In this document: piece by piece, positions 1 through 64,000 of the stretch | How the letters are laid out: every line of letters begins with the position of its first letter | How positions within the stretch are numbered: position 1 is the first letter of the stretch | DNA from: Sycobia sp. Sy_11 | Lineage: Eukaryota; Arthropoda; Insecta; Hymenoptera; Epichrysomallidae | NCBI GenBank assembly: GCA_018907035.1 | Contig: JACCIC010000137.1 | Location: forward strand, 868,001 to 932,000 | Length of the DNA: 64,000 nt | Direction of reading: 5' to 3' | The notes under the pieces: generated by a model | What the model saw: only the letters and a program-made list of their open reading frames with translations | The model's database searches: none | What the model was told of the DNA's origin: nothing | Position numbers and translations under genes: made by a program

Positions 1-967
1 TAGCGCCGATGCGCACAAGCTATTTATTATAGGCTAGATTGTGTACGTGTGGTTACCGCTTGAACCAACGTTCACGCATACAAACAATGTGAATATACGC
101 ACGACCGTTATAAAAATTTCAATTTATAAAACAAAGTTAAGTCGGCTTTTATTCCCAGTAGCTAGTTTCTCGTATAGCAACTGGTCGGTGCCGATTGATT
201 TTAATCACTTGTTCAACTGAACTATAATAAAAAGACAATCACCAGACGATATGTTCAGTAATTCACAACTTACTGATTTAAATTATTCAACCAGCAATTT
301 TGTCAAAACCGCGAACAACATCAAAACTGAGTAAATATTTACAATTTTTTAATTGAAGAAAGTAAGAGCAAAGGTAAAAGCAAAGATGTAGTAATCTATC
401 TATCTTGCTTGAAGCAGTCAGGCAAAAACTAACTCTTCATATACCCCCGCTCCCTGATATTTGCTGAAGTTAGAAAAAGAAACTGTAGTATGTCGTCTAT
501 CTCTCTCTCTCTCTCTACTTTGTGAACGAAATCATCGCTATATACATCGGTGCTCGTTACACCCCACTTCCAGACGTTACCAGTCCTCCTGGAAAATGGG
601 AACTCGATATTTGCAAATATTTTTATCGCAGAACTCCCAATCCTGCAAGGGTATAAAAATTATGGGAGAAAAACAACTAAATGAATGAACGGCCAACCTT
701 TATGAAAGTACGAGAATATTATTATTTTATTTCGTTATTAACAAAATCTAAGAATGTTATTTTATTTATATAAGATCGCAAGCAAGCTTTTATTGCTATT
801 TTTCGGAAAAGAAGAAAACCTTCCTGTCGGGTGCTTGTGACCGGGTACCTGCCCGCAGGTATGTGATCGGACACGTTCGACGGGCGATGTTTCGGAGCCA
901 GCACGACCCGACGGATGGCTTGTTGTAAAAGGGAAAGAGAAGGCTTCATGCATTTATGCTGCAATAT
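1..967. other. No gene recognised
   Basis: AT-rich sequence with a short (CT)n run near 500-517 and a GC-richer patch near 820-950. Small open frames of 60-80 codons are present on both strands but have no recognisable domain and include the CT run, so I do not call them genes. No RNA gene or transposon terminus was recognised. Confidence 0.5.
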
Positions 968-968
968 A

Positions 969-1029
<61 letters not shown>
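968..1029. repeat. (TA)n microsatellite
   Basis: About 60 bp of uninterrupted TA dinucleotides. It is one of about a dozen such tracts in the window, several of which border transposons. Confidence 0.97.
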
Positions 1030-1032
<3 letters not shown>

Positions 1033-1137
1033 AGTTTTAACTCTACATACGGCGAAGTAGTCAGTTTGCGTCGAGCAGTCGAATCAGTTACATAACTTCG
1101 TTCTGTCATCTGTAGTGTTCTGTATTATTGTCGCCGT

Positions 1138-1140
<3 letters not shown>

Positions 1141-1185
<45 letters not shown>
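1141..1185. repeat. (TA)n microsatellite
   Basis: About 45 bp of TA dinucleotides. The sequence between this tract and the next (1186-1616) shows no gene. Confidence 0.97.
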
Positions 1186-1188
<3 letters not shown>

Positions 1189-1614
1189 AGAGAACGTTGT
1201 GAAGTGTTGCGATCGAGTTTTGCTTCAAGCGTGAACTTATAAGTTACTTGAAAATTTTCCAAATAAACTTGATAAACAGTCATGATTAATTAATTAAAAT
1301 AATTATTAAAGTCAATGAATTTATATAAGAAAGCATAATAACAATATTAAATTTTTAGCGAGGCCATGTGTTATACCTAAATTAACCTTGTCTTAAGATA
1401 AATTTTAATTATACCCAAAAATACATTAATACGAAACTGCTACTATAGGCCTTAAATACATAAAAATGTAGCTATAAAGCCGGAAGGACCGTAAAAAACG
1501 TTACATGTTTTGCTATTTACTGCCGAACTAATATACCCTGGTAGTAGGTATCTTCATTTGAAAATTCCTTGTTTATACGTTAAAAATAGAATGTATTTCT
1601 ACCAGGGTGAAACA

Positions 1615-1616
<2 letters not shown>

Positions 1617-1677
<61 letters not shown>

Positions 1678-1678
1678 C
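1617..1678. repeat. (TA)n tract bordering the gypsy LTR
   Basis: Two (TA)n runs separated by AAACA directly abut the left LTR of the retrotransposon. The right LTR is also followed at once by (TA)n, so the element appears to have inserted into a TA microsatellite. Confidence 0.9.
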
Positions 1679-2578
1679 TGACCTACTAAGGGTTACTTAC
1701 CTTTGATATCTCACGTGGCGTCGGCGTCTCTGGAACTAGAGAACGGGGAACGGGGAACTGGGAACGCGAATGAATAAATCGATCTGTTTTACGTTAGATA
1801 ATCACTCATTTATTTTAAATCGCAGACCACAATATTTCCTAATCTACGCACGACATATCACTTCGCGAATTATACCTACAGTTTTCCGCCCGACGGCTAC
1901 AAAACTATGGAGCGGGTTCGGCGGACATAGATGGATGTGGTAGGACGAGGGAAAGGAGGGGGGACGCAGTAAAGTCTACAACTAGACACTCGCGCGCGCG
2001 GCTGTGCAACGATGGTGCGCGCTCATACTGGGACGCGCACTTTGAACATTAATTAAATAGAAGACTACTTGCCGAAGGGTCCTCGGCGCCGCTGCTCCCT
2101 CGCGATGGTATAGCTTCCTCTCGTCCGGGAGTCTCTTCGGGCTTCCTCTCTCTATCTCACTCTCTCTCTCTCTTCCTCTCTCATCTGTGCGGGACTGTCT
2201 TCCCTCCTTCCTTCCTTCTCGTGCTGTCTCTGAGCCTTCAGACCCAGGGGCAATACTTATTCGGGACGACCGCGAGGACGGTCGTGGATCAGTCGTGGCT
2301 GCTGAGATCTTCGTCGACGTAGGCACGGCTGGCGCGTGGGAATGCTCGGGATGCGGGTGGCAACCGAATCGAAAAAAGTCAGATATTTCTGATGACGACT
2401 CTTCTCTATGCGTCAGTCCTCCTCAACAGCTCGGGGAAGAAGCCGAACTTCCTTTCTTTTCACTTTCTTCTTCGCGGGCGAACGTCGCGCACACTCGCGG
2501 CATGTGCTTCGCGTATTTTCACCGTAACGCGCGAACGCTCGGTTTCGCAACCGCGGACCGGCCATTTGGTCGGTCACA
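1679..2578 (-). repeat. 3' LTR of gypsy element
   Basis: Shares with 11,820-12,701 the motif runs starting GGTTACTTACC, GGAACTAGAGAACGGGG and ending CCATTTGGTCGGTCACA. On the minus strand it begins TGTGACCG and ends near GGTCA. It contains a CT-rich tract and a TTCGTCGACG block common to both copies. The copies differ by scattered substitutions and small indels, for instance near 2,010-2,040. The outermost left edge is uncertain by about 10 bp because it merges with (TA)n. Confidence 0.9.
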
Positions 2579-2591
2579 AACTCCCTCTTCC
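2579..2591 (-). promoter_or_regulatory. Polypurine tract
   Basis: On the minus strand GGAAGAGGGAGTT directly precedes the TGTGACC start of the 3' LTR, the position and composition expected for the plus-strand DNA primer of reverse transcription. It also fixes the inner LTR edge. Confidence 0.85.
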
Positions 2592-3639
2592 AAACAAACG
2601 GTGAGGCGCGTTTCCAAGTCCTTCGCGCGTCTATCGTCCGGTAATGGTAAGATTGGGGATAGGGATTGGGATCTGTGGATATCGGAAGCGCTTGGGTAGA
2701 ATTTATAGTGCTTTTTCCAAACTAAAAATTATAAATTTTTATAACGAATAATAAAATGAAACTCTAACTTTTTTTCATGACCATCGGTGGTCTCTTGGTG
2801 TTGTCGTCGTCCGCTGGTGGCTCTATATAATTCTATGTAATTCTTAAATACTAATGGCTTATTCCTATTCTACTCTAGTGCATTCATCGAAAATGAAATG
2901 TCAGTTCATCGCGCCGATTCTAACAAATTCAGTATCAGGAATTTCTGAATACTATGAGAGAAATTAAACAGAATACTTCTGTGCGCTGGGACCTAAGAGG
3001 GAAAAAAATGTTTATGACTATAAATACCTATTCTAGCTAATTATTTAATATGAAACGAAAAGAAAAGGTGACTAAGACTACGCTAAATCTGAGACAGTTA
3101 TAAAAAATATGAAATGTATAAGCTAAATCTAAGGCAGTTATAAAAATATAACACGTATAAGATAAATCTAAGACAATTATAAAAATATGAAATGTATAAG
3201 CTAAATCTAAGACAATTATAAAAGATGAAATGTATAGGCTACATCTAAGACAATTATAAAAAATATGAAATGTATAGGTTAAATCTAAGATAGTTATAAA
3301 AAATATGCAACCTATAATCTAATTAGCCTAATCTAACGTCTAAGCAATGTTTAGACAGTTAAATTTTATTATGTGTGACTTTTGCTCGTCACTCTTCTTC
3401 GCTCGGGGCCTGTTTCAGCCATCTTGTCAAGCTTCTCTGCACTGCGTTGGCTTTTTCCTGTAGTGGACTTGGAGGCTGTAAATGAGGTTTTTCTGTAGTG
3501 ATTGATTTCCTCTCAACCCTCGTTGCGGCAGTGTTGCAGGGTCGTGCAAGTAGCCTTCTCTTTACTTGGAGCAATCTCAAATCTCAATGGTATCTGAATC
3601 TGGGGATAAAGGGGAGACAGATGGACGGTATCTTTACAT
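2592..3639. other. Non-coding 3' region of gypsy element
   Basis: Between the polypurine tract and the last ORF. It holds a minisatellite (3,083-3,320) and no supported coding sequence; the 63-codon minus-strand frame at 3,389-3,580 has no recognisable domain. Confidence 0.6.
3083..3320. repeat. Minisatellite, about 39-bp unit x 6
   Basis: Units start with TAAATCT (or TACATCT) at about 3,083, 3,124, 3,163, 3,202, 3,240 and 3,280, each followed by AAGACARTTATAAAAA and ATGAAATGTATA. Period is 38-41 bp and units differ by a few substitutions. It lies inside the retrotransposon, upstream of the polypurine tract in element orientation. Confidence 0.92.
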
Positions 3640-4523
3640 CTACTTGTTGATGTAGACGTTGTCACCCGGCATCACGATTAGGACCGGTTGTGTGCCGTGG
3701 CCGATTACTCCTGCAACCTCCTGCAGGTTCTGCCCAGTCGTGTCTTGCGCTCTTGGTTGCGCGACTGTCGGGGACTCGGCATTTTCTGGCGCCTCTTCTT
3801 CCTCTGCTACTTTCTCGGACATCTGCCGCGGCGTCTTATCGGCTTCATCTGGCGACTGCCTCGCGCTGTCGCCCACCCCCTCCCCCTGCTAAGACGAAGC
3901 GGTGGAGGCCGGTCTCTCGGGACAGGATGTGCAAGTATGTACGTCCAATGACTGATTGCCACAGCGATAGCAAAATTTGCTACTCCGCGGTTGTGGCAGG
4001 CGGAGTACCTGTGGCCTTCGTTACCGCAATTCCAGCAGCCATCCTTTTTCCGGGCCTGTTGTTTGGAGAACGGCCTTGCGGGATAGGATGGGTGCGGTCG
4101 CTTGGGGGGTACAAAGTTTTCTGGGGGGGGGGTTCTTGCCAACGTCATGAGCGCTGGTATCTTCGGTATAGTTGTAGCGGAATCTTGCGTCGCTTACTGC
4201 ACGACAGGGCGGTAGAGGCTGGCGACGGGGCTGGTTCTAACTTGAATCCTGAAGGGGTTAAAGCCCTTCTTCTATTCCAACCTGTAGTTGTCAGTGTGTC
4301 TGTTGGTTGAAATTTCTGGGCACGGTAGGGACTTCTGGGACTTTCTACCGGCACAAACTCCTTCTTCATAGAGACCATCATTCTCTTTGAATTTTGTCGG
4401 AATTATAATTTTACCCTGCGTCTTTTCATCTGTGCTGCCCGGGAACTCTTGGCGCTTATCTTCCGGGATACTTACTAATGCGATAGGCGCTGGTTTCTCG
4501 GCTTTTGCTGGTTTCTTTGGCAT
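3640..4523 (-). pseudogene. Post-pol ORF with two zinc knuckles (gag-like)
   Basis: Placed after integrase, where errantiviruses carry env, but the protein is gag-like. In element order there is a lysine- and proline-rich N-terminal part starting at 4,523 (MPKKPAKAEKP), a proline-rich middle, a canonical CCHC knuckle (CWNCGNEGHRYSAC, about 4,000-4,040), then a second cysteine cluster (CYRCGN...CTSC, about 3,920-3,960) and an acidic tail ending at a TAG at 3,640 (PGDNVYINK). At least two frame changes separate these parts, one of them between the knuckles. The two-knuckle layout matches the element's own gag at 8.5-8.8 kb, so I infer a gag duplication or a gag captured from a related element. 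It has no signal peptide, membrane segment or fusion peptide, so it is not env. Confidence 0.7.
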
Positions 4524-4722
4524 AATTCGCCTATGGCATTTAGGGCCTGGCCGTTATGGTAGGGGGCTAATAGATCGTATTCGCTGATGTGTCGAATGCG
4601 GTATTGCGTCTCGTGGTTTACGGTGGACCACAATGCGTCTACGAGACGCTTCTAACGGTCCGGTCTTGTGCGATGCGTCGCTATCGGACTTGTAACCCAC
4701 GGCTATTGTGTCGCCCAAGTCC

Positions 4723-5159
4723 TCATATCTCCTTGTGAACGCACTGAAAATCCAGTCCGTTTCTTTCTTTCCCTATTGATGTTGATGTGATAGTTTGACG
4801 TCGTTCCGGACGCTCGCACTCGTGTGCGTTTTCCGTAGCTTCATGTCTATGTGGTCTTCGTAATTCCTTTATTTCTGTTGTTGATGTAGATTCGTGTCTT
4901 TGCGGAATAATTTTTTCAGCTACTTCTCCTGCTTCATCTCCTGATGGTGTGATAGTTTCATGTTTTTCCGGACGCCCGCAGACGGTGTGAGTTTCTGCGT
5001 TTTCCGTAGTTTCACGCCGTTTCGTACGATCGCAGAAAGCGTTGTTTTCTTCTACTTCTATCATAGTTTTACGTCGTTGCGGACGCTCCTCATCGGTCTT
5101 TTCGATGATGTTGGTAGTTTTACGTCGTTCCGGACGCTCTTGCTCTTCTTGAGCTATTT
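4723..5159 (-). pseudogene. Charged repeat-containing ORF fragment
   Basis: One minus-strand frame is open from just after a stop near 5,160 down to 4,723, encoding a strongly charged low-complexity protein built from degenerate repeats. The core (R/T)-P-(E/Q/H)-(R/K)-(R/H)-x-T recurs about seven times at 15-30-residue spacing: RPERRKT, RPQRRKT, RTKRRET, RPEKHET, PQRHEST, RPHRHEAT, RPERRQT. The intervals are rich in Glu, Asn and Thr. It probably forms the N-terminal part of the post-pol ORF, since after a frame change the sequence 4,540-4,720 leads into the zinc-knuckle part. I recognise no family. Confidence 0.6.
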
Positions 5160-5584
5160 AGCTGGTGGCGGTAGGGGGTGGATGGGGGTATTCTCTAGGT
5201 CGTCGAGGGGGGAGTTACTGGTGTCCAGCAAAGACAGTGCAAATGAATTGTCATTGACCGGTATGGTTGTTTTCGATCCAGGTTCGTCGACACCTAGCTC
5301 CTGAGTTGAGCCCGGGCTGAACTCAATCAGGTTTCCTATTTCTTTTTCTTATTCTTGCTGGTGCAGGGCTTGGGCCAGTTTGGCCGTATCGAAAACTTGC
5401 TCGCGGTCCCGTAGGCGTTCTTGTGTCGCGATTACGGGTTCTGAGCCCGTTGGGTTGGGGGTATGAACGTCCCCTTATCGACGCGATTGGTCGATCAACA
5501 CGGACCGGCGCAGCCTTCTGCCTCTGCCTACATTAGGAAGCATCGTCTTGGATGAAGGTACCTGTGAAGAAACGAGATGGTGCG

Positions 5585-6811
5585 TTAGGGGGTTAGTATT
5601 TTTTTTATGTCCGAAACGTGTACTGTGGTTTTCTTCCTGTCGTCCATATCTTCTAGCTCGAAGATAACAGGGGATATTTTCCTGACTATTCGGCATGGAG
5701 CAATAAACTTCGGTGCTAGTTTTGCTGCGAATCTATCCGGCCCTGATGATAATATATGGTTTCTCCTACAATTCGTCTCCTTTTCCTCAAACGAAGCTTC
5801 TCGTCTATTCTTGTTATAATAGCGTGACTGTTTTTCGCTGGCCACACTAAGGTTTTTTCTGACTAATTCATGAATGGCGGATAGTCTCTTCATTCAATTT
5901 AGCCAGTCAGCAGGTGTTAATGGCTGACGTGGTTGGTTTGCTATGCGGATGTTTCTATACGTGGGCACCTCCCTTGGGTTTCTACCGAAATTTAGGAACG
6001 CCGGCGAGGTATTCATGGCAAAGGCTAGTTCGTGTAGGTGGATATCCCAATTTTTATGATCTTCCGTTACAAAGATTGAGATCATGCCTTTGAATGTTCG
6101 GTTTACCCGTTCTACTGGGTTTGCCTGTGCATGATATGGTGCTATCAGCTGTTGCACTATTCCGAGTTCGTCGAGCCGCTGTTTGACTAACTTATTGGCG
6201 AACTCGGCGCCATTGTCAGAGATTAAAAATTTGGGACAACCCCATTTGAATACAACTAGCTCTTCTAGCACCTTAATTATCGTTTACCCCATTGCCTTGC
6301 GGAGTGGTCGAAGCTCCACGTATTTGATAAACAGTTCTTCGAAGATCAAGAGATATCGGTGTTGACCTTTACTGGCTGGAAATGGACCCATTATGTCAAT
6401 GGCCACGCTCGTCCACGGCCCTTCCACATTTCTGTATGTCATCAAACTTTTTGGTGCTCTCTGGGAGACTTCGTATAACTGGCATTCTGGGCAGTGTTTT
6501 ATGTAGCAGTATATATCTCGCCTCATTCCTGGGCAGTAATACTTTCGAGAGACCTTGTATAGTATTTTTTCAACACCAAAATGTCTGGATGTCGGTGTAT
6601 TATAACACTCGACCATTATCCGCTCTCGATCTTTGGAAGAGATGGCAATCTTCCAATCGTCTTCCTCGGGGCCTAGTATGTCCGAGTAGACGCTTGGGCG
6701 ATGTTTCAATAGGATATTGTCTTTAATGCGCCAGTCTGTATATTTCTCTGGGCACTTTCGTATTTTGCTAACTTTTCTTTCATACCAGCTATCTCGCTCT
6801 ATAGTGGTGAT
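5585..6811 (-). pseudogene. Integrase of gypsy element
   Basis: C-terminal part of pol. The zinc-binding domain (HFGVEKIL...CPECQL, about 6,500-6,590), the catalytic core with the three acidic residues in AIDIMG (about 6,400), SDNGAEF (about 6,205) and NPVERVNR (about 6,115), and a GPY/F-like C-terminal segment to 5,585 (ends DIKKILTP) are visible. A stop at about 6,283 separates the first two acidic motifs and the C-terminal part begins in a new frame at 5,893. It would insert the reverse-transcribed DNA; this copy is broken. Confidence 0.88.
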
Positions 6812-7970
6812 GGTAGCTGCTGGTGATGATTCCATGGTAGGGGAACGTGAGAGCGTGTCTGGCACCTTGTACTGTGAGCCTTTTCGGTGGATGATTGTCA
6901 TATTATAGGCCTGCAACGCTGTGGCCCATCTCGCTAGTCTGCCCGTGGGGTTTTTTAGCGTATGTAAACATTTTAGGCTACTGTGATCAGTGATCACTGT
7001 GAACGTTTCTCCCAACAGATAGCCTCTAAATTTCTCGACGGTCCAGAGTACTGCGAGACACTCTTTCTTAGTAACCGTATAGTTTACCTCTGCCTTGGTT
7101 AGTGCCCTGCTCACATAAGCAATAGGGTGTTCTTCATTGTCCGTGTCTTGGCTAAGCACGGCACCGAGGGCGTAGTTGCTGGCATCGGTTTGGGGTATAT
7201 AGGGTCTATTCTGTATGGGGAGCGCTAATACGGATACTTGCGTTAGCAAGATACGCAGTCGGTTAAATGCTTCTTCCTGGGATTTATCCCAGTGCCATCT
7301 CACGTTCTTAATATTCGTTGGTGATGTATATTCCGTAACGGGCTTTAGTTTGTCGGAGTCCGTACGTAGTCCGTCCTTGTCTACCACATATCCTAGGTAG
7401 CGTACCTCCGGTAATAAAACTCAGACTTTTCTTCAATAATTTCTAGTCCAACCTGTTTAAGGCGGGCCAGTACCGCTTCTCATTGCTGAGTATGTTCCAC
7501 GAAAGTATTCGTGGCGATGATGATATCGTCCATGTAGACAAACACGCAGGGTTACCACTGAGGTCCGAACACAACATCCATGCCGCGTTGGAAGCTGGCT
7601 GGGGCGTTCGTCAGCCCGTATGGGATTCTGGTGTATTGAAACAGCCCTTTCTGTGGGACTGCAAAGGCAGTTATTTCCTTGCTTGCGTGATCTAAAGAAA
7701 TCTGGTGATACGCCTGGCTCGAGTCTATCTTAGAAAGATAACGAGCTTCACGCAGATTATCCAATAGGACGTCCATGTGAGGAAGAGGATATGCATCCTT
7801 CTTCGTCACCTGGTTAACTGCCCTGTAGTCAATACAGAATCTGCCGTCCTTCTTCGGCACGATCACCGGACAACTGCTCCATGAACTCTGCGAAGGTTCG
7901 ATAATTCCTTCGGCGAGAAGTCTGTCGACAGCTGCGTGGGCCTGCTTTAATAGTTTATCCGGTATGCGGC
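6812..7970 (-). pseudogene. Reverse transcriptase and RNase H of gypsy element
   Basis: RT motifs run from IVPKKDGRFCIDYR (about 7,820-7,865) through AYHQISLD to FVYMDDIII (about 7,515-7,541), the last with the catalytic Asp pair but in a different frame from the upstream part. RNase H follows with its acidic residues in TDASNYALG, KKECLAVLW, TDHSSL and PDTLSR (about 6,870-7,200). A stop near 7,548 and a frame change near 7,400 break RT. The domain order and the IDYRAVN motif place it in Ty3/gypsy. Confidence 0.9.
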
Positions 7971-8059
7971 GCAGGCGCTGCTTAATAGGTCGGTGTCCTT
8001 ACACGTCTATATGATGAGGGGGCATCTGTGCTGCTAAAGCCGTGATGGCTTTTACTAGT

Positions 8060-8420
8060 GTCTGACTATGTTTTTAGACGTATGCCAAGTCGCTTTGGCG
8101 AAATTAATCGTCATTTCTAACTGTATCACTATATCCATCCCTAGGATGATATCATATGTCAATAAGTTAAACACTCTGAAGCACGTCGAAATTTATTGCC
8201 CATCTATTTTCAGGAGGAGGTCTATTTCTCCGTCGTCGGAACAGATCTGGCCATCTGGCAGCTACATAAACGATGTGATTGGTATGGTGGCTGTTTTCAC
8301 CACCTTTGAAGAACGTGGTCCAATAAATGAATCACGTGCCCCCAGATCGAACAATGCTGGGAATATTTTTCCTAATAATTTTTATTTCAGAAAATCGATT
8401 ATATTTTCTGAATATCGATA
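8060..8420 (-). pseudogene. Aspartic protease (retropepsin) of gypsy element
   Basis: The active-site motif reads LFDLGARDSFI (about 8,315-8,357), a DLG variant of the usual DTG/DSG, and a downstream ILGMD motif (about 8,125) marks the C-terminal part typical of retroviral-type proteases. Stops occur in the frame, and the junction to gag at 8,420-8,517 is not resolved. It lies between the gag zinc knuckles and RT as expected. Confidence 0.75.
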
Positions 8421-8517
8421 TTTCAGAAAAATCGATTGTCGTCCTCTCGAATTGGAGACGTGCGTCGGGAGTCGGTAACGTCCGTGGCTGTAGGTGCGAC
8501 TCCGATAGCCTCTTCCC

Positions 8518-9809
8518 TTAAGCGTTTCCTGAGGTCCTCCTGTTCGGGCCGCAACGCGTGCAGTTTACTGTGGTAACGCCATCTTCGCCGCAATTATAAC
8601 AGAAGATGCGTTTGCGCTCGGGGCATCTATCTGCCCAATGGCCTCGTCTACTGCATATCCAACATGGCCGGTCATCTTCGCCGTGGTTTCTTCGTTCCGT
8701 GCATGGTCGTGGTAACTCACGACGTATACTCTCATATACTGGATATTCATCGTTGCGTTCTCTTGTAGGTGATCGGGGATAATGATTCTGGTCATTGCTT
8801 CCTCGAGCTGGACGATAGTCGCAAGAGGGGCTAGTTAAACGGGTCTTGTTACGTGGCGACGGACTTCTAGGTTTGTATCGTGGTTCGTCGGTTGATTTGG
8901 ATTGGGGCCGAGGGGGTGTTACCGAACGATATCTGGGAGAGGGACTACGGTATTGTTTTTCCCTCGACTCTCTTCTAGATTCTTCCCGTGGTTTCCTGGG
9001 TGCTAGGCTGAGGCTCTTTTTCCGGTTACGTCTACCTGGCGAGGAGCCTTTGCTATGTTCTTTTTTTGTTGTTAATATTGTTGCCGGTGGTTCGACCAAC
9101 GTTACATGTTTTGATCGTTCCTCGTCTAATGCTGCCAGTCTAGATCGTCTGGTCGCTCTTCCAGACTATGGGCAGGCTGCGCTGCTCATTAAGCAGGTCT
9201 CTGCTGCTGGCGGTTCCTTGTAACGACGAGTTAACTCTCTCTCTCTCTCTTGAGTTCTATATGCTGGCCTAGTACCTGCAGCTCGTTTAATGTCTTAAAA
9301 TCTACCCTATTTATCTTGTCGATAAAGGTAGGGTTTAAATTTCGATATACTCTATCGAGTTGTATCTCTGGTGGTAACGGTGGCGACACCTTTCCTAATA
9401 TCGCTCTCATACCGATTAAGTGTGACCCTATTGATTCATTGGAACCTTGCGTCCTATTTCTAAGTTCCTCCTCCAACCGTAATGTGTAGTCAATAGGTCG
9501 GAATTGTTGTCGCAGTGCTGTCTTCAGATGTTTCAGTGTTTGCCATTGTTTGTATATTGGCCTTGCTCATGTACGAGCAGATCCGCATAGTATACCAGGT
9601 ATTAATTTTAATATCTCTGCTGCGGGAATGTTTAGTGTTTCCAAAAAGGCGTCTCAACTCAAATCTGACTAATCTGTCGCGATGAGTTCAATATTATCAT
9701 GCGTTTTGATGTTGTGTAGTCTTGCTTCTTGAGTAAGTTTTTCAGGCGTCATTACTGTGAAAAGGCTATTTAACCTTTTTACCTCGTCGGTTGATGGTTT
9801 TGCTTTCAT
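8518..9809 (-). pseudogene. gag of gypsy element
   Basis: Start chosen at the ATG at 9,809 (MKAKPSTDEVKRL) because the frame carries typical gag helices onward. A second open part at 9,231-9,476 has the capsid-like run PPEIQLDRVYRNLNP. The C-terminal part (9,099-8,518) is Arg/Ser/Pro-rich and ends with a canonical CCHC knuckle (CWICSRRGHWADRC) plus a second cluster CYNCGEDG...CTRC that lacks the His. Frameshifts and at least one stop split the three parts. Gag would form the particle shell and bind the RNA. Confidence 0.85.
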
Positions 9810-11796
9810 TTTACTAAAGTATGTATGACAGTAATTAAAAAAATTATAATAATATAAATCTAGTTTATGTATAATTTACTATATAATCCTAAATTAGAAT
9901 CGTGTTTTTATGACCTATTGTTATGTTTGCTCGTATACACGTCTATTGTACTGATGATTGTCGATTTATAGGTTCGATAAAAAGGTCTATCTATGTTTGT
10001 ATTTACATTTACTTACCAATACTATCAGTCTTCCCCACCTTTATTTTATAATGGTTAGTGTATTATATTACAGATAAAAAAAATTGTTAACATATTTTGT
10101 TAAAATTTCGTTTTGTTAGTCTTTATTCCGTTGTTTTGTTTTTTTTTCAACCTTATTTTATTTTATTTACTACTGTATTTCTGTCTCTGGACCAAATAAT
10201 CGTTGTATGAGATAAGTATTTATTTTGTTTCTCTCTCCCCTTTTTTTACTTTGATTATTATTAATATTTTTCTTGACAATATTTATTAATTATTATTGCT
10301 ATTATGTTTATTATGCAGGTATTATTGTGGTGGAGAAGTCCAAAAGTTATTATCGTTTTTTTTTCTTATTGCAGATAATTGTTTTTAGTCAGCTATAGCA
10401 ATATAAAGAGAAATAGAGGAATACTAGAAACATTTCCAAAAAAAAATGTTGAGGTTGAAGTAATTTAATTCGACATCCTTTTTTTGTTTCTAAAAAAATC
10501 ATAGAAAATTTCAAAAAAAAATTAACATTTTTTGTTGTTGATTGTTTATGCAAAAAAAATTATTTATTTATTGTTTATAAATTTCTGTTATTAAATAATG
10601 AGTTTTATGTCCGCGTTGGTCTTTTGATTGATTATTTTAAAGATGACCACTATTGTTGAATTCTTTTCCCAAGTGGTATATTATTTATTTATTTCTTTAT
10701 TATTATTATTATTTAGATTGTTTGTATTTTCTCTAGTCCATATTGCTTTGACGATACCTGATTTTGCCGATGCTTCACTAACTTCGTTGCTTTGATATCC
10801 TGGTGCTGATTATTTATTATAAATTATTCAGTTATTAATTATTTATTATCTGTTAATTATTTAATTAATAATTCTGGGTCAGCTACTACGCTGAACAATA
10901 TGCAGAGTCCCTCGCTAGCAGAAAGAAAGAGCTTGAAGTTTGATGGATTTTTTTTTCATATACTGCTTAAAAATTTTGTTTATTTATAGTGACTTTATTG
11001 TTATTGTTTTTATTGTTAAATAATTGTTATTCTATAGCTTCTATAGCTTCATACTGTTATGATTTTACAATCTTGTGTAAACCTACCTTATTAGGACATT
11101 TGCCACTAGCTTCTTCAAGCTAGTGAGCTGAACGACAGGAAGAAGGGCGGTCGTACACCGTTCAGGGTTTTAAATTATTTACAAAAACATGTGCATAAGA
11201 AATATTTAAAGAAAACATGGTTTTATATGAAATATATATTGCAGAAAAAAAACATATATAGTAAATGTTATATTATAGATAATGTTATATAGATTTATAT
11301 AGAAAAATGTAATAAATATTTAACTCAATAATAGGTTAGTAAATATGACAACATGCAAATACAACATAAGTAAACAATACTAGGACATATTATCATTTAG
11401 ACAACTTGAAATTATATTATTCAAACAAATATTAATATACGACAATACTTATTTTACGGGGACACGGCTGACTCGAAATTGCTTAATATTCACATTTAAA
11501 TATCGACAGGGAGAAAGTGAAAAATTTTCTTTTAACACGAGGGCTGAGGGCGGGGGGAATATTCGTACAGTCCGTACGACGCTTATGTCGTTCTTACCGG
11601 CCGCGTCTGCTACGCGGAACGGTGCTACTGCGCATATTCGTGCGCCGCTCTCGAACATGGCCGTATGTATCTGCCACGTGGCGCATTACACGGCACGTTC
11701 TCGCTTTTCCTATTCATTTTAATTTTCCGACCGCAACTCTGCTTACGCGCTTTCTACTCGGAAAAACTGTTTTTTTTATATAATTTTGTCCAACGG
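9810..11796 (-). other. Long AT-rich 5' leader of gypsy element
   Basis: About 2 kb between the primer-binding site and the gag start, unusually long for gypsy. It is T-rich on the plus strand, has no supported ORF, and contains two adjacent GC-richer hairpins at 11,104-11,165. It may include an old insertion, but I see no terminal repeats. Confidence 0.6.
11104..11165. other. Two adjacent hairpins in the retroelement leader
   Basis: First hairpin: CACTAGCTT / AAGCTAGTG with a CTTC tetraloop, 9 bp perfect. Second: CTGAACG / CGTTCAG with an inner CGAC/GTCG pairing. They stand out from the AT-rich surroundings about 650 nt into the transcript, a position where retroelements often carry dimerisation or packaging structure (inference). 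Confidence 0.6.
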
Positions 11797-11814
11797 GCCC
11801 CACGTTGGGCGCCA
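11797..11814 (-). promoter_or_regulatory. Primer-binding site
   Basis: On the minus strand TGGCGCCCAACGTGGGGC begins 5 nt inside the 5' LTR edge. The TGG start matches the CCA end of tRNA and the GCGCCC pattern resembles the tRNA-Lys type used by gypsy relatives (family knowledge; the exact tRNA was not checked). Confidence 0.8.
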
Positions 11815-11819
11815 TTTTA

Positions 11820-12701
11820 TAACCCTGCTTTTGCGGGTTACTTACCTTTGACATCTCACGTGGCGTCGGCGTCTCTGGAACTAGAGAACGGGGAACGGGG
11901 AACTGGGAACGTGAATGAATAAATCGATCTGTTTTACGTTAGATAATCACTCATTTATTTTAAATCGCAGACCACAATATTTCCTAATCTACGCACGACA
12001 TATCACTTCGCGAATTATACCTACGGTTTTCCGCGCGATGGCGACAACACTATGGAGCGGGTTCCGCGGACATAGATGGATGCGGTAGGACGAGGGAAAG
12101 GGGGGCGGACGCGGTAAAGTCTACAACTAGACACTCGCGCGCGCGGCCGTGCAACGATGGCGCGCACTTCGAATATTAATTAAATAGAAGACTACTTGCC
12201 GAAGGGTCCTCGGCGCCGCTGCTTCCTCGCGATGGTATAGTTCCCTCTCGTCCGGGAGTCTCTTCGGGCTTCCTCTCTCTCTCTCCCTCTCTCACTCTCT
12301 CTCTCTCTTGATCTCTCGTCTGTGCGGAACTGTCTTCCCTCCTTCCTTCATTCTCGTGCTCTCGCTGAGCCTTCAGGCCCAGGGGCAATACTTATTTGGG
12401 ATGACCGCGAGGACGGTCGTGGATAAATCGTGGCTGCTGAGATCTTCGTCGACGTAGGTACGGCTGGCGCGTGGGAATGGTCGGGATGCGGGTGGCAACC
12501 GAATCGATAACAAGTCAGAAATTTCTGATGACGACTCGTCTCTATGCGTCAGTCCTCCTCAACAGCTCGCAGAAGAAGCCGAACTTCCTTTCTCTGCACT
12601 TCCTTCTTCGTGGGCGAACGTCGCTCCTGCTTCGCGTATTTTCGCCGTAACGCGCGAACGCTCGGTTTCGCAACCGCGGACCGGCCATTTGGTCGGTCAC
12701 A
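11820..12701 (-). repeat. 5' LTR of gypsy element
   Basis: Partner of 1,679-2,578. On the minus strand it begins TGTGACCG at 12,701 and ends at the primer-binding site. It lacks a short stretch present in the other LTR near 2,015-2,040 and shows scattered substitutions. Confidence 0.92.
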
Positions 12702-12709
12702 ATATATAT

Positions 12710-12743
<34 letters not shown>
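12702..12743. repeat. (TA)n tract at the right edge of the gypsy element
   Basis: Begins directly after the LTR terminus, mirroring the (TA)n at 1,617-1,678. Confidence 0.95.
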
Positions 12744-12744
<1 letters not shown>

Positions 12745-13330
12745 CGTAGCTTGGCCTTAAATATTGAGGATACCTGATTGTTTATTATCATGAAGTACGG
12801 ACATTACTTGCCAAATTCAAGTTTGCGAATGGTCCAAGTTGGATTCGTGTCAACCGAATTTTTCGGAATCTTTTTACAAAACACTATTGAAATTGAATTC
12901 TTAAATTAGAATACTTCAAAAAAATATTAAATAATCTGTTAGAATAAATAAATAATATCTTGTTATATATAATTTTTATGTATAATTCGCTCAGAAAAAA
13001 CAATAAACTATATTTATTTACCTTTTTGGCTACAGTCTCTCAAGTAAGAGCGTGATCGTGTTAATTTATAAAAAAATTCATTTGATGAAAGTTTCATATT
13101 TATATGTACATTGTACACATTACAAACGATGATGCAGTTCTGTGTCCAGTCACCACCGCCGTCGATACCTTGCCTGGCATCTCCTAGGAATGCTTTGTAC
13201 TAATGTGACGGCGTATTCTAGTGGCAACGATCTCATACATCATACATCTCTACATAAATGCCTTGTTCGAGAATCATGCCTATGCACTCTATTATGTGGT
13301 ATATAATATGAGGATATTGTACTATGAATT
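12744..13330. other. No gene recognised
   Basis: AT-rich spacer with no supported ORF, RNA gene or transposon end. Confidence 0.5.
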
Positions 13331-14302
13331 GTAATGGTGCGCGTGTCCGCGACGAGAACGAGGACGGCGGATACGGCCGTTGCAGAAGATGTGCCCGGCT
13401 GGGCTTAGCCCCGAATAGACTCGGCGAGGGAGAGGGGCGGTCCACGAAAGGTGAAACGCAAAAAGAATGAAAAGAGAAACGAGTAAAATAAAAATAGATC
13501 TTTAATGTTGTGACTCATTGAGCGCTGACAGAACCGCGGACTCGCAAGGTGCGGTGCGCAGGTCGAGGGCCATAGATGCGATGGCGTGTGCGGAGTCAGG
13601 TAAGAAAATGAGAGAAAGAGAGTAGCGGGCTGCCAGTTACAATCGGAGCGCCGAATTCGCCGTTCTCGTCCGCTGGTGACAGGAGGCGGCGGCGGCAAGC
13701 CCTGGACGTACGGTAGCACGCTCTCGACAGACGTGGGTACCAAAGGTGGCAAGGAGCCGAGAACGTAGGCTCGCCGATCGACCTTAGAACTTTATTACTA
13801 TTAGAGTTTTCGTCACTTTTGAAGTATTGAAGATCTATGTGTCTTGTAAAGTGACACGATCGAGTCGCGGTGATTTATGCAGCTGTTGTTGCAATGTTAG
13901 TCAACGTAGCATGCATTTCATTTTGCCTCTGCTGCAGATCTTGGACAGTGCTGTTATGTTATCGCATCCAAGTTTATAGTATATTCTGCAGGCTGTTTAA
14001 TGCAGGGATTAATTACTAAATTATCTCTGATGTTAACCGCCTGAGGCTCGACTGTTGCATCTGATACATGAGATGTGATTTGCGCCTTATTTGTCATGTC
14101 ATTCGTGACACACGAGTCCGAAGAGCGAGAGAGTAGCTACGCTCACTATGGCCGCCTGAGTCGGCGATTCGTTGACTGTGTTATATGCGAGCGGTTCATG
14201 CCTGTTGATTTCTGCCAAATTAAAATCGATCAGGTTTTGCATTTGCTGATCGGAGGCTATTTTGCTACGTCTTTGGCCTGTGCTCGGATTAACTTACCGA
14301 GC

Positions 14303-14626
14303 CTACACTATGTCAGCTGATTTATCACCTTGTTCGGCGCATGTTGCTTCCGTGTTATTTAGGATATACGTTTTTGTTGCATCATGCATTGTCGAGGTTA
14401 CAATTATTTTTAATAAATTTTTATCTTTACGCGCGTGTCTTTTTAGGACATCGCCTCTAAAGTCTCCCGGGCTATAATTTCCTGCCAGTCTGCGATATAG
14501 CCTGGCAGCCCTCTGAAATGGGGAACCATCATTTTTTAATTCCAACTCCGTTTTTATCATGTCTGTCTCCTCCTCGCATAGGCTTTGGAGCAAGTCATCA
14601 AAGTCGTTTGAAGGATTTGCCATCAT
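14303..14626 (-). pseudogene. N-terminal gag fragment of relic A
   Basis: Starts MMANPSNDFDDLLQSLCEEE and is clearly homologous to 40,568-40,924 (MMANPPNNVDDWLQSLCKEE), with shared ARLYRRLAGNY and SPGDF-type motifs. About 107 codons remain open before a stop; after that the two copies still align at nucleotide level to about 13,753 with frame breaks. The family is a retrotransposon gag N-terminus by position, not by a recognised domain. Confidence 0.62.
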
Positions 14627-14723
14627 TTATCTGTTTAATTGACGGGAAACGAAAGAGAGAAGAATTAACTAGATACAGGACAAATTTCTCGGTAATACTC
14701 CAGCAATTGCAAAAACAGCAAAA

Positions 14724-14838
14724 TAATAAATATTTTTTATTGGTCTTACAGTCCAATCAATTCAATCTAAAAATAAAATAAAAATTAAATTAAAAATTAA
14801 ATTAAAATTATGACAGTCAGACTGTCCTTGTTTACATT

Positions 14839-14875
<37 letters not shown>

Positions 14876-14945
14876 TTATTTTTATTTTTATTTTATTTTT
14901 AGATTAAATTGATTGGACTGTAAGACCAATAAAAAATATTTATTA
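14724..14945. repeat. Foldback (hairpin) insertion within relic A
   Basis: Arms of about 57 bp are inverted copies: TAATAAATATTTTTTATTGG and onward at the left, its reverse complement ending at 14,945. The centre holds slipped A/T-rich tracts, a run of about 30 T (14,840-14,870) and the small palindromic GACAGTCAGACTGTC. Relic B lacks the segment, so it is an insertion or an inverted duplication specific to copy A. Confidence 0.8.
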
Positions 14946-15600
14946 ATTTGTATATGGGCAGTCGACAAAGGTACAATTCAATTGTTTTAAAATAGCAAAA
15001 AACAATAGAATTTAATTAAACAAACAATTACTTCAAAAATAACCACTTCAAAAAAAATTGGAAAAATTTCTTAATTAGTTAATTAATTAATGGGTATTAA
15101 ATTAGATAATGAATTAAATAATGTCCGTAACTAAACCGTTGAGCGATGCTGATTTGACGGTTGTTACGACGAGATAGAACACCCAAAAAAAATTTCGTAT
15201 GTTTTATCATGAATGAACAAAAGAGATAAAAGAAGAAAAAAGAAAAATATTTTAATTGTTATTTAATTGTTATTCAATAAAATTGTTATTGTATTTAAAT
15301 TGATTATTATTGAATAAAATTTAATTAGTTGTTATTTAACAAAATTTTATTAATTATTATTTGACAAAATTTAATTAATTATTATTTAATTTAATAATTA
15401 ACATCTTATTTACTTATCTCTCAATTGCTACCTTCAATTGAATCTGTTACTAATAATTTGTAAAAATATAAATTTTACTTATTATTTTCTTTACTGATTG
15501 TTAAATTCTTTAATATTCGTTGTTTTCATTGAGCAAAACGGAGAAGAAAAAATAAAGAACAAAACACATTTCTTTGGCAAATGATAAAAGTCTGTAGTGT

Positions 15601-16882
15601 CGCGAGACAGTGAATGGCAAGAGCGATAGCACAAAAATTATAGGTAATCCCTAACATTCTATATTTGTCAACAATTATTTGTTTTATACAAAAAAAAATG
15701 AATAAAATTTATGTTAAGAAACCTTTCATTAAATATTTGATTGTTAATTATGGATTAATACATGTGACATTTTATAATGAACCATTAATAATTCTTTATT
15801 TTTTATGATCTTTCGGTCGCTGAATATACATGCTAAATGAATATACAATCAATGTTAAATTCCGAAAAGTGATCATACTCGAGTTTACTGACATTTTGTA
15901 CGTTTACGTTTTTGGGGGTGCTGCTTAAAAATATCATAATGGCTTTTGTTGCAAATTTAATTTTCAAAGTAAAATACATAAATGCCCTAGAAATATTGGA
16001 TTTTGTAATTAATCTTGGAAAATAAATATACATTGTAGATTTCATCAATATACATCTTCTTTGTTCTATAAATTTTTTCAATAGAAGATATATTTTTAAA
16101 ACAAAATTTAAATCCTTCTATCTCTATTCTGTCCTTAAAAATCGACTTGTATATTTATATTTTTGAATATCATGTAGCGCAGATATAATTCTCACGTCCA
16201 AAACCAGAAAAATTATGGTTTTTTCAAATTATGGTTTTATATAATAAGAAAATGTTTTAAAATATTGCAAACAATTGCGATAAAAATCATTATAATACTT
16301 CTTTTGTTGTTCTATGAATTTTTTTTACAAGCAGTTGCTCTGAGAAAAATGAGTTTTTTGTAATAAGTATTTAGAGAACGAAACGTAGACACGCTGTTTC
16401 CAAAAACTTTATAGAACAAGAAATATATACTTTTTTGAGATATTAAACTGTTCTTTGAAAATTTTTGTTTAATTTTTCTTATTTTCCAAGGTAAATGGTG
16501 AAATCCATCATTGTAATATATTTGGACTCATTTTCCCATGCAAATTCAGTTTCTGCACTATACTAAGACATTCTAATAAGCGTAAGTTGAAAAATGCTTA
16601 AAATATCAGGTGTGAGTACTTTTCAATAAAAATTAAATTTTCATTGGATGAATTTCCAAATTTACTATTAATTTTGCTTTATTTTTTCAAATATGACATA
16701 ATAATATACAAAATATATAATAAAAAGATTTAATAAATCACTCCAAGCAAAAAGCCACTTATCTTCATCTTCCAGAAATATATATTTAGGAATTATGATT
16801 TAATTACTTTAAAATTTTATCATTTCGAACTTATTAAAATTACAAAAAGGCATCACGCATTTACTGTTCTAAGGCTCCTTTA
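15601..16882. other. No gene recognised
   Basis: Very AT-rich. Two short segments near 16,050 and 16,310 share TTGTTCTATRAATTTTTT, but I cannot define a repeat unit or gene. Confidence 0.5.
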
Positions 16883-18036
16883 TATGAGGTCAAGCATTTA
16901 AGTAATGCGACCAACTTTATTTTTCGGCCTGTGATAACACTTGAATCTGTAACTCAGCCACCGTAATAGTAGATCCCTTCTCTCTCGATTGAGACCTTGA
17001 CAACCCTTGTACGATCCTTTCTTCGCCAGCTGTTTAGTGTTTCGTAACAACGCGCGAGTAGTTCATGTCATGAAAATGAAACAGAGAAATTTACAGCAAC
17101 GGTGCGCGATAAAATTTTGTGTGAAACTCGACGAAACCGCAATAGAAACTTATGATAAAATGCTTAAAGTGTATGCTAGTGATGCCCTGAGTCGTAATCA
17201 GATGCTTCGGTAGCATGCCGATTTTAAAAAAGGCCGTGAAAGCATCAAAGATGAGGCACGGAACGGAAGGCCAATTCAAATGCGAACCGACGCGATTGTG
17301 CAGTGCATCCGCACCCTTGTTCGCGAAGACCGGCAACTAATCATTCGAATGTTAACTTACGAGTTGAATATTAACCGGGAAACAGATAGAAAGATTTTAA
17401 CCGAAAAATTCACCATAAAAAAGCTGTGCGCTGAGATGTTACCGATGAACCTTTCAGATAAGAAAAAAGCCCACCGAATGCACATCGCTTAAGATTGTCT
17501 CGAGGAAGTTGATAGTGATCCTGCTCTTTTCGATCGATTTATTACCGGTGATAAAAGTTGATTCTTTCAATATAACCCCGAAACTAAACGACAAAACCAT
17601 GTTCATTTGCTTCTTCGACAGCAAAGAGGTGGTTCACAAAGAGTTTTTACTACCTGGACAAATCTTAAATCAAGTTTTCTACCGCAATGTGCTCGAAAAA
17701 TTACGAAAAAGGGTGTTCAAAGTGCATCCAGAGATTGCGAAGACTTGGGTTCTGTATTACGACAATGCACCCTGTCACAGTGCGTTCAGTGTCTCTCAGT
17801 TTTCGAAGGTCGAAATTTTGACTCCGTTGAAGACATCTAAGAAACTTTGACAAGGGTACTCGGACAGGTCTCACAAGAAGTGTTCCAGAATTGTTACGAA
17901 AACTGGAAAACTCGCTGGAATATGTGTATAGATGCGGGAGGGGACTACTTTGAAGGAGATCACAGTGATGTACCTTAATTTTTAAATGCACTCGATTTTT
18001 TAATTTTGTCGCATTACTTAATTGTCTGACCTCGTA
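16883..18036 (+). mobile_element. mariner-like element, decayed
   Basis: Imperfect terminal inverted repeats of about 33 bp (TATGAGGTCA...TAAGTAATGCGACC at the left; its complement ending GACCTCGTA at the right) are flanked by TA on both sides, the mariner target duplication. Length 1.15 kb is slightly short for mariner because the 3' part of the transposase is deleted. Confidence 0.88.
17050..17978 (+). pseudogene. mariner transposase pseudogene
   Basis: The conserved N-terminal helix-turn-helix region (QQRCAIKFCVKLDETAIETY), linker NGRPIQMRT and second HTH (ELNINRETDRKIL) are followed by the first catalytic Asp in ITGDKS, where the usual Trp codon is a stop, and the second in YYDNAPCH (about 17,757-17,780). 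The segment that should carry the third Asp is deleted after about 17,835; reading resumes with the C-terminal motif GGDYFEGD (about 17,937). At least three stops and frameshifts make it inactive. It belongs to a different mariner subfamily from the copies at 24.6, 56.2, 61.7 and 63.4 kb. Confidence 0.88.
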
Positions 18037-18271
18037 TAATATCATTTATTTATAAATCTTTTTCCAATAGTAATCAAGGTTAGAATGGGATATAATATTT
18101 TAAATTTTATAAAAATGTGAATGAACTAAAATTTTACAAATAATTCAAGTTGAGAATAAATAAATAAAAAGGGTTTTTTATTTCAAACATAAAATTTCTT
18201 TCATTATATCTATATTTTGGATATTGAACTTTACAAATAAAATTATGTTTTAATTTCCTATTTCTATTATA
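18037..18271. other. AT-rich spacer
   Basis: Nothing recognised between the mariner relic and the hairpin at 18,272. Confidence 0.5.
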
Positions 18272-18339
18272 GTCGCCTATACAATCTGTTATTTCTATAT
18301 TTTTCTTGAAGAAATATTTTTCTCAAGTGTGTAGGCGAC
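18272..18339. other. Isolated hairpin
   Basis: GTCGCCTATAC (18,272-18,282) pairs with GTGTAGGCGAC (18,329-18,339) with one mismatch, and the loop contains a second small palindrome around TTCTTGAAGAA. It lies 600 bp upstream of hairpin array 1 but does not share its AGCG apex. Confidence 0.6.
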
Positions 18340-18774
18340 CTGGACTATTATCGGATTACATTAAAAGTTATTTATTCAGTCAGTTCAGTCATTATATAAA
18401 TAACTTTATATTTAAAAAATGAATCATAAAAATGTGATCTTTTTCTTCTGTTAATAAAAATGAAGATAGAAAAAAGGATCGATATCTATGTGCATTATAA
18501 AAGCAAAAGTTAGATTTACTAAATCTAAATAGATTAGTAACTTCGTTTTTAAACTTTCCAAAAACAGCGATAATCAATTGTGATGAAAATTGGTGCATTT
18601 TTATTTTTAAAATATGATATGACTTTGGATAGAAACGGAATTTAAATCGAAAATTAAATAGAATAAACAGAATAATCAAGGTTAGTCAAATCGACCAGAG
18701 AAATTACAAAAAATTTTAAAAAATATTCAAAATAAAAGTTGTATATTTCATTAAGATACATATTTTTGCCTCTA

Positions 18775-18890
18775 TACGAGGGTGGATTGATAAGTTTCCA
18801 GCCTGACCTATATAATGTCTCGCTATAATTTAGATTCGGAGAAACGTCACGCCTTTTCCTGTAACACATCAATTATACAGATTTCCCTAT
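18775..18890. mobile_element. Isolated mariner terminal inverted repeat
   Basis: TACGAGGGTGGATTGATAAG and the following 14 bp match, in opposite orientation, the right end of the mariner relic at 33.3-34.5 kb. It is preceded by TA. No transposase follows, so only one end survives; where the fragment stops is uncertain. Confidence 0.7.
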
Positions 18891-18937
18891 CTTGACGATT
18901 TATCGACACTTTACTATTATTCTGTATTAGTCTAGAT

Positions 18938-19460
18938 GTATTAATATTCGAGGAGCGCCTCGTCATTAATACGTCGTTAATTTTATCTCTGATAAAGGAG
19001 CGCCTTTTCTCCGAGGTAAAATCTCACTTTTCATCTTTTAACTTTTTGACGGATTTTACAATTTCTCGGTGGTCGGTATGTATTAATTCGAGGAACGCCT
19101 CGTCATTAATACACATTTAATTTTATCTCTGACAAAGGAGTGCCTTTTCTGAGAGATAAAATGTGACTCTTAATTTTTCACAGATAAACAGAATGCCCTA
19201 CGGAGTTTAATATATTATTACGAGAAGCGCCTCATCGATAATATATTTTCTAATTCTTTTTCTGATAAAGGTCTTTACTCTTTTTCTGACAAAGGTCTTT
19301 ACTCACAAACGCCTTTACTCAGAAATAGAATTTTTCCTTTTTCGTTGGCCTTCTCGAGTGTCGGTCTGTGCGGTAATTCTTGTTAGCAAAAGAGCGCCCT
19401 TTCTTACACAAGAAATTATATCTTCAAACGAGCAAAGGAGCGCCTTTTCATCGTTGAAGA
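18938..19460. repeat. Hairpin array 1 (apical AGCG, paired hairpins)
   Basis: Eight hairpins in four units. In each unit a first hairpin with inner stem CGAGG/CCTCG or a decayed form is followed about 46 nt later by one with inner stem AAAGG/CCTTT; the usual apical loop is AGCG (variants AACG, AGTG, one enlarged). Outer stems differ between units yet stay paired: GTATTAAT/ATTAATAC, ATTTTATCTC/GAGGTAAAAT, TGTATTAAT/ATTAATACA, ATTTTATCTCT/AGAGATAAAAT, AATATATTAT/ATAATATATT, TTTCTGA/TCAGAAA, TTCTTGT/ACAAGAA, TCTTCAA/TTGAAGA. Unit starts are about 18,938, 19,079, 19,209 and 19,377. No coding potential. Function unknown; the pairing pattern suggests structured RNA or DNA hairpins under selection or recent homogenisation. 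Confidence 0.82.
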
Positions 19461-20744
19461 GTTTGCACCAGGAGACGACGGGTCGGTCGGTCGAATTTTT
19501 ATGTTTTTCTTCTTCACTTGAGAGGCTTCACTCCCTTCCTCAGCAAGTTCCGAAAACGAACAGGACATTTATGGAAAAATAACGCACTTTTATACGAACG
19601 GAAAATACGTTATTTCATTTTAAATTATAACTTTGTCGGCTATTATTGGTCGTTTATTTATTTAGTGACCGCTGATAGTACTTAGCTATATTATTATACA
19701 ATACAAGTAAACTAGCTATTATTTAACATTGGATTATGCGCATTATTTATTCACTATACTATATCTATATATCTATAATATCTATTTCTCGCCGCTGAGT
19801 AACACACATTAGAAACTTTTATAAAATACATCTTGTCAAATTCTCAAAAATATTTCATACAACATAATGTTTCTGCATTTACGTATTTTTATGTATTTTA
19901 TGATGTAAATTCAAAATCTGTCGAAAACCATAACGATATTCAGAATCAGCGTTTAAATGTGCTGATTGTACATTTATATATACAGCAATTTTAGCCGACG
20001 GCCTTTACAACAGCAATATAACGCATATAGTAAGCCGATTTTCAGAGTATCAAGCAATAAAACCAAATTACTTTAAACACTTTCGCTTTCCATCTTACTC
20101 GGATGTATTACGACTAATATATCATACTTTGATAATAAGGTATACGCTGTGACGCTCGACTCACATGGGACGCTGTATATTGTGTACGTATATGCACATG
20201 AACTGCATACTTGCACACTTCATGACCTTTTGAAACATTAAATATCTTTTATATGTAAAAACTATAGAAAATACATAATGTAAAATACAAGCTATATATA
20301 CTCATTGTTGCGACACCTCTTCGAATATGCCGAAACTAAATTTCTCTCTTTTTTTATCTACAAGTAGATAGACTATAGGCATTCTAGCACACAGAAATTC
20401 TAGCGCCTCCCCCCTTGAAAAGTCTGCTATGTTCCGATCCAGGGTGTGCAGCAGCGGCGGCCTGACATACTTGACGCGGGAGTACAGTTTAAAAATCGTA
20501 GAATACGTATAGACTTTTTCATTCTGCTTTGAGCAAAGTCTGAAGAAGTAGGAATATGTATTCTCCGTTAGTATACCATGATGCCTATAGCAAAGGCAAC
20601 CACATTATTTGTTTTTTTCTATTTTCTTTTTTCTTTTTTTTTCTTGTTTGCAAATGAAGAACTTATAGTACAGTTTCATGAATTTCACATAGTGTAATGC
20701 ACAATTAGTCTTGTAAATTGGATTATAATATGTGCAAGCAGATG
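19461..20744. other. No gene recognised
   Basis: AT-rich downstream of array 1. A 74-codon frame at 19,358-19,582 overlaps the array and has no domain. No transposon end recognised until the Polinton-like terminus near 20,745. Confidence 0.5.
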
Positions 20745-20791
20745 AGCTAAGAGAGTTCTGAATTACTTCTGGTGAGAGAGAGAAAAGTATG

Positions 20792-20830
<39 letters not shown>

Positions 20831-21090
20831 GACAGCGCACTCTTTTTAATTACATTGTATTACGTCACATAACCACTAGTGGCCTTGTAAGAGAAAGTGT
20901 GCTATATACTTTTGTCACTGACCAGAATATTTGCATATTAGGGATAGAGAAAAGTATATAGCTTTCTCTTTCCCTATACCGCACGCTGCATAAGAGAGAG
21001 CCTTAGCTTATAGCATACTTGAGACTGTATGGCGTAACTGCTATTTCTCTTTCTGCCATATTCATGGGAGCTAAATAGATAGCGAACAAT

Positions 21091-21093
21091 ATG

Positions 21094-21175
<82 letters not shown>
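21091..21175. repeat. (CT)n microsatellite
   Basis: About 80 bp of CT repeats within the terminal region of Polinton relic 2; a shorter one lies at 20,798-20,826. Similar CT tracts lie in both terminal repeats of the complete copy. Confidence 0.95.
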
Positions 21176-21179
<4 letters not shown>

Positions 21180-21324
21180 TATCTATCTATCTGTCAGGGC
21201 TCTTTTACAATGCAATTATCATAATCACGTTGGTATCCATATGCATCGACGTGTTTACGTCAGTTTTCGCTGCCATCTGCTACAAGCCGGAAACTCAGTC
21301 GAAACTTGTATTTTCTAAAACATT

Positions 21325-21565
21325 ATGTCTTCAGCCATGAAGGATGCAAGTATCCTTTGATTTAAGGTGCAAGCGAGCTTTGCGAGAATTTGATCCGCTG
21401 CATGCGTAGCTTACATGTCATTAACAATATTTAATAATATGGTATTTTTTATCGTTTTATTATTATCGTTTTATCGTTTTTTCAAGTATTTCTTAGAACC
21501 ACAGTATTAATAACCTCGTAAATGCAGTTCAATAGGTAATTTACTAAGTATCTTATTAAATATCG
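21325..21565 (-). pseudogene. Phospholipase A2-like minor capsid gene fragment
   Basis: Aligns at nucleotide level with the start of the minus-strand gene at 60,997-61,530: shared blocks cover AATCAAAGGATRC, the AAGCGAGCTTTG region and the 5' end around the YCG codons (about 21,500-21,512), including an in-frame stop. The upstream sequence 21,540-21,650 also matches 61,560-61,690. Only the N-terminal part survives, with an internal replacement. Confidence 0.65.
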
Positions 21566-21656
21566 AAAGTTAAAATGATACTACTTGAATTTATATATAA
21601 GCGTGCTATTTATACTCTACTGTCACAGTTTCAGTTAAAACTGTAATGTACAAACA

Positions 21657-22310
21657 TGGAATTCAAAAATACAAAATTTCCCGTCATAAATTTTGAATCT
21701 TTTAGAAAACAGTAAAAAAAGTAAAGGGCATGGAGATTTACTACAGGATAGTATATGAGCAATTATTTGTGGGCCTTCCAATTGTGGAATAACCAATAGC
21801 TTATTGACTCTTGTAACTCATTAGATTGGTTATAGATTTAAAAATATATACATTTATTATTCAAAATCATTAAATCAACCAAAATACAAGTATTTAGAAA
21901 AAGTTTTGGAAGCAATAGAGGGTATATAATATTTTCCATTTAGTGAACATAAAGCAGTAGTGTCCCCTGATATCATACATTCTAACTCTATTACCATTTC
22001 CCATGATTTGGTTTGCAAGAAACAGGACAATGTTAAAGCTTGCTTTTGCATGAGAAGACCTAAGAATGTTAATTCTTTTTATTTTTATCAGTTCTATGCA
22101 CATGATCCAAAACATTTCGAAAGGAATAATTTTAATTTACTTATAGAGTTTCGTCAATTCAGACATGTCTTAATCAATTTAAAAATATTTACTCAACTTG
22201 TTGGAATAATGGTAAACATCGTTTTATAGTCACTGATAAAGATTAAAACATAAATTATGGTAGATATAGAAAAGGATTTGACTATTTTGTTATAAATATA
22301 GCATAACATA
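21657..22310 (+). pseudogene. Polinton packaging ATPase (FtsK/HerA-like)
   Basis: Starts MEFKNTKFPVINFESFRK. The Walker A segment reads GPSNCGITN (about 21,771-21,797), where the usual GK(T/S) lysine codon is now Ile. The stretch ENIYIYYSKSLNQPKYKYLE follows after a stop, then a degenerate Walker B region NSITISHDL (about 21,980-22,010), FCMRRPKNV and the C-terminal NYGRYRKGFDYF (to about 22,300). Family knowledge: this ATPase pumps the genome into capsids in Polintons and related viruses. Several stops and the lost lysine make it non-functional. It is divergent from, and adjacent to, the minor capsid fragment. Confidence 0.8.
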
Positions 22311-22351
22311 AATATGTCGAACATTCCGGTTTTAAAAGTTGAACACTCAAC

Positions 22352-22630
22352 ATGATGGACTATCAACAAGAAAAAACTATATTGGATCAACTAGCCAAGT
22401 CTCGTAAAACAATAAGACGTAAATATAAATTATTAAAATATAATCGAGCAAATGTAGAACACGCATTAGACGAAACCTTCAAACCAATCACTACTGCTAT
22501 GAATAATCTCATTACTGTAATAAAACTGCTTGATATATCAAATATTAAAAAAGAAGAGAAGAACAATTTATCTACTTTTAAAGAAGAAAAAATTAAAGAA
22601 TCGTTGTCTGCTGATCAGAATAATTATTAG
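22352..22630 (+). CDS. Coiled-coil Polinton-associated protein, N-terminal part
   Basis: An open 92-codon frame from an ATG, MMDYQQEKTILDQLAKSRK. It is rich in Lys, Glu and Leu with heptad-like spacing, so probably coiled coil. After a frame change the sequence continues as an acidic stretch (STDNINTSFESAESDIEQDD, about 22,655-22,715). The C-terminal counterpart of this family appears in the complete copy at 53,807-53,959. Position beside ATPase and integrase suggests a virion or morphogenesis role, but I cannot name a function. Truncated by the deletion near 22,770. Confidence 0.5.
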   Translation: MMDYQQEKTILDQLAKSRKTIRRKYKLLKYNRANVEHALDETFKPITTAMNNLITVIKLLDISNIKKEEKNNLSTFKEEKIKESLSADQNNY

Positions 22631-22774
22631 TAATAATGACACTCTACAAAATGATCACAGTACTGACAACATTAATACTTCTTTTGAATCAGCTGAGAGT
22701 GATATTGAACAAGATGATAAAAGTCTTGAAAAATATCGAGGTATGGTGGACCTTAATTTCCATATATTTCTTAA

Positions 22775-23061
22775 TTTAGATAGATTTAGATACATCTAGA
22801 ACATATATGCAAGATGAAACTTGAAGCTTATTAAAACTTTTGAGTGATATAAATGAAATAATCAATGTTTTATCAGCAATACCACCATCTATAGTAGAAT
22901 TGAAAAAGAGAATTTCCGACTCAAAAACTTCATTAAATGTGTATAAATCAAAAATTAGAAATGAATCGATTTGTTTTAGTAGTAAGATAAAACAAGTTTC
23001 AGAGTTAGCAGTCAAAGGAAGCACACAAGGAAGTATTCAAAGAAAGAAGAAATGGATATAG
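22775..23061 (+). pseudogene. Fibre-like protein, C-terminal fragment
   Basis: Encodes LDTSRTYMQDET, a stop, then SLLKLLSDINEIINVLSAIPPSI (written here only to its start), matching the C-terminal half of the protein at 53,451-53,774. The N-terminal GPPG and NKRL segments are missing because of the deletion that fused this fragment to the preceding gene. Confidence 0.65.
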
Positions 23062-23951
23062 TGAGGGAAATTCATAAACGATTGTCATCGATTATATCGA
23101 AATTATAATTGATGACAATTTGAGCTACGTAATATAAATGAGACATGGCAAGCAAATGTCATTGAAATGCAATTATAGCTACAGAAAATAAAGAATACAA
23201 ATATATGTTTACAGTCGTAGATAACTTATCTAAATTTGCATGGGCTGGATCCTTGAATCGAAAAACTGATAAGATGTGACAACAGTTTTTAATACTATTC
23301 TAAAAGATAGACGTGTATCAAAGAATTTTCATACAGATAGAGGTAAAGAATTTTGCCATGTAGATTTGTAAAAATTAATGAGAACATATAATATTAATCT
23401 ATACTGAACATGTAGTAATCTGATAGCATCTATATGCGAGTGTTTCAATCGTACTTTGAATGTAAGAATGTGGATACGATTTAGTCTTCGCGGAAATTAT
23501 AAGTGGATTGATATTTTACCGAATTAATTACTGCTTTAATGCGACAAAGCATAGAATTATCGGTGCGAATCCGAAAGATGTTATGTTAGCAAATAAATCA
23601 TATATTTTAAGAACATTACTTGAAAGATCAAAAATAAAGAAAAAATTAATAGCTTTAGCATTGAGATATATTACGAATATAAACTAAAGCAGAGTTTTGA
23701 GAAAGCATATACAGCTTACTAGTCTACAGAAATATTCACCATCAACAGTCTTGCAGCAACAAATCCGACAATTTACCATTTCAAAGATTATAAAAATCAA
23801 CTCATCATTAGATGTTTCTATGAACAGGAAAGGTCTAGAAACCAAGTATCCAGATGTTTACATCGTTCAAAAAGTTCTTCAACGTCGAGGAAATAAAGTT
23901 TTCGTGAAGTGGCTTGGATTTGATAGCTCTCATAATAGTTCGACAAATTAA
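23050..23951 (+). pseudogene. Polinton integrase with chromodomain
   Basis: Begins MDIVREIHKR. Retroviral-type core motifs remain recognisable across several frames: ENKEYKYMFTVVDNLSKF (about 23,187-23,240), the second acidic motif HTDRGKEF (about 23,331-23,355), and the third region CECFNRTL with the conserved Glu now in a broken context (about 23,437-23,460). The C-terminus from 23,850 (IVQKVLQRRGNKVFVKWLGF) is a chromodomain, as in Polinton integrases. The last tryptophan of the SHNSW motif is Ser here. Multiple stops; inactive. Confidence 0.85.
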
Positions 23952-23960
23952 GAGAGTTTA

Positions 23961-24596
23961 AAACTTAAGTAATAAGAAATTGTAAAATGATTATACTTTT
24001 AATATGCAAGTTAATTTTGTATAATTTTATTATTGAGCTTTTATAACTAATAACACCTCGGTTGAAATAAAATTTGTTTAATTATTTTATTTTACACATA
24101 CATTTTACATATTATGCTGTATTAAATTGAAAATTCACCTCACCCAAAGATTTTATAAATCATTTAAGTTCACTTGCATACTTGTACATATTGTTCAAAA
24201 ATATTTCATCTTTCATTAAAGCCTTTGAAATTAGGTTTAATAAAATTAGGTAAAAACGATTAGAATTCAGAATCAAGCTCGGCTAATTTCAAATAATCAT
24301 ATAATCCCAAATTTCATATAATCTTTCTCGAATTTTGTAATCATATAAAGCACGAAATATTTTTTTTAATATCAACAATTGTTTTTAATTCTAAAAAATA
24401 TATATTTAAATGCATTAACTGATTTAGTTGATACGATATTTTTTTTATTAAAAAAAAAATCAATTGTCTAAAAAGAATTTATTATTTACTTACATAAACA
24501 GATCATTAATTTTAAATTCTTTGGGCACACACACACATATGCATATGATGCATAAGAAAATATGTAAATATAATTATTCTTCTTTATTGCAATATA
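23961..24596. other. No gene recognised
   Basis: AT-rich spacer before mariner copy 1. Confidence 0.5.
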
Positions 24597-25882
24597 TTAG
24601 GAGTATTAATAAGTCTTTCCCGTTTTTTGTAAGAGATGGCGCCACCAATACTGTGCGAGTATTCAATGGTTACATATGTCATAATCAAAGCTTATTCATA
24701 TGTCAACAATTCCATACTAACACATTAGTTAACATTTTTTCGCATCATAAATTTTTGATATCGTGAAAATGTCGAAATTTGAGCCGAGTCGACGTCATTT
24801 GCGGGAAGTTTCACTTTATTGGTTCAATTTGAAGAAATCTGCTGCCGAGACGCATCGATTGCTTCAGGAGGCTTATGGAGAAGGTTGTGTTGATGATTCA
24901 AGTGTTCACGGAAGGTTTCGACGCTTCAAAAGCGGTGATTTCGACGTGGAAGACAAGGAGCGTTCCGGGCGGCCGCAAATCTTTGAAGATCGAGAATTGG
25001 CGACTTTGCTTGATGAAGATTCTTGTCAAACGCAAGAAGAACTTGCTGAAGCATTGGGAGTTGACCGAACAACCATTTCCAAGCGTTTGAAAGCCATGGG
25101 AATGATCCAAAAGCAAGGAAATTGGGTGCCGTACGAACTGAAGCTGAGAGACGTCGAACGGCGTTTTTTCACTTGCGAACAGCTGCTTCAGCGACAAAAA
25201 AGAAACGGTCTTCTGCATCGTATCGTGACTGGCGATGAAAAGTGGATACGTTACGATAATCCAAAGCGAAGAAAATCATGGGGACTACCCGGCCATGCAT
25301 CATCATCCACGGCCAAGCCAAATATTCATGGCGCCAAGCTCATGCTCTGTATATGGTGGGACCAGCTAGGTGTGGTTTACTATGAGCTTCTGAAAACGAA
25401 TGAAAGGATCACAGGCGAGGTCTATCGACGACAATTGATGCGTTTGAGCCGCGCACTGCGAGAAAAACGGCCACAATACTCCGACAGGCACGACAAAGTT
25501 ATTTTGCAACATGACAATGCTCGCCCACATGTTGCACCGCCGGTGAAAACATACTTAGAAACGCTCAAATGGGAAGTCCTACCCCACCCGCCGTATAGTC
25601 CAGACGTTGCTCCGTCTGATTACCATCTCTTCAGATCGATGACGCATGGCCTGGCTGACCAGCACTTCCATTCCTACGAGAAAGCCAAAAAATGGGTGGA
25701 TGACTGGATAGAGGCCAAACCGGTCGAATTTTTCCGCAACGGGATTCGTATGTTGCCAGAAAGATGGGAAAAAGTTGTAGCTAGCGATGGCCAATACTTT
25801 CAATAATTCATTTGTAACCATTTTTTCACAATAAAGGCTCAAAATTTGAAAAAAAACGGGAAAGACTTATTCACATACCTGA
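24597..25882 (+). mobile_element. mariner copy 1 (young family)
   Basis: 1,286 bp, flanked by TA on each side. Left terminus TTAGGAGTATTAATAAGTC, right terminus complementary to TCAGGTATGTGAATAAGTC; both continue TTTCCCGTTTTTT. Nearly identical to 56,210-57,497, 61,692-62,977 and 63,356 onward. Confidence 0.97.
24769..25806 (+). CDS. mariner transposase, full length
   Basis: 345 aa, the usual mariner length. I take the ATG at 24,769 (MSKFEPSRRH); two codons upstream a GTG is in frame but is not needed. N-terminal paired helix-turn-helix domains (residues about 1-110, linker SGRPQ), then the DD34D catalytic triad: Asp in TGDEKW, Asp in HDNARPH and Asp in APSDYHLF with exactly 34 residues between the last two. 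WVPYEL and YSPDVAPSDYHLF are mariner signatures. Sequence pattern is closest to the Mos1/mauritiana-cecropia type. In the first HTH the otherwise conserved Trp (xRWFxRFKSG in relatives, RGW in copy 3) is Arg (HGRFRRF), shared with copy 2, so activity is uncertain although the frame is intact. Confidence 0.95.
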   Translation: MSKFEPSRRHLREVSLYWFNLKKSAAETHRLLQEAYGEGCVDDSSVHGRFRRFKSGDFDVEDKERSGRPQIFEDRELATLLDEDSCQTQEELAEALGVDRTTISKRLKAMGMIQKQGNWVPYELKLRDVERRFFTCEQLLQRQKRNGLLHRIVTGDEKWIRYDNPKRRKSWGLPGHASSSTAKPNIHGAKLMLCIWWDQLGVVYYELLKTNERITGEVYRRQLMRLSRALREKRPQYSDRHDKVILQHDNARPHVAPPVKTYLETLKWEVLPHPPYSPDVAPSDYHLFRSMTHGLADQHFHSYEKAKKWVDDWIEAKPVEFFRNGIRMLPERWEKVVASDGQYFQ

Positions 25883-26376
25883 TAATATATAGTAATTTAT
25901 ATAGTTGAACTTTACGAAAATGATGGTCTAATAAGTTAAAATTCTACAGTGCCATTATTTATTTTTTTGTAATTATACGAAATTCAAAATTGCTCTTTTA
26001 AAAAATACTTCTTTAAAGCAAATAAATATTTTTCAAATAAATAAAAATCGAATTTCTTAAAGAAAATATGAATATTCATACATCAAAAAATTTTTCACTG
26101 TATTTAAATAAACATTTTGGTATTTTAAATATATAAATTACTTGTTTTTAATAAATGGGTAACTAATGGTATATGTATAAAACATTTGTGTAATTAAAAA
26201 AGCATATATTTAAATGTGCAAAATTTGAAATTAAAGAAAATCTCCAGAAAAACTAAATGTAACACAATCGATCAATTTATTTATTAATTGAAAATAGTAT
26301 AACGTTTTCCTGTTCCACTCGGGATAACTTACGCGTTAGTGCCAGGAACAATTTGAAAGGAAAGGGAAACATTACT
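25883..26376. other. AT-rich; may include a decayed 5' LTR
   Basis: The stretch immediately precedes a primer-binding-site-like sequence, so its right part could be the end of a 5' LTR, but I see no partner LTR or TATA element. No ORF. Confidence 0.4.
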
Positions 26377-26394
26377 TGGCACCCGAACAGGCAC
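26377..26394 (+). promoter_or_regulatory. Primer-binding-site-like sequence
   Basis: TGGCACCCGAACAGGCAC resembles the retroviral tRNA-Lys primer-binding site and precedes a gag gene in the right orientation. Confidence 0.65.
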
Positions 26395-26589
26395 GGTTAA
26401 AAAATTAGTCTTTCCTTTATCATTATTAACAAATTTTTAATAATAAATAAAATTTATTTTCCTATTAAAAATTCCATTTTTTCTTTTTATTCTATATATA
26501 CTCAGTTGTGATTTATAAAAAATATAAAAATTTATTTATTTATTTTTTTACGCCGAATAAAAATAAATTAATTTAAAAATGGCCGGACT

Positions 26590-27655
26590 ACGAGTGCCGT
26601 AGATTTATAAATTAAACAAGGCAGAAGTAGAGAATGAATTAGAATTACACAGATTAATTACCTAGGGTACTCTTATAACCTTGGGACATCGTTCATCCTA
26701 TTGAAAGAAAAATCCGTTGATAAAGAAGATTATAACGAAAATCTCGACAGAACTAAGGATATAGAAGTGATGGAAAATGAGTTCAAATGCCTGCAACAAC
26801 AATCCAACAACAGATAATAAATGTAGCCAGTGCCAACCGGATATCAAGTAATAGATCTGATAACACCGCTCCTGCGTTAGTTATTCTACAGACGACTTCT
26901 GTACAAAACACGGCAAAAGTATTATATCAGATGAGAAAGTGGGGATGTTACTTTGAAGATTTATATTCATTTCTGGAAAGAGTGCTCGAACTGCAACGTC
27001 TCTCGCATGATCAAATTCTAGCAGGTTTTCTTGAGTTACTGAAAGTACGCCACAAATTTATATACGTTAACAAAACTAGAAGACGCTCTTCGAAAATTTT
27101 ATCGATCGTCTTGTGAACTGAGGCATCTTGATACACAAATACACAATAAGATACAAGAATCCAGTGAGAATATACGTAATTTTACACACTCATGCATCAC
27201 GTTGATGCGAAGACGAGGAGACTTGAGCTTGTTTTCAAACATGAAAGCAGAAAGTCGTTTCCATATTAGCGCGACAATGTTCAAAATACTACCGATATAA
27301 TTCAGCATGTAGAAGAATTACGAAAAACGAAAAGACCAAAGCAAAAGAAGAAGATTTATCAAAAGTACATAAGACAAGTAATTATAGATATAACCGTAGA
27401 TTATAAAATCCTAAATATATACTGACAAGCTCGTTAGCTCTGATTTATGAAAGACAAAAATACTGTTGGAGATGCAAACAAAAAGGATATGGTAGGACAT
27501 TTAAATGTCCAAATCGATCGAAGGTTTTTTGTTCATATTGCGAAAAAGACGATATCTACACCAGAAACTGTAAATTCCATACGCCGAGAAACCACCCGCC
27601 GATGGAGTCAACGCCGAATTCAGCTCGGCCCAAACAGTAAAACAAGAAAAAGATA
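26590..27655 (+). pseudogene. gag of relic C
   Basis: Early part LNKAEVENELELHRL (about 26,613) lies in one frame; the capsid region from 26,936 (MRKWGCYFEDLYSFLERVLE) in another. The nucleocapsid follows at about 27,458-27,572: a first cysteine cluster CWRCKQKGYGRTFKC in which the His is replaced, and a second CSYCEKDDIYTRNC with Ile at the His position. Stops and shifts throughout. The two-cluster layout matches the other gypsy elements here. Confidence 0.75.
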
Positions 27656-27659
27656 ATAG

Positions 27660-29955
27660 AATCTTTGTTAAAGTAATGACTGGAGATTTTGAGGTGGCAG
27701 CCCTACTTGACACAGGCTCCGTAAGTTCCTATGTAAGGGAAAAATTCGCAAATGTATGTAATCGATATAGTTCGCATCATGAACCAAGCAATCGTATTGC
27801 CGTTCTCGCCACTGGCATCGACATAGCTCAAAAATGTCATCACAGGTTACATTTATTTAAGTTTTCTCGTGATGAAAGGGCTCAAACAACATATGTTACT
27901 AGGAATGGATGCTCACCATAATTTAAATATAAAACTATAGTTAAACGGACAGGAAATATTCCAGAAAGAAAAAGTCTAAACTCATCAAGTATGTACAACA
28001 GAAAAGCCCAGGGGATTCAAAAATTTAATAAAAGGGAAAAAAACAATTAAAAATAGTTATAAATATCGAGATGAACAAACTTGATGATGTTAGGGGGCCA
28101 ACAGCGTTAATAAGTCATAACATAGTGCTAGAAACTAAAACTCCGTTCAAACAGAAATATCAACCCCGAAATCCAGAGATAGAGGAATTCATCAAAGAAG
28201 AAGTCGATAAAATGCTAAAAAAATGTAATACGATTCTTTAGCAGTTCGTGGATTTCATCAGTAGTTATTATCAAAAAGAAAGATGGCAAAGCACTATCGC
28301 AATATTAGGTAAGTTACGAGGAGCCAAGTATTTATCTGCAGTTGAATGAAAAAATAGATATCGGTAAGTAGTTCTATTATCTGAAAAACAATTGTTCGAA
28401 TTTAACTTTATGCCATTCGAATTACACTCCCAGCGATATTTCAACGTCTACTAGAACGCGTTTTCACGTCAGAATTAGCCCCACATGCTTTCGCTTACCT
28501 AAATAATATTGTAGTTGTATCAAGAACGTATCCAGAATATTTCTAACTATTTCATAAAGTATTTCACCGATTCGATCCGCCTGTTCAAAACCAAATGTGG
28601 ATAAATGCGAATTTTTTCGTTTCAGTTTGAAGTATCTTAGACACATAATTGAACAAAACGGCCTCTAAAACGTTCCATACAAGGTTTCCGCCATGTTAAA
28701 TCTTTCTTCGCCAAGAGACAGTAAATAAATACGGCGATTCATTGGCTTAATATTATGATACCGATGATTTTTGAAAGATATATCAAATGTTGCTGCTCCA
28801 TTGCATATACTCACCAGAAAAAAAGCCAAATGTAATTATGGCGAAACTGAACAGAAAGCATTTAACAAAAATAAACGATTGCTTACGAATGCACCGGTAC
28901 TCGCTTGTTCAGACTGGAATAGATACTTTACTCTGCAAACCGATGCGAGTAAAGATAGTTTAGGTGTGGCTTTAACACAAACATATGGTGAAACAGAACG
29001 AGTTATTGCATTCGCCAGTACAAGTTTGACTGCTCCATAGAAAACTTATTCTGCCACCAAATTAGAATGTCTCAATATCAAAGTTTCCATATTATTTAAA
29101 AGGATATCATTTTATCGTCTTGGCGAATTACGAATCACTAAAGTAGCTTAACCAAATAAAAAGTCCGTGTGGTCGTCTAGCTGGCTGGGCCCTTGAACTG
29201 AGTCAATATGATGTCGAGATGAAATACAGGCCAAGGACGGATAAGCTACTGACAGATACTTTATCTAGAAAACCGCTGGAAGTAGATGCAAATGACATAA
29301 AAAGCAAAGATTGTTGCGAAAGATTCATTAGGAATGTAGAAAATGAAACAAAAAACTTTCCAGACTTTTTTATAATAAACGAACAAATGTATAAATACAC
29401 CTTTGACACACAAGACTTTATCGACACAGCAGAAAACCAACAATGGAAAATATATGTCCCAAAAAAATTAGAAACGTATATTGAAAGAGGTTTATGATGA
29501 ACTGGTTGCAGGACATTTGGGAGTCGCTAAAATCTTATCACGAATAGCCAAAAAGTACCAGGAATGTTACGAGAAAGTATTGTATATGTAAGAAATTGTG
29601 TTAACTGTGTTTATTGTCAAATTTAAGGTACAACAATAAACTGATGCAGGTATCTTACATGCAATTGTAGTCACGGAAAACCATGGAAAACAGTGGCTGT
29701 CGATCTAGTAGATCCACTTGCAAGATCGGCGAAAGTGATTATTATTAATGCATAACAAATTTACGAAATGGATCGAAATACAAGCACTATATAAAGCTAC
29801 ATGAAAAGCTGTTACCCATGCAATTAATAAGAAAATCAATGTAAGGTTTGGTTGTCCTAAAACTATAATCTCATATAATAAACGACAGTTTACGAGTGTG
29901 CATTTTTCGAGGCGGATAAATATATATGCCACACTCCATGCAAGTAATCTTAAGG
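27660..29955 (+). pseudogene. pol of relic C
   Basis: Protease with an intact LLDTGSVSSYV motif (about 27,706-27,738). RT is heavily decayed: KKKDGKA is recognisable near 28,276, and the YxDD box reads AYLNN (about 28,492-28,506), both Asp lost. RNase H is the best-kept part (28,771-29,040; LQTDASKDSLGVAL), followed by a tether region to 29,497. The integrase zinc domain (AGHLGVAKIL, about 29,508) and core (FGCPKTIISYN, about 29,848) follow before truncation near 29,950. In the core the second Asp motif (SDNG) is SYN. Confidence 0.85.
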
Positions 29956-31130
29956 TACTCGCGCGCGCCGTTGTCATGCCTTGTACATGGTTCCGTCTCC
30001 CGTTCCCTTACTTCACCGCGCGCACCCATACTCGCGCGTCTTGTCCATGCTCCTCGCGATCAGCTAACGAGCCAATACGAGCTGAGGAATTATCGTTTTG
30101 AGTGCTGGTGTTTTAGTCTGTTGAAGTTTGGAAATATTATTAAATTATAACAGTATTATTTTCAGCATGACGCACTTCGAGATGTTGCAGTAAAAGTATA
30201 AAGAGTGTCGAGCTATTTGTGCAGAATTAGTCTCAACTTTCTCCGAAGATTATTATATATATAATTTTCCTGCAAAGATATTCTACACTATCAGTATTGA
30301 GATACAACGAGATGAGGAACTACCAGAAGTGATATGCATCAAAACAAAAAAAAAAAAACAACAAAAAAACTTACAGTAATGATGTCGATCCGATAACAGA
30401 TATATTTCATTATATTGCTAAAATTTTGAAAAAATATTCTGGCTCAAAATAATTTAGGTACACCTACGTCCAGTGAAGAAAATTATGATGTTGAGAATGT
30501 ACTAGCAGATGATAAAATACTAGTTATTATATAAGAAAGAAAAAAGGAAAAAAAAGAAATAGAAAAATCATATTTCTCCATCAATAAAATATATATAGAA
30601 TAAGTTTAATAATGGTTTAATAATAATATATAGGATAATAATCATAAAAAATAATCATATAGAATAAGGTTTATTATAGTTAATGTTAAGTCATGATGGT
30701 AGTCAATATTGAATAATCATAAGCATAGTATTTAAAAAAATTCAGGATGAATGAAGGTGAACTAGTTAATGTGTCAAATCTCTCAAATCTCATTCAAAGA
30801 TAATTAAGTCGACATAGTGACCCTACGAGGCCATCATATTTCTTTATTTCATCAATTGTTATTTATTGGCTACTTCAAAAATGATCTTATGCTACGTTAT
30901 CCCTGCTACACGGAATGCAAATGTGTTACTTCTCCGGTTTATAAAATAATAAAATGAGATAACGTAAATTTATAAACACAAAATGAATGATGAATGTTGA
31001 AAAGATGGAACACAAGCATACGTAAACTGATCATTATTGCATACATAATTAACTGTCTTTTAATTTAATTAATTTTAAGGTATGTAGTATGTAACCGCGT
31101 GTGTCCGATTATCCGTTCGTTCGTGGCTCC
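29956..31130. other. No gene recognised
   Basis: A GC-richer patch with several CGCGCG runs (29,958-30,080) adjoins the truncated integrase; the rest is AT-rich. No supported ORF or transposon terminus. Confidence 0.5.
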
Positions 31131-31531
31131 GGCTCAACACGCCTCGGCGCCTGGTCGCTCAACACGCCACCAGGTTCTTTTCGCGGACTCCCCGGCACAC
31201 CTGCTCTATTTTCGTATACGCTGCACGAGCATGTCTTCGGCTCAACACGTCTCGGCCACTGGTCGCTCAACATGCCACCAGTTTCGCTCTACAGCGGCAA
31301 TTTATTGAGTAGTTCTTACACCAGAAAACAATGGCTTCGGTTCAGCTCGCCTAGGCCCCTTGGTCGCTCAGCACGCCACCAAGTTGCTATCTAGTAGACA
31401 TTTCCAATAAATAAGACAAATATATTTCGCGCTGTCGCTCAACATGCCAGAGCAAGACAATATATTTGACTTTTTTGTTATTTATCTATTTTACAATATA
31501 CTTGTTACTCTTGCTCAGCACGCCAGAGTAA
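31131..31531. repeat. Hairpin array 2 (13-nt loop, covarying stems)
   Basis: Five hairpins share the loop (C/T)GCTCARCAYGCC. Stems: CCTGGT/ACCAGG (31,150-31,174), ACTGGT/ACCAGT (31,258-31,282), CTTGGT/ACCAAG (31,359-31,383), GCTGT/AGAGC with one mismatch (31,431-31,453) and TTACTCT/AGAGTAA (31,505-31,531). The first three stems differ only by paired changes. Each of the first three is immediately preceded by a related block, CTYCGGYTCARCWCGYCTMGG. Spacing between hairpins is about 108, 101, 72 and 74 nt. No coding potential in either strand beyond accidental frames. Role unknown. Confidence 0.82.
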
Positions 31532-31693
31532 GATAGTATATTGAATCTTTATTAAATATATTTGGATAAGGTTTTTTTAAATTACTTTTATTATCGGAAA
31601 GTATTTGGTTTTACATTTAGAATAGAAAATTTATTAAATAAATTTTACAAAACACAAGAAGAAATAAACTAAAATTACTATTTACAAAAATCA

Positions 31694-31734
<41 letters not shown>

Positions 31735-32640
31735 CCTTTGGCACGGGGTACGCCACGCTACTACTTATTTTTCCGGCTGTTGTTTAAATCTATAAGAAAA
31801 ATACAAAAGATAGAAATGTCATTAGACTTAAAGTCTAAATAGATTTTATATTTTTCTTTCCTTTCCTTTGGTCCTCACTCGGATCTTACATTTATGTATT
31901 ATTACAAATTATTATTACAAATTATTATTACAAAATCGCGCGCGCCAAGTGTGCCTGAGGCTTTTCGTCCGCTATCGCGCCGACGACAGGCCCCCCTTGG
32001 AAATCCGCTTTCAAGACTGGCAGCACACTGAAAACTGCAGTCGCAGTGCTGCTTATTTAAGTTTGAGACGAGCCGTCTCCCACTCCAAGACCGTTCTTCT
32101 CTCACCTCGCCGTACCGCGCCGCACCGTCAAGCTTCGATTTCACCGTCAAGATTAGATTGAATTCTATTTAATATTCAAATATTGCTCATCGCAAGTAAT
32201 TAAGTAAAATATTGTTCAAATTTTAAATTTATAGACGTATAGACCTGTCAACTTCATTATTAGATATTTATCTAAACTGTATTATATTTTCCTCGGTTGG
32301 AATAATGTTTAAATTAATTTCACATTTTTTATTTATTTTTGATGGGCATTCTGTACTACTATGAGATTTGTATTATAATTATAACTAGAATTCCACTGTA
32401 AGCCTTTGTTTATTTACAAATTATATACCGTAAGAGAGGATATAGAAATTGGACGCTATTAAGGCAAGTCACAATACTTTTAACGGATACGAATTGTTAA
32501 TTGCTAATGACAAAAATAATATAAGAAAATTTATGTAAAAATTAAATTTATGTCTATTAATTTTGTACTGCGACTATCAAAGAAAAAAACATTGTAAAAC
32601 CAGAAAGCGGCCGTAAAGGAGCCTATTGAAAATGTATTAA
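31532..32640. other. No gene recognised; small tandem repeats
   Basis: Contains a (TA)n run (31,699-31,732) and three tandem copies of a 13-bp AAATTATTATTAC unit (about 31,894-31,935) followed by a GC-richer stretch (31,935-32,150) without recognisable coding content. Confidence 0.55.
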
Positions 32641-32657
32641 ATGTTTACATCCTGTGC

Positions 32658-32659
<2 letters not shown>

Positions 32660-32721
<62 letters not shown>
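32660..32721. repeat. (CT)n microsatellite
   Basis: About 60 bp of CT repeats; the open frames through it encode only Ser-Leu repeats and are not genes. Confidence 0.95.
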
Positions 32722-32723
<2 letters not shown>

Positions 32724-33046
32724 CGACCTCTACATGCCGTCTGCGCATGCAACTGTTGCGTCCCTGTTTTATCCGATGCACCGTGAAGACGTGCCGTCTG
32801 CCTTCGTGTGCATGGAAGCTAGGGACTCGCGGAGAAGACAGGGATCCGCGTATGACGCGCGAACAGCATTGTCGATAGCACGCGGGAGCTCCGAAAAGGC
32901 GCAGGACGATGCAGTGGAGAGTTCGGTCGGAAACACGAAAACGCGCGGGAAAGAATGCGTGCGCGGTTCGTCCATGCTATGTAAGTTTTTCTTCCGAGCA
33001 GTTTCCTAGTTAATAGTGGGGAGTGCGAACGGGGCCTCGTGCTGAG

Positions 33047-33240
33047 GTATAAAAGCGACACACGGCCGCGCTTGCATCCTCCTCTTCTTTATTTTCAAGC
33101 CTTCGTTGTAAGAAAGAAAAGTTTATTCAGTACGTTTGTTTTGCTACAATAGGTTTATTTTTCACCTTCTTTAAAATAAATGAAGCGCGCAAGAACATCT
33201 AGTTCGAATGTTTTCTCCTTTTCTCCTATCCACCCGCCAC
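33047..33240 (+). promoter_or_regulatory. TATA-box promoter and LTR-like tail
   Basis: GAGGTATAAAAGCGAC at about 33,043-33,058 is a good TATA context, followed by a CT-rich leader, AAAATAAATGAAG (polyadenylation-like) near 33,172 and a CCGCCACAATA end. This order (TATA, short R-like region, poly(A) signal, CA end) resembles a solo LTR, but no second copy or target duplication is seen. Confidence 0.4.
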
Positions 33241-33421
33241 AATACTATTGTCTATAACCATCTGTGATATATTCTAACATATGCTTCTTTGCACATGAGA
33301 AATAAGGCAATTATCACATTATTAAAGAGAATCTGTTAAATAATATAGTTTCAGTCCGATCGCCATGTTAGTTTAGGTTTGAGAGTACGCTGAACAAGAC
33401 GCTTCTGTGTTTTTCGTAAAA

Positions 33422-34475
33422 ATGGAAAAGCTGGAAAATCGTGCTGTCATCAAATACTTTTATTTGAAGGGGTTAACGCCAAAGAAAATTAAACAAGAGG
33501 TGAACTCAACACTGGGGACATCCTCCTCATCATATTGAACCGTTAAGCAGTGGGTTTCCGACTTTAAAAAGGATCGTGTGAGCACCTCTCATGAGCCTCG
33601 CTCAGGACGCCCCATTAAGGTCACAACTCCCGATAGGATCGAAAAATCCATCAAATAGTGCTGAAAGACCGCAGATTAAAAGTGCCCGAGATAGCTGACA
33701 CCTGTAAGATATCATACGAACGTGTACAAAATATTTTGCACCAACATTTGTATATGGAAAAGCTCTGTGCAATATGGGTGCCGCGTTTGCTAACAGTCGA
33801 CCAAAAATTGATTCGAAAGCACATTTTTACCCCCAATTTGGCGTGGTATAAGCGTAATCCACGTGAATTTTTGCATCGATTCGTAACCGTTGACGAAACT
33901 TGAGTACACCACTACACTACTGAAACCAAACAACAGTCTAAACAACTGATTGGACCAGGGGAACCAACTCCAAAGAAGGCAAAAACAATTTTTTCGGCGA
34001 ACAAGGTTATGGCTACTGTTTTTTGGGATGCAAGAGGTATTATATATATATATATATATATTGATTACCTTGAAAAGAGTAAAACTATCAGTACTACACA
34101 GAATTATTGCAACGTTTGAGTCACGAAGTGAAAATTAAACGACCTCATCTGGCGAAGAAAAAAATTTTGTTTGATCACGATAACGCACCAGCGCACTCAT
34201 CTATCGTTGCAATGGCTAAAATCAGCGATCTAAAGTTTGAATTGAAGCCGCACCCTCCCTACTCTCCAGACCTAGTCCCAAATAACTATTATTTCTTTTC
34301 TAACCTCAAAAAATGGCATGGCGGTAAGAAATTTCAGGACAATGAAGAAGTAATCGAAGCTGTAAATGGGTATTTTGAGGAGCTTGACGAATCAGTCTAT
34401 AGAGATGGCATTACTAGACTAGAACAACGCTATGAGAAATGTATCAGCCTTGGAGGAGATTATATTGAGAAATAA
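33422..34475 (+). pseudogene. mariner transposase pseudogene
   Basis: Start MEKLENRAVIKYFYLKGLTP. HTH and linker (HEPRSGRPIKV), the WVPRLL motif, first Asp in VTVDET (followed by a stop where Trp is expected), second Asp in FDHDNAPAH (about 34,171-34,197) and third position changed: YSPDLVPNNYYFF has Asn in place of the catalytic Asp. C-terminus GGDYIEK. Several stops plus a TA-repeat expansion at 34,036-34,061 break it. Distinct subfamily from the young copies. Confidence 0.9.
34036..34061 (+). repeat. (TA)n expansion inside a transposase ORF
   Basis: The run lies exactly where related transposases encode a short Ile-rich stretch before the conserved IDYLEK motif, so the microsatellite appears to have grown from an ATT/ATA-rich codon run in the dead gene. 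Confidence 0.75.
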
Positions 34476-34532
34476 AGTTCTTAAAAACGTTGTTTTTCTT
34501 GGTCAGGCCGGAAACTTATCAATTCACCCTCG

Positions 34533-35164
34533 TAGCTGATGCTGTATCAATTGCGCTATAACCATCATCAATACTGGATTGATTAATTGCATAAGCAGGA
34601 TGCAACAGCTTGAATACTTAATTATAATTTTCAATAATAAGATTACTAGGTCTGCTCTATTAAATCGACGAATATGTACACTGACAGATTAAATAATATT
34701 AGTAATTAATTGATAATCATATCGTAGTACAGTAATAATCCCCGTACGGCGAAATAACTGACAATCCAAATTTTTTTTTACACTTTATAAGGTACAAATT
34801 GTAAAATTGTACAATTATGATATAAATTACTTAGAAATGATTTTTTTCATTAGTTCTAAATTTATACTCGATATTTATAACAAGAATAATTAATAGAGTA
34901 GTGCACCTGTCTCAAAAAAATATTATACTAACTTAAATACGATACTTAAATACTTATAACTTAAGTACGCTACTAATATAACTTTGTTAAATAATATTTA
35001 TGATTTATATATAAATTAATTATAAATATTTTTTATGCAGAGTTTAGAAAGAAGAAAATTATTTTTAAACAAGTTCTGAAAAATAATTGAAAAATTCAGA
35101 AAACTACTTCAGACCTCATTATAGCATTATAATAGTCGTACGTAGCTGTAGATTAATTTTTTTG

Positions 35165-35220
<56 letters not shown>

Positions 35221-35344
35221 CATATTAATTATATTGGTCAACTATCTCCTTTATATGCAAACTTAAATTTCTTTTTTCAAAGTAGTCGTCCGCCATCCTA
35301 CATACCTCCTTTCTTTTGAAATTTTCGACAGGCACGCAGCGAAT

Positions 35345-35395
<51 letters not shown>

Positions 35396-35782
35396 AACCA
35401 CCGAGGACAGTAGTTCAAATATTAGAGAGAATATGGAGCGTGGAAGTAAGACAACGGAAAGATACAGTCAAAGGAGAAAGCAGAAGGTAAGACGAGAGAA
35501 AGGGGAAAGACCAGTGCAAGAAATAGAGAAATGAGAGAATAGGCAGAAGTACAGAATGATTAATTATTATAAGATATAGTAGGAGAATTAAAAGTGAGAG
35601 CTTAAATGTGACGACGAAAGGGATATAGTGGAGAAAGAAATTAGGAGAAAGTTGAATGAAAGCTGAACTTTTTTGAGTACGGTGTACTACATTCATGCGT
35701 GCCGGCGGAGCTCCCTCAGTAATTTAAACAGATGAGAAAATAAATAAATATTACTGTGTGCGCGAAAAATAAATTTCGTCAC

Positions 35783-35786
<4 letters not shown>
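34533..35786. other. No gene recognised; microsatellites
   Basis: AT-rich with (TA)n at about 35,170-35,217 and (CT)n at about 35,346-35,391. The small frames overlapping the repeats are not supported. Confidence 0.55.

Positions 35787-35845
<59 letters not shown>
35787..35845. repeat. (TA)n tract left of a mariner relic
   Basis: Abuts the TTAGGGGTAC terminus; the other side of the element also borders (TA)n (36,967-37,033). The mariner inserted within the microsatellite. Confidence 0.93.
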
Positions 35846-35849
<4 letters not shown>

Positions 35850-36958
35850 GGGTACAAATAAGTTTCCACCGTTTTGAAAAGATGGCGCCACCGACAAGAT
35901 AACATCGAAATAGTCAGCTTTAAAAAGTCGTATAGTATATAATGAGATTTGGAAACAGTATAACATTTTCATATTTCTGACTTTTTGCTACCATCACTTA
36001 GTTCTCATCGTGTTAAGATGTCAAGTTTTCGACCAAGGAGCCATGAAGTTAATTTACTTCTTTCATTTAAAACAATCTGCAGCTGAAGCACATGGGCTAC
36101 TCATAGAATCATATGGTGATGCTAACTTGAGCGAGAGAAGTTGTCAGGAGTAGTTCCAAAAATTTTAAAGTGGTGATTTTGACATGGCGGATAAAACACA
36201 CAGTGGAAGGCCCGAACTGAAGCTGTGAGACGTCGAGCGTCGCTTATTCGTTTGCGAACAATTTCTCAAAAGGCAAAATCGTAAAGGATTTCTACATCGA
36301 ATTATGACGGGAGACGAAAAGTGAATTCACTGTGAGAACCCAAAGGGTTGGAAGGCATGGTGTTAATCCGGGCATGCCTCTATTTCGACGGCCAAGCTAA
36401 ACAGTCATAGCAAGAAGTTAATGCTGTACATTTGGTGGGATCAGCCTGGAGTAATTTATTACGAACTACTCCAACACAATCAAACCGTCACCGGGGAACG
36501 TTACAAATAAGAGCTGATGTAATTGAGCCGAGCATTGAAAATTAAACATCCACAATATGCTAAAAGACACGATAAAGTCATTTTTCAACATGAGAACGCT
36601 CGGCCTCATGGTGCAAAAATCGTAAAGGAAACGTTAGAAGTACTGAATTGGGACGTCCGACCCCACCCGCCGTATTCACTAGACATTGATCCTTCCAACT
36701 GCCACCTATTCCTGTCGTTGACTCATGATTTGGCTGAGCAGCACTTCACTTCTCACGAGGAATTGAAGATGTGGGTCGATTCGTGGATCGCCTCAAAAGA
36801 CGAACAATTTTTTAAACGGGGTATCTACTTGCTGTCTAAAAAGTGGTTAAAAGTAGTAGAAATTGATGGGCATTATTTGGAATGACATTATATGTACCTT
36901 ATTTTACAATAAATTCTTATTTCTTAATAAAAAAGCGACGGAAACTTATTTGTACCAA
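35846..36958 (+). mobile_element. mariner relic in a (TA)n tract
   Basis: Terminal repeats TTAGGGGTACAAATAAGTTT (left) and the complement of TTGGTACAAATAAGTTTCC (right), TA on both sides. 1.11 kb, shortened by a deletion in the 5' half of the gene. Related to, but diverged from, the young family (the left sub-terminal GATGGCGCCACC is shared). Confidence 0.9.
36018..36885 (+). pseudogene. mariner transposase pseudogene
   Basis: ATG at 36,018 (MSSFRPRSHE). About 50 codons of the HTH/linker region are deleted, so GRP is joined directly to ELKL. The first Asp is kept (TGDEK, then a stop for Trp). The second is Glu (FQHENARPH) and the third is Asn-Cys in place of Asp-Tyr (DPSNCHLF), so two of three catalytic residues are lost. 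The last 120 codons (from 36,523) are open to the end. Inactive. Confidence 0.9.
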
Positions 36959-36965
36959 TATATGG

Positions 36966-36966
<1 letters not shown>

Positions 36967-37033
<67 letters not shown>
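36967..37033. repeat. (TA)n microsatellite
   Basis: Right-hand part of the tract split by the mariner relic. Confidence 0.95.
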
Positions 37034-37036
<3 letters not shown>

Positions 37037-37041
37037 TAGCA

Positions 37042-37740
37042 TTGCTGTCTCGCCTTTGTTCGAGATATTAACGTAATCGACATATGAAATAGTTAAATAC
37101 TTTCTATGTAAATAATGCTTTATGTATAAAAATATATGAGCTATAGATAATTTTACCTGTGATAATATTTCTGCAAAAAAACGCAAGAATCCTGCTTTAA
37201 GATCCCCTGACACATTATCAGAAATATTAAATGCGTGCTCGCAGCAAATACACAGAAATTCAGTCTCGGCTTCATTCGAGACAGTAATATAATCGATTTC
37301 AAGAGTTAAATAATATCTATCTAAACAATTCTCAATCTATAAATCTATATTTTTAAAGATAATTTTATCCTCTGAGAATATTCGATCTTGGTCTCCCCCT
37401 GAAGCATCAAGAGTGGTATGACTGTATTCAGTTAGCGCTGTTATCCTATTTTTCTGAAAAATTTTATACTTACGTTATCCGGAGCGCGGATCACGAATAT
37501 CATAATATCTTGAGACTGAAATCAAATATTTATTCCAAATCCACGCAAACTCCATGAAAATCATGGTTGATTATTTATCTTAGAAAATAAAAAGTTGAAA
37601 ATAAAATTTAAAACCAAAATCATAGAGCCCATTAAATATTTTATTCTAGATCATTTTTTAGTACAAACTATATATTTTTGGAGACAATTTCAACAGTTCT
37701 GTCTCGGAATCCCCTGATCAATTGTACGTTTATACAAAAT
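37042..37740. repeat. Diverged repeat units with small hairpins
   Basis: Two units about 215 bp apart begin with TCTCG-(8 nt)-CGAGA hairpins (37,046 and 37,265) and continue with AGTTAAATA and GATAATTTTAYC blocks; a third, weaker copy near 37,675-37,720 has GAGACA...TGTCTC around a 13-nt loop. Each ends near a TCCCCTGA motif. Diverged, so the unit edges are approximate. No ORF. Confidence 0.5.
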
Positions 37741-38358
37741 ACCAATATAAACAACGTATTTTTCTCGAAAAATTCTGATTGTAGAAATTCAACACATAGT
37801 ATAAAAAATTAATTTATAAGATCAACAACTATTCTTTTAAATATTTTTTATTATTGTTTTAATTGTGAAGTACACTAAAACAAAATTTGATAATTCTAAA
37901 TAAATAGGTTTCTTCTAATTAAAACAAAGAATTATTTGTTTTACATAAACAACTGTTTATCATTATAAAAAAGATATATTTAAATATATTAACTGATTTA
38001 GTTGAAACGATATTTTTTTAATTTATAAAAACATTATTAATCTAAAAAAATTTATTATATTGTCTAAATATGATTCATTTATATAAAATATATAATATTA
38101 TATAATCAAATACATTAAATTTAATTTCATAAGCATATTACTGATTTTAATATTTGGTTTGTTAAAAATAAAAATATTTAATAAATTTCACGCTAGATGG
38201 ATCCAAAATTTACATCGCATCTCGTATTTAACGTATGTCTCTACTGGTTAGTAAACTTACAAAGATATTCTCAACATTTATTAATATAATATAAATTGTG
38301 TACGGCAGAGATTTTGCATTAGAAATTATGTTGCTTTGCGCTGTGTACAATGCAAATA

Positions 38359-38399
<41 letters not shown>

Positions 38400-38413
38400 T
38401 TATTTATTTATTT
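37741..38413. other. No gene recognised
   Basis: AT-rich, with (TA)n at about 38,366-38,396 passing into TTTA repeats immediately before gypsy relic B. Confidence 0.5.
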
Positions 38414-39059
38414 AACGGTGCGCGGGTCCGCCTCGAGCACGAGGATGACAGACACGGTCGTTGCAAAAAGAGTGCCATCTAGGCTAAGCCCTGAATCAAC
38501 TCTTCGAGGGAGAGGAGCGGTCCGCAAGGGGCGAAGTTTCGCATGTACAAGGACGCGCAAGATAAAGAAAAGAAGAAACGGATAAAATAAAAGGTGTCTT
38601 TATAAAGGTAAAGTCAAAGGTGACAGACGTGCGGAGTCGCGAGGAGCGATGCGCAGGTCAAGAGCCGTTGGAACGACGGCGCGTGCGAAAGCAGGGAAGA
38701 TAGAGAGAGAGAGAGAGAGAGAGAGAATAGAACGTACAGTAGGGGCGCCGGTATCGTCGATACACGACACTGACTGCCTCAGCTTCCAGCTACTGACGCC
38801 GAAAATATATTTCGTTCAGCCATCGGCATAAGGGCTTGACACTGCTGGGCAGGGAAGCCCTTGGTTGTAGGGGAAGCGAGTCCGACTTCTCTACGTGGCG
38901 CGACATCGGCGTTCGGTCACGTGGCATTGCCTGCGAGGGTATCGCTTTGCACGCTTGTATCGAAATGAGGCGCGTCGTCGGGGACCTATACGCTCACCAG
39001 TGGTGTTACAATGCGGTTACGCTCGCTCGTCTCCACATCAGATGCATTGCAGTAATATT

Positions 39060-39401
39060 CTTCGCCCGAAGGCTCTTCCGTGTCGGAACCGCCATCTTCT
39101 TCGGGGTCGTTATTTAGATTATAGGGCCTCAGGTCGGCGACGTGCCAGGAGCTCAAGAATGATGACCCGTATTAAGGAAGACCGGACTTACGCGAATGGA
39201 GTCTTGTATGGATGGACTGTACGCAAACATCAGCTCAGCTATGTGTGCATCCCAAGTGCTATAAGACTCCTCAATGAAGACGACGATCGCAGTCTTCAGA
39301 GTCCAATTCATCCTCCCTACCGGATGGGCTTGAGGGTGATAAGGGGGTATCATTGAATGCACTACCCCACTCTCCAAAACGAATTTCGTCACGTCTCCCA
39401 C
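39060..39401 (-). pseudogene. Integrase C-terminal fragment of relic B
   Basis: Opens at 39,401 and contains PPYHPQAHPVGRMN, where related integrases have NPVER; the catalytic Glu position reads Gly. AHIAELMFAYS and VFLNTG are typical of the end of gypsy integrase cores, and after a frame change HVADLRPYN plus an acidic tail (about 39,060-39,150) mark the end of pol. Confidence 0.75.
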
Positions 39402-39439
39402 TACAACTACCTAAAGGTGGGTAATCGTTCAATGGCCCT

Positions 39440-39960
39440 TCAGACCAGCTGGTGTAGCCTGATGCAGTCTTCGGGCGACGGAGGCGGCTTATAGTTCCGC
39501 TCCGCGTCGAGGACGCATTCAGCCCCTCGAGGGAACTTTAGCCAATTTATATTTATAATTTTCTCCCGCGGAACTAACTTCTGTATCTCCAGAAGTAGAT
39601 TACGGTATATGAGAGCGATCTGTTTGTCGTCCGGCCATGGCTGTTCGAACCGATTTAGGATCATCAACAGACAGAACACGTAGTCACGTGTGCGCTCGCG
39701 TTTGGCCTGTGTACGCCACTGTAATTCGCTAACCAGCTCAGCTTCGAAGCGTCGGTCGACGCCGTAGCAGCATCGGGCTGCGTGGCAGAACTGTTGCCAC
39801 GTGGTTCAATCTTTCCGGAATAGTCGGTACCAGTTTAAAGCGACGCCGTCCAGGAGCTCTGTCATTGTATTAAGCATGTCCTCGTCCGTGAACGACGTCA
39901 ACCTGTGGCATTACGCATTTCTCTGGAATTCCTCGCGGCATGCTCCCTTGGCGCCTTGAT
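39440..39960 (-). pseudogene. gag core fragment of relic B
   Basis: The open part 39,679-39,440 reads NRFEQPWPDDKQIALIYRNL and RAECVLDAERNYKPPPSPE-type sequence typical of gypsy gag capsids (weaker match upstream to about 39,960 with frame breaks). Confidence 0.65.
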
Positions 39961-40181
39961 CCAGATTTTCCATTAGCGCATGGTTTTACGTATGCTGAGC
40001 CAAGGTATTAGATAGCGTAGAGCGTGTTACATTAACTGATGTACTGATCACGTCTCATTTATCCATGTGATGCCCCCCTTCCAGGTCCTAGGCACCGAGG
40101 GTGGCAAGGGGCCGAGAGCGTAGGCTCGCCAGTCGACATTGGAACTCTATTAATATTAAAATGTTCCTCACTTTCCAAGTA

Positions 40182-40924
40182 CTAGAGATCATATGTGTCT
40201 TGGAAAGTGACGCGATCGTGTTGTGGTGCTTTATGCAGCTGTTGCTGAATGTTAGCTAGCATGGCATGCATTTCATTCTGTCTCTGCCGCAGATCTTGGA
40301 CAGTGCTGTTGTGTTGTTGCATCCAAGTCTGTAGCATATTCTGCAGGCTGTCGAATGCAGAACTAATTGTCAGATTTTCTTTGTGGCTAGCAGTCTGAGA
40401 ATCGGCCGTGTTCAGCTGACGCCTGAGATGCGACTTGCGCCTCATGTGTCATGTCATTCCTGACACGCGAGTCGGAAGACGTAGCTGTGCTCGTTATGTC
40501 CATCTGAATCAGCGATTCGTGGGCTCTGCTACATGCGAGTGGTTCATGCCTATTGAATTCTGCCAATTTAATATGAATCAGGTTTTGCATTTGCTGATCG
40601 ACAGCTGTTATCAACTGATTTATCAGCTTGCTCGGCGTATGTCACTTCCATGGTATTTAGAATACACGTTTTTGTTGCATCGCACATTATTTTTAATAAC
40701 TTTTTATCGCTACGCGCGCGTATCTTTGCGACATCAACCGCACTCTCGCATTCCATAAAGTCCCCCGGGTTATAGTTGCCTGCCAGTCTGCGGTACAGCC
40801 TGGTAACCCTTTGAAATAGGAAAACATCATTTTTCAATTCCAGCTCCGTACATAGGATGCCTCTCTCCTCCTTGCATAGGCTTTGGAGCCAGTCATCAAC
40901 GTTGTTTGGAGGGTTTGCCATCAT
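40182..40924 (-). pseudogene. gag N-terminal region of relic B
   Basis: Starts at 40,924 with MMANPPNNVDDWLQSLCKEE, homologous to relic A. After a frame change, 40,445-40,182 encodes a glutamine-rich, probably coiled-coil stretch (MLQTWMQQHNSTVQDLRQRQ). The first part is open for 118 codons. Confidence 0.65.
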
Positions 40925-41590
40925 TTATCAGTTTAATTGACGGGAAACGAAAGAGAGAAGAAAAAAAACAAAATTATATCTTTGTTTGTATACTAAAAAA
41001 AAAACGAGAAATTTGAAATTAACTAATTATAATGTGATTAATAAATTATAAAATTAACTGAATGAAAGAAAAATTTCTCGATAATATTCCAGTAATTTGA
41101 AAAAAACTTTAACTTTAACTAAATAAACAATTAACTACTTCAAAAAAAATTGTGGAGAGAGAAATTATTAATTAGTTAATTAATTAATGAATATTAAATT
41201 AGTTAATAAATTAAATAATGCAAGTAATAACCCGTTGAGCAATGCTCATTTAACGATTGTTATGACAAGACAAATTGTTATTCTATTTTAATTATTTATT
41301 TTTTAACAAAATTTAATTAATTGTTATTTAACAGAATTTAATTACTTGTTATTAACAAAATTTAATTAATTATTATTTAATTTAATGATGAACATTTTAT
41401 TAAATTATCTCTCAATTGTTACCTTCAATTGCATCTGTTACTATTATAATAATTTGTAAAATATATGGATTTTACTTATTATTCATTTTATCAATTATTA
41501 AATTATTTAATATTCGTGGTTTTCATTAAGCAGAAAAACATAAAGAATAAAACACATTTATTTGACAAATAATGAAAGTCATTAAACTAA

Positions 41591-41812
41591 AACTGCGCTT
41601 CAAACTAAAAATTTATTCAATTGCTTTTCATATTTTTGAAGCATACTGAAGGTATAATCAGATTTAGCATATACCTGTGTTATATATAGGACTCCGAGAG
41701 AGAGAGAGAGACGAAGAGAACAAAACAACAAAAGGAAGAGAAGAAAACAACTCTGACTCTTTCGAACCTGTCCTTCCGCACGCATGGACACATTTTACGC
41801 GGCCCAGCTTAG

Positions 41813-41846
<34 letters not shown>

Positions 41847-42298
41847 TATTAATTTATCAAGAAAAAGCATATTTTTGTTTGTACACGATAACCGAAAAAA
41901 CTATGGAACCGATTGTTCTGAATTTTGACATATAGATTCTATATTATCTTGGGAGGGACATAGGCTATGTTTTTTATTGAAAATCATTTTACTTTCGTCA
42001 ATAAATGAAGTTAATGGTTTTAGCAATCACTTTCACCAGCGGACAGTAGGTAGTACCTTGAATCATGAATATAGCTCAAAGTAGTTCGCTTAAACTATTA
42101 ATACCAGGCCAGCCAGTTGCATGGTCATATCCAACTTTGGGATTCGTATCCTAAAGAAGCTGTGACGTTAGTCAGTATTATCCTTTTTAAAATTTCGAAT
42201 TGAACTTTGAATGATTTGATTTAATTTACATGAGTTTAAAATTCGTTAATTATTGAAATCAGGATCCTAAGAAAACCCTCGTTAAAGGCCACAAAATT
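41591..42298. other. No gene recognised
   Basis: Contains a short GA-rich run (41,698-41,712) and (TA)n (41,816-41,843). A stretch near 41,880-41,990 reads like a dispersed repeat common in arthropods, but I cannot name it. Confidence 0.45.
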
Positions 42299-42567
42299 GT
42301 ATACAATTAAGGTATACGCTTGATCCGTACCATGACGGGTAAAACCGAAGATTTTCCTGAAGACTGACTTTTATATGATTTACAACTAAGGTAATCAAAT
42401 ATTTGTCGGAGGAAAATCTTGTGATTTTACGAAAGAGGTTTAACTGGTTATGCTTCTATAAAAGCAATTGATCCGTGCTGTGACGAAAAATTCAGAAATT
42501 TTCTTTCTAATAGCTCTTCTATAGATTCACAAATAAGGTGACTGTATTTTAGCTTTAAGAAAATTTC
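42299..42567. repeat. Hairpin array 3 (AANTAAG loop, nested stems)
   Basis: Three hairpins close on a 7-nt loop AANTAAG: GTATAC/GTATAC (42,299-42,317), TGAT(T)TAC/GTAATCA (42,376-42,397) and TCAC/GTGA (42,527-42,541). The last two sit inside outer 11-bp stems that are both perfect yet differ at three paired positions: AAGATTTTCCT/AGGAAAATCTT (42,348-42,420) and GAAATTTTCTT/AAGAAAATTTC (42,495-42,567). Each outer stem is preceded by GATCCGT-(6 nt)-ACG, itself a small hairpin. No coding potential. Confidence 0.75.
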
Positions 42568-42599
42568 AAGAATTTTGAAAGAAATATGGACAGTGTCGG

Positions 42600-42830
42600 A
42601 TTACCACTTCGGGTTCTCCGACCGTCCGGCTGCGCGAAGTGTTTAGGCTCCGATCGATGAATGGAACTTATCGCCCGAAATTTGATCCGCGATAAGAAGG
42701 ACTGCAAATCTATAAAAAGCGCTATGTGAGCGCAGAAATGATTAGTTGTGTCTCGTCTATACTAAGGTGATTGTCATTTGTATTTATTTTATTATATATT
42801 AAAGTTCAATTTATTCAACACTGTTTTTAA
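42600..42830 (+). promoter_or_regulatory. Structured promoter-like region after array 3
   Basis: Contains CACTTCG...CGAAGTG (about 42,605-42,641), CTTATCGC-(14 nt)-GCGATAAG (about 42,668-42,697), a TATAAAAAGCGC box (about 42,711) overlapping GCGCT-ATGTG-AGCGC, then ATATTAAAGTTCAATTTATTCAACA (described by its parts: poly(A)-like ATTAAA and a CA end). The order TATA, leader, poly(A)-like signal resembles the end of an LTR, so array 3 could be its U3 part; no partner copy is seen. Confidence 0.4.
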
Positions 42831-43146
42831 ACTTTTATTATTTTTAAACCTCCCAGTAAATAGTTTATTACAGCTATATTAAATTAATTAACTTTGATAT
42901 ATCGTTATGTTATTTTAACTATTGTTATTTAAGAAAATAACAAATTATTTATTCGGACAATTTTAATTGCAACTTAAAATATTCACATTTATCTTCTTCC
43001 AATGTATTGTGAACGATATTTATTTTAGTTGTATATTTAACATTATCTCTAGCTGCTGCATTTTCAACACGAATATCGTAGTTCTTTAAGTAATGATTAT
43101 TTACATATTTGAGACAGACTCACACATACAGATACAAATACTATAC

Positions 43147-43192
<46 letters not shown>

Positions 43193-44369
43193 TACTGTTT
43201 TCTTTTTATATAGATGATTTATATAGAAATAAAAGTAGTCAATCAATTTTTTAATTTACTAAATTGTAGTCGCCAATTCGATATCACGCTCATATAAATA
43301 TGAATATCTCGCACCTATACTTAACAATATTCATGATAATTGATATTATAGCCTTATGTAATAAAACTAAAAACAACAGAACAAACAGCAGATCGCCAAA
43401 CGCTCCAGTTGATGAAGAAGTCTCTTCATGCGCTATATCAATCCACGATGAATGCTTATTTTTCTTTGATGAAGACGACTCAACTGTATTCTTTGCTCAT
43501 CAGTATTTTGCCAGTTGTGAATGTAATTATCAAATATTTATTTTACGATCTTTGTAACATTTCGACAATTGAGTTATATACTTCTTTTTATAAAAAAACT
43601 CTCGTGTACGCTCACGGTCAGTTCATCTGCGCCAGCGACTATACCGATTTTCTCGTGGCCCGAGAGCAAGCATCCACCTTTTCTTTATTATTTCCAATGT
43701 AGTAGAGTGAGCTGTTATAAAAAAGGGTAGCTTGACAAAAAATATGGGAAGAGACCGTTGTAGACAAAGAAAGAATCTTTATTAACAATACGCGTGAACG
43801 TCCTTTTATCAATGCGTTCATATCGTATAACTGTTACGCGAGCGTCAACAATAGACAGAAAAATAACAACTACTGGTCATTGCCGTGTTTGCTCGACTTC
43901 GCCTCGTTTCTCTTAGTTTGACCTTCTTCTTCCTCTCTCGTGGGCGATGACTCACTTCTCTGGGCACTGATTGACTCACAGACATTGGCCTGTACTGCGA
44001 AAACTATTAACAATTGACCTAAATGAATATTAATATTTACATGTAACTTTTTCTTCCCGATACAATGCCCCTAATATGAGCAGCTATATCTGAGACAACG
44101 TGTATATATGGTAACGATCACTTATTCGACATGTTTGGAATATATAGTTATTTATTTGTGTCGCGCGATATAGACGGCATTGGAAAATGTAAAAGAAAAG
44201 TTTAAGCCGGCTAGGTCGCTGCATCGAGCAATCTTCTGTGTTTATACGGATAGGAATAGTAAATGAAAATATATAGATTATGTTCACTTTATAATAAAGT
44301 ACAACATACTTGATAACGACTATTTCAAATTCATTACATGATCAGAAACGATTATAATGTCCGTATACA
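42831..44369. other. No gene recognised
   Basis: AT-rich with (TA)n at about 43,150-43,190. A GC-richer stretch (43,800-44,000) and an 85-codon frame at 43,300-43,557 with a hydrophobic N-terminus have no recognisable identity. Confidence 0.5.
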
Positions 44370-44485
44370 AAGCCCGGCAAGCACGTCCAATCGACGCCGA
44401 AACAAAATATTCAAGTAAATAAGGTCATGCTCTGTTTATATTGGCATCAAAAGGATGTCGTATTCTGGACAAATGAGAGATGATG
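44370..44485 (+). pseudogene. mariner transposase fragment
   Basis: One frame reads KPGKHVQSTPKQNI, then KVMLCLYWHQKDVVFW, the segment between the first and second catalytic Asp of mariner transposases. Neither termini nor the rest of the gene are present. Confidence 0.65.
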
Positions 44486-44938
44486 TAGTTCAAAGGAACT
44501 CTAAAGTATCTAAATTGTCTGTAAATCAATAATAGAATGATTTGAGAAAGCCAAGATTGATGTAGGTGTATGCAGTTAGCAATTCGATTGTCCAATAGCA
44601 AATGTTGTTGACGATATGTACTGTTGTATTTTTATATTATTTTAAGAAAAGTTTGAGAAAAATATAAAGAGAGATTAACTAGAATATTGAATTATATTAA
44701 AGTATAGAAATAAAGCAAAATTTTCTGTTAATCTCTTTTATTATAGTACAATTCGCTAAATGTGTCTTTTTTCATTATATTTTATTCTATGTTTATTGTA
44801 TGGGATGTTTCGGATTAAGAAAGTTTTAGCCTGGCCGACCTCTCGACGATCGCTTTACGGCCATGCAATAAAATTTAGGAAAATTGAAAATTTTAGATAT
44901 CCACACATCTGGCATACAGATTTATAAAAGAATGGGAG

Positions 44939-45115
44939 AGTAGTATAGCTAAGAGAGTTCTGGATTACCGGAACTAATTGCGAGCTGACGTCAGCAGCTG
45001 TGACGCCACGTGACTCTACGTCACGAGCCCCTACGTCATCAATTCCGGTGATCCTGAACTCTCTTAGCTCACAGCGTTAACATCACGCTGCGTCTACCTC
45101 CCCTCGCGCTATATA

Positions 45116-45171
<56 letters not shown>

Positions 45172-45270
45172 GTTCTCTCTTGCAGTGCGCAGATTTCTTT
45201 GTCATTGAAGGGTGCGGTTGCACGACCCCACCTATCATCCTAATATGGAATAGAGTAGAGGGAGCGAGAG

Positions 45271-45305
<35 letters not shown>

Positions 45306-45640
45306 GCTATTGGTAACGTCACGCGCCCCCTACGCCATTATTTCCGGTTATTCTGAACGCTTTTAGCTCACAGCGCTGACGTCACGCACCATGACGTCGC
45401 GCTGCGCCTGTCTCCCCTAGCGCTATATTCTCTCTCTCTATTCTATGTCATTGTACAGTGGTGTTGCGCGACCGCTGTCACCCTAATATGGGACAGAGTA
45501 GAGGGAGAGCTATATAACTCTCTCTCTCTCTTGCTCTCTTCGTACCGCTGCACTTGATGTTGCCTTTGTTTGGCCTGGCAGTCGGCACTTTGTCCCATAT
45601 TTCAGATCAATAATGGGGGACATGTATACTTACTCCTATA
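44939..45640. repeat. Left terminal inverted repeat of the Polinton
   Basis: Pairs with 55,340-55,804 in inverse orientation. The outermost 130 bp is itself an inverted repeat: AGCTAAGAGAGTTCTGGATT at the tip and its complement at about 45,043-45,070, spaced by several TGACGTCA-like sites. An internal unit of about 250 bp (TTCCGGT...CTGAAC...TTAGCTCACAGCG...CT tract...GTCATTG...CCTAATATGG) is present twice here and once on the right, so this repeat is longer. (CT)n tracts at about 45,119-45,168 and 45,271-45,301. Confidence 0.92.
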
Positions 45641-46657
45641 TTATAATCCTTTCCACTGATTATTAATTTCTCTTTTTAACTATACATAATAACTTCCATT
45701 CATTGACGTAGTTTAAGGAATTGTACACAATATGCAGTCCTATTCTCTATCCTAATGCTATAAACGCTTGAGAATGAGATGCCAGTCAATAGTAAGCATG
45801 TTAAAGGTCCTATATTTCCGATCAATAAGTTAATACGATCCCATGCGGGTGCAAGATGGAGAGAGAGAGAGGGAGAGAACTATATAAAAATGAATAGACA
45901 ACTCTTTTATCTCAGTGTAAGAATCAATAATCAAAAACGGGGTGTTTATGAAACTTACTCATCTCTAATACTCTAATAATAATAAATAGGAGAATTCTAC
46001 AACACGTGCGCTTTGGTGAGCGTAGTACAGAGCAGTCCTGGATTTTTTTTTTAAACAACTAGATTTATATTTCATTAGCTTATCTTATATGACACACATT
46101 TGTACAACAATGCCTTGGTCAATACTGAGGGTTCATTCTTTGGTCAAATTTTCTGGAGAGCTTAAAGTTAATTTCTCAAACACTTTATCTTGCATCTTCA
46201 TTCATAATTCTTCTACGTTTCCTCAGCACTTGTGACGGTTGCGTTGGTATACGTGTACATGGACCTCTCTCGTATAGATTAGAATTAGTTTGAGCAGTGC
46301 TGGAGAATGTTTCTGAAATAATTTTTTTTGTCTTTCTTTTCTCTATTTCATATGCAGGTATAGAGAAAAAAGCTTTCTCTACACAAGGCAGACACCTCAG
46401 ACGAAATTCTATTTTCGAAAACAATACAATATCAATAAAAGGTTATTTCGTTTTCTTTTTCTAGTTTAGAATTGCCTCAAGTTTAATTTTACTTGTATTA
46501 ATTATACATCGAAAATAAACTTTGATTCATTAATTTCTTGTGATGGCGTTGGACGATGATTTTCGAGAATCCAAGATTTCAGTAGGTATGCATTCTGTAC
46601 TGCACATACTGCTTTAACGCATAATATATGATGAATGTAGTACATATATTTATAAGC
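45641..46657. other. Polinton left arm, no supported gene
   Basis: The only notable frame is a minus-strand ATG frame at 46,424-46,185 (79 codons, basic, ends NEDAR) of unknown identity. Weak support; may be a remnant of a gene. Confidence 0.4.
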
Positions 46658-47026
46658 TTATAATCTCCATAATGGAGGACACTTTAACTCTTCCATATTT
46701 TTAACATTGTCCGAAAATTTTTGCAGGTATCTTTTCTTTTGAAGACCTTTTACATAGATCGTACGAGCATTTTTAAAATAATTACTAATTGTTTTTTCTA
46801 TGTCTTCATATGGAATATCACCTGAACTCCATGGTAGCCCGTGATAATTACGTTCTAACCAGCGATTCTCACTCTTCTTTTTCTCAGAAAGGCAACACCA
46901 TTTTTTCGGTGCTTGAAACAAATAAACTCTTGGCGCTTCATCTTCAAGAGAAATTATTGCAACTTCTTTCAAAATAAATTCATTCGAACAGCTCTTGAAG
47001 CCTTGCACGTCTACAATGTACTCCAT
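46658..47026 (-). CDS. Unnamed Polinton-associated protein, copy 1
   Basis: 122 codons from an ATG at 47,026 (MEYIVDVQGFKSC), read toward the left terminus. The N-terminus with a D-x-QGF motif and KEVAIISL strand, then NRWLERNYHGLPWSSGD, is shared with 54,920-55,319 on the other side of the element. The copy ends early relative to the other, which continues with a Cys/His-containing region. I know the protein only as a companion of such elements in insect genomes; the strand pattern could fit an RNase H-like fold, which is inference. Function unknown. Confidence 0.65.
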   Translation of the reverse strand: MEYIVDVQGFKSCSNEFILKEVAIISLEDEAPRVYLFQAPKKWCCLSEKKKSENRWLERNYHGLPWSSGDIPYEDIEKTISNYFKNARTIYVKGLQKKRYLQKFSDNVKNMEELKCPPLWRL

Positions 47027-47669
47027 AATGACTAAGAATGATTTCTTTTAGTTTTACTATTGTTTTTATAGGTATATAAATACTCCCTCCATTCCACTTT
47101 AAATTAAATACATACATATGTGCAATTCATATATTATATAAATTAATTTGAAATTAGATTTTCTGTAAACTATATAATCGCTATATGTTTTTTCTTTAAA
47201 GCAACAATCATCTACTTTCTTGTTAAAGTAAAATTTTTCATCACAACAGCTGTACATATTGATTTTCCATAGGAAGGGTGCCCATAACAAAAGAAATTTC
47301 CCCACAACGTTTTCCGATATTGATTTTTTCTGAACTTTTTCCAACTATATAGCAGTTTGATGCAGCGAATTTAGGCAGTATAGTTTTCAATCTTGAACTA
47401 TTCGAGCTTTTCTAACTTTATCGCAATTACGAAGCAGCAAGTATAGACGGTATAGATTTCAATTTTGAAGTGTTTCCAGTTTCACGTTTCTTATATGTGC
47501 ATATTTGTGTGACTGGTTATTATCTGTTTTGTGGCTGATATTTATCTACTAACGTTATAGTAGAAACTAAATTATAGTGGAATAGTTATTTTAAAAATAT
47601 ACATTGTTTTAATTATATTTTCTTGAAAAAGGAAATAAAGAAAAAAATTGTTGAGTGTTGTGAAGCATT
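47027..47669. promoter_or_regulatory. Divergent intergenic region with a direct repeat
   Basis: Separates the minus-strand gene from the plus-strand polymerase. An imperfect direct repeat of about 75 bp (GCAGCGAATTTAGGCAGTATAG at 47,360, described by its first 20 bases GCAGCGAATTTAGGCAGTAT, and GCAGCAAGTATAGACGGTAT at 47,432) lies in it and could hold promoter elements. The minus-strand frame at 47,344-47,099 has only a TTG start and is not called. Confidence 0.45.
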
Positions 47670-50600
47670 ATGGCATTCCTCAAACATTATCAGGATGCTA
47701 TTCAACGCCTTCAAGAATCCTGTCTGTTTGCATCTAGACAAATGGCTGACGGAGAGGATATTGTTCGATGGATGAATTATGCATCTGCAGCAGTTAGATC
47801 GATAACAAATCTAATGACTCATTCTAGAATTGCATCTGAGAAGCATCGACGTATTACACTTCTGAATCATTTTCAGAGTGTTTATTGCAAATTGGATTGT
47901 TACGCTAAACAAGGTGACGACTTATCGCAAAAGGAGGATAAAAAGGTAACTTGGAGTGATATTCAATCCACTTTTAACAATTGCATAAAATCTGGAATTG
48001 TAACGAATATCAAACATCAAGCTATTCGTACATTTTTAGAAGATGCATTTGAATTGGTTGAGAAGCAGATAAAAATATCGTTACAAAATCATTCATCACT
48101 TAAAATGAATACGATTCTGTCTGCTGAGTATATTAGATCGAAAAACTCAGAGCAGAGAATAGAAATCAAATATTTTAATACAAAAAATGCGAAAATATTT
48201 GAGACCACAAATTTAAAAGATTGGTATGCAACGCATGTCCAAAAACCCATCCAGCGTGATACGGATGAGTTTCAAGAGATAGATTTTGGCTGGACGTTGC
48301 ATTCAATTATTAATTTAGCAATAAATATTTATAAATTTAACCCAATAAAAGGTAGTTCATACATAGCACTACTTGAAGTAATTGAAAAAAAACAGGCATG
48401 TGTTAATATAAAAAATAACGATGACCAATGTTTTAAATGGGAAGTTTTGTCTCCCTTATATCCAGTTAAAGTAAATAGTAATCGAGTTTCAGCATATAAG
48501 CAGTATGAACATATGCTTAATTTTAAGGATATTGCCTTTCGAATGAAGACAAAAGATATACTTAATTTGAACAATACAATCAAAATATTTCCATTAACTT
48601 ATATATGCTAAAAAAGAAGAAGAAAAATATCTTTGATGTATCTCCGTGTTATATAACATCTAGAAAAAAGCAAAAGCATGTGAATTTATTAATCATACAA
48701 GATGATTATAATGATGAAGAAGAAAGTGTAAATAGAAGCGTAAATAATGAAGATCCCCCAGCTCGTTACCACTATGTATGGATTAAGAATTTGTCTCGCT
48801 TGATAAGTTCTCAAGTCACAAAACGTAATGGGAAACTTCATCTGTGTGACACATGCTTACATTATTTTCTATCTAAAGAAAAATTAAACTTACATATTAT
48901 CGATTGCCAGGAAAAAAATTATTGTAAAATAAAATTACCCACAGAGAAGAATAATATTTTAGAATTTAAAAACTTTTCATTCAAAGAGCGTGTACCATTT
49001 GTGATATATGCAGATTTTGAATGCATGCTAGAAAAAATAGATGATCACAAGTATGCAAAACAAAAACATAATCCAATGAATATTGGGGTTTATATAAAAT
49101 GTAATTTTGTTGAGAAACAGTGTGAATACCGAAGCTACAGACAAACAGATAAAGAAATAGGACCATCACCTGCTGAATGGTTCACACAACAATTGCAAGA
49201 GTTTTCAGTAAAAATAACAGTGGTATACCAGAATGCAAAGCCGATGAATCGACTGACAGACATTGAAACTTTAAACTATGAAACAGGAAAAGATTGTCAC
49301 ATTTACGAAAAAAATTTTCATTGTTTAGATAATAAAGTTCAAGATCACTGTCATCTTACAGGATGGTAAGTATATTTTAGAGTTTTATGTTAGCAGTTTT
49401 ATAAAATTTAAATATCGATTTCAGATACCTCAATCCTGCACATAACTCGTGTAATTTGAATTATAATGTTTCCAAAGTTATAACTGTTATATTTCATAAT
49501 TTATCGGGGTATGATGCGCATTTATTTATTAAAGAACTTGCAACAAATTTTGAAGGACGTGTATATGTTCTCCCGGAAGATAAGGAAAAATATATATCAT
49601 TTATAAAATATATACAAGACATGGATATTAGTTTTAGATTTATCGATTCATAGAAGAGCATAGAATTTTAGAAAATACTTTTAAGATGGACTTTCGATCA
49701 AACGAGCAAATTAGATTAGTTAAATGAAAAGGTGTCTTCCCATACGAATATATTTCATCATTTGATAAATTACAAGAAATGGAAATGCCAGTCAAAGATG
49801 CATTTTACAGTAATTTATACAATTCCACTATTACTGATGAAGACTATCAGCATGCTAAACAAGTATGACAAGATTTTGATATTCAAACACTTGGTGAATA
49901 TTCCGATCTATATTTAAAAACTGATGTATTGCTCATTGCAGATGTATTCAAAAACTTTAGAGATAATTACATTCAAGCATATCATCTTGATCCTGCTTAT
50001 TATTATACCACTCCGGATCTATCGTGGGATACAATGTTAAAATATACAAAAATAAAATTAGAATTGCTTACCGATATTGATATGTTGATGTTTATCGAAA
50101 GAGGTATCAGGGGTGGTATTAGCCAATGTTCGAACCCCTATTCAAAGGCGAATAATAAATATATGGATAATGAGTTTGATGAAACGAAGGAAAATAAATT
50201 TTGCTCTACTATGACGTAAACAATCTTTATGGTTGGGCAATGACACAATATCTTTCTTACGGAGGTTTTGAATGGGAACAAAATATAGACAATGAATCCA
50301 AATTTCTGAAAACATCAGATGAATCTCCTACTGGATATATTCTAGAGATCGATTTAAAATATCCAAAAAATATTCATGATTTACATAAAGATTTACCACT
50401 GTGCCCCGAACATGTTGCAGCACCAGGAAGTAAAATGAAGAAACTATTAACAACTTTATATAATAAAAAACGCTATATAATTCACTAGAGAGCATTGCAA
50501 CAAACAGTTAACACTTAAAAAAGATACATAGAGTATTAAAATTTAATCAGAAACCATGGCTTAAAGACTATATTGATTTAAATAGCGAAAAAAGAAAACA

Positions 50601-51494
50601 AGCAAAAAATGAGTTCGAAAATTATTTTTCACATTTTTAAATAATTCTATTTATGGAACAATGGAAAATGAAAGGAAATTTGTAGATGTGAAGCTAGTGA
50701 ATAAATGGCATGGACGTTATGGTGCAGAAGCACTAATAGCAAGTCCAAATTTTCACAATTGTTCAATTTTTGATGAAAATTTCGTTGCTGTAGAGTTACA
50801 AATAGCTGAAATTCAGATCAGAAAACCTATTTATGTTGGACTGTCTGCATTAGATTTGTCGAAAACAATAGTTTATAGATTTCACTATGAATACATGCAA
50901 AATAGAGTGGGTTGTAACTGTAAATTATTACCTACAGATACTGATAGTTTGGTATATGAAGTAAAACACATTAATATGTACGATTTGATGCGGGAGGACA
51001 TTCATGAATTCGATACATCAGATTATCTGCAGAATTATCCTTATAAAATACCGCAAAAAAATAAGAAAATTATTGGACTGATGAAGGATGAATGTAATGG
51101 TAAAATTTTAACAGAATTTATTGGATTGCGGAGTAAAATGTACAGTATGAAGATTCAAGGACAAAAACAGATTAAGAAAGCCAAGGGTGTTAAAAGTACT
51201 ATAGTGAAAACTACAATTAATTTTGAAGATTATGTTCATTGCTTGGAAGAAAGATCCATTATCCATATAGATCAATATAATATTCGATCGAGACTTCATA
51301 TTATACATACAGAAAAACAAAAGAGAATTGCCTTAAATCCATTTGATGATAAGCGTTTTATAAAAACGGGATCAACAGATACTCTTCCATGGGATCACAA
51401 CAGCATACGAGAACATGAACGTGCATTAAATGATGGAGTCGCTAGAGAAATGAGAGGCGACAATGCAAACGAACAAATATTACAACACCATTAA
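47670..51494 (+). pseudogene. Protein-primed DNA polymerase B (Polinton type)
   Basis: Start ATG at 47,670 (MAFLKHYQDA). N-terminal extension (about 175 codons), then the family region from KDWYATHVQKP. A frameshift at 48,605-48,611 leads to the exonuclease domain: Exo I with DFEC (about 49,010-49,023), a CxxC zinc-like pair (CDTCLHYF), and after a 59-nt intron Exo II NLSGYDAH (about 49,498-49,521). A stop at 49,651 and frame changes follow. Polymerase motif [11 protein letters not shown] (about 50,204-50,234), motif B-like NNSIYG (about 50,639) and motif C PTDTDSLVY (about 50,932-50,955) are kept; a KMYS motif (about 51,136) and WDHNSI end lie before the stop at 51,494. It would replicate the element from a terminal protein. 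Catalytic residues survive but the frame is broken in at least five places. Confidence 0.92.
49366..49424 (+). other. 59-nt spliceosomal-type intron in DNA polymerase B
   Basis: GTAAGTATATTTTAG at the start and ATCGATTTCAG at the end interrupt the conserved block HCHLTG / YLNPAHNSCNLNY. Removing it restores the family's contiguous zinc-binding region except that the codon spanning the junction becomes TGA; a single A-to-T change in an original AG|A (Arg) would explain that. Length and signals match short insect introns. Confidence 0.75.
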
Positions 51495-51508
51495 CTGAAC
51501 AAGTTGCA

Positions 51509-51808
51509 ATGAGAATACATGGAGACAAGGGCAGTAGTCACTTAGTAGAACAGTCGACTAAACAAGTTATAACATGCATTGGAGACAAGGCTAGCTACTC
51601 GATTTTACAAGGATCATCAGAACTAATCGGAAGAGAAACGAGAAGCGGAGAGCGAGAAAGCTTACATAAACGGCGGTCGAGCTCAATCGATATGGAGGGG
51701 GAAGATGGAGGGGATATAGACCTTATGGAGGGGGAAGTACGACCAAATAAACGAAACTGCAGAAAGAGATCAGTTATTCAGTGTTTAGTTATTGATTGTA
51801 ATTATTAG
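51509..51808 (+). CDS. Hypothetical Polinton ORF
   Basis: 99 codons from an ATG just downstream of the polymerase, in another frame. Hydrophilic with a short internal GDKGS/GDKAS duplication and two copies of MEGE; at the DNA level ATGGAGGGGGAAG occurs twice. No recognised domain. It may be a degenerate continuation of the upstream gene. Confidence 0.35.
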   Translation: MRIHGDKGSSHLVEQSTKQVITCIGDKASYSILQGSSELIGRETRSGERESLHKRRSSSIDMEGEDGGDIDLMEGEVRPNKRNCRKRSVIQCLVIDCNY

Positions 51809-51844
51809 CAAGCAGTATTTCGTTCAAAGATAATCATATATATA

Positions 51845-51985
51845 ATGGAACATAGTCTTGAAATGACGTTCCCTGGTGTCGAGTCGTCTACTCAATTAAT
51901 TGCGCAGCTAACGGCTGCCGATTTCATTTCGAATTTTAATGAAGACTTGTACACATTACTAAATAATTTTAAGATAAAAAGTTAA
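51845..51985 (+). CDS. Hypothetical small Polinton ORF
   Basis: 46 codons from ATG (MEHSLEMTFPGVESSTQLIA) to TAA, 21 bp before the next gene. No domain recognised. A TTTTACAG acceptor-like sequence directly precedes the next ATG, so the two could be exons of one transcript, though no donor is obvious. Confidence 0.35.
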   Translation: MEHSLEMTFPGVESSTQLIAQLTAADFISNFNEDLYTLLNNFKIKS

Positions 51986-52006
51986 ATAATTTATATTATT
52001 TTACAG

Positions 52007-52306
52007 ATGGATTTGAAAACATTGAATAATATAGCACGAGGTGGTTATCTACTCACAAAAAAATTTGGCGAATTCAAAAGAAATCAAAATTACATGATCA
52101 CAAAAATAAAAAAAGTTAACACTAAATTCGGATGGAAATCAGTAGTCGAAATTGATAGTGAATTTCAGTGTTTTTTACTGTATATAATTTCGAAGGCGTT
52201 AATCAAATACGAAAGCTTCTTCAATAATATGTGTGAATATGCAAATAAATTAAAGTTGTTCATAAAATGTATAGGTGAAGATAATTTTGAATTCATCACA
52301 GTATAA
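52007..52306 (+). CDS. Conserved small Polinton protein, OB-fold-like
   Basis: 99 codons from ATG (MDLKTLNNIARGGY). The pattern of short strands VNTKFGWKSVVEIDSEFQCF followed by helices and a C-terminal FEFITV resembles small companion proteins of insect Polinton-like elements; I infer a single-stranded-DNA-binding-like (OB) fold from the strand pattern only. It is the one small gene here with an undamaged frame. Located between polymerase and the oppositely oriented integrase, tails facing. Confidence 0.5.
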   Translation: MDLKTLNNIARGGYLLTKKFGEFKRNQNYMITKIKKVNTKFGWKSVVEIDSEFQCFLLYIISKALIKYESFFNNMCEYANKLKLFIKCIGEDNFEFITV

Positions 52307-52483
52307 ACAAAAAAAATATATGTATATGTGTGTATTTGTGTAAGATAATATATCACAGTCTAACTATATGTATAATGTGAAATAAATTAAACAACATTTT
52401 TTTATCTTAACTATAGCTGTGTTTATTTATTCTCGTTGTATACAAAATTATTTTACATATTCTGATTTTATAATTTATTATCA

Positions 52484-53378
52484 CTTTAGTCGTACACTCT
52501 TTATTAGTCCAACTATTATGAGAACTATCAAATCCAAGCCACTTGACAAAAACTTTATCCCCTCGACGTTTAAGAATTTTTTCAATGAGGTAAGTAACAG
52601 CTCTTGTTCATAGAAAGATCCAGCGATGGGTTGATTTTATTGATCTTTTAAATGGTAAGTTATTGGATTCGTTGCTGCAATCCTGCAAATGGTGAATACT
52701 TCTGTAGACCAGTTAGGTGTATATACTTTCTCAAAACTCTGCTTTAGTTTACTCACTCTTACTTTATCTCCAACCTTAAATTTATTAATTTTTCCCCCTT
52801 ATTTTTACTCTGCTAAGTAAGATTCTTAAAATTTTTGCTTTATTTGCAGATGTAACATCATTTAGCTTGACTCCGATAGTTCTATGCTTTGTCGCATTAT
52901 AAGAAGTTATTAAATTCGGTAAAATATCAATTCACTTATAATTTCCGCGGAGACTAAACTGTATCCACATTTTTTCTTTCAAAGTACGATTGAAACGTTC
53001 GCATATAGATGCTTTGAGATTACTATATGTTGAGTATAGATTAATTTTATTTTTTCTCAATTTTATTTCTTTCAAGCCTGGGCGTATACTTTTTGGTATA
53101 CGCCCACGCTTGAGAATAGTATTAAAAGCTGCTGTCACGCCTTTACCACTTTTTCGTATCAAGGGTATAGCCCATGCAAATTTTCATAAGCTATCGATGA
53201 CTGCAATCATGTATTTGAATCCTTTATTTTCTTGAGCATAAGGTTGCATTTCCACAAGATCTTCTTGCCATGTCTCATCTATATCATGTAGTTCAAATTG
53301 TCGTCGAATATAATTTCGACGAGCAGGCTTATGAATTTCCCTCACTATATCCATTTTTTCTTTGTTTGAATAATTCAT
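52484..53378 (-). pseudogene. Polinton integrase with chromodomain, catalytic region lost
   Basis: Begins MNYSNKEKMDIVREIHK at 53,378. WQEDLVEMQPYA carries the first catalytic Asp and GFKYMIAVIDS follows. The segment with the second Asp (HTDRGKEF in relic 2) is absent: at 53,072-53,113 the sequence turns back on itself in a near-perfect palindrome. The third motif SICERFNRTLK keeps its Glu (about 52,985-53,017). A stop follows RGNYK; the remainder to the C-terminus is broken, ending with a chromodomain (KILKRRGDKVFVKWLGFDSS, about 52,510-52,580). The integrase would join element ends to host DNA, but this one cannot. Confidence 0.9.
53072..53113. repeat. Palindrome replacing the integrase catalytic segment
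   Basis: TCAAGC-C-TGGGCGTATAC on one side and GTATACGCCCA-C-GCTTGA on the other pair 17 of 18 positions around a 6-nt loop. One arm encodes the genuine KRGRIPKS integrase segment; the other is its inverse copy and displaces the second acidic motif. Confidence 0.85.
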
Positions 53379-53450
53379 TGTGTGTTTTTCCTGCTAACTC
53401 TATAACATGTTTTACCTTGCTATTAATAGAAATCAATTCACGTCTAATTT

Positions 53451-53774
53451 TTATTTATACGCATAGAATGATATTTTTGAATCAGCAATTATTTTTTCTA
53501 ATTCTGCAATAGATGGTGGTATTGCTGATAAAACATCGATTTTTTCATTTATCTCGCTTAAAAGTTTTAATAAGTTTGAAGTTTCCTCTTGCACATAAGT
53601 TCTCAATGTATCTAAATCAACAGCATCATTTAATTTAACTGGCGGTGAGAGATTACAGAGTCGTTTATTTTCCAAATCATATTGACTATCATATGTAAAT
53701 TTAAATCCAACGCCAGGTGGACCTTGACTGCCTTCAGTTTTTTCCAGCTTCCGTCCGAATACGTCGACACTCAT
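53451..53774 (-). CDS. Fibre-like protein (GPPG and NKRL-DAV motifs)
   Basis: 107 codons from ATG at 53,774 (MSVDVFGRKLEKTEG). A collagen-like GSQGPPG precedes YDLENKRLCNLSPP and DAVDLDTLRTYV, a pattern like the N-[KR]-x-x-N-x-x-x-P-x(4)-DAV motif repeated in viral and phage tail fibres. The rest is predicted coiled coil (LLKLLSEINEKI). I infer a trimeric spike or fibre. It is immediately upstream of integrase on the same strand, 72 bp apart; the C-terminus may be truncated, since relic 2 continues further. Confidence 0.55.
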   Translation of the reverse strand: MSVDVFGRKLEKTEGSQGPPGVGFKFTYDSQYDLENKRLCNLSPPVKLNDAVDLDTLRTYVQEETSNLLKLLSEINEKIDVLSAIPPSIAELEKIIADSKISFYAYK

Positions 53775-53806
53775 TATTAAACTGATTGGAGTATTATGTT
53801 TATATG

Positions 53807-53959
53807 TTAATATATAAGACTAGTCTCACGCAACTCCCCGATAATAGAGTATATTTCATTCGCGTAACTCTGATTTCTCGCAGATCTCTCAGCCAACAAA
53901 ACCCTGAGTCGATTTACTAAATCATTCGGGTTATCCACGTATACATAGTCTAAGGGCAT
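53807..53959 (-). pseudogene. C-terminal fragment of the coiled-coil protein
   Basis: 50 codons (PLDYVYVDNPNDLVNRLRVL ... SLIY, stop at 53,807). By family context this is the C-terminus of the protein whose N-terminus is at 22,352 in relic 2; the N-terminal part is missing here. A further stretch to about 54,030 (TKKGGGI) lies in another frame and belongs to it. Confidence 0.55.
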
Positions 53960-54084
53960 ATTTTTTGTATAATTTTAAATCGAGGTAAAATACCTCCTCC
54001 TTTTTTGGTAAACATTGGTAAAATAATTTCTAAAAAATTTTTATTTTTCATTACACGAATTCCTTTATTCTTATCGTAATCTGT

Positions 54085-54540
54085 TTGTGTCTTAAATCAA
54101 AGAACACAAATTTGGCCGAAAAGGCTGCTGCAATGAAACTTAAAGCAAAGTTAAGAATGGAATTAAAGCAGAAAAATAACAAACTGCCTGGTAAAACCAA
54201 TAAATCAACCTTGAAAAAAATAATTAAATCTGTTGCATATTCAATAATTCCAAATACAAATTCTCAAAAACTAGTTCGCTCTGCATTAAAGGGTGCTCGC
54301 GAAGTCGTTAAAAAGGCCGGAGGTAAAGCCAATGTTACAATTCCAAGGATATTGACACTTCTTCAAAAACTTAGCGGTTTCAGTGCAACTGGAACATTGG
54401 CAGGGGATGCTGATAAAATAGCAAAAGCTATTAATGATGTAAAAGCAGCAAAGCAAGAGTTGGAAGAAAATCGAAGACATAATAAAACAATGTAAGCAAT
54501 TGCTCTTTGAAAAGGTCTTTATTTGAAACCTCACAAAAAA
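54085..54540 (+). pseudogene. Minor capsid (phospholipase-like) gene, C-terminal fragment
   Basis: Open from a TTG at 54,085, so the true N-terminus with the phospholipase-like domain is missing. CLKSKNTNLAEKAAAMKLK, GFSATGTLAGDADKIAKAIN and KQELEENRRHNKT align with the fuller gene at 60,997-61,530. After a stop the frame continues with GLY-K-x-Y repeats (KGYGVYLKLYK, GRGLYFKAYKG) that look like cleavage sites for the adenain-type protease (inference). Role by family: internal or minor virion protein. Confidence 0.7.
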
Positions 54541-54890
54541 GGCTATGGTGTTTACCTAAAACTGTATAAAAGTAATGGAAGAGGTCTCTACTTCAAAGCA
54601 TATAAAGGCCAAGGATTAAAAAAAAAAAGTTTCTCTGTAGAATTGCCCGAGCGACCTTTATCTGACACTGATTTAATAAAATATGCTCGTGTTTTAAAAA
54701 TGTCCGCATTTTGTGGTGTATTTATGCGTAATGCACTGCCTAATAATGGCCCTCATTATAATAAATCAGGTATGGTAAACCTAGATGATGCCAGTGGACC
54801 TGGAACTCATTGGGTTGCATATCAAAAACGAGGCAATAGAGTTTTATATTATTTTGTGTTATTTATATGTTTATTGTGTTATTTATATTA
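54523..54890 (+). pseudogene. Adenain-like cysteine protease, N-terminal half
   Basis: Joined in frame to the preceding GLY-repeat region. ELPERPLSDTDLIKYARVLK, CGVFMRNALP and GPGTHWVAYQKRG carry the catalytic His (in THW) of the adenovirus-type maturation protease family. After RVLYY the frame becomes hydrophobic and ends at 54,890; the second half with the catalytic Cys is missing. Relic 3 (60.5-60.9 kb) retains a matching Cys region. Confidence 0.75.
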
Positions 54891-54919
54891 AATGGATTTA
54901 TATTATTGCGTTATGTTAT

Positions 54920-55319
54920 AGTATTTTTATTTAAAAAGCTATTTTCTCGTGAACGACTTCCAGATCATATCAAAGCGCAAAATAAATAGCTTGAAATGAA
55001 TTATCATGGTATTTCATGGAATTCAGGACAGTTTTGGTATAATCAAATTGTCAATATACTTTATAAAAATTTACCGAATGCAACTAAAATATTCACCAAT
55101 GGAGCAATAAAAAGAGAATGGTTCGCTAGATTTAAAAGATATAATTTTATCGTTTACGATATTAATACTGTGAATTTACCATTCTGCGAGTGGAACAAAC
55201 AAAAGCGCAAGAATCCTCTAACAATATGCACCAATCATAATGCAGCATACAAAGTTACGTGTGTTCTACACAATGTAAAACTATTTAAAAAATACTATCT
55301 CGATATGTCCTCAAAATAG
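54920..55319 (+). pseudogene. Unnamed Polinton-associated protein, copy 2
   Basis: Homolog of 46,658-47,026, read toward the right terminus. An N-terminal remnant (LFSRERLPDHIKAQNK, then a stop at the conserved Trp) precedes the ATG at 54,996 (MNYHGISWNSG). The C-terminal half is kept here: CTNHNAAYKVTCVLHNVKLF has paired Cys/His residues that could bind metal. The first about 40 codons seen in copy 1 are missing or diverged. Function unknown. Confidence 0.65.
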
Positions 55320-55339
55320 AGCTCCTTCCAAAGTCGAAC

Positions 55340-55804
55340 AAAAGTATTATAGTATACGAGCAATTATATATGTCCCCAATTATTGATCCGAACTATGGGA
55401 CAAAGTGTTGACTACAAGGCTAAACAAAGGCATGGTCAAGTGCACCATTAGCAAGAGAAAGAGAGAGAGAGCTATATAGCTCTCGCTTCCTCTACTCTGT
55501 TCCATATTAGGATGATAAGTGGGGTCGTGCAACTGCACCCTTCAATGACAAAGAAATCTGCGCACTGCAAGAGAGAGAGAGAGAGAACTATATAATTTTC
55601 TCTCTCTAGCACAAGAGCGTGAGAGAAAGAGAGAGAGAGAAATATATAGCGCTAGGGGAAGTAGGCACTGCGTGATGTTAACGCTGTGAGCTAAGAGAGT
55701 TCAGGATCACCGGAAGTGATGACGTAGGGGGACGTGACTTCACAGCTGCTGACGTCAGCTCGCAATTAGTTCCGGTAATCCAGAACTCTCTTAGCTATAC
55801 TACT
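55340..55804. repeat. Right terminal inverted repeat of the Polinton
   Basis: Inverse of 44,939-45,640 with one copy of the internal unit instead of two. Contains GA-rich tracts (55,448-55,475, 55,567-55,590, 55,620-55,642) corresponding to the CT tracts on the left. Confidence 0.92.
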
Positions 55805-55810
55805 TGGGAG

Positions 55811-56209
55811 CAACCGATGCTTGTTGTTCGCACGAGAATAAGGAACCCGACAGATTTGCCTCAACCACGAACCGCCTAACATCGAGTCCCTTTTATGTTT
55901 GACCATTAGTTGAAAAAATATATATTTGTGTATTTTATATTTAAAGTAGATTTTGTAAATATATTTTTATTTTATTTAAAAATTAAATTTTAGTTTGTTC
56001 AATATTTTCATTTTCCTTTCCCAATTTGTATTCAATTTAATATGTACGAAGGGTGGCTGAATCTCAGCTTGTATTGAGGAAGACCAAACTCATTCCAGTT
56101 GAGTTGTGCATAGACGTATTATACGCAAACATCAGAAAACATGCCAATAGTTTTACTGATCTGTGATTTCACAACGAAAGAAAGATAGCTGTTTTTGGTA
56201 AAAAATGTA
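55811..56209. other. No gene recognised
   Basis: Spacer between the Polinton and mariner copy 2. Confidence 0.5.
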
Positions 56210-57497
56210 TTAGGAGTGTGAATAAGTCTTTCCCGTTTTTTGTAAGAGATGGCGCCACCAATACTGTGCGAGTATTCAATGGTTACATATGTCATAATCA
56301 AAGCTTATTCATATGTCAACAATTCCATACTAACACATTAGTTAAAATTTTTTCGCATCATAAATTTTTGATATCGTGAAAATGTCGAAATTTGAGCCGA
56401 GTCGACGTCATTTGCGGGAAGTTTCACTTTATTGGTTCAATTTGAAGAAATCTGCTGCCGAGACGCATCGATTGCTTCAGGAGGCTTATGGAGAAGGTTG
56501 TGTTGATGATTCAAGTGTTCACGGAAGGTTTCGACGCTTCAAAAGCGGTGATTTCGACGTGGAAGACAAGGAGCGTTCCGGGCGGCCGCAAATCTTTGAA
56601 GATCGAGAATTGGCGACTTTGCTTGATGAAGATTCTTGTCAAACGCAAGAAGAACTTGCTGAAGCATTGGGAGTTGATCGAACAACCATTTCCAAGCGTT
56701 TGAAAGCCATGGGAATGATCCAAAAGCAAGGAAATTGGGTGCCGTACGAACTGAAGCTGAGAGACGTCGAACGGCGTTTTTTCACTTGCGAACAGCTGCT
56801 TCAGCGACATAAAAGAAAGGGTTTTCTGCATCGTATCGTGACTGACGATGAAAAGTGGATACGTTACGATAATCCGAAGCGAAGAAAATCATGGGGACTA
56901 CCCGGCCATGCATCATCATCGATGGCCAAGCCAAATATTCATGGCGCCAAGCTCATGCTCTGTATATGGTGGGACCAGCTAGGTGTGGTTTACTATGAGC
57001 TTCTGAAACCGAATGAAAGGATCACAGGCGAGGTCTATCGACGACAATTGATGCGTTTGAGCCGCGCACTGCGAGAAAAACGGCCACAATACTCCGACAG
57101 GCACGACAAAGTTATTTTGCAACATGACAATGCTCGCCCACATGTTGCACCGCCGGTGAAAACATACTTAGAAACGCTCAAATGGGAAGTCCTACCCCAC
57201 CCGCCGTATAGTCCAGACGTTGCTCCGTCTGATTACCATCTCTTCAGATCGATGACGCATGGCCTGGCTGACCAGCTCTTCCATTCCTACGAGGAAGTCA
57301 AAAAATGGGTGGATGACTGGATAGAGGAAAAAACCGGTCGAATTTTTTCGCAACGGGATTCGTATGTTGCCAGAAAGATGGGAAAAAGTTGTAGCTAGCG
57401 ATGGCCAATACTTTCAATAATTCATTTGTAATCATTTTTTCACAATAAAGGCTCAAAATTTGAAAAAAAAACGGGAAAGACTTATTCACATACCTGA
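56210..57497 (+). mobile_element. mariner copy 2 (young family)
   Basis: 1,288 bp, TA on both sides, ends TTAGGAGTGTGAATAAGTC and complement of TCAGGTATGTGAATAAG. Very close to copy 1. Confidence 0.97.
56382..57398 (+). pseudogene. mariner transposase, C-terminal frameshift
   Basis: ATG at 56,382. Identical in plan to copy 1 with the catalytic Asp residues kept, but TGDEKW has become TDDEKW and extra bases around 57,328-57,345 (GAGGAAAAAACC, ATTTTTTCGC) shift the frame, replacing the last about 25 residues (ends GKSCS). Shares the Arg-for-Trp HTH change with copy 1. Probably inactive. Confidence 0.93.
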
Positions 57498-58810
57498 TAT
57501 TTTGTATGTACGCATTCAAAATTTCAAAAAGTTAATAAGTAAATTGTAATTCTGAAATAAATGAAATTTTTAATTTCTTAAGTTTCTGAATTTTTTAAAA
57601 ATTGTAAAGCATTAAAGTAGGAATATTATTTTTATTCATTTACTAAAAAAGGAACCTTTCTAGCGATGTAATTAATCACTATTTTAAAAAATAGACGTAT
57701 TTCTGAGGAAATTTGGTAATATGAAAAATAATAAATTAAATACTATTTTTCGTTATATTATGAATCAAAATATTATCATGCATTTTTTCTACATTGCAAA
57801 CAAGAACAAAATATACAAAAGACATCCACGTAACGATTTCAGTTTGATCTGTAAAACCAAAAAGAGTATATATAATACTAACTACAATGACGCATTCTTT
57901 GGAACATTAATCTCAGAGTTAGATGTGTCTGTTAAAATAAAATCTCTGGTATTGATAGTTTAAGTTTGTTGACTTGATTGCATTATCGCAAAAAATACAT
58001 GTCGCCAGTTATTTAGTCATATTGGAACAAGAGAGAAAGACAAAGACAAAGAGGCCAGAAGAAACGAATAAATAAGACACTGTCCAAAATTACTCCTTTT
58101 CACCTAAGAAATACAAACACCTGATTTGCATCAATGTGCTTGTAAATTGTAAGCTGATTTCATCAATAAGCCAACTGGATACTCTACACCTTATTGCGCT
58201 AGTTTCATTTAGCAGATTCTAAGTGAAACTTGTAGTGATAGTTTAGCCCAATAGAAATGTTAGAGTGCGGATGTTGAATAAGTGGAGAAGTAAAGAAAAA
58301 TCTAAAACTCAATATATTGACTTAAAAATAAAGACAAGAATTTCCGATATTTTATTAAAAAAGAACGAAAATCACATAAATTATAATGAATGTTATTGTC
58401 AAAACTCTATATGAACACAAACTCGTGCACATACTCTTCAAATCAATTTCTCGCACACATCATCCCAAGATCATTAAGTTATTTCACTTAAATCTAATGG
58501 TACCAAATTAACAAGTTCCGACATGCTTGTCTCAATATTAATATAATTATACTCTAACAGAAATATGTCAACCAAACTATTGGTGACATTTTCAATTATG
58601 AACATCTATTTCTCCTGATTAAATTTTTCAAATATATGAAGTAATAACTGACGCATAACAAGCTTTTGGAGCAGTTTCGTGAATTCAATTGGCTTGCTTT
58701 CTTATACCTCTTATGGTATGTTATTAGAATACACTGACACGAGCGTATTATTAATATTTCTATATTTTTTATTCTATTTTTTTCGATTTCCTTTTTTTTA
58801 ACTTTAGAGT

Positions 58811-58862
<52 letters not shown>

Positions 58863-59770
58863 AATTGGGTCTAGACAATGAAATATGATTATTGCTCAAA
58901 AAAATAGTTATAGAATTAAATTTATGGTTTATAAAAATCGTTAATTTTTCATGATATAAAAAATTATTTAAAAAACATTAATTGAACTTTTTGAAACAGT
59001 CGAGTCTCCAAAAGTGCCAATGAAAGTGTAGTTATAAATATCAATTTCTCTCGGTATATGTACTTTTCCGATCTGCTTTTCCATTCCAGGTTAACAGCAT
59101 TTTTCAGTACTGCGTACTGTTATTCATACGATACTGAACAGCATCTCATCATCAGAATGTCAGGTACAGCGAAATAACATGAACAAAAAAATCTGAATTA
59201 CAGCACCTTCCGAATTTTCATAGAAATTTAAGGTTTCGTTATTTAATACAAAGCTTGTACGTTATAGTTTCCCAAACCACTTTCCATGTTTATTATTTTT
59301 AATTGTTACCTTATGAAATTTCAAAACTGCAATTGAATTGTGGTTTTAAAATAGAGATGTTGAGAATCGAGCATAGTAGTCTTATCCTTTACATTGTGAA
59401 TGTCGAATGTGCAACTGCTTAAACTTGCCTCAACAGACTCAAAAAGCGAAGATACCTAAAATCTACTCTGTCTCCTATATACTGGTATGCGTATCTGTAT
59501 GCATGTGCGGACTATATCAGTGTAGAAGATCTCTCTCCCACCATTGTGGTTCACAGCACGATCTGCGATAAGTTTCAAGTACCATAGCTTCGTGTTTTGC
59601 TATCCAAGTTCTATTCTTAATATCTCTAAACAACTAGAGTAAATTCTGAGCGATTCCAAGTAACAATACTATTGAACAATTTTAAATACCATTTGTAATA
59701 CATTTCACTCGTTTGTAATGAATATAAATACTGGAATATGGATTGTAGGTGTTAGGGTGCTCATACTATG

Positions 59771-59841
<71 letters not shown>

Positions 59842-59842
59842 C

Positions 59843-59874
<32 letters not shown>

Positions 59875-60277
59875 GCGCGCGGATGTGTGTGTGTGTGTGT
59901 GTCTGCGCGCGCACGCAGTAAATGTGTAGTCATAGGTAAAGAAATTCATTCACCGTATATGCTAAGGAATTCCACAGTGAAAAATCAGACAGAATCTTCC
60001 TATTGCTCGGACAATTAACATTTAATACTTCAATATTCGAATCGATTGTAGAAACGGTATAGGCATAAGTAAATAAAGAGTTCTACATTTTAATTTTATA
60101 TCCTTTTTTATTATATATTGTCTACTAATATAGCAATAGGTATACACATTATATACATCATAATATATAAATTTAGTCTTTATAGTATCTACATAGTAAG
60201 GAAATATTCGGCAACGGTGTGACATTACGCAGCGTACTATTAGTAGGCTTAAGACTTAATACTACATATTTATAAGT
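57498..60277. other. No gene recognised; microsatellites
   Basis: AT-rich. Notable repeats: (GA)n at about 58,809-58,861 and a compound (TA)n / TACATA / (TA)n / (TG)n block at 59,774-59,902. Small frames are unsupported. Confidence 0.55.
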
Positions 60278-60480
60278 TTATCTCTCCTTCAGGTAATTTT
60301 CAATATCTTCAACTTTATAACTGCCGGTCGGTATGGTAATTACTTCTTTATCGACATAAAATTTATTGTTACTTTCATCAATATTAGAAATTGAGTTAAA
60401 TGTTAAAAACTTAACTAAACCAAGAACATAAGTTTTATTACGTAAGAGTTCAATAGGAGGAAAATATTGAGCCTCAAAAT
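60278..60480 (-). pseudogene. Unidentified conserved domain of Polinton relic 3
   Basis: The minus strand reads QYFPPIELLRNKTYVLGL, SNNKFYVDKEV and ITIPTGSYKVEDIENYLKE to a stop near 60,279. The alternating strand pattern is beta-rich and the segment follows the protease gene; I have seen it only next to Polinton-type genes, possibly the start of a capsid or penton-like protein (inference). Confidence 0.4.
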
Positions 60481-60960
60481 AAACAATCTACCGGAAATCA
60501 TCAAGTAAATGACTCATTCATTATGGTGAAGATAAGAATGACATGTATTACAAAATGTGTGAGATTATACAGAAATATTTGCAAAATTGTTCCATAGAAA
60601 TTACTGGCATAAATGACCACAAATATATGTATTAAAATCCTGATATGTTTCATAATTATTCATAATTTCATCATCACGAAAGTAAAATATAAGGTCTATG
60701 GATGGCTTTAAATCACAAAAACTATGGGAATATAGCACTGTGTAGCGTCGTTTCCGATATGTGACCTAATGAGTTCTAGGACTACTTGCATCATTAAGAT
60801 GCATAATATCTGATTCATTATAATGCAGACCATTAGTTAGTAGTGCATTATGCATAAATACGCCTCGAAAAGCAGAAATTTAAAAAATACGAGCATATTT
60901 TATTAAAGCAATGTCAGATAATGGTTCAACAGAGAAGCTTTCCTTTTTACTCTTTTGCCT
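60481..60960 (-). pseudogene. Adenain-like cysteine protease of relic 3
   Basis: Reads LSDIALIKYAR, GVFMHNALL, HYNESDIMHLNDAS and RTH followed by a stop where copy 1 has HWVAY. Further on CGHLCQ-stop-FLWN fits the catalytic Cys region that is missing at 54.9 kb. Stops throughout. Confidence 0.65.
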
Positions 60961-60996
60961 TTAAACGGTTTTAGGTAGAGACCTCTCCCCTTGCTT

Positions 60997-61530
60997 TTAT
61001 ACAGTTTTAAGTAAAGACCATAATCTTCTTTTGTAATCTTTCGAATATAAACGTTTTTCAAGAGTAATTGCTTCTATTGTTTTTTTATGTCTTCGATTTG
61101 CTTCCAATTCTTGCTTTGACACTTTTGCATCATTCATAGCTTTCACTATTCCAGCAACACCACCTGCAAATGCTCCAATTGCACTCAAACCGGAAAATAA
61201 AAGTACAAGAAATGATAAAACACTGTTAAATTTTTTTTTATTATTTTTCTGCACTGCCATTCCTACTTTTACTTTAAGTTTCATTGCATTATAGAATGCA
61301 AGCGCAGTAGCCTTTTCGACCATACTTGCATCCTTTGATTTAAGACACAAGTGAGCTTTGTCTACAAGAATTTGTTCCGCAACATACGCAGCTTTCATAT
61401 TTTTAACAATATTGAAATATGCTATGCCGTGATCTTTGGAAGCAGATTCTTTGGAAGCAGATCTTTGGAAGCAGAGAACAGAAGGATCTGTGGTCCCAGG
61501 ACCACAGTATTGATAACCTGGTAAATTCAA
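60997..61530 (-). pseudogene. Phospholipase A2-like minor capsid protein of relic 3
   Basis: 177 codons opening at a TTG (NLPGYQYCGPGT); no ATG at the expected place. YCGPGT is the Ca-binding loop motif of the parvovirus-type phospholipase A2 domain; the His-Asp dyad region reads KDHGIAYF, with Gly where Asp is expected. The stretch between them is altered by tandem copies of TCTTTGGAAGCAGA (61,440-61,480). The rest (LAFYNAMKLKVKVGM, LSAIGAFAGGVAGIVKAMND, KQELEANRRHKKT) matches 54,085-54,500. It ends with a basic segment instead of GLY repeats. Confidence 0.75.
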
Positions 61531-61691
61531 TTCAATAGATAATTTGCTAAGTATCTTATTACATACTTTACTACTTTGTCACTTATGTACGAACGTTCTG
61601 TATTGGAAGATAAAATTATACTACTTGAATTTATAAATTAGTTTACTATTTCTACTCCACTCTCACAGTTTCTGTTAAAACAGTGATGTTA
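61531..61691. other. Upstream region of relic 3, matches 21.5-21.65 kb
   Basis: Shares AGTATCTTATTA, ACTACTTGAATTTAT and CACAGTTTCWGTTAAAAC with the region between the divergent minor-capsid and ATPase genes of relic 2, likely their promoter. The mariner insertion at 61,692 cuts it off from the ATPase side. Confidence 0.6.
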
Positions 61692-62977
61692 TCAGGTATG
61701 TGAATAAGTCTTTCCCGTTTTTTTTCAAATTTTGAGCCTTTATTGTGAAAAAATGGTTACAAATGAATTATTGAAAGTATTGGCCATCGCTAGCTACAAC
61801 TTTTTCCCATCTTTCTGGCAATATACGAATCCCGTTGCGAAAAAATTCGACCGGTTTGGCCTCTATCCAGTCGTCCACCCATTTTTTGGCTTCCTCGTAG
61901 GAATGGAAGTGCTGGTCAGCCATGCCATGCGTCATCGATCTGAAGAGATGGTAATCAGACGGAGCAACGTCTGGACTATACGGCGGGTGGGGTAGGACTT
62001 CCCATTTGAGCGTTTCTAAGTATGTTTTCACCGGCGGTGCAACATGTGGGCGAGCATTGTCATGTTGCAAAATAACTTTGTCGTGCCTGTCGGAGTATTG
62101 TGACCGTTTTTCTCGCAGTGCGCGGCTCAAACGCATCAATTGTCGTCGACAGACCTCGCCTGTGATTCTTTCATTCGGTTTCAGAAGCTCATAGTAAACC
62201 ACACCTAGCTGGTCCCACCATATACAGAGCATGAGCTTGGCGCCATGAATATTTGGCTTGGCCGTCGATGATGATGCATGGCCGGGTAGTCCCCATGATT
62301 TTCTTCGCTTCGGATTATCGTAACGTATCCACTTTTCATCGCCAGTCACGATACGATGCAGAAAACCCTTTCTTTTATGTCGCTGAAGCAGCTGTTCGCA
62401 AGTGAAAAAACGCCGTTCGACGTCTCTCAGCTTCAGTTCGTACGGCACCCAATTTCCTTGCTTTTGGATCATTCCCATGGCTTTCAAACGCTTGGAAATG
62501 GTTGTTCGGTCAACTCCCAATGCTTCAGCAAGTTCTTCTTGCGTTTGACAAGAATCTTCATCAAGCAAAGTCGCCAATTCTCGATCTTCAAAGATTTGCG
62601 GGCGCCCGGAACGCTCCTTGTCTTCCACGTCGAAATTACCGCTTTTGAAGCGTCGAAACCATCCGCGAACACTTGAATCATCGACACAACCTTCTCCATA
62701 AGCCTCCTGAAGCAATCGATGCGTCTCGCCAGCAGATTTCTTCAAATTGAACCAATAAAGTGAAACTTCCCGCAAATGACGTCGACTCGGCTCAAATTTC
62801 GACATTTTCACGATATCAAAAATTTATGATGCGAAAAAATTTTAACTAATCTGTTAGTATGGAATTGTTGACATATGAATAAGCTTTGATTATGACATAT
62901 GTAACCATTGAATACTCGCACAGTATTGGTAGCGCCATCTCTTACAAAAAACGGGAAAGACTTATTCACACTCCTAA
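61692..62977 (-). mobile_element. mariner copy 3 (young family)
   Basis: 1,286 bp, minus orientation, TA on both sides (61,690-61,691 and 62,978-62,979). Inserted in Polinton relic 3. Confidence 0.97.
61768..62805 (-). CDS. mariner transposase, full length
   Basis: 345 aa from ATG at 62,805 (MSKFEPSRRH); the in-frame GTG two codons earlier is not needed. Intact DD34D triad: TGDEKW, HDNARPH, APSDYHLF. Unlike copies 1 and 2 the HTH keeps the conserved Trp (VRGWFRRFKSG), which makes this the most plausible active transposase in the window. Other differences from copy 1 are few (for example SAGETH, GNFDV, IRILPE). Confidence 0.96.
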   Translation of the reverse strand: MSKFEPSRRHLREVSLYWFNLKKSAGETHRLLQEAYGEGCVDDSSVRGWFRRFKSGNFDVEDKERSGRPQIFEDRELATLLDEDSCQTQEELAEALGVDRTTISKRLKAMGMIQKQGNWVPYELKLRDVERRFFTCEQLLQRHKRKGFLHRIVTGDEKWIRYDNPKRRKSWGLPGHASSSTAKPNIHGAKLMLCIWWDQLGVVYYELLKPNERITGEVCRRQLMRLSRALREKRSQYSDRHDKVILQHDNARPHVAPPVKTYLETLKWEVLPHPPYSPDVAPSDYHLFRSMTHGMADQHFHSYEEAKKWVDDWIEAKPVEFFRNGIRILPERWEKVVASDGQYFQ

Positions 62978-63355
62978 TATATTGACAGAATTGTAATAGA
63001 TAATATTGACCACGACAATTTACGTTGCTTCAGACTTTAATTATGTTGGATATATATACCTTTTACGTATAATATATTTGCTAAGGAAGTAAAAGGTATC
63101 AGTTTTGTGGTAAGTGTACGCTCTTTTGTTGTATTGTGCATCTGTTCAGTGTACAAATTATCTTGGCAATCCTTATTGCACAATAATCTTAACAACTAAC
63201 TTGATTAAAACAAAGCATTATAATAATTGATCATTCCATTCCGATTTCTCTAGTGACTCCCTAATTCAATTATATGAATTCTAATTCATAAATTATATGA
63301 ATACACCCCTAAAAAAATTATATGAATTTAAGATTTCGTAAATTTTATTATATTA
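62978..63355. other. No gene recognised
   Basis: AT-rich spacer between two same-orientation mariner copies. Confidence 0.5.
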
Positions 63356-64000
63356 TCAGGTATGTGAATAAGTCTTTCCCGTTTTTTTTCAAATTTTGAG
63401 CCTTTATTGTGAAAAAAAGGTTACAAATGAATTATTGAAAGTATTGGCCATCGCTAGCTACAACTTTTTCCCATCTTTCCGGCAACATACGAATCCCGTT
63501 GCGAAAAAATTCGACCGGTTTGGCCTCTATCCAGTCATCCACCCATTTTTTGGCTTCCTCGTAGGAATGGAAGTGCTGGTCAGCCAGGCCATGCGTCATC
63601 GATCTGAAGAGATGGTAATCAGACGGAGCAACGTCTGGACTATACGGCGGGTGGGGTAGGACTTCCCATTTGAGCGTTTCTAAGTATGTTTTCACCGGCG
63701 GTGCAACATGTGGGCGAGCATTGTCATGTTGCAAAATAACTTTGTCGTGCCTGTCGGAGTATTGTGGCCGTTTTTCTCGCAGTGCGCGGCTCAAACGCAT
63801 CAATTGTCGTCGATAGACCTCGCCTGTGATCCTTTCATTCGGTTTCAGAAGCTCATAGTAAACCACACCTAGCTGGTCCCACCATATACAGAGCATGAGC
63901 TTCGCGCCATGAATATTTGGCTTGGCCGTCGATGATGATGCATGGCCGGGTAGTCCCCATGATTTTCTTCGCTTCGGATTATCGTAACCTATCCACTTTT
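63356..64000 (-). mobile_element. mariner copy 4 (young family), cut by window end
   Basis: Starts at TCAGGTATGTGAATAAG after TA (63,354-63,355), minus orientation, continues beyond the window. Confidence 0.95.
63432..64000 (-). CDS. mariner transposase, C-terminal part
   Basis: Open from the window edge to the stop at 63,432, covering from about the first catalytic Asp region to the C-terminus, with HDNARPH, APSDYHLF and DGQYFQ intact. Near the edge RYDN reads GYDN, one substitution. The N-terminal half is outside the window. Confidence 0.93.
   Translation of the reverse strand, partial: KWIGYDNPKRRKSWGLPGHASSSTAKPNIHGAKLMLCIWWDQLGVVYYELLKPNERITGEVYRRQLMRLSRALREKRPQYSDRHDKVILQHDNARPHVAPPVKTYLETLKWEVLPHPPYSPDVAPSDYHLFRSMTHGLADQHFHSYEEAKKWVDDWIEAKPVEFFRNGIRMLPERWEKVVASDGQYFQ

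What the first reader, a model, noticed from the sequence alone, without database searches (positions are those of the whole stretch)
18938..19460. Array of paired hairpins with conserved AGCG apex and compensated outer stems
Seen directly: four units, each with two hairpins about 46 nt apart (inner stems CGAGG/CCTCG then AAAGG/CCTTT), eight hairpins in all. Outer stems of 7-11 bp are nearly all perfect but have different sequences in different units (for example GTATTAAT/ATTAATAC against AATATATTAT/ATAATATATT), so pairing is kept while sequence changes. That is the signature of selection on a folded RNA or DNA shape, or of repeated duplication with re-pairing. I know of no transposon terminus or ncRNA family with this layout.
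Basis: partly seen in the sequence, partly recalled or inferred. Interest (0 to 1): 0.8.

Follow-up and report, generated by a model that had tools for sequence, protein, structure and literature searches.

The report
Hairpin array in insect retrotransposon LTR
The eight hairpins are part of a worn copy of the terminal repeat of a retrovirus-like mobile element, and related elements carry hairpins with the same tip on stems of different sequence, so the fold itself seems to matter, perhaps for handling or packaging the element's RNA.

Summary
The array (window 18938-19460) is the middle of a truncated, decayed long terminal repeat (LTR, typically 1.63-1.73 kb, TGTAACG...CGTTACA) of a Ty3/Gypsy retrotransposon: 40 of 370 candidates in the 621-Mb genome were scored, 48 matches. 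One full element has two array-bearing LTRs, primer site and polypurine tract. The element's sense strand is the window's MINUS strand. There a typical hairpin is: outer stem 8-15 bp, GA, five inner pairs ending GG, loop CGCU, CC..., one purine, outer stem. Some other copies hold a fifth pair.

Copies of this family decay almost neutrally: no clear covariation, no G.U excess. The case for selected structure rests on comparing different hairpins and related gypsy families. There 18 of 22 tips (octamer GGCGCTCC, at most one mismatch) in LTR stretches of other families sit on hairpins, against 10 of 138 elsewhere; 17 distinct hairpins pair in 111 of 115 outer positions (49% re-dealt). Rfam: no match.

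Most likely a structured cis-acting RNA element of the retroelement. Packaging/dimerisation and RNA export or stability are the leading functions; neither is tested, and the place in the transcript (U3 or R) is open. New variant of a known kind.

The parts
18815..19813 (-). Truncated copy of a Ty3/Gypsy long terminal repeat (sense = minus; LTR start near 19813, copy broken off at 18815)
   Evidence: match of the window to other copies ends near 18815 in most comparisons and near 19814; LTR ends, TSDs, PBS, PPT in other copies
19422..19459 (-).
19377..19414 (-). Hairpin H2 (unit 4, first); inner stem AAGGG type, worn here
19252..19332 (-). Hairpin H3 (unit 3, second) with a duplicated piece in the apex that the other 32 aligned copies lack
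19209..19247 (-). Hairpin H4 (unit 3, first); inner stem pairs fully only on the minus strand here
19120..19162 (-). Hairpin H5 (unit 2, second)
19079..19113 (-). Hairpin H6 (unit 2, first)
18980..19022 (-). Hairpin H7 (unit 1, second)
18938..18972 (-). Hairpin H8 (unit 1, first)
19587..19594 (-). Candidate TATA box (sense TATAAAAG), about 130 nt upstream of H1; if used, the array lies in R. A second candidate, in the part of the LTR missing from this copy, would put the array in U3
   Evidence: sequence; TATAAA at LTR 215-265 in 12 of 20 copies, at 1290-1360 in 9 of 20
18775..18808 (+). 34-bp mariner terminal repeat abutting the broken end of the LTR; not part of the array
   Evidence: 94% match to 34501-34534, beside a mariner-like ORF

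Best explanation
The array is the hairpin-rich middle of a decayed LTR of a Ty3/Gypsy retrotransposon (shown). In this group of elements the LTR is read on the strand that is minus in the window, and its RNA would carry several hairpins, often in closely spaced pairs, with the tip GG-CGCU-CC on stems whose sequence varies but whose pairing is kept (shown by comparing hairpins and families, not by RNA data). A fixed tip on free stems is what a protein or loop-loop recognition site in folded RNA looks like (inferred). The job that I put first is marking the element's RNA for its own Gag, that is packaging and/or dimerisation, comparable to the tetraloop hairpins of retroviral leaders; loop positions 2-3 are a self-complementary GC in most hairpins (inferred; about 30% for this job, lowered from 35% after one search showed that the array may lie in U3, so at the 3' end of the RNA only). 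The window copy itself is dead and probably does nothing.
For: LTR identity: interspersed copies, ends TGTAACG...CGTTACA, exact 4-bp target duplications in 4 of 11 copies with both ends located, against 1 of 110 mismatched combinations (3 of the 11 run on into the element and should show none), PPT and pol on the array-minus strand, full element on contig C347 with array-bearing LTRs on both sides and a primer binding site. Structure: 52 distinct H3-H8 pieces from 10 copies pair in 92.9% of cells against 70.8% shuffled, 0 of 500. Tips tested without asking for pairing: in LTR or presumed LTR stretches of families F2-F5 18 of 22 (exact tips 12 of 13) lie on hairpins, against 10 of 138 (6 of 32) in background sequence. 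17 distinct hairpins of four families: inner pairs beyond GG/CC 50 of 50 (60% re-dealt), first seven outer pairs 111 of 115 (49% re-dealt, maximum 70%). 103 sense and 2 antisense hairpins in 30 LTR stretches, 0.1 expected. Corresponding hairpins change on both sides: CGGG/CCCG and CAGG/CCTG (F2, F4); GCGG/CCGT, GTGG/CCAT, GAGG/CCTC and CTGGTT/GACCAG, CTAGTT/GACTAG (F5).
Against: Across 33 copies of the family no clear covariation, and G.U about equals A.C (144 and 138; 46 and 34 over 51 distinct hairpins), so wobble pairs do not prove the RNA strand. In one search two measures (pairs changed on both sides, pair types) are not above shuffles, because there are few stem types. The hairpins were found by tip and pairing, so their fixed GG/CC and part of their pairing are built in. 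In F1 57 of 144 near-tips do not sit on a hairpin. In F5 the hairpins lie upstream of every TATAAA of the LTR, so the place in the RNA may differ. 6 of 14 related stretches showed none. One model-found hairpin (F4_d) has loop TAAA. No RNA data; Gag binding, dimerisation and packaging not testable here.
Confidence: 0.75

Rival explanations
1. RNA export, stability or translation element: hairpins in the transcribed 3' LTR recruit a host RNA-binding protein that carries the unspliced RNA out of the nucleus or protects it, like the constitutive transport element of simple retroviruses (recalled).
For: The 3' end of the RNA is the one place that would hold the hairpins in F1, F2 and F5 whichever TATA box is used. 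Several copies of the site.
Against: Nothing specific; no host factor for this tip is known to me; Rfam has no match.
Confidence: 0.28
2. TAR-like control of transcription: hairpins near the start of the nascent transcript with an asymmetric purine internal loop and a fixed loop bind a factor that boosts elongation.
For: If the TATAAA at LTR 215-265 (12 of 20 F1 copies) is used, the F1 array begins about 100 nt after the start; 2+1 internal loop in 12 of 17 hairpins.
Against: A second TATAAA at 1290-1360 (9 of 20 copies) would put the array upstream of the start, and in F5 all TATAAA lie downstream of the hairpins.
Confidence: 0.07
3. DNA-level element: the palindromes act as double-stranded or cruciform DNA sites, for example an insulator or repressor site array like that of Drosophila gypsy (recalled).
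For: Wobble counts do not favour RNA; the array may lie in U3, which is promoter DNA.
Against: A double-stranded site needs no paired flanking stems; the tip has one orientation relative to pol in 103 of 105 cases, though many are copies or duplicates of each other.
Confidence: 0.13
4. Neutral product of mutation: template switching keeps near-palindromes perfect, and unequal exchange multiplies them; no function.
For: Copies of the family show no clear covariation; unit number varies between copies and between the two LTRs of one element.
Against: Palindrome repair would not by itself tie one octamer tip to hairpins in several families (18 of 22 against 10 of 138), nor confine them to LTRs.
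Confidence: 0.1

Closest known systems
GACG-tetraloop hairpins of alpha- and gammaretroviral packaging/dimerisation regions
   Same: Hairpins with a fixed tetraloop, in neighbouring pairs in gammaretroviruses (pairing recalled), in non-coding RNA of an LTR element; PMC516450 (passages seen) says that GACG tetraloops are involved in packaging and may add to dimerisation
   Different: Loop is mostly CGCU/CGCA/UGCU, not GACG; up to five pairs, inside the LTR; U3 or R is open; no Gag binding shown
Cis-acting RNA of Ty1 and Ty3
   Same: Ty3 is a member of the same family of elements; PMC4974528 (passages seen) says that Ty3 RNA localisation and packaging depended on UTR or POL sequences and that Ty3 RNA structure was uncharacterised
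   Different: No repeated hairpin array is mentioned in the passages seen
Stem-loops of long R regions in retroviral LTRs
   Different: Here eight to ten hairpins share one tip, and it is open whether they lie in R
HIV TAR hairpin
   Same: Asymmetric internal loop and fixed loop, in R (recalled)
   Different: F5 hairpins lie upstream of TATAAA; many copies; no transactivator known
Drosophila gypsy insulator (Su(Hw) site array)
   Same: Tandem sites in non-coding sequence of a Ty3/Gypsy element (recalled)
   Different: Linear DNA sites without required paired flanks (recalled)

Membership tests
Ty3/Gypsy LTR retrotransposon (Metaviridae) | LTR with short inverted ends TG...CA | tested here: met
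   TGTAACG...CGTTACA or close variants in the copies printed
Ty3/Gypsy LTR retrotransposon (Metaviridae) | short target-site duplication (4-5 bp) | tested here: met
   exact 4 bp in 4 of 11 copies with both ends; control 1 of 110
Ty3/Gypsy LTR retrotransposon (Metaviridae) | two LTRs around gag-pol, with PBS and PPT | tested here: met
   C347 element: LTRs in L082 and L030, PBS next to the 5' LTR, PPT next to the 3' LTR
Ty3/Gypsy LTR retrotransposon (Metaviridae) | order protease-RT-RNaseH-integrase | tested here: met
   order of pieces in L030; RVT_1, RT_RNaseH and Integrase_H2C2 above cut-off, Asp_protease just below it
Gammaretroviral double-hairpin packaging motif | GACG tetraloop | tested here: not met
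   none of 17 hairpins has it; loops are CGCT 10, TGCT 2, CGCA 2, AGCT, CACA and TAAA 1 each
Gammaretroviral double-hairpin packaging motif | bound by Gag/nucleocapsid | not testable with these tools
   needs a binding assay
TAR | at the 5' end of the nascent RNA in R | tested here: inconclusive
   two candidate TATA boxes in F1; hairpins upstream of every TATAAA in F5
Any Rfam 15 family | covariance-model score at gathering threshold | tested here: not met
   0 matches in the window and in L029, L067, L072, L073, L078
mariner MITE | array bounded by mariner terminal repeats | tested here: not met
   many other copies match each other for hundreds of nt beyond the point where the window copy stops; the mariner end marks the break of this copy

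The most novel reading that the evidence does not exclude
The hairpins are a repeated-tetraloop packaging and dimerisation code of a group of insect Ty3/Gypsy elements: up to five double hairpins per LTR, each with a GG-CGCU-CC tip recognised by Gag or by kissing through loop GC, carried at one or both ends of the RNA and free to change everything but the tip. It would be a defined, modular packaging signal in Metaviridae.
Probability: 0.27. Interest if true: 0.7.

Novelty: new variant of a known kind. Interest (0 to 1): 0.5.

Why it matters
Packaging and export signals of Ty3/Gypsy elements are poorly known (PMC4974528 called Ty3 RNA structure uncharacterised in 2016; passages seen). A hairpin that keeps a short tip while its stems turn over between families gives a clear handle: tip and stem swaps would show whether packaging, dimerisation or export is served. 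It also offers a structural tag for finding LTRs of this group. I found no description of it in nine answered paper searches, seen as listings: three held no paper, six listed papers on other things (20 of 40 and 10 of 21 shown). Only openly licensed PMC papers are held.

Tried and rejected
Rejected: mariner origin (terminal repeat only at the break of this copy); an Rfam family; simple AT repeat expansion (stems carry GC tips; 11 other loop orders give 0-1 hits); viral origin (a 16-mer of the core hit 19 IMG/VR stretches, not followed up and taken as chance or terminators; longer motifs none; no relative of the integrase piece). My early idea that wobble pairs in this copy prove the minus strand failed on the full data. 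SECIS and K-turn readings were considered by eye and dropped. A loose hairpin descriptor was swamped by TA repeats. Not answered: genome-wide count of paired tips, and of F5 copies.

Full report
What is there. Single hairpins fold with z between -1.4 and -6.5 against letter shuffles, either strand; the region folds better than all 100 dinucleotide shuffles. Units 1 and 2 are tandem copies, 84% identical. Unit 3 is worn and carries a duplicated piece in one apex; unit 4 has other outer stems.

It is an interspersed repeat. A search of the window's own genome (621 Mb, 472 contigs) gave 48 matches from 40 scored candidates out of 370, so the count is a lower bound; other places that match most of the array do so at 77-84%, shorter ones at 85-89%, and seven fragments of 30-59 bases at 86-100%. 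Flanks align for about 840 nt on either side of the array start in many copies. Ends are TGTAACG and CGTTACA or close variants. Of 20 long loci, 11 had both ends located; 7 of these are 1.63-1.73 kb, the rest shortened or interrupted; 4 have an exact 4-bp target duplication against 1 of 110 mismatched combinations; 3 of the 11 (L030, L034, L040) run on into an internal region and should show none.

It is a Gypsy LTR. Right of the array in L030 and L034 lie protease, reverse transcriptase, RNase H and integrase pieces on the array-minus strand (in L030 RVT_1, RT_RNaseH and Integrase_H2C2 above cut-off, Asp_protease just below). A purine tract with AAAAAAGGGG abuts the LTR of L030. On contig C347 a second array-bearing LTR lies about 5 kb further on, followed in sense by TGGCGCCCGAACAGGGAT, a primer binding site of the lysine-tRNA type (type recalled). 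The two LTRs match at 92% over 713 and 77% over 1105 columns, so this copy is old. In C132 only 41 nt of the second LTR were found. The window copy lacks its sense 3' part: it breaks off near 18815 beside a mariner terminal repeat. Named relatives of the reverse transcriptase come first from the ants Lasius niger and Ooceraea biroi, then a Trichogramma wasp and the ant Cataglyphis niger (120 of 3203 listed); the host itself is unnamed.

Anatomy on the sense (window minus) strand. 33 of 40 copies were aligned (7 left out as too incomplete). A typical hairpin is outer stem 8-15 bp, two nucleotides mostly GA, five inner pairs ending GG, loop CGCU, CC and partners, one purine, outer stem; H1 and H2 have a bulge in the outer stem. 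Order: H1 H2, H3 H4, H5 H6, H7 H8. A fifth pair lies about 270-290 nt further on, with inner stem TCAGG/CCTGA in the first and CGAGG/CCTCG in the second; at least one of its two hairpins was found in 6 of the 10 copies scanned for it.

Place in the transcript. TATAAA occurs at LTR position 215-265 in 12 of 20 F1 copies and at 1290-1360 in 9 of 20; AATAAA at 1480-1560 in 9 of 20. With the first TATA box the array lies about 100 nt after the start, in a very long R, and so at both ends of the RNA. With the second it lies in U3, and so only at the 3' end. In F5 all TATAAA lie downstream of the hairpins (U3); in F2 they lie on both sides. I cannot decide.

Is the fold selected? Hardly visible inside the family. 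In 33 copies, 128 pairs, 91.1% of cells pair against 91.0% in shuffles (117 of 500 reach it); 16 pairs change on both sides (13.1 expected, 112 of 500); covariation score and pair types are slightly high (44 and 23 of 500). G.U and A.C are equal, 144 and 138. Substitution rates are 0.066-0.070 in stems and 0.096 in unpaired columns, not corrected for base content. One subfamily step, U-A to U.G (5) to C-G (3), is seen in H5. So these are mostly dead copies.

It is visible between hairpins. All 52 distinct, gap-free H3-H8 pieces from 10 copies pair in 92.9% of cells against 70.8% shuffled (0 of 500), and 181 cells change on both sides against 73.5 (0 of 500); the numbers of pairs changed on both sides and of pair types are not above shuffles, since there are few stem types. 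A first count on 30 of the 52, picked by hand and leaning to the less worn, gave 95.6%.

And between families. From 150 integrase matches (1933 candidates) I fetched 14 stretches downstream of pol. Sense hairpins with the tip (at most 2 mismatches) were found in 8 of 14 (L067, L068, L069, L070, L072, L073, L076, L078) and not in L071, L074, L075, L077, L079, L080, where I did not establish that the LTR lies in the stretch. F2 (integrase 73-75% identical) has tcagaag AA CGGG CGCT CCCG A cttctga, a GAAAAGG/CCTTTTC hairpin and a CGAGG/CCTCG hairpin 48 nt after it, close to the 45-46 nt of the window. F4 (L069, 79%) has the first of these with CAGG/CCTG. F5 (49-54%) has a tandem array with inner stems GCGG/CCGT, GTGG/CCAT and GAGG/CCTC in different hairpins; its LTR status rests on a second copy of the LTR upstream, 92-97% alike. 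LTR limits in L070, L076 and L078 are presumed.

Counts without building in the answer. When every tip (octamer, at most 1 mismatch) is taken and only then tested for a hairpin, 18 of 22 in F2-F5 stretches have one (exact tips 12 of 13) and 87 of 144 in the worn F1 copies (47 of 68), against 10 of 138 (6 of 32) in 365 kb of background, both strands, which included the 19 IMG/VR stretches fetched by a hairpin-like core and so leans high. With the tip and an outer stem of at least 5 bp asked for, 30 LTR stretches give 103 on the sense strand, 2 on the other, 0.1 expected; F4 gives 0; 12 control stretches give 0 sense and 3 antisense. For 17 hairpins chosen by hand, one per type (H7, H8 and rows of L068, L070, L073, L076 and L082 dropped as near-duplicates), pair 3 has four pair types, outer stems pair in 111 of 115 of the first seven positions against 49% re-dealt (maximum 70% of 2000), inner pairs beyond GG/CC 50 of 50 against 60%; the list was found by tip and pairing and split on the sense strand, so it shows variety of stems, not an independent test. 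Copies are not independent anywhere here.

Mechanism. One tip tied to stems that change but stay paired, on one strand of a transcribed repeat, points to recognition of folded RNA. I put Gag-mediated packaging or dimerisation first: loop positions 2-3 are GC in most hairpins (G 15 of 17, C 16 of 17) and could kiss; retroviral GACG tetraloops are linked to packaging and dimerisation (PMC516450, passages; a two-G-C kissing complex by Kim and Tinoco is seen there only in the reference list). Export or stability through the 3' LTR is nearly as likely. None of this was tested.

Known or not. Rfam 15 has no match. Nine answered paper searches gave no report of such an array (listings only, and passages of three papers). 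The kind, structured cis-acting RNA in an LTR, is known; this hairpin family is, as far as I could search, a new variant.

Noticed in passing
window 24751-25806 (+), 56364-57398 (+), 61768-62823 (-): Three very similar mariner transposase ORFs in one window (351, 344 and 351 codons from stop to stop); Pfam Transposase_1 and HTH_48 in the first.
   Followed up: partly
window 47664-54891 (+): By eye a Polinton/adintovirus-like stretch: a DNA_pol_B_2 match at 49869-50216; four other ORFs tested there have no Pfam match above cut-off.
   Followed up: partly
window 60997-61578 (-): ORF that by eye resembles the phospholipase region of parvovirus-like minor capsid proteins.
   Followed up: no
window 5894-9566 (-) and 27574-29497 (+): Pieces of two further gypsy elements: the first with RT, RNase H and integrase H2C2 matches, the second by eye only (no Pfam match). 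No tip hairpins near them at <=1 mismatch.
   Followed up: partly
L072 (C5:368800-371600) and L083 (C5:375300-378300): The two LTRs of one F5 element differ in the number of hairpin units, so arrays seem to grow or shrink by recombination.
   Followed up: partly
L034 (C132:75100-85000): An F1 LTR with an extra pair of hairpins from a tandem duplication in the array.
   Followed up: no
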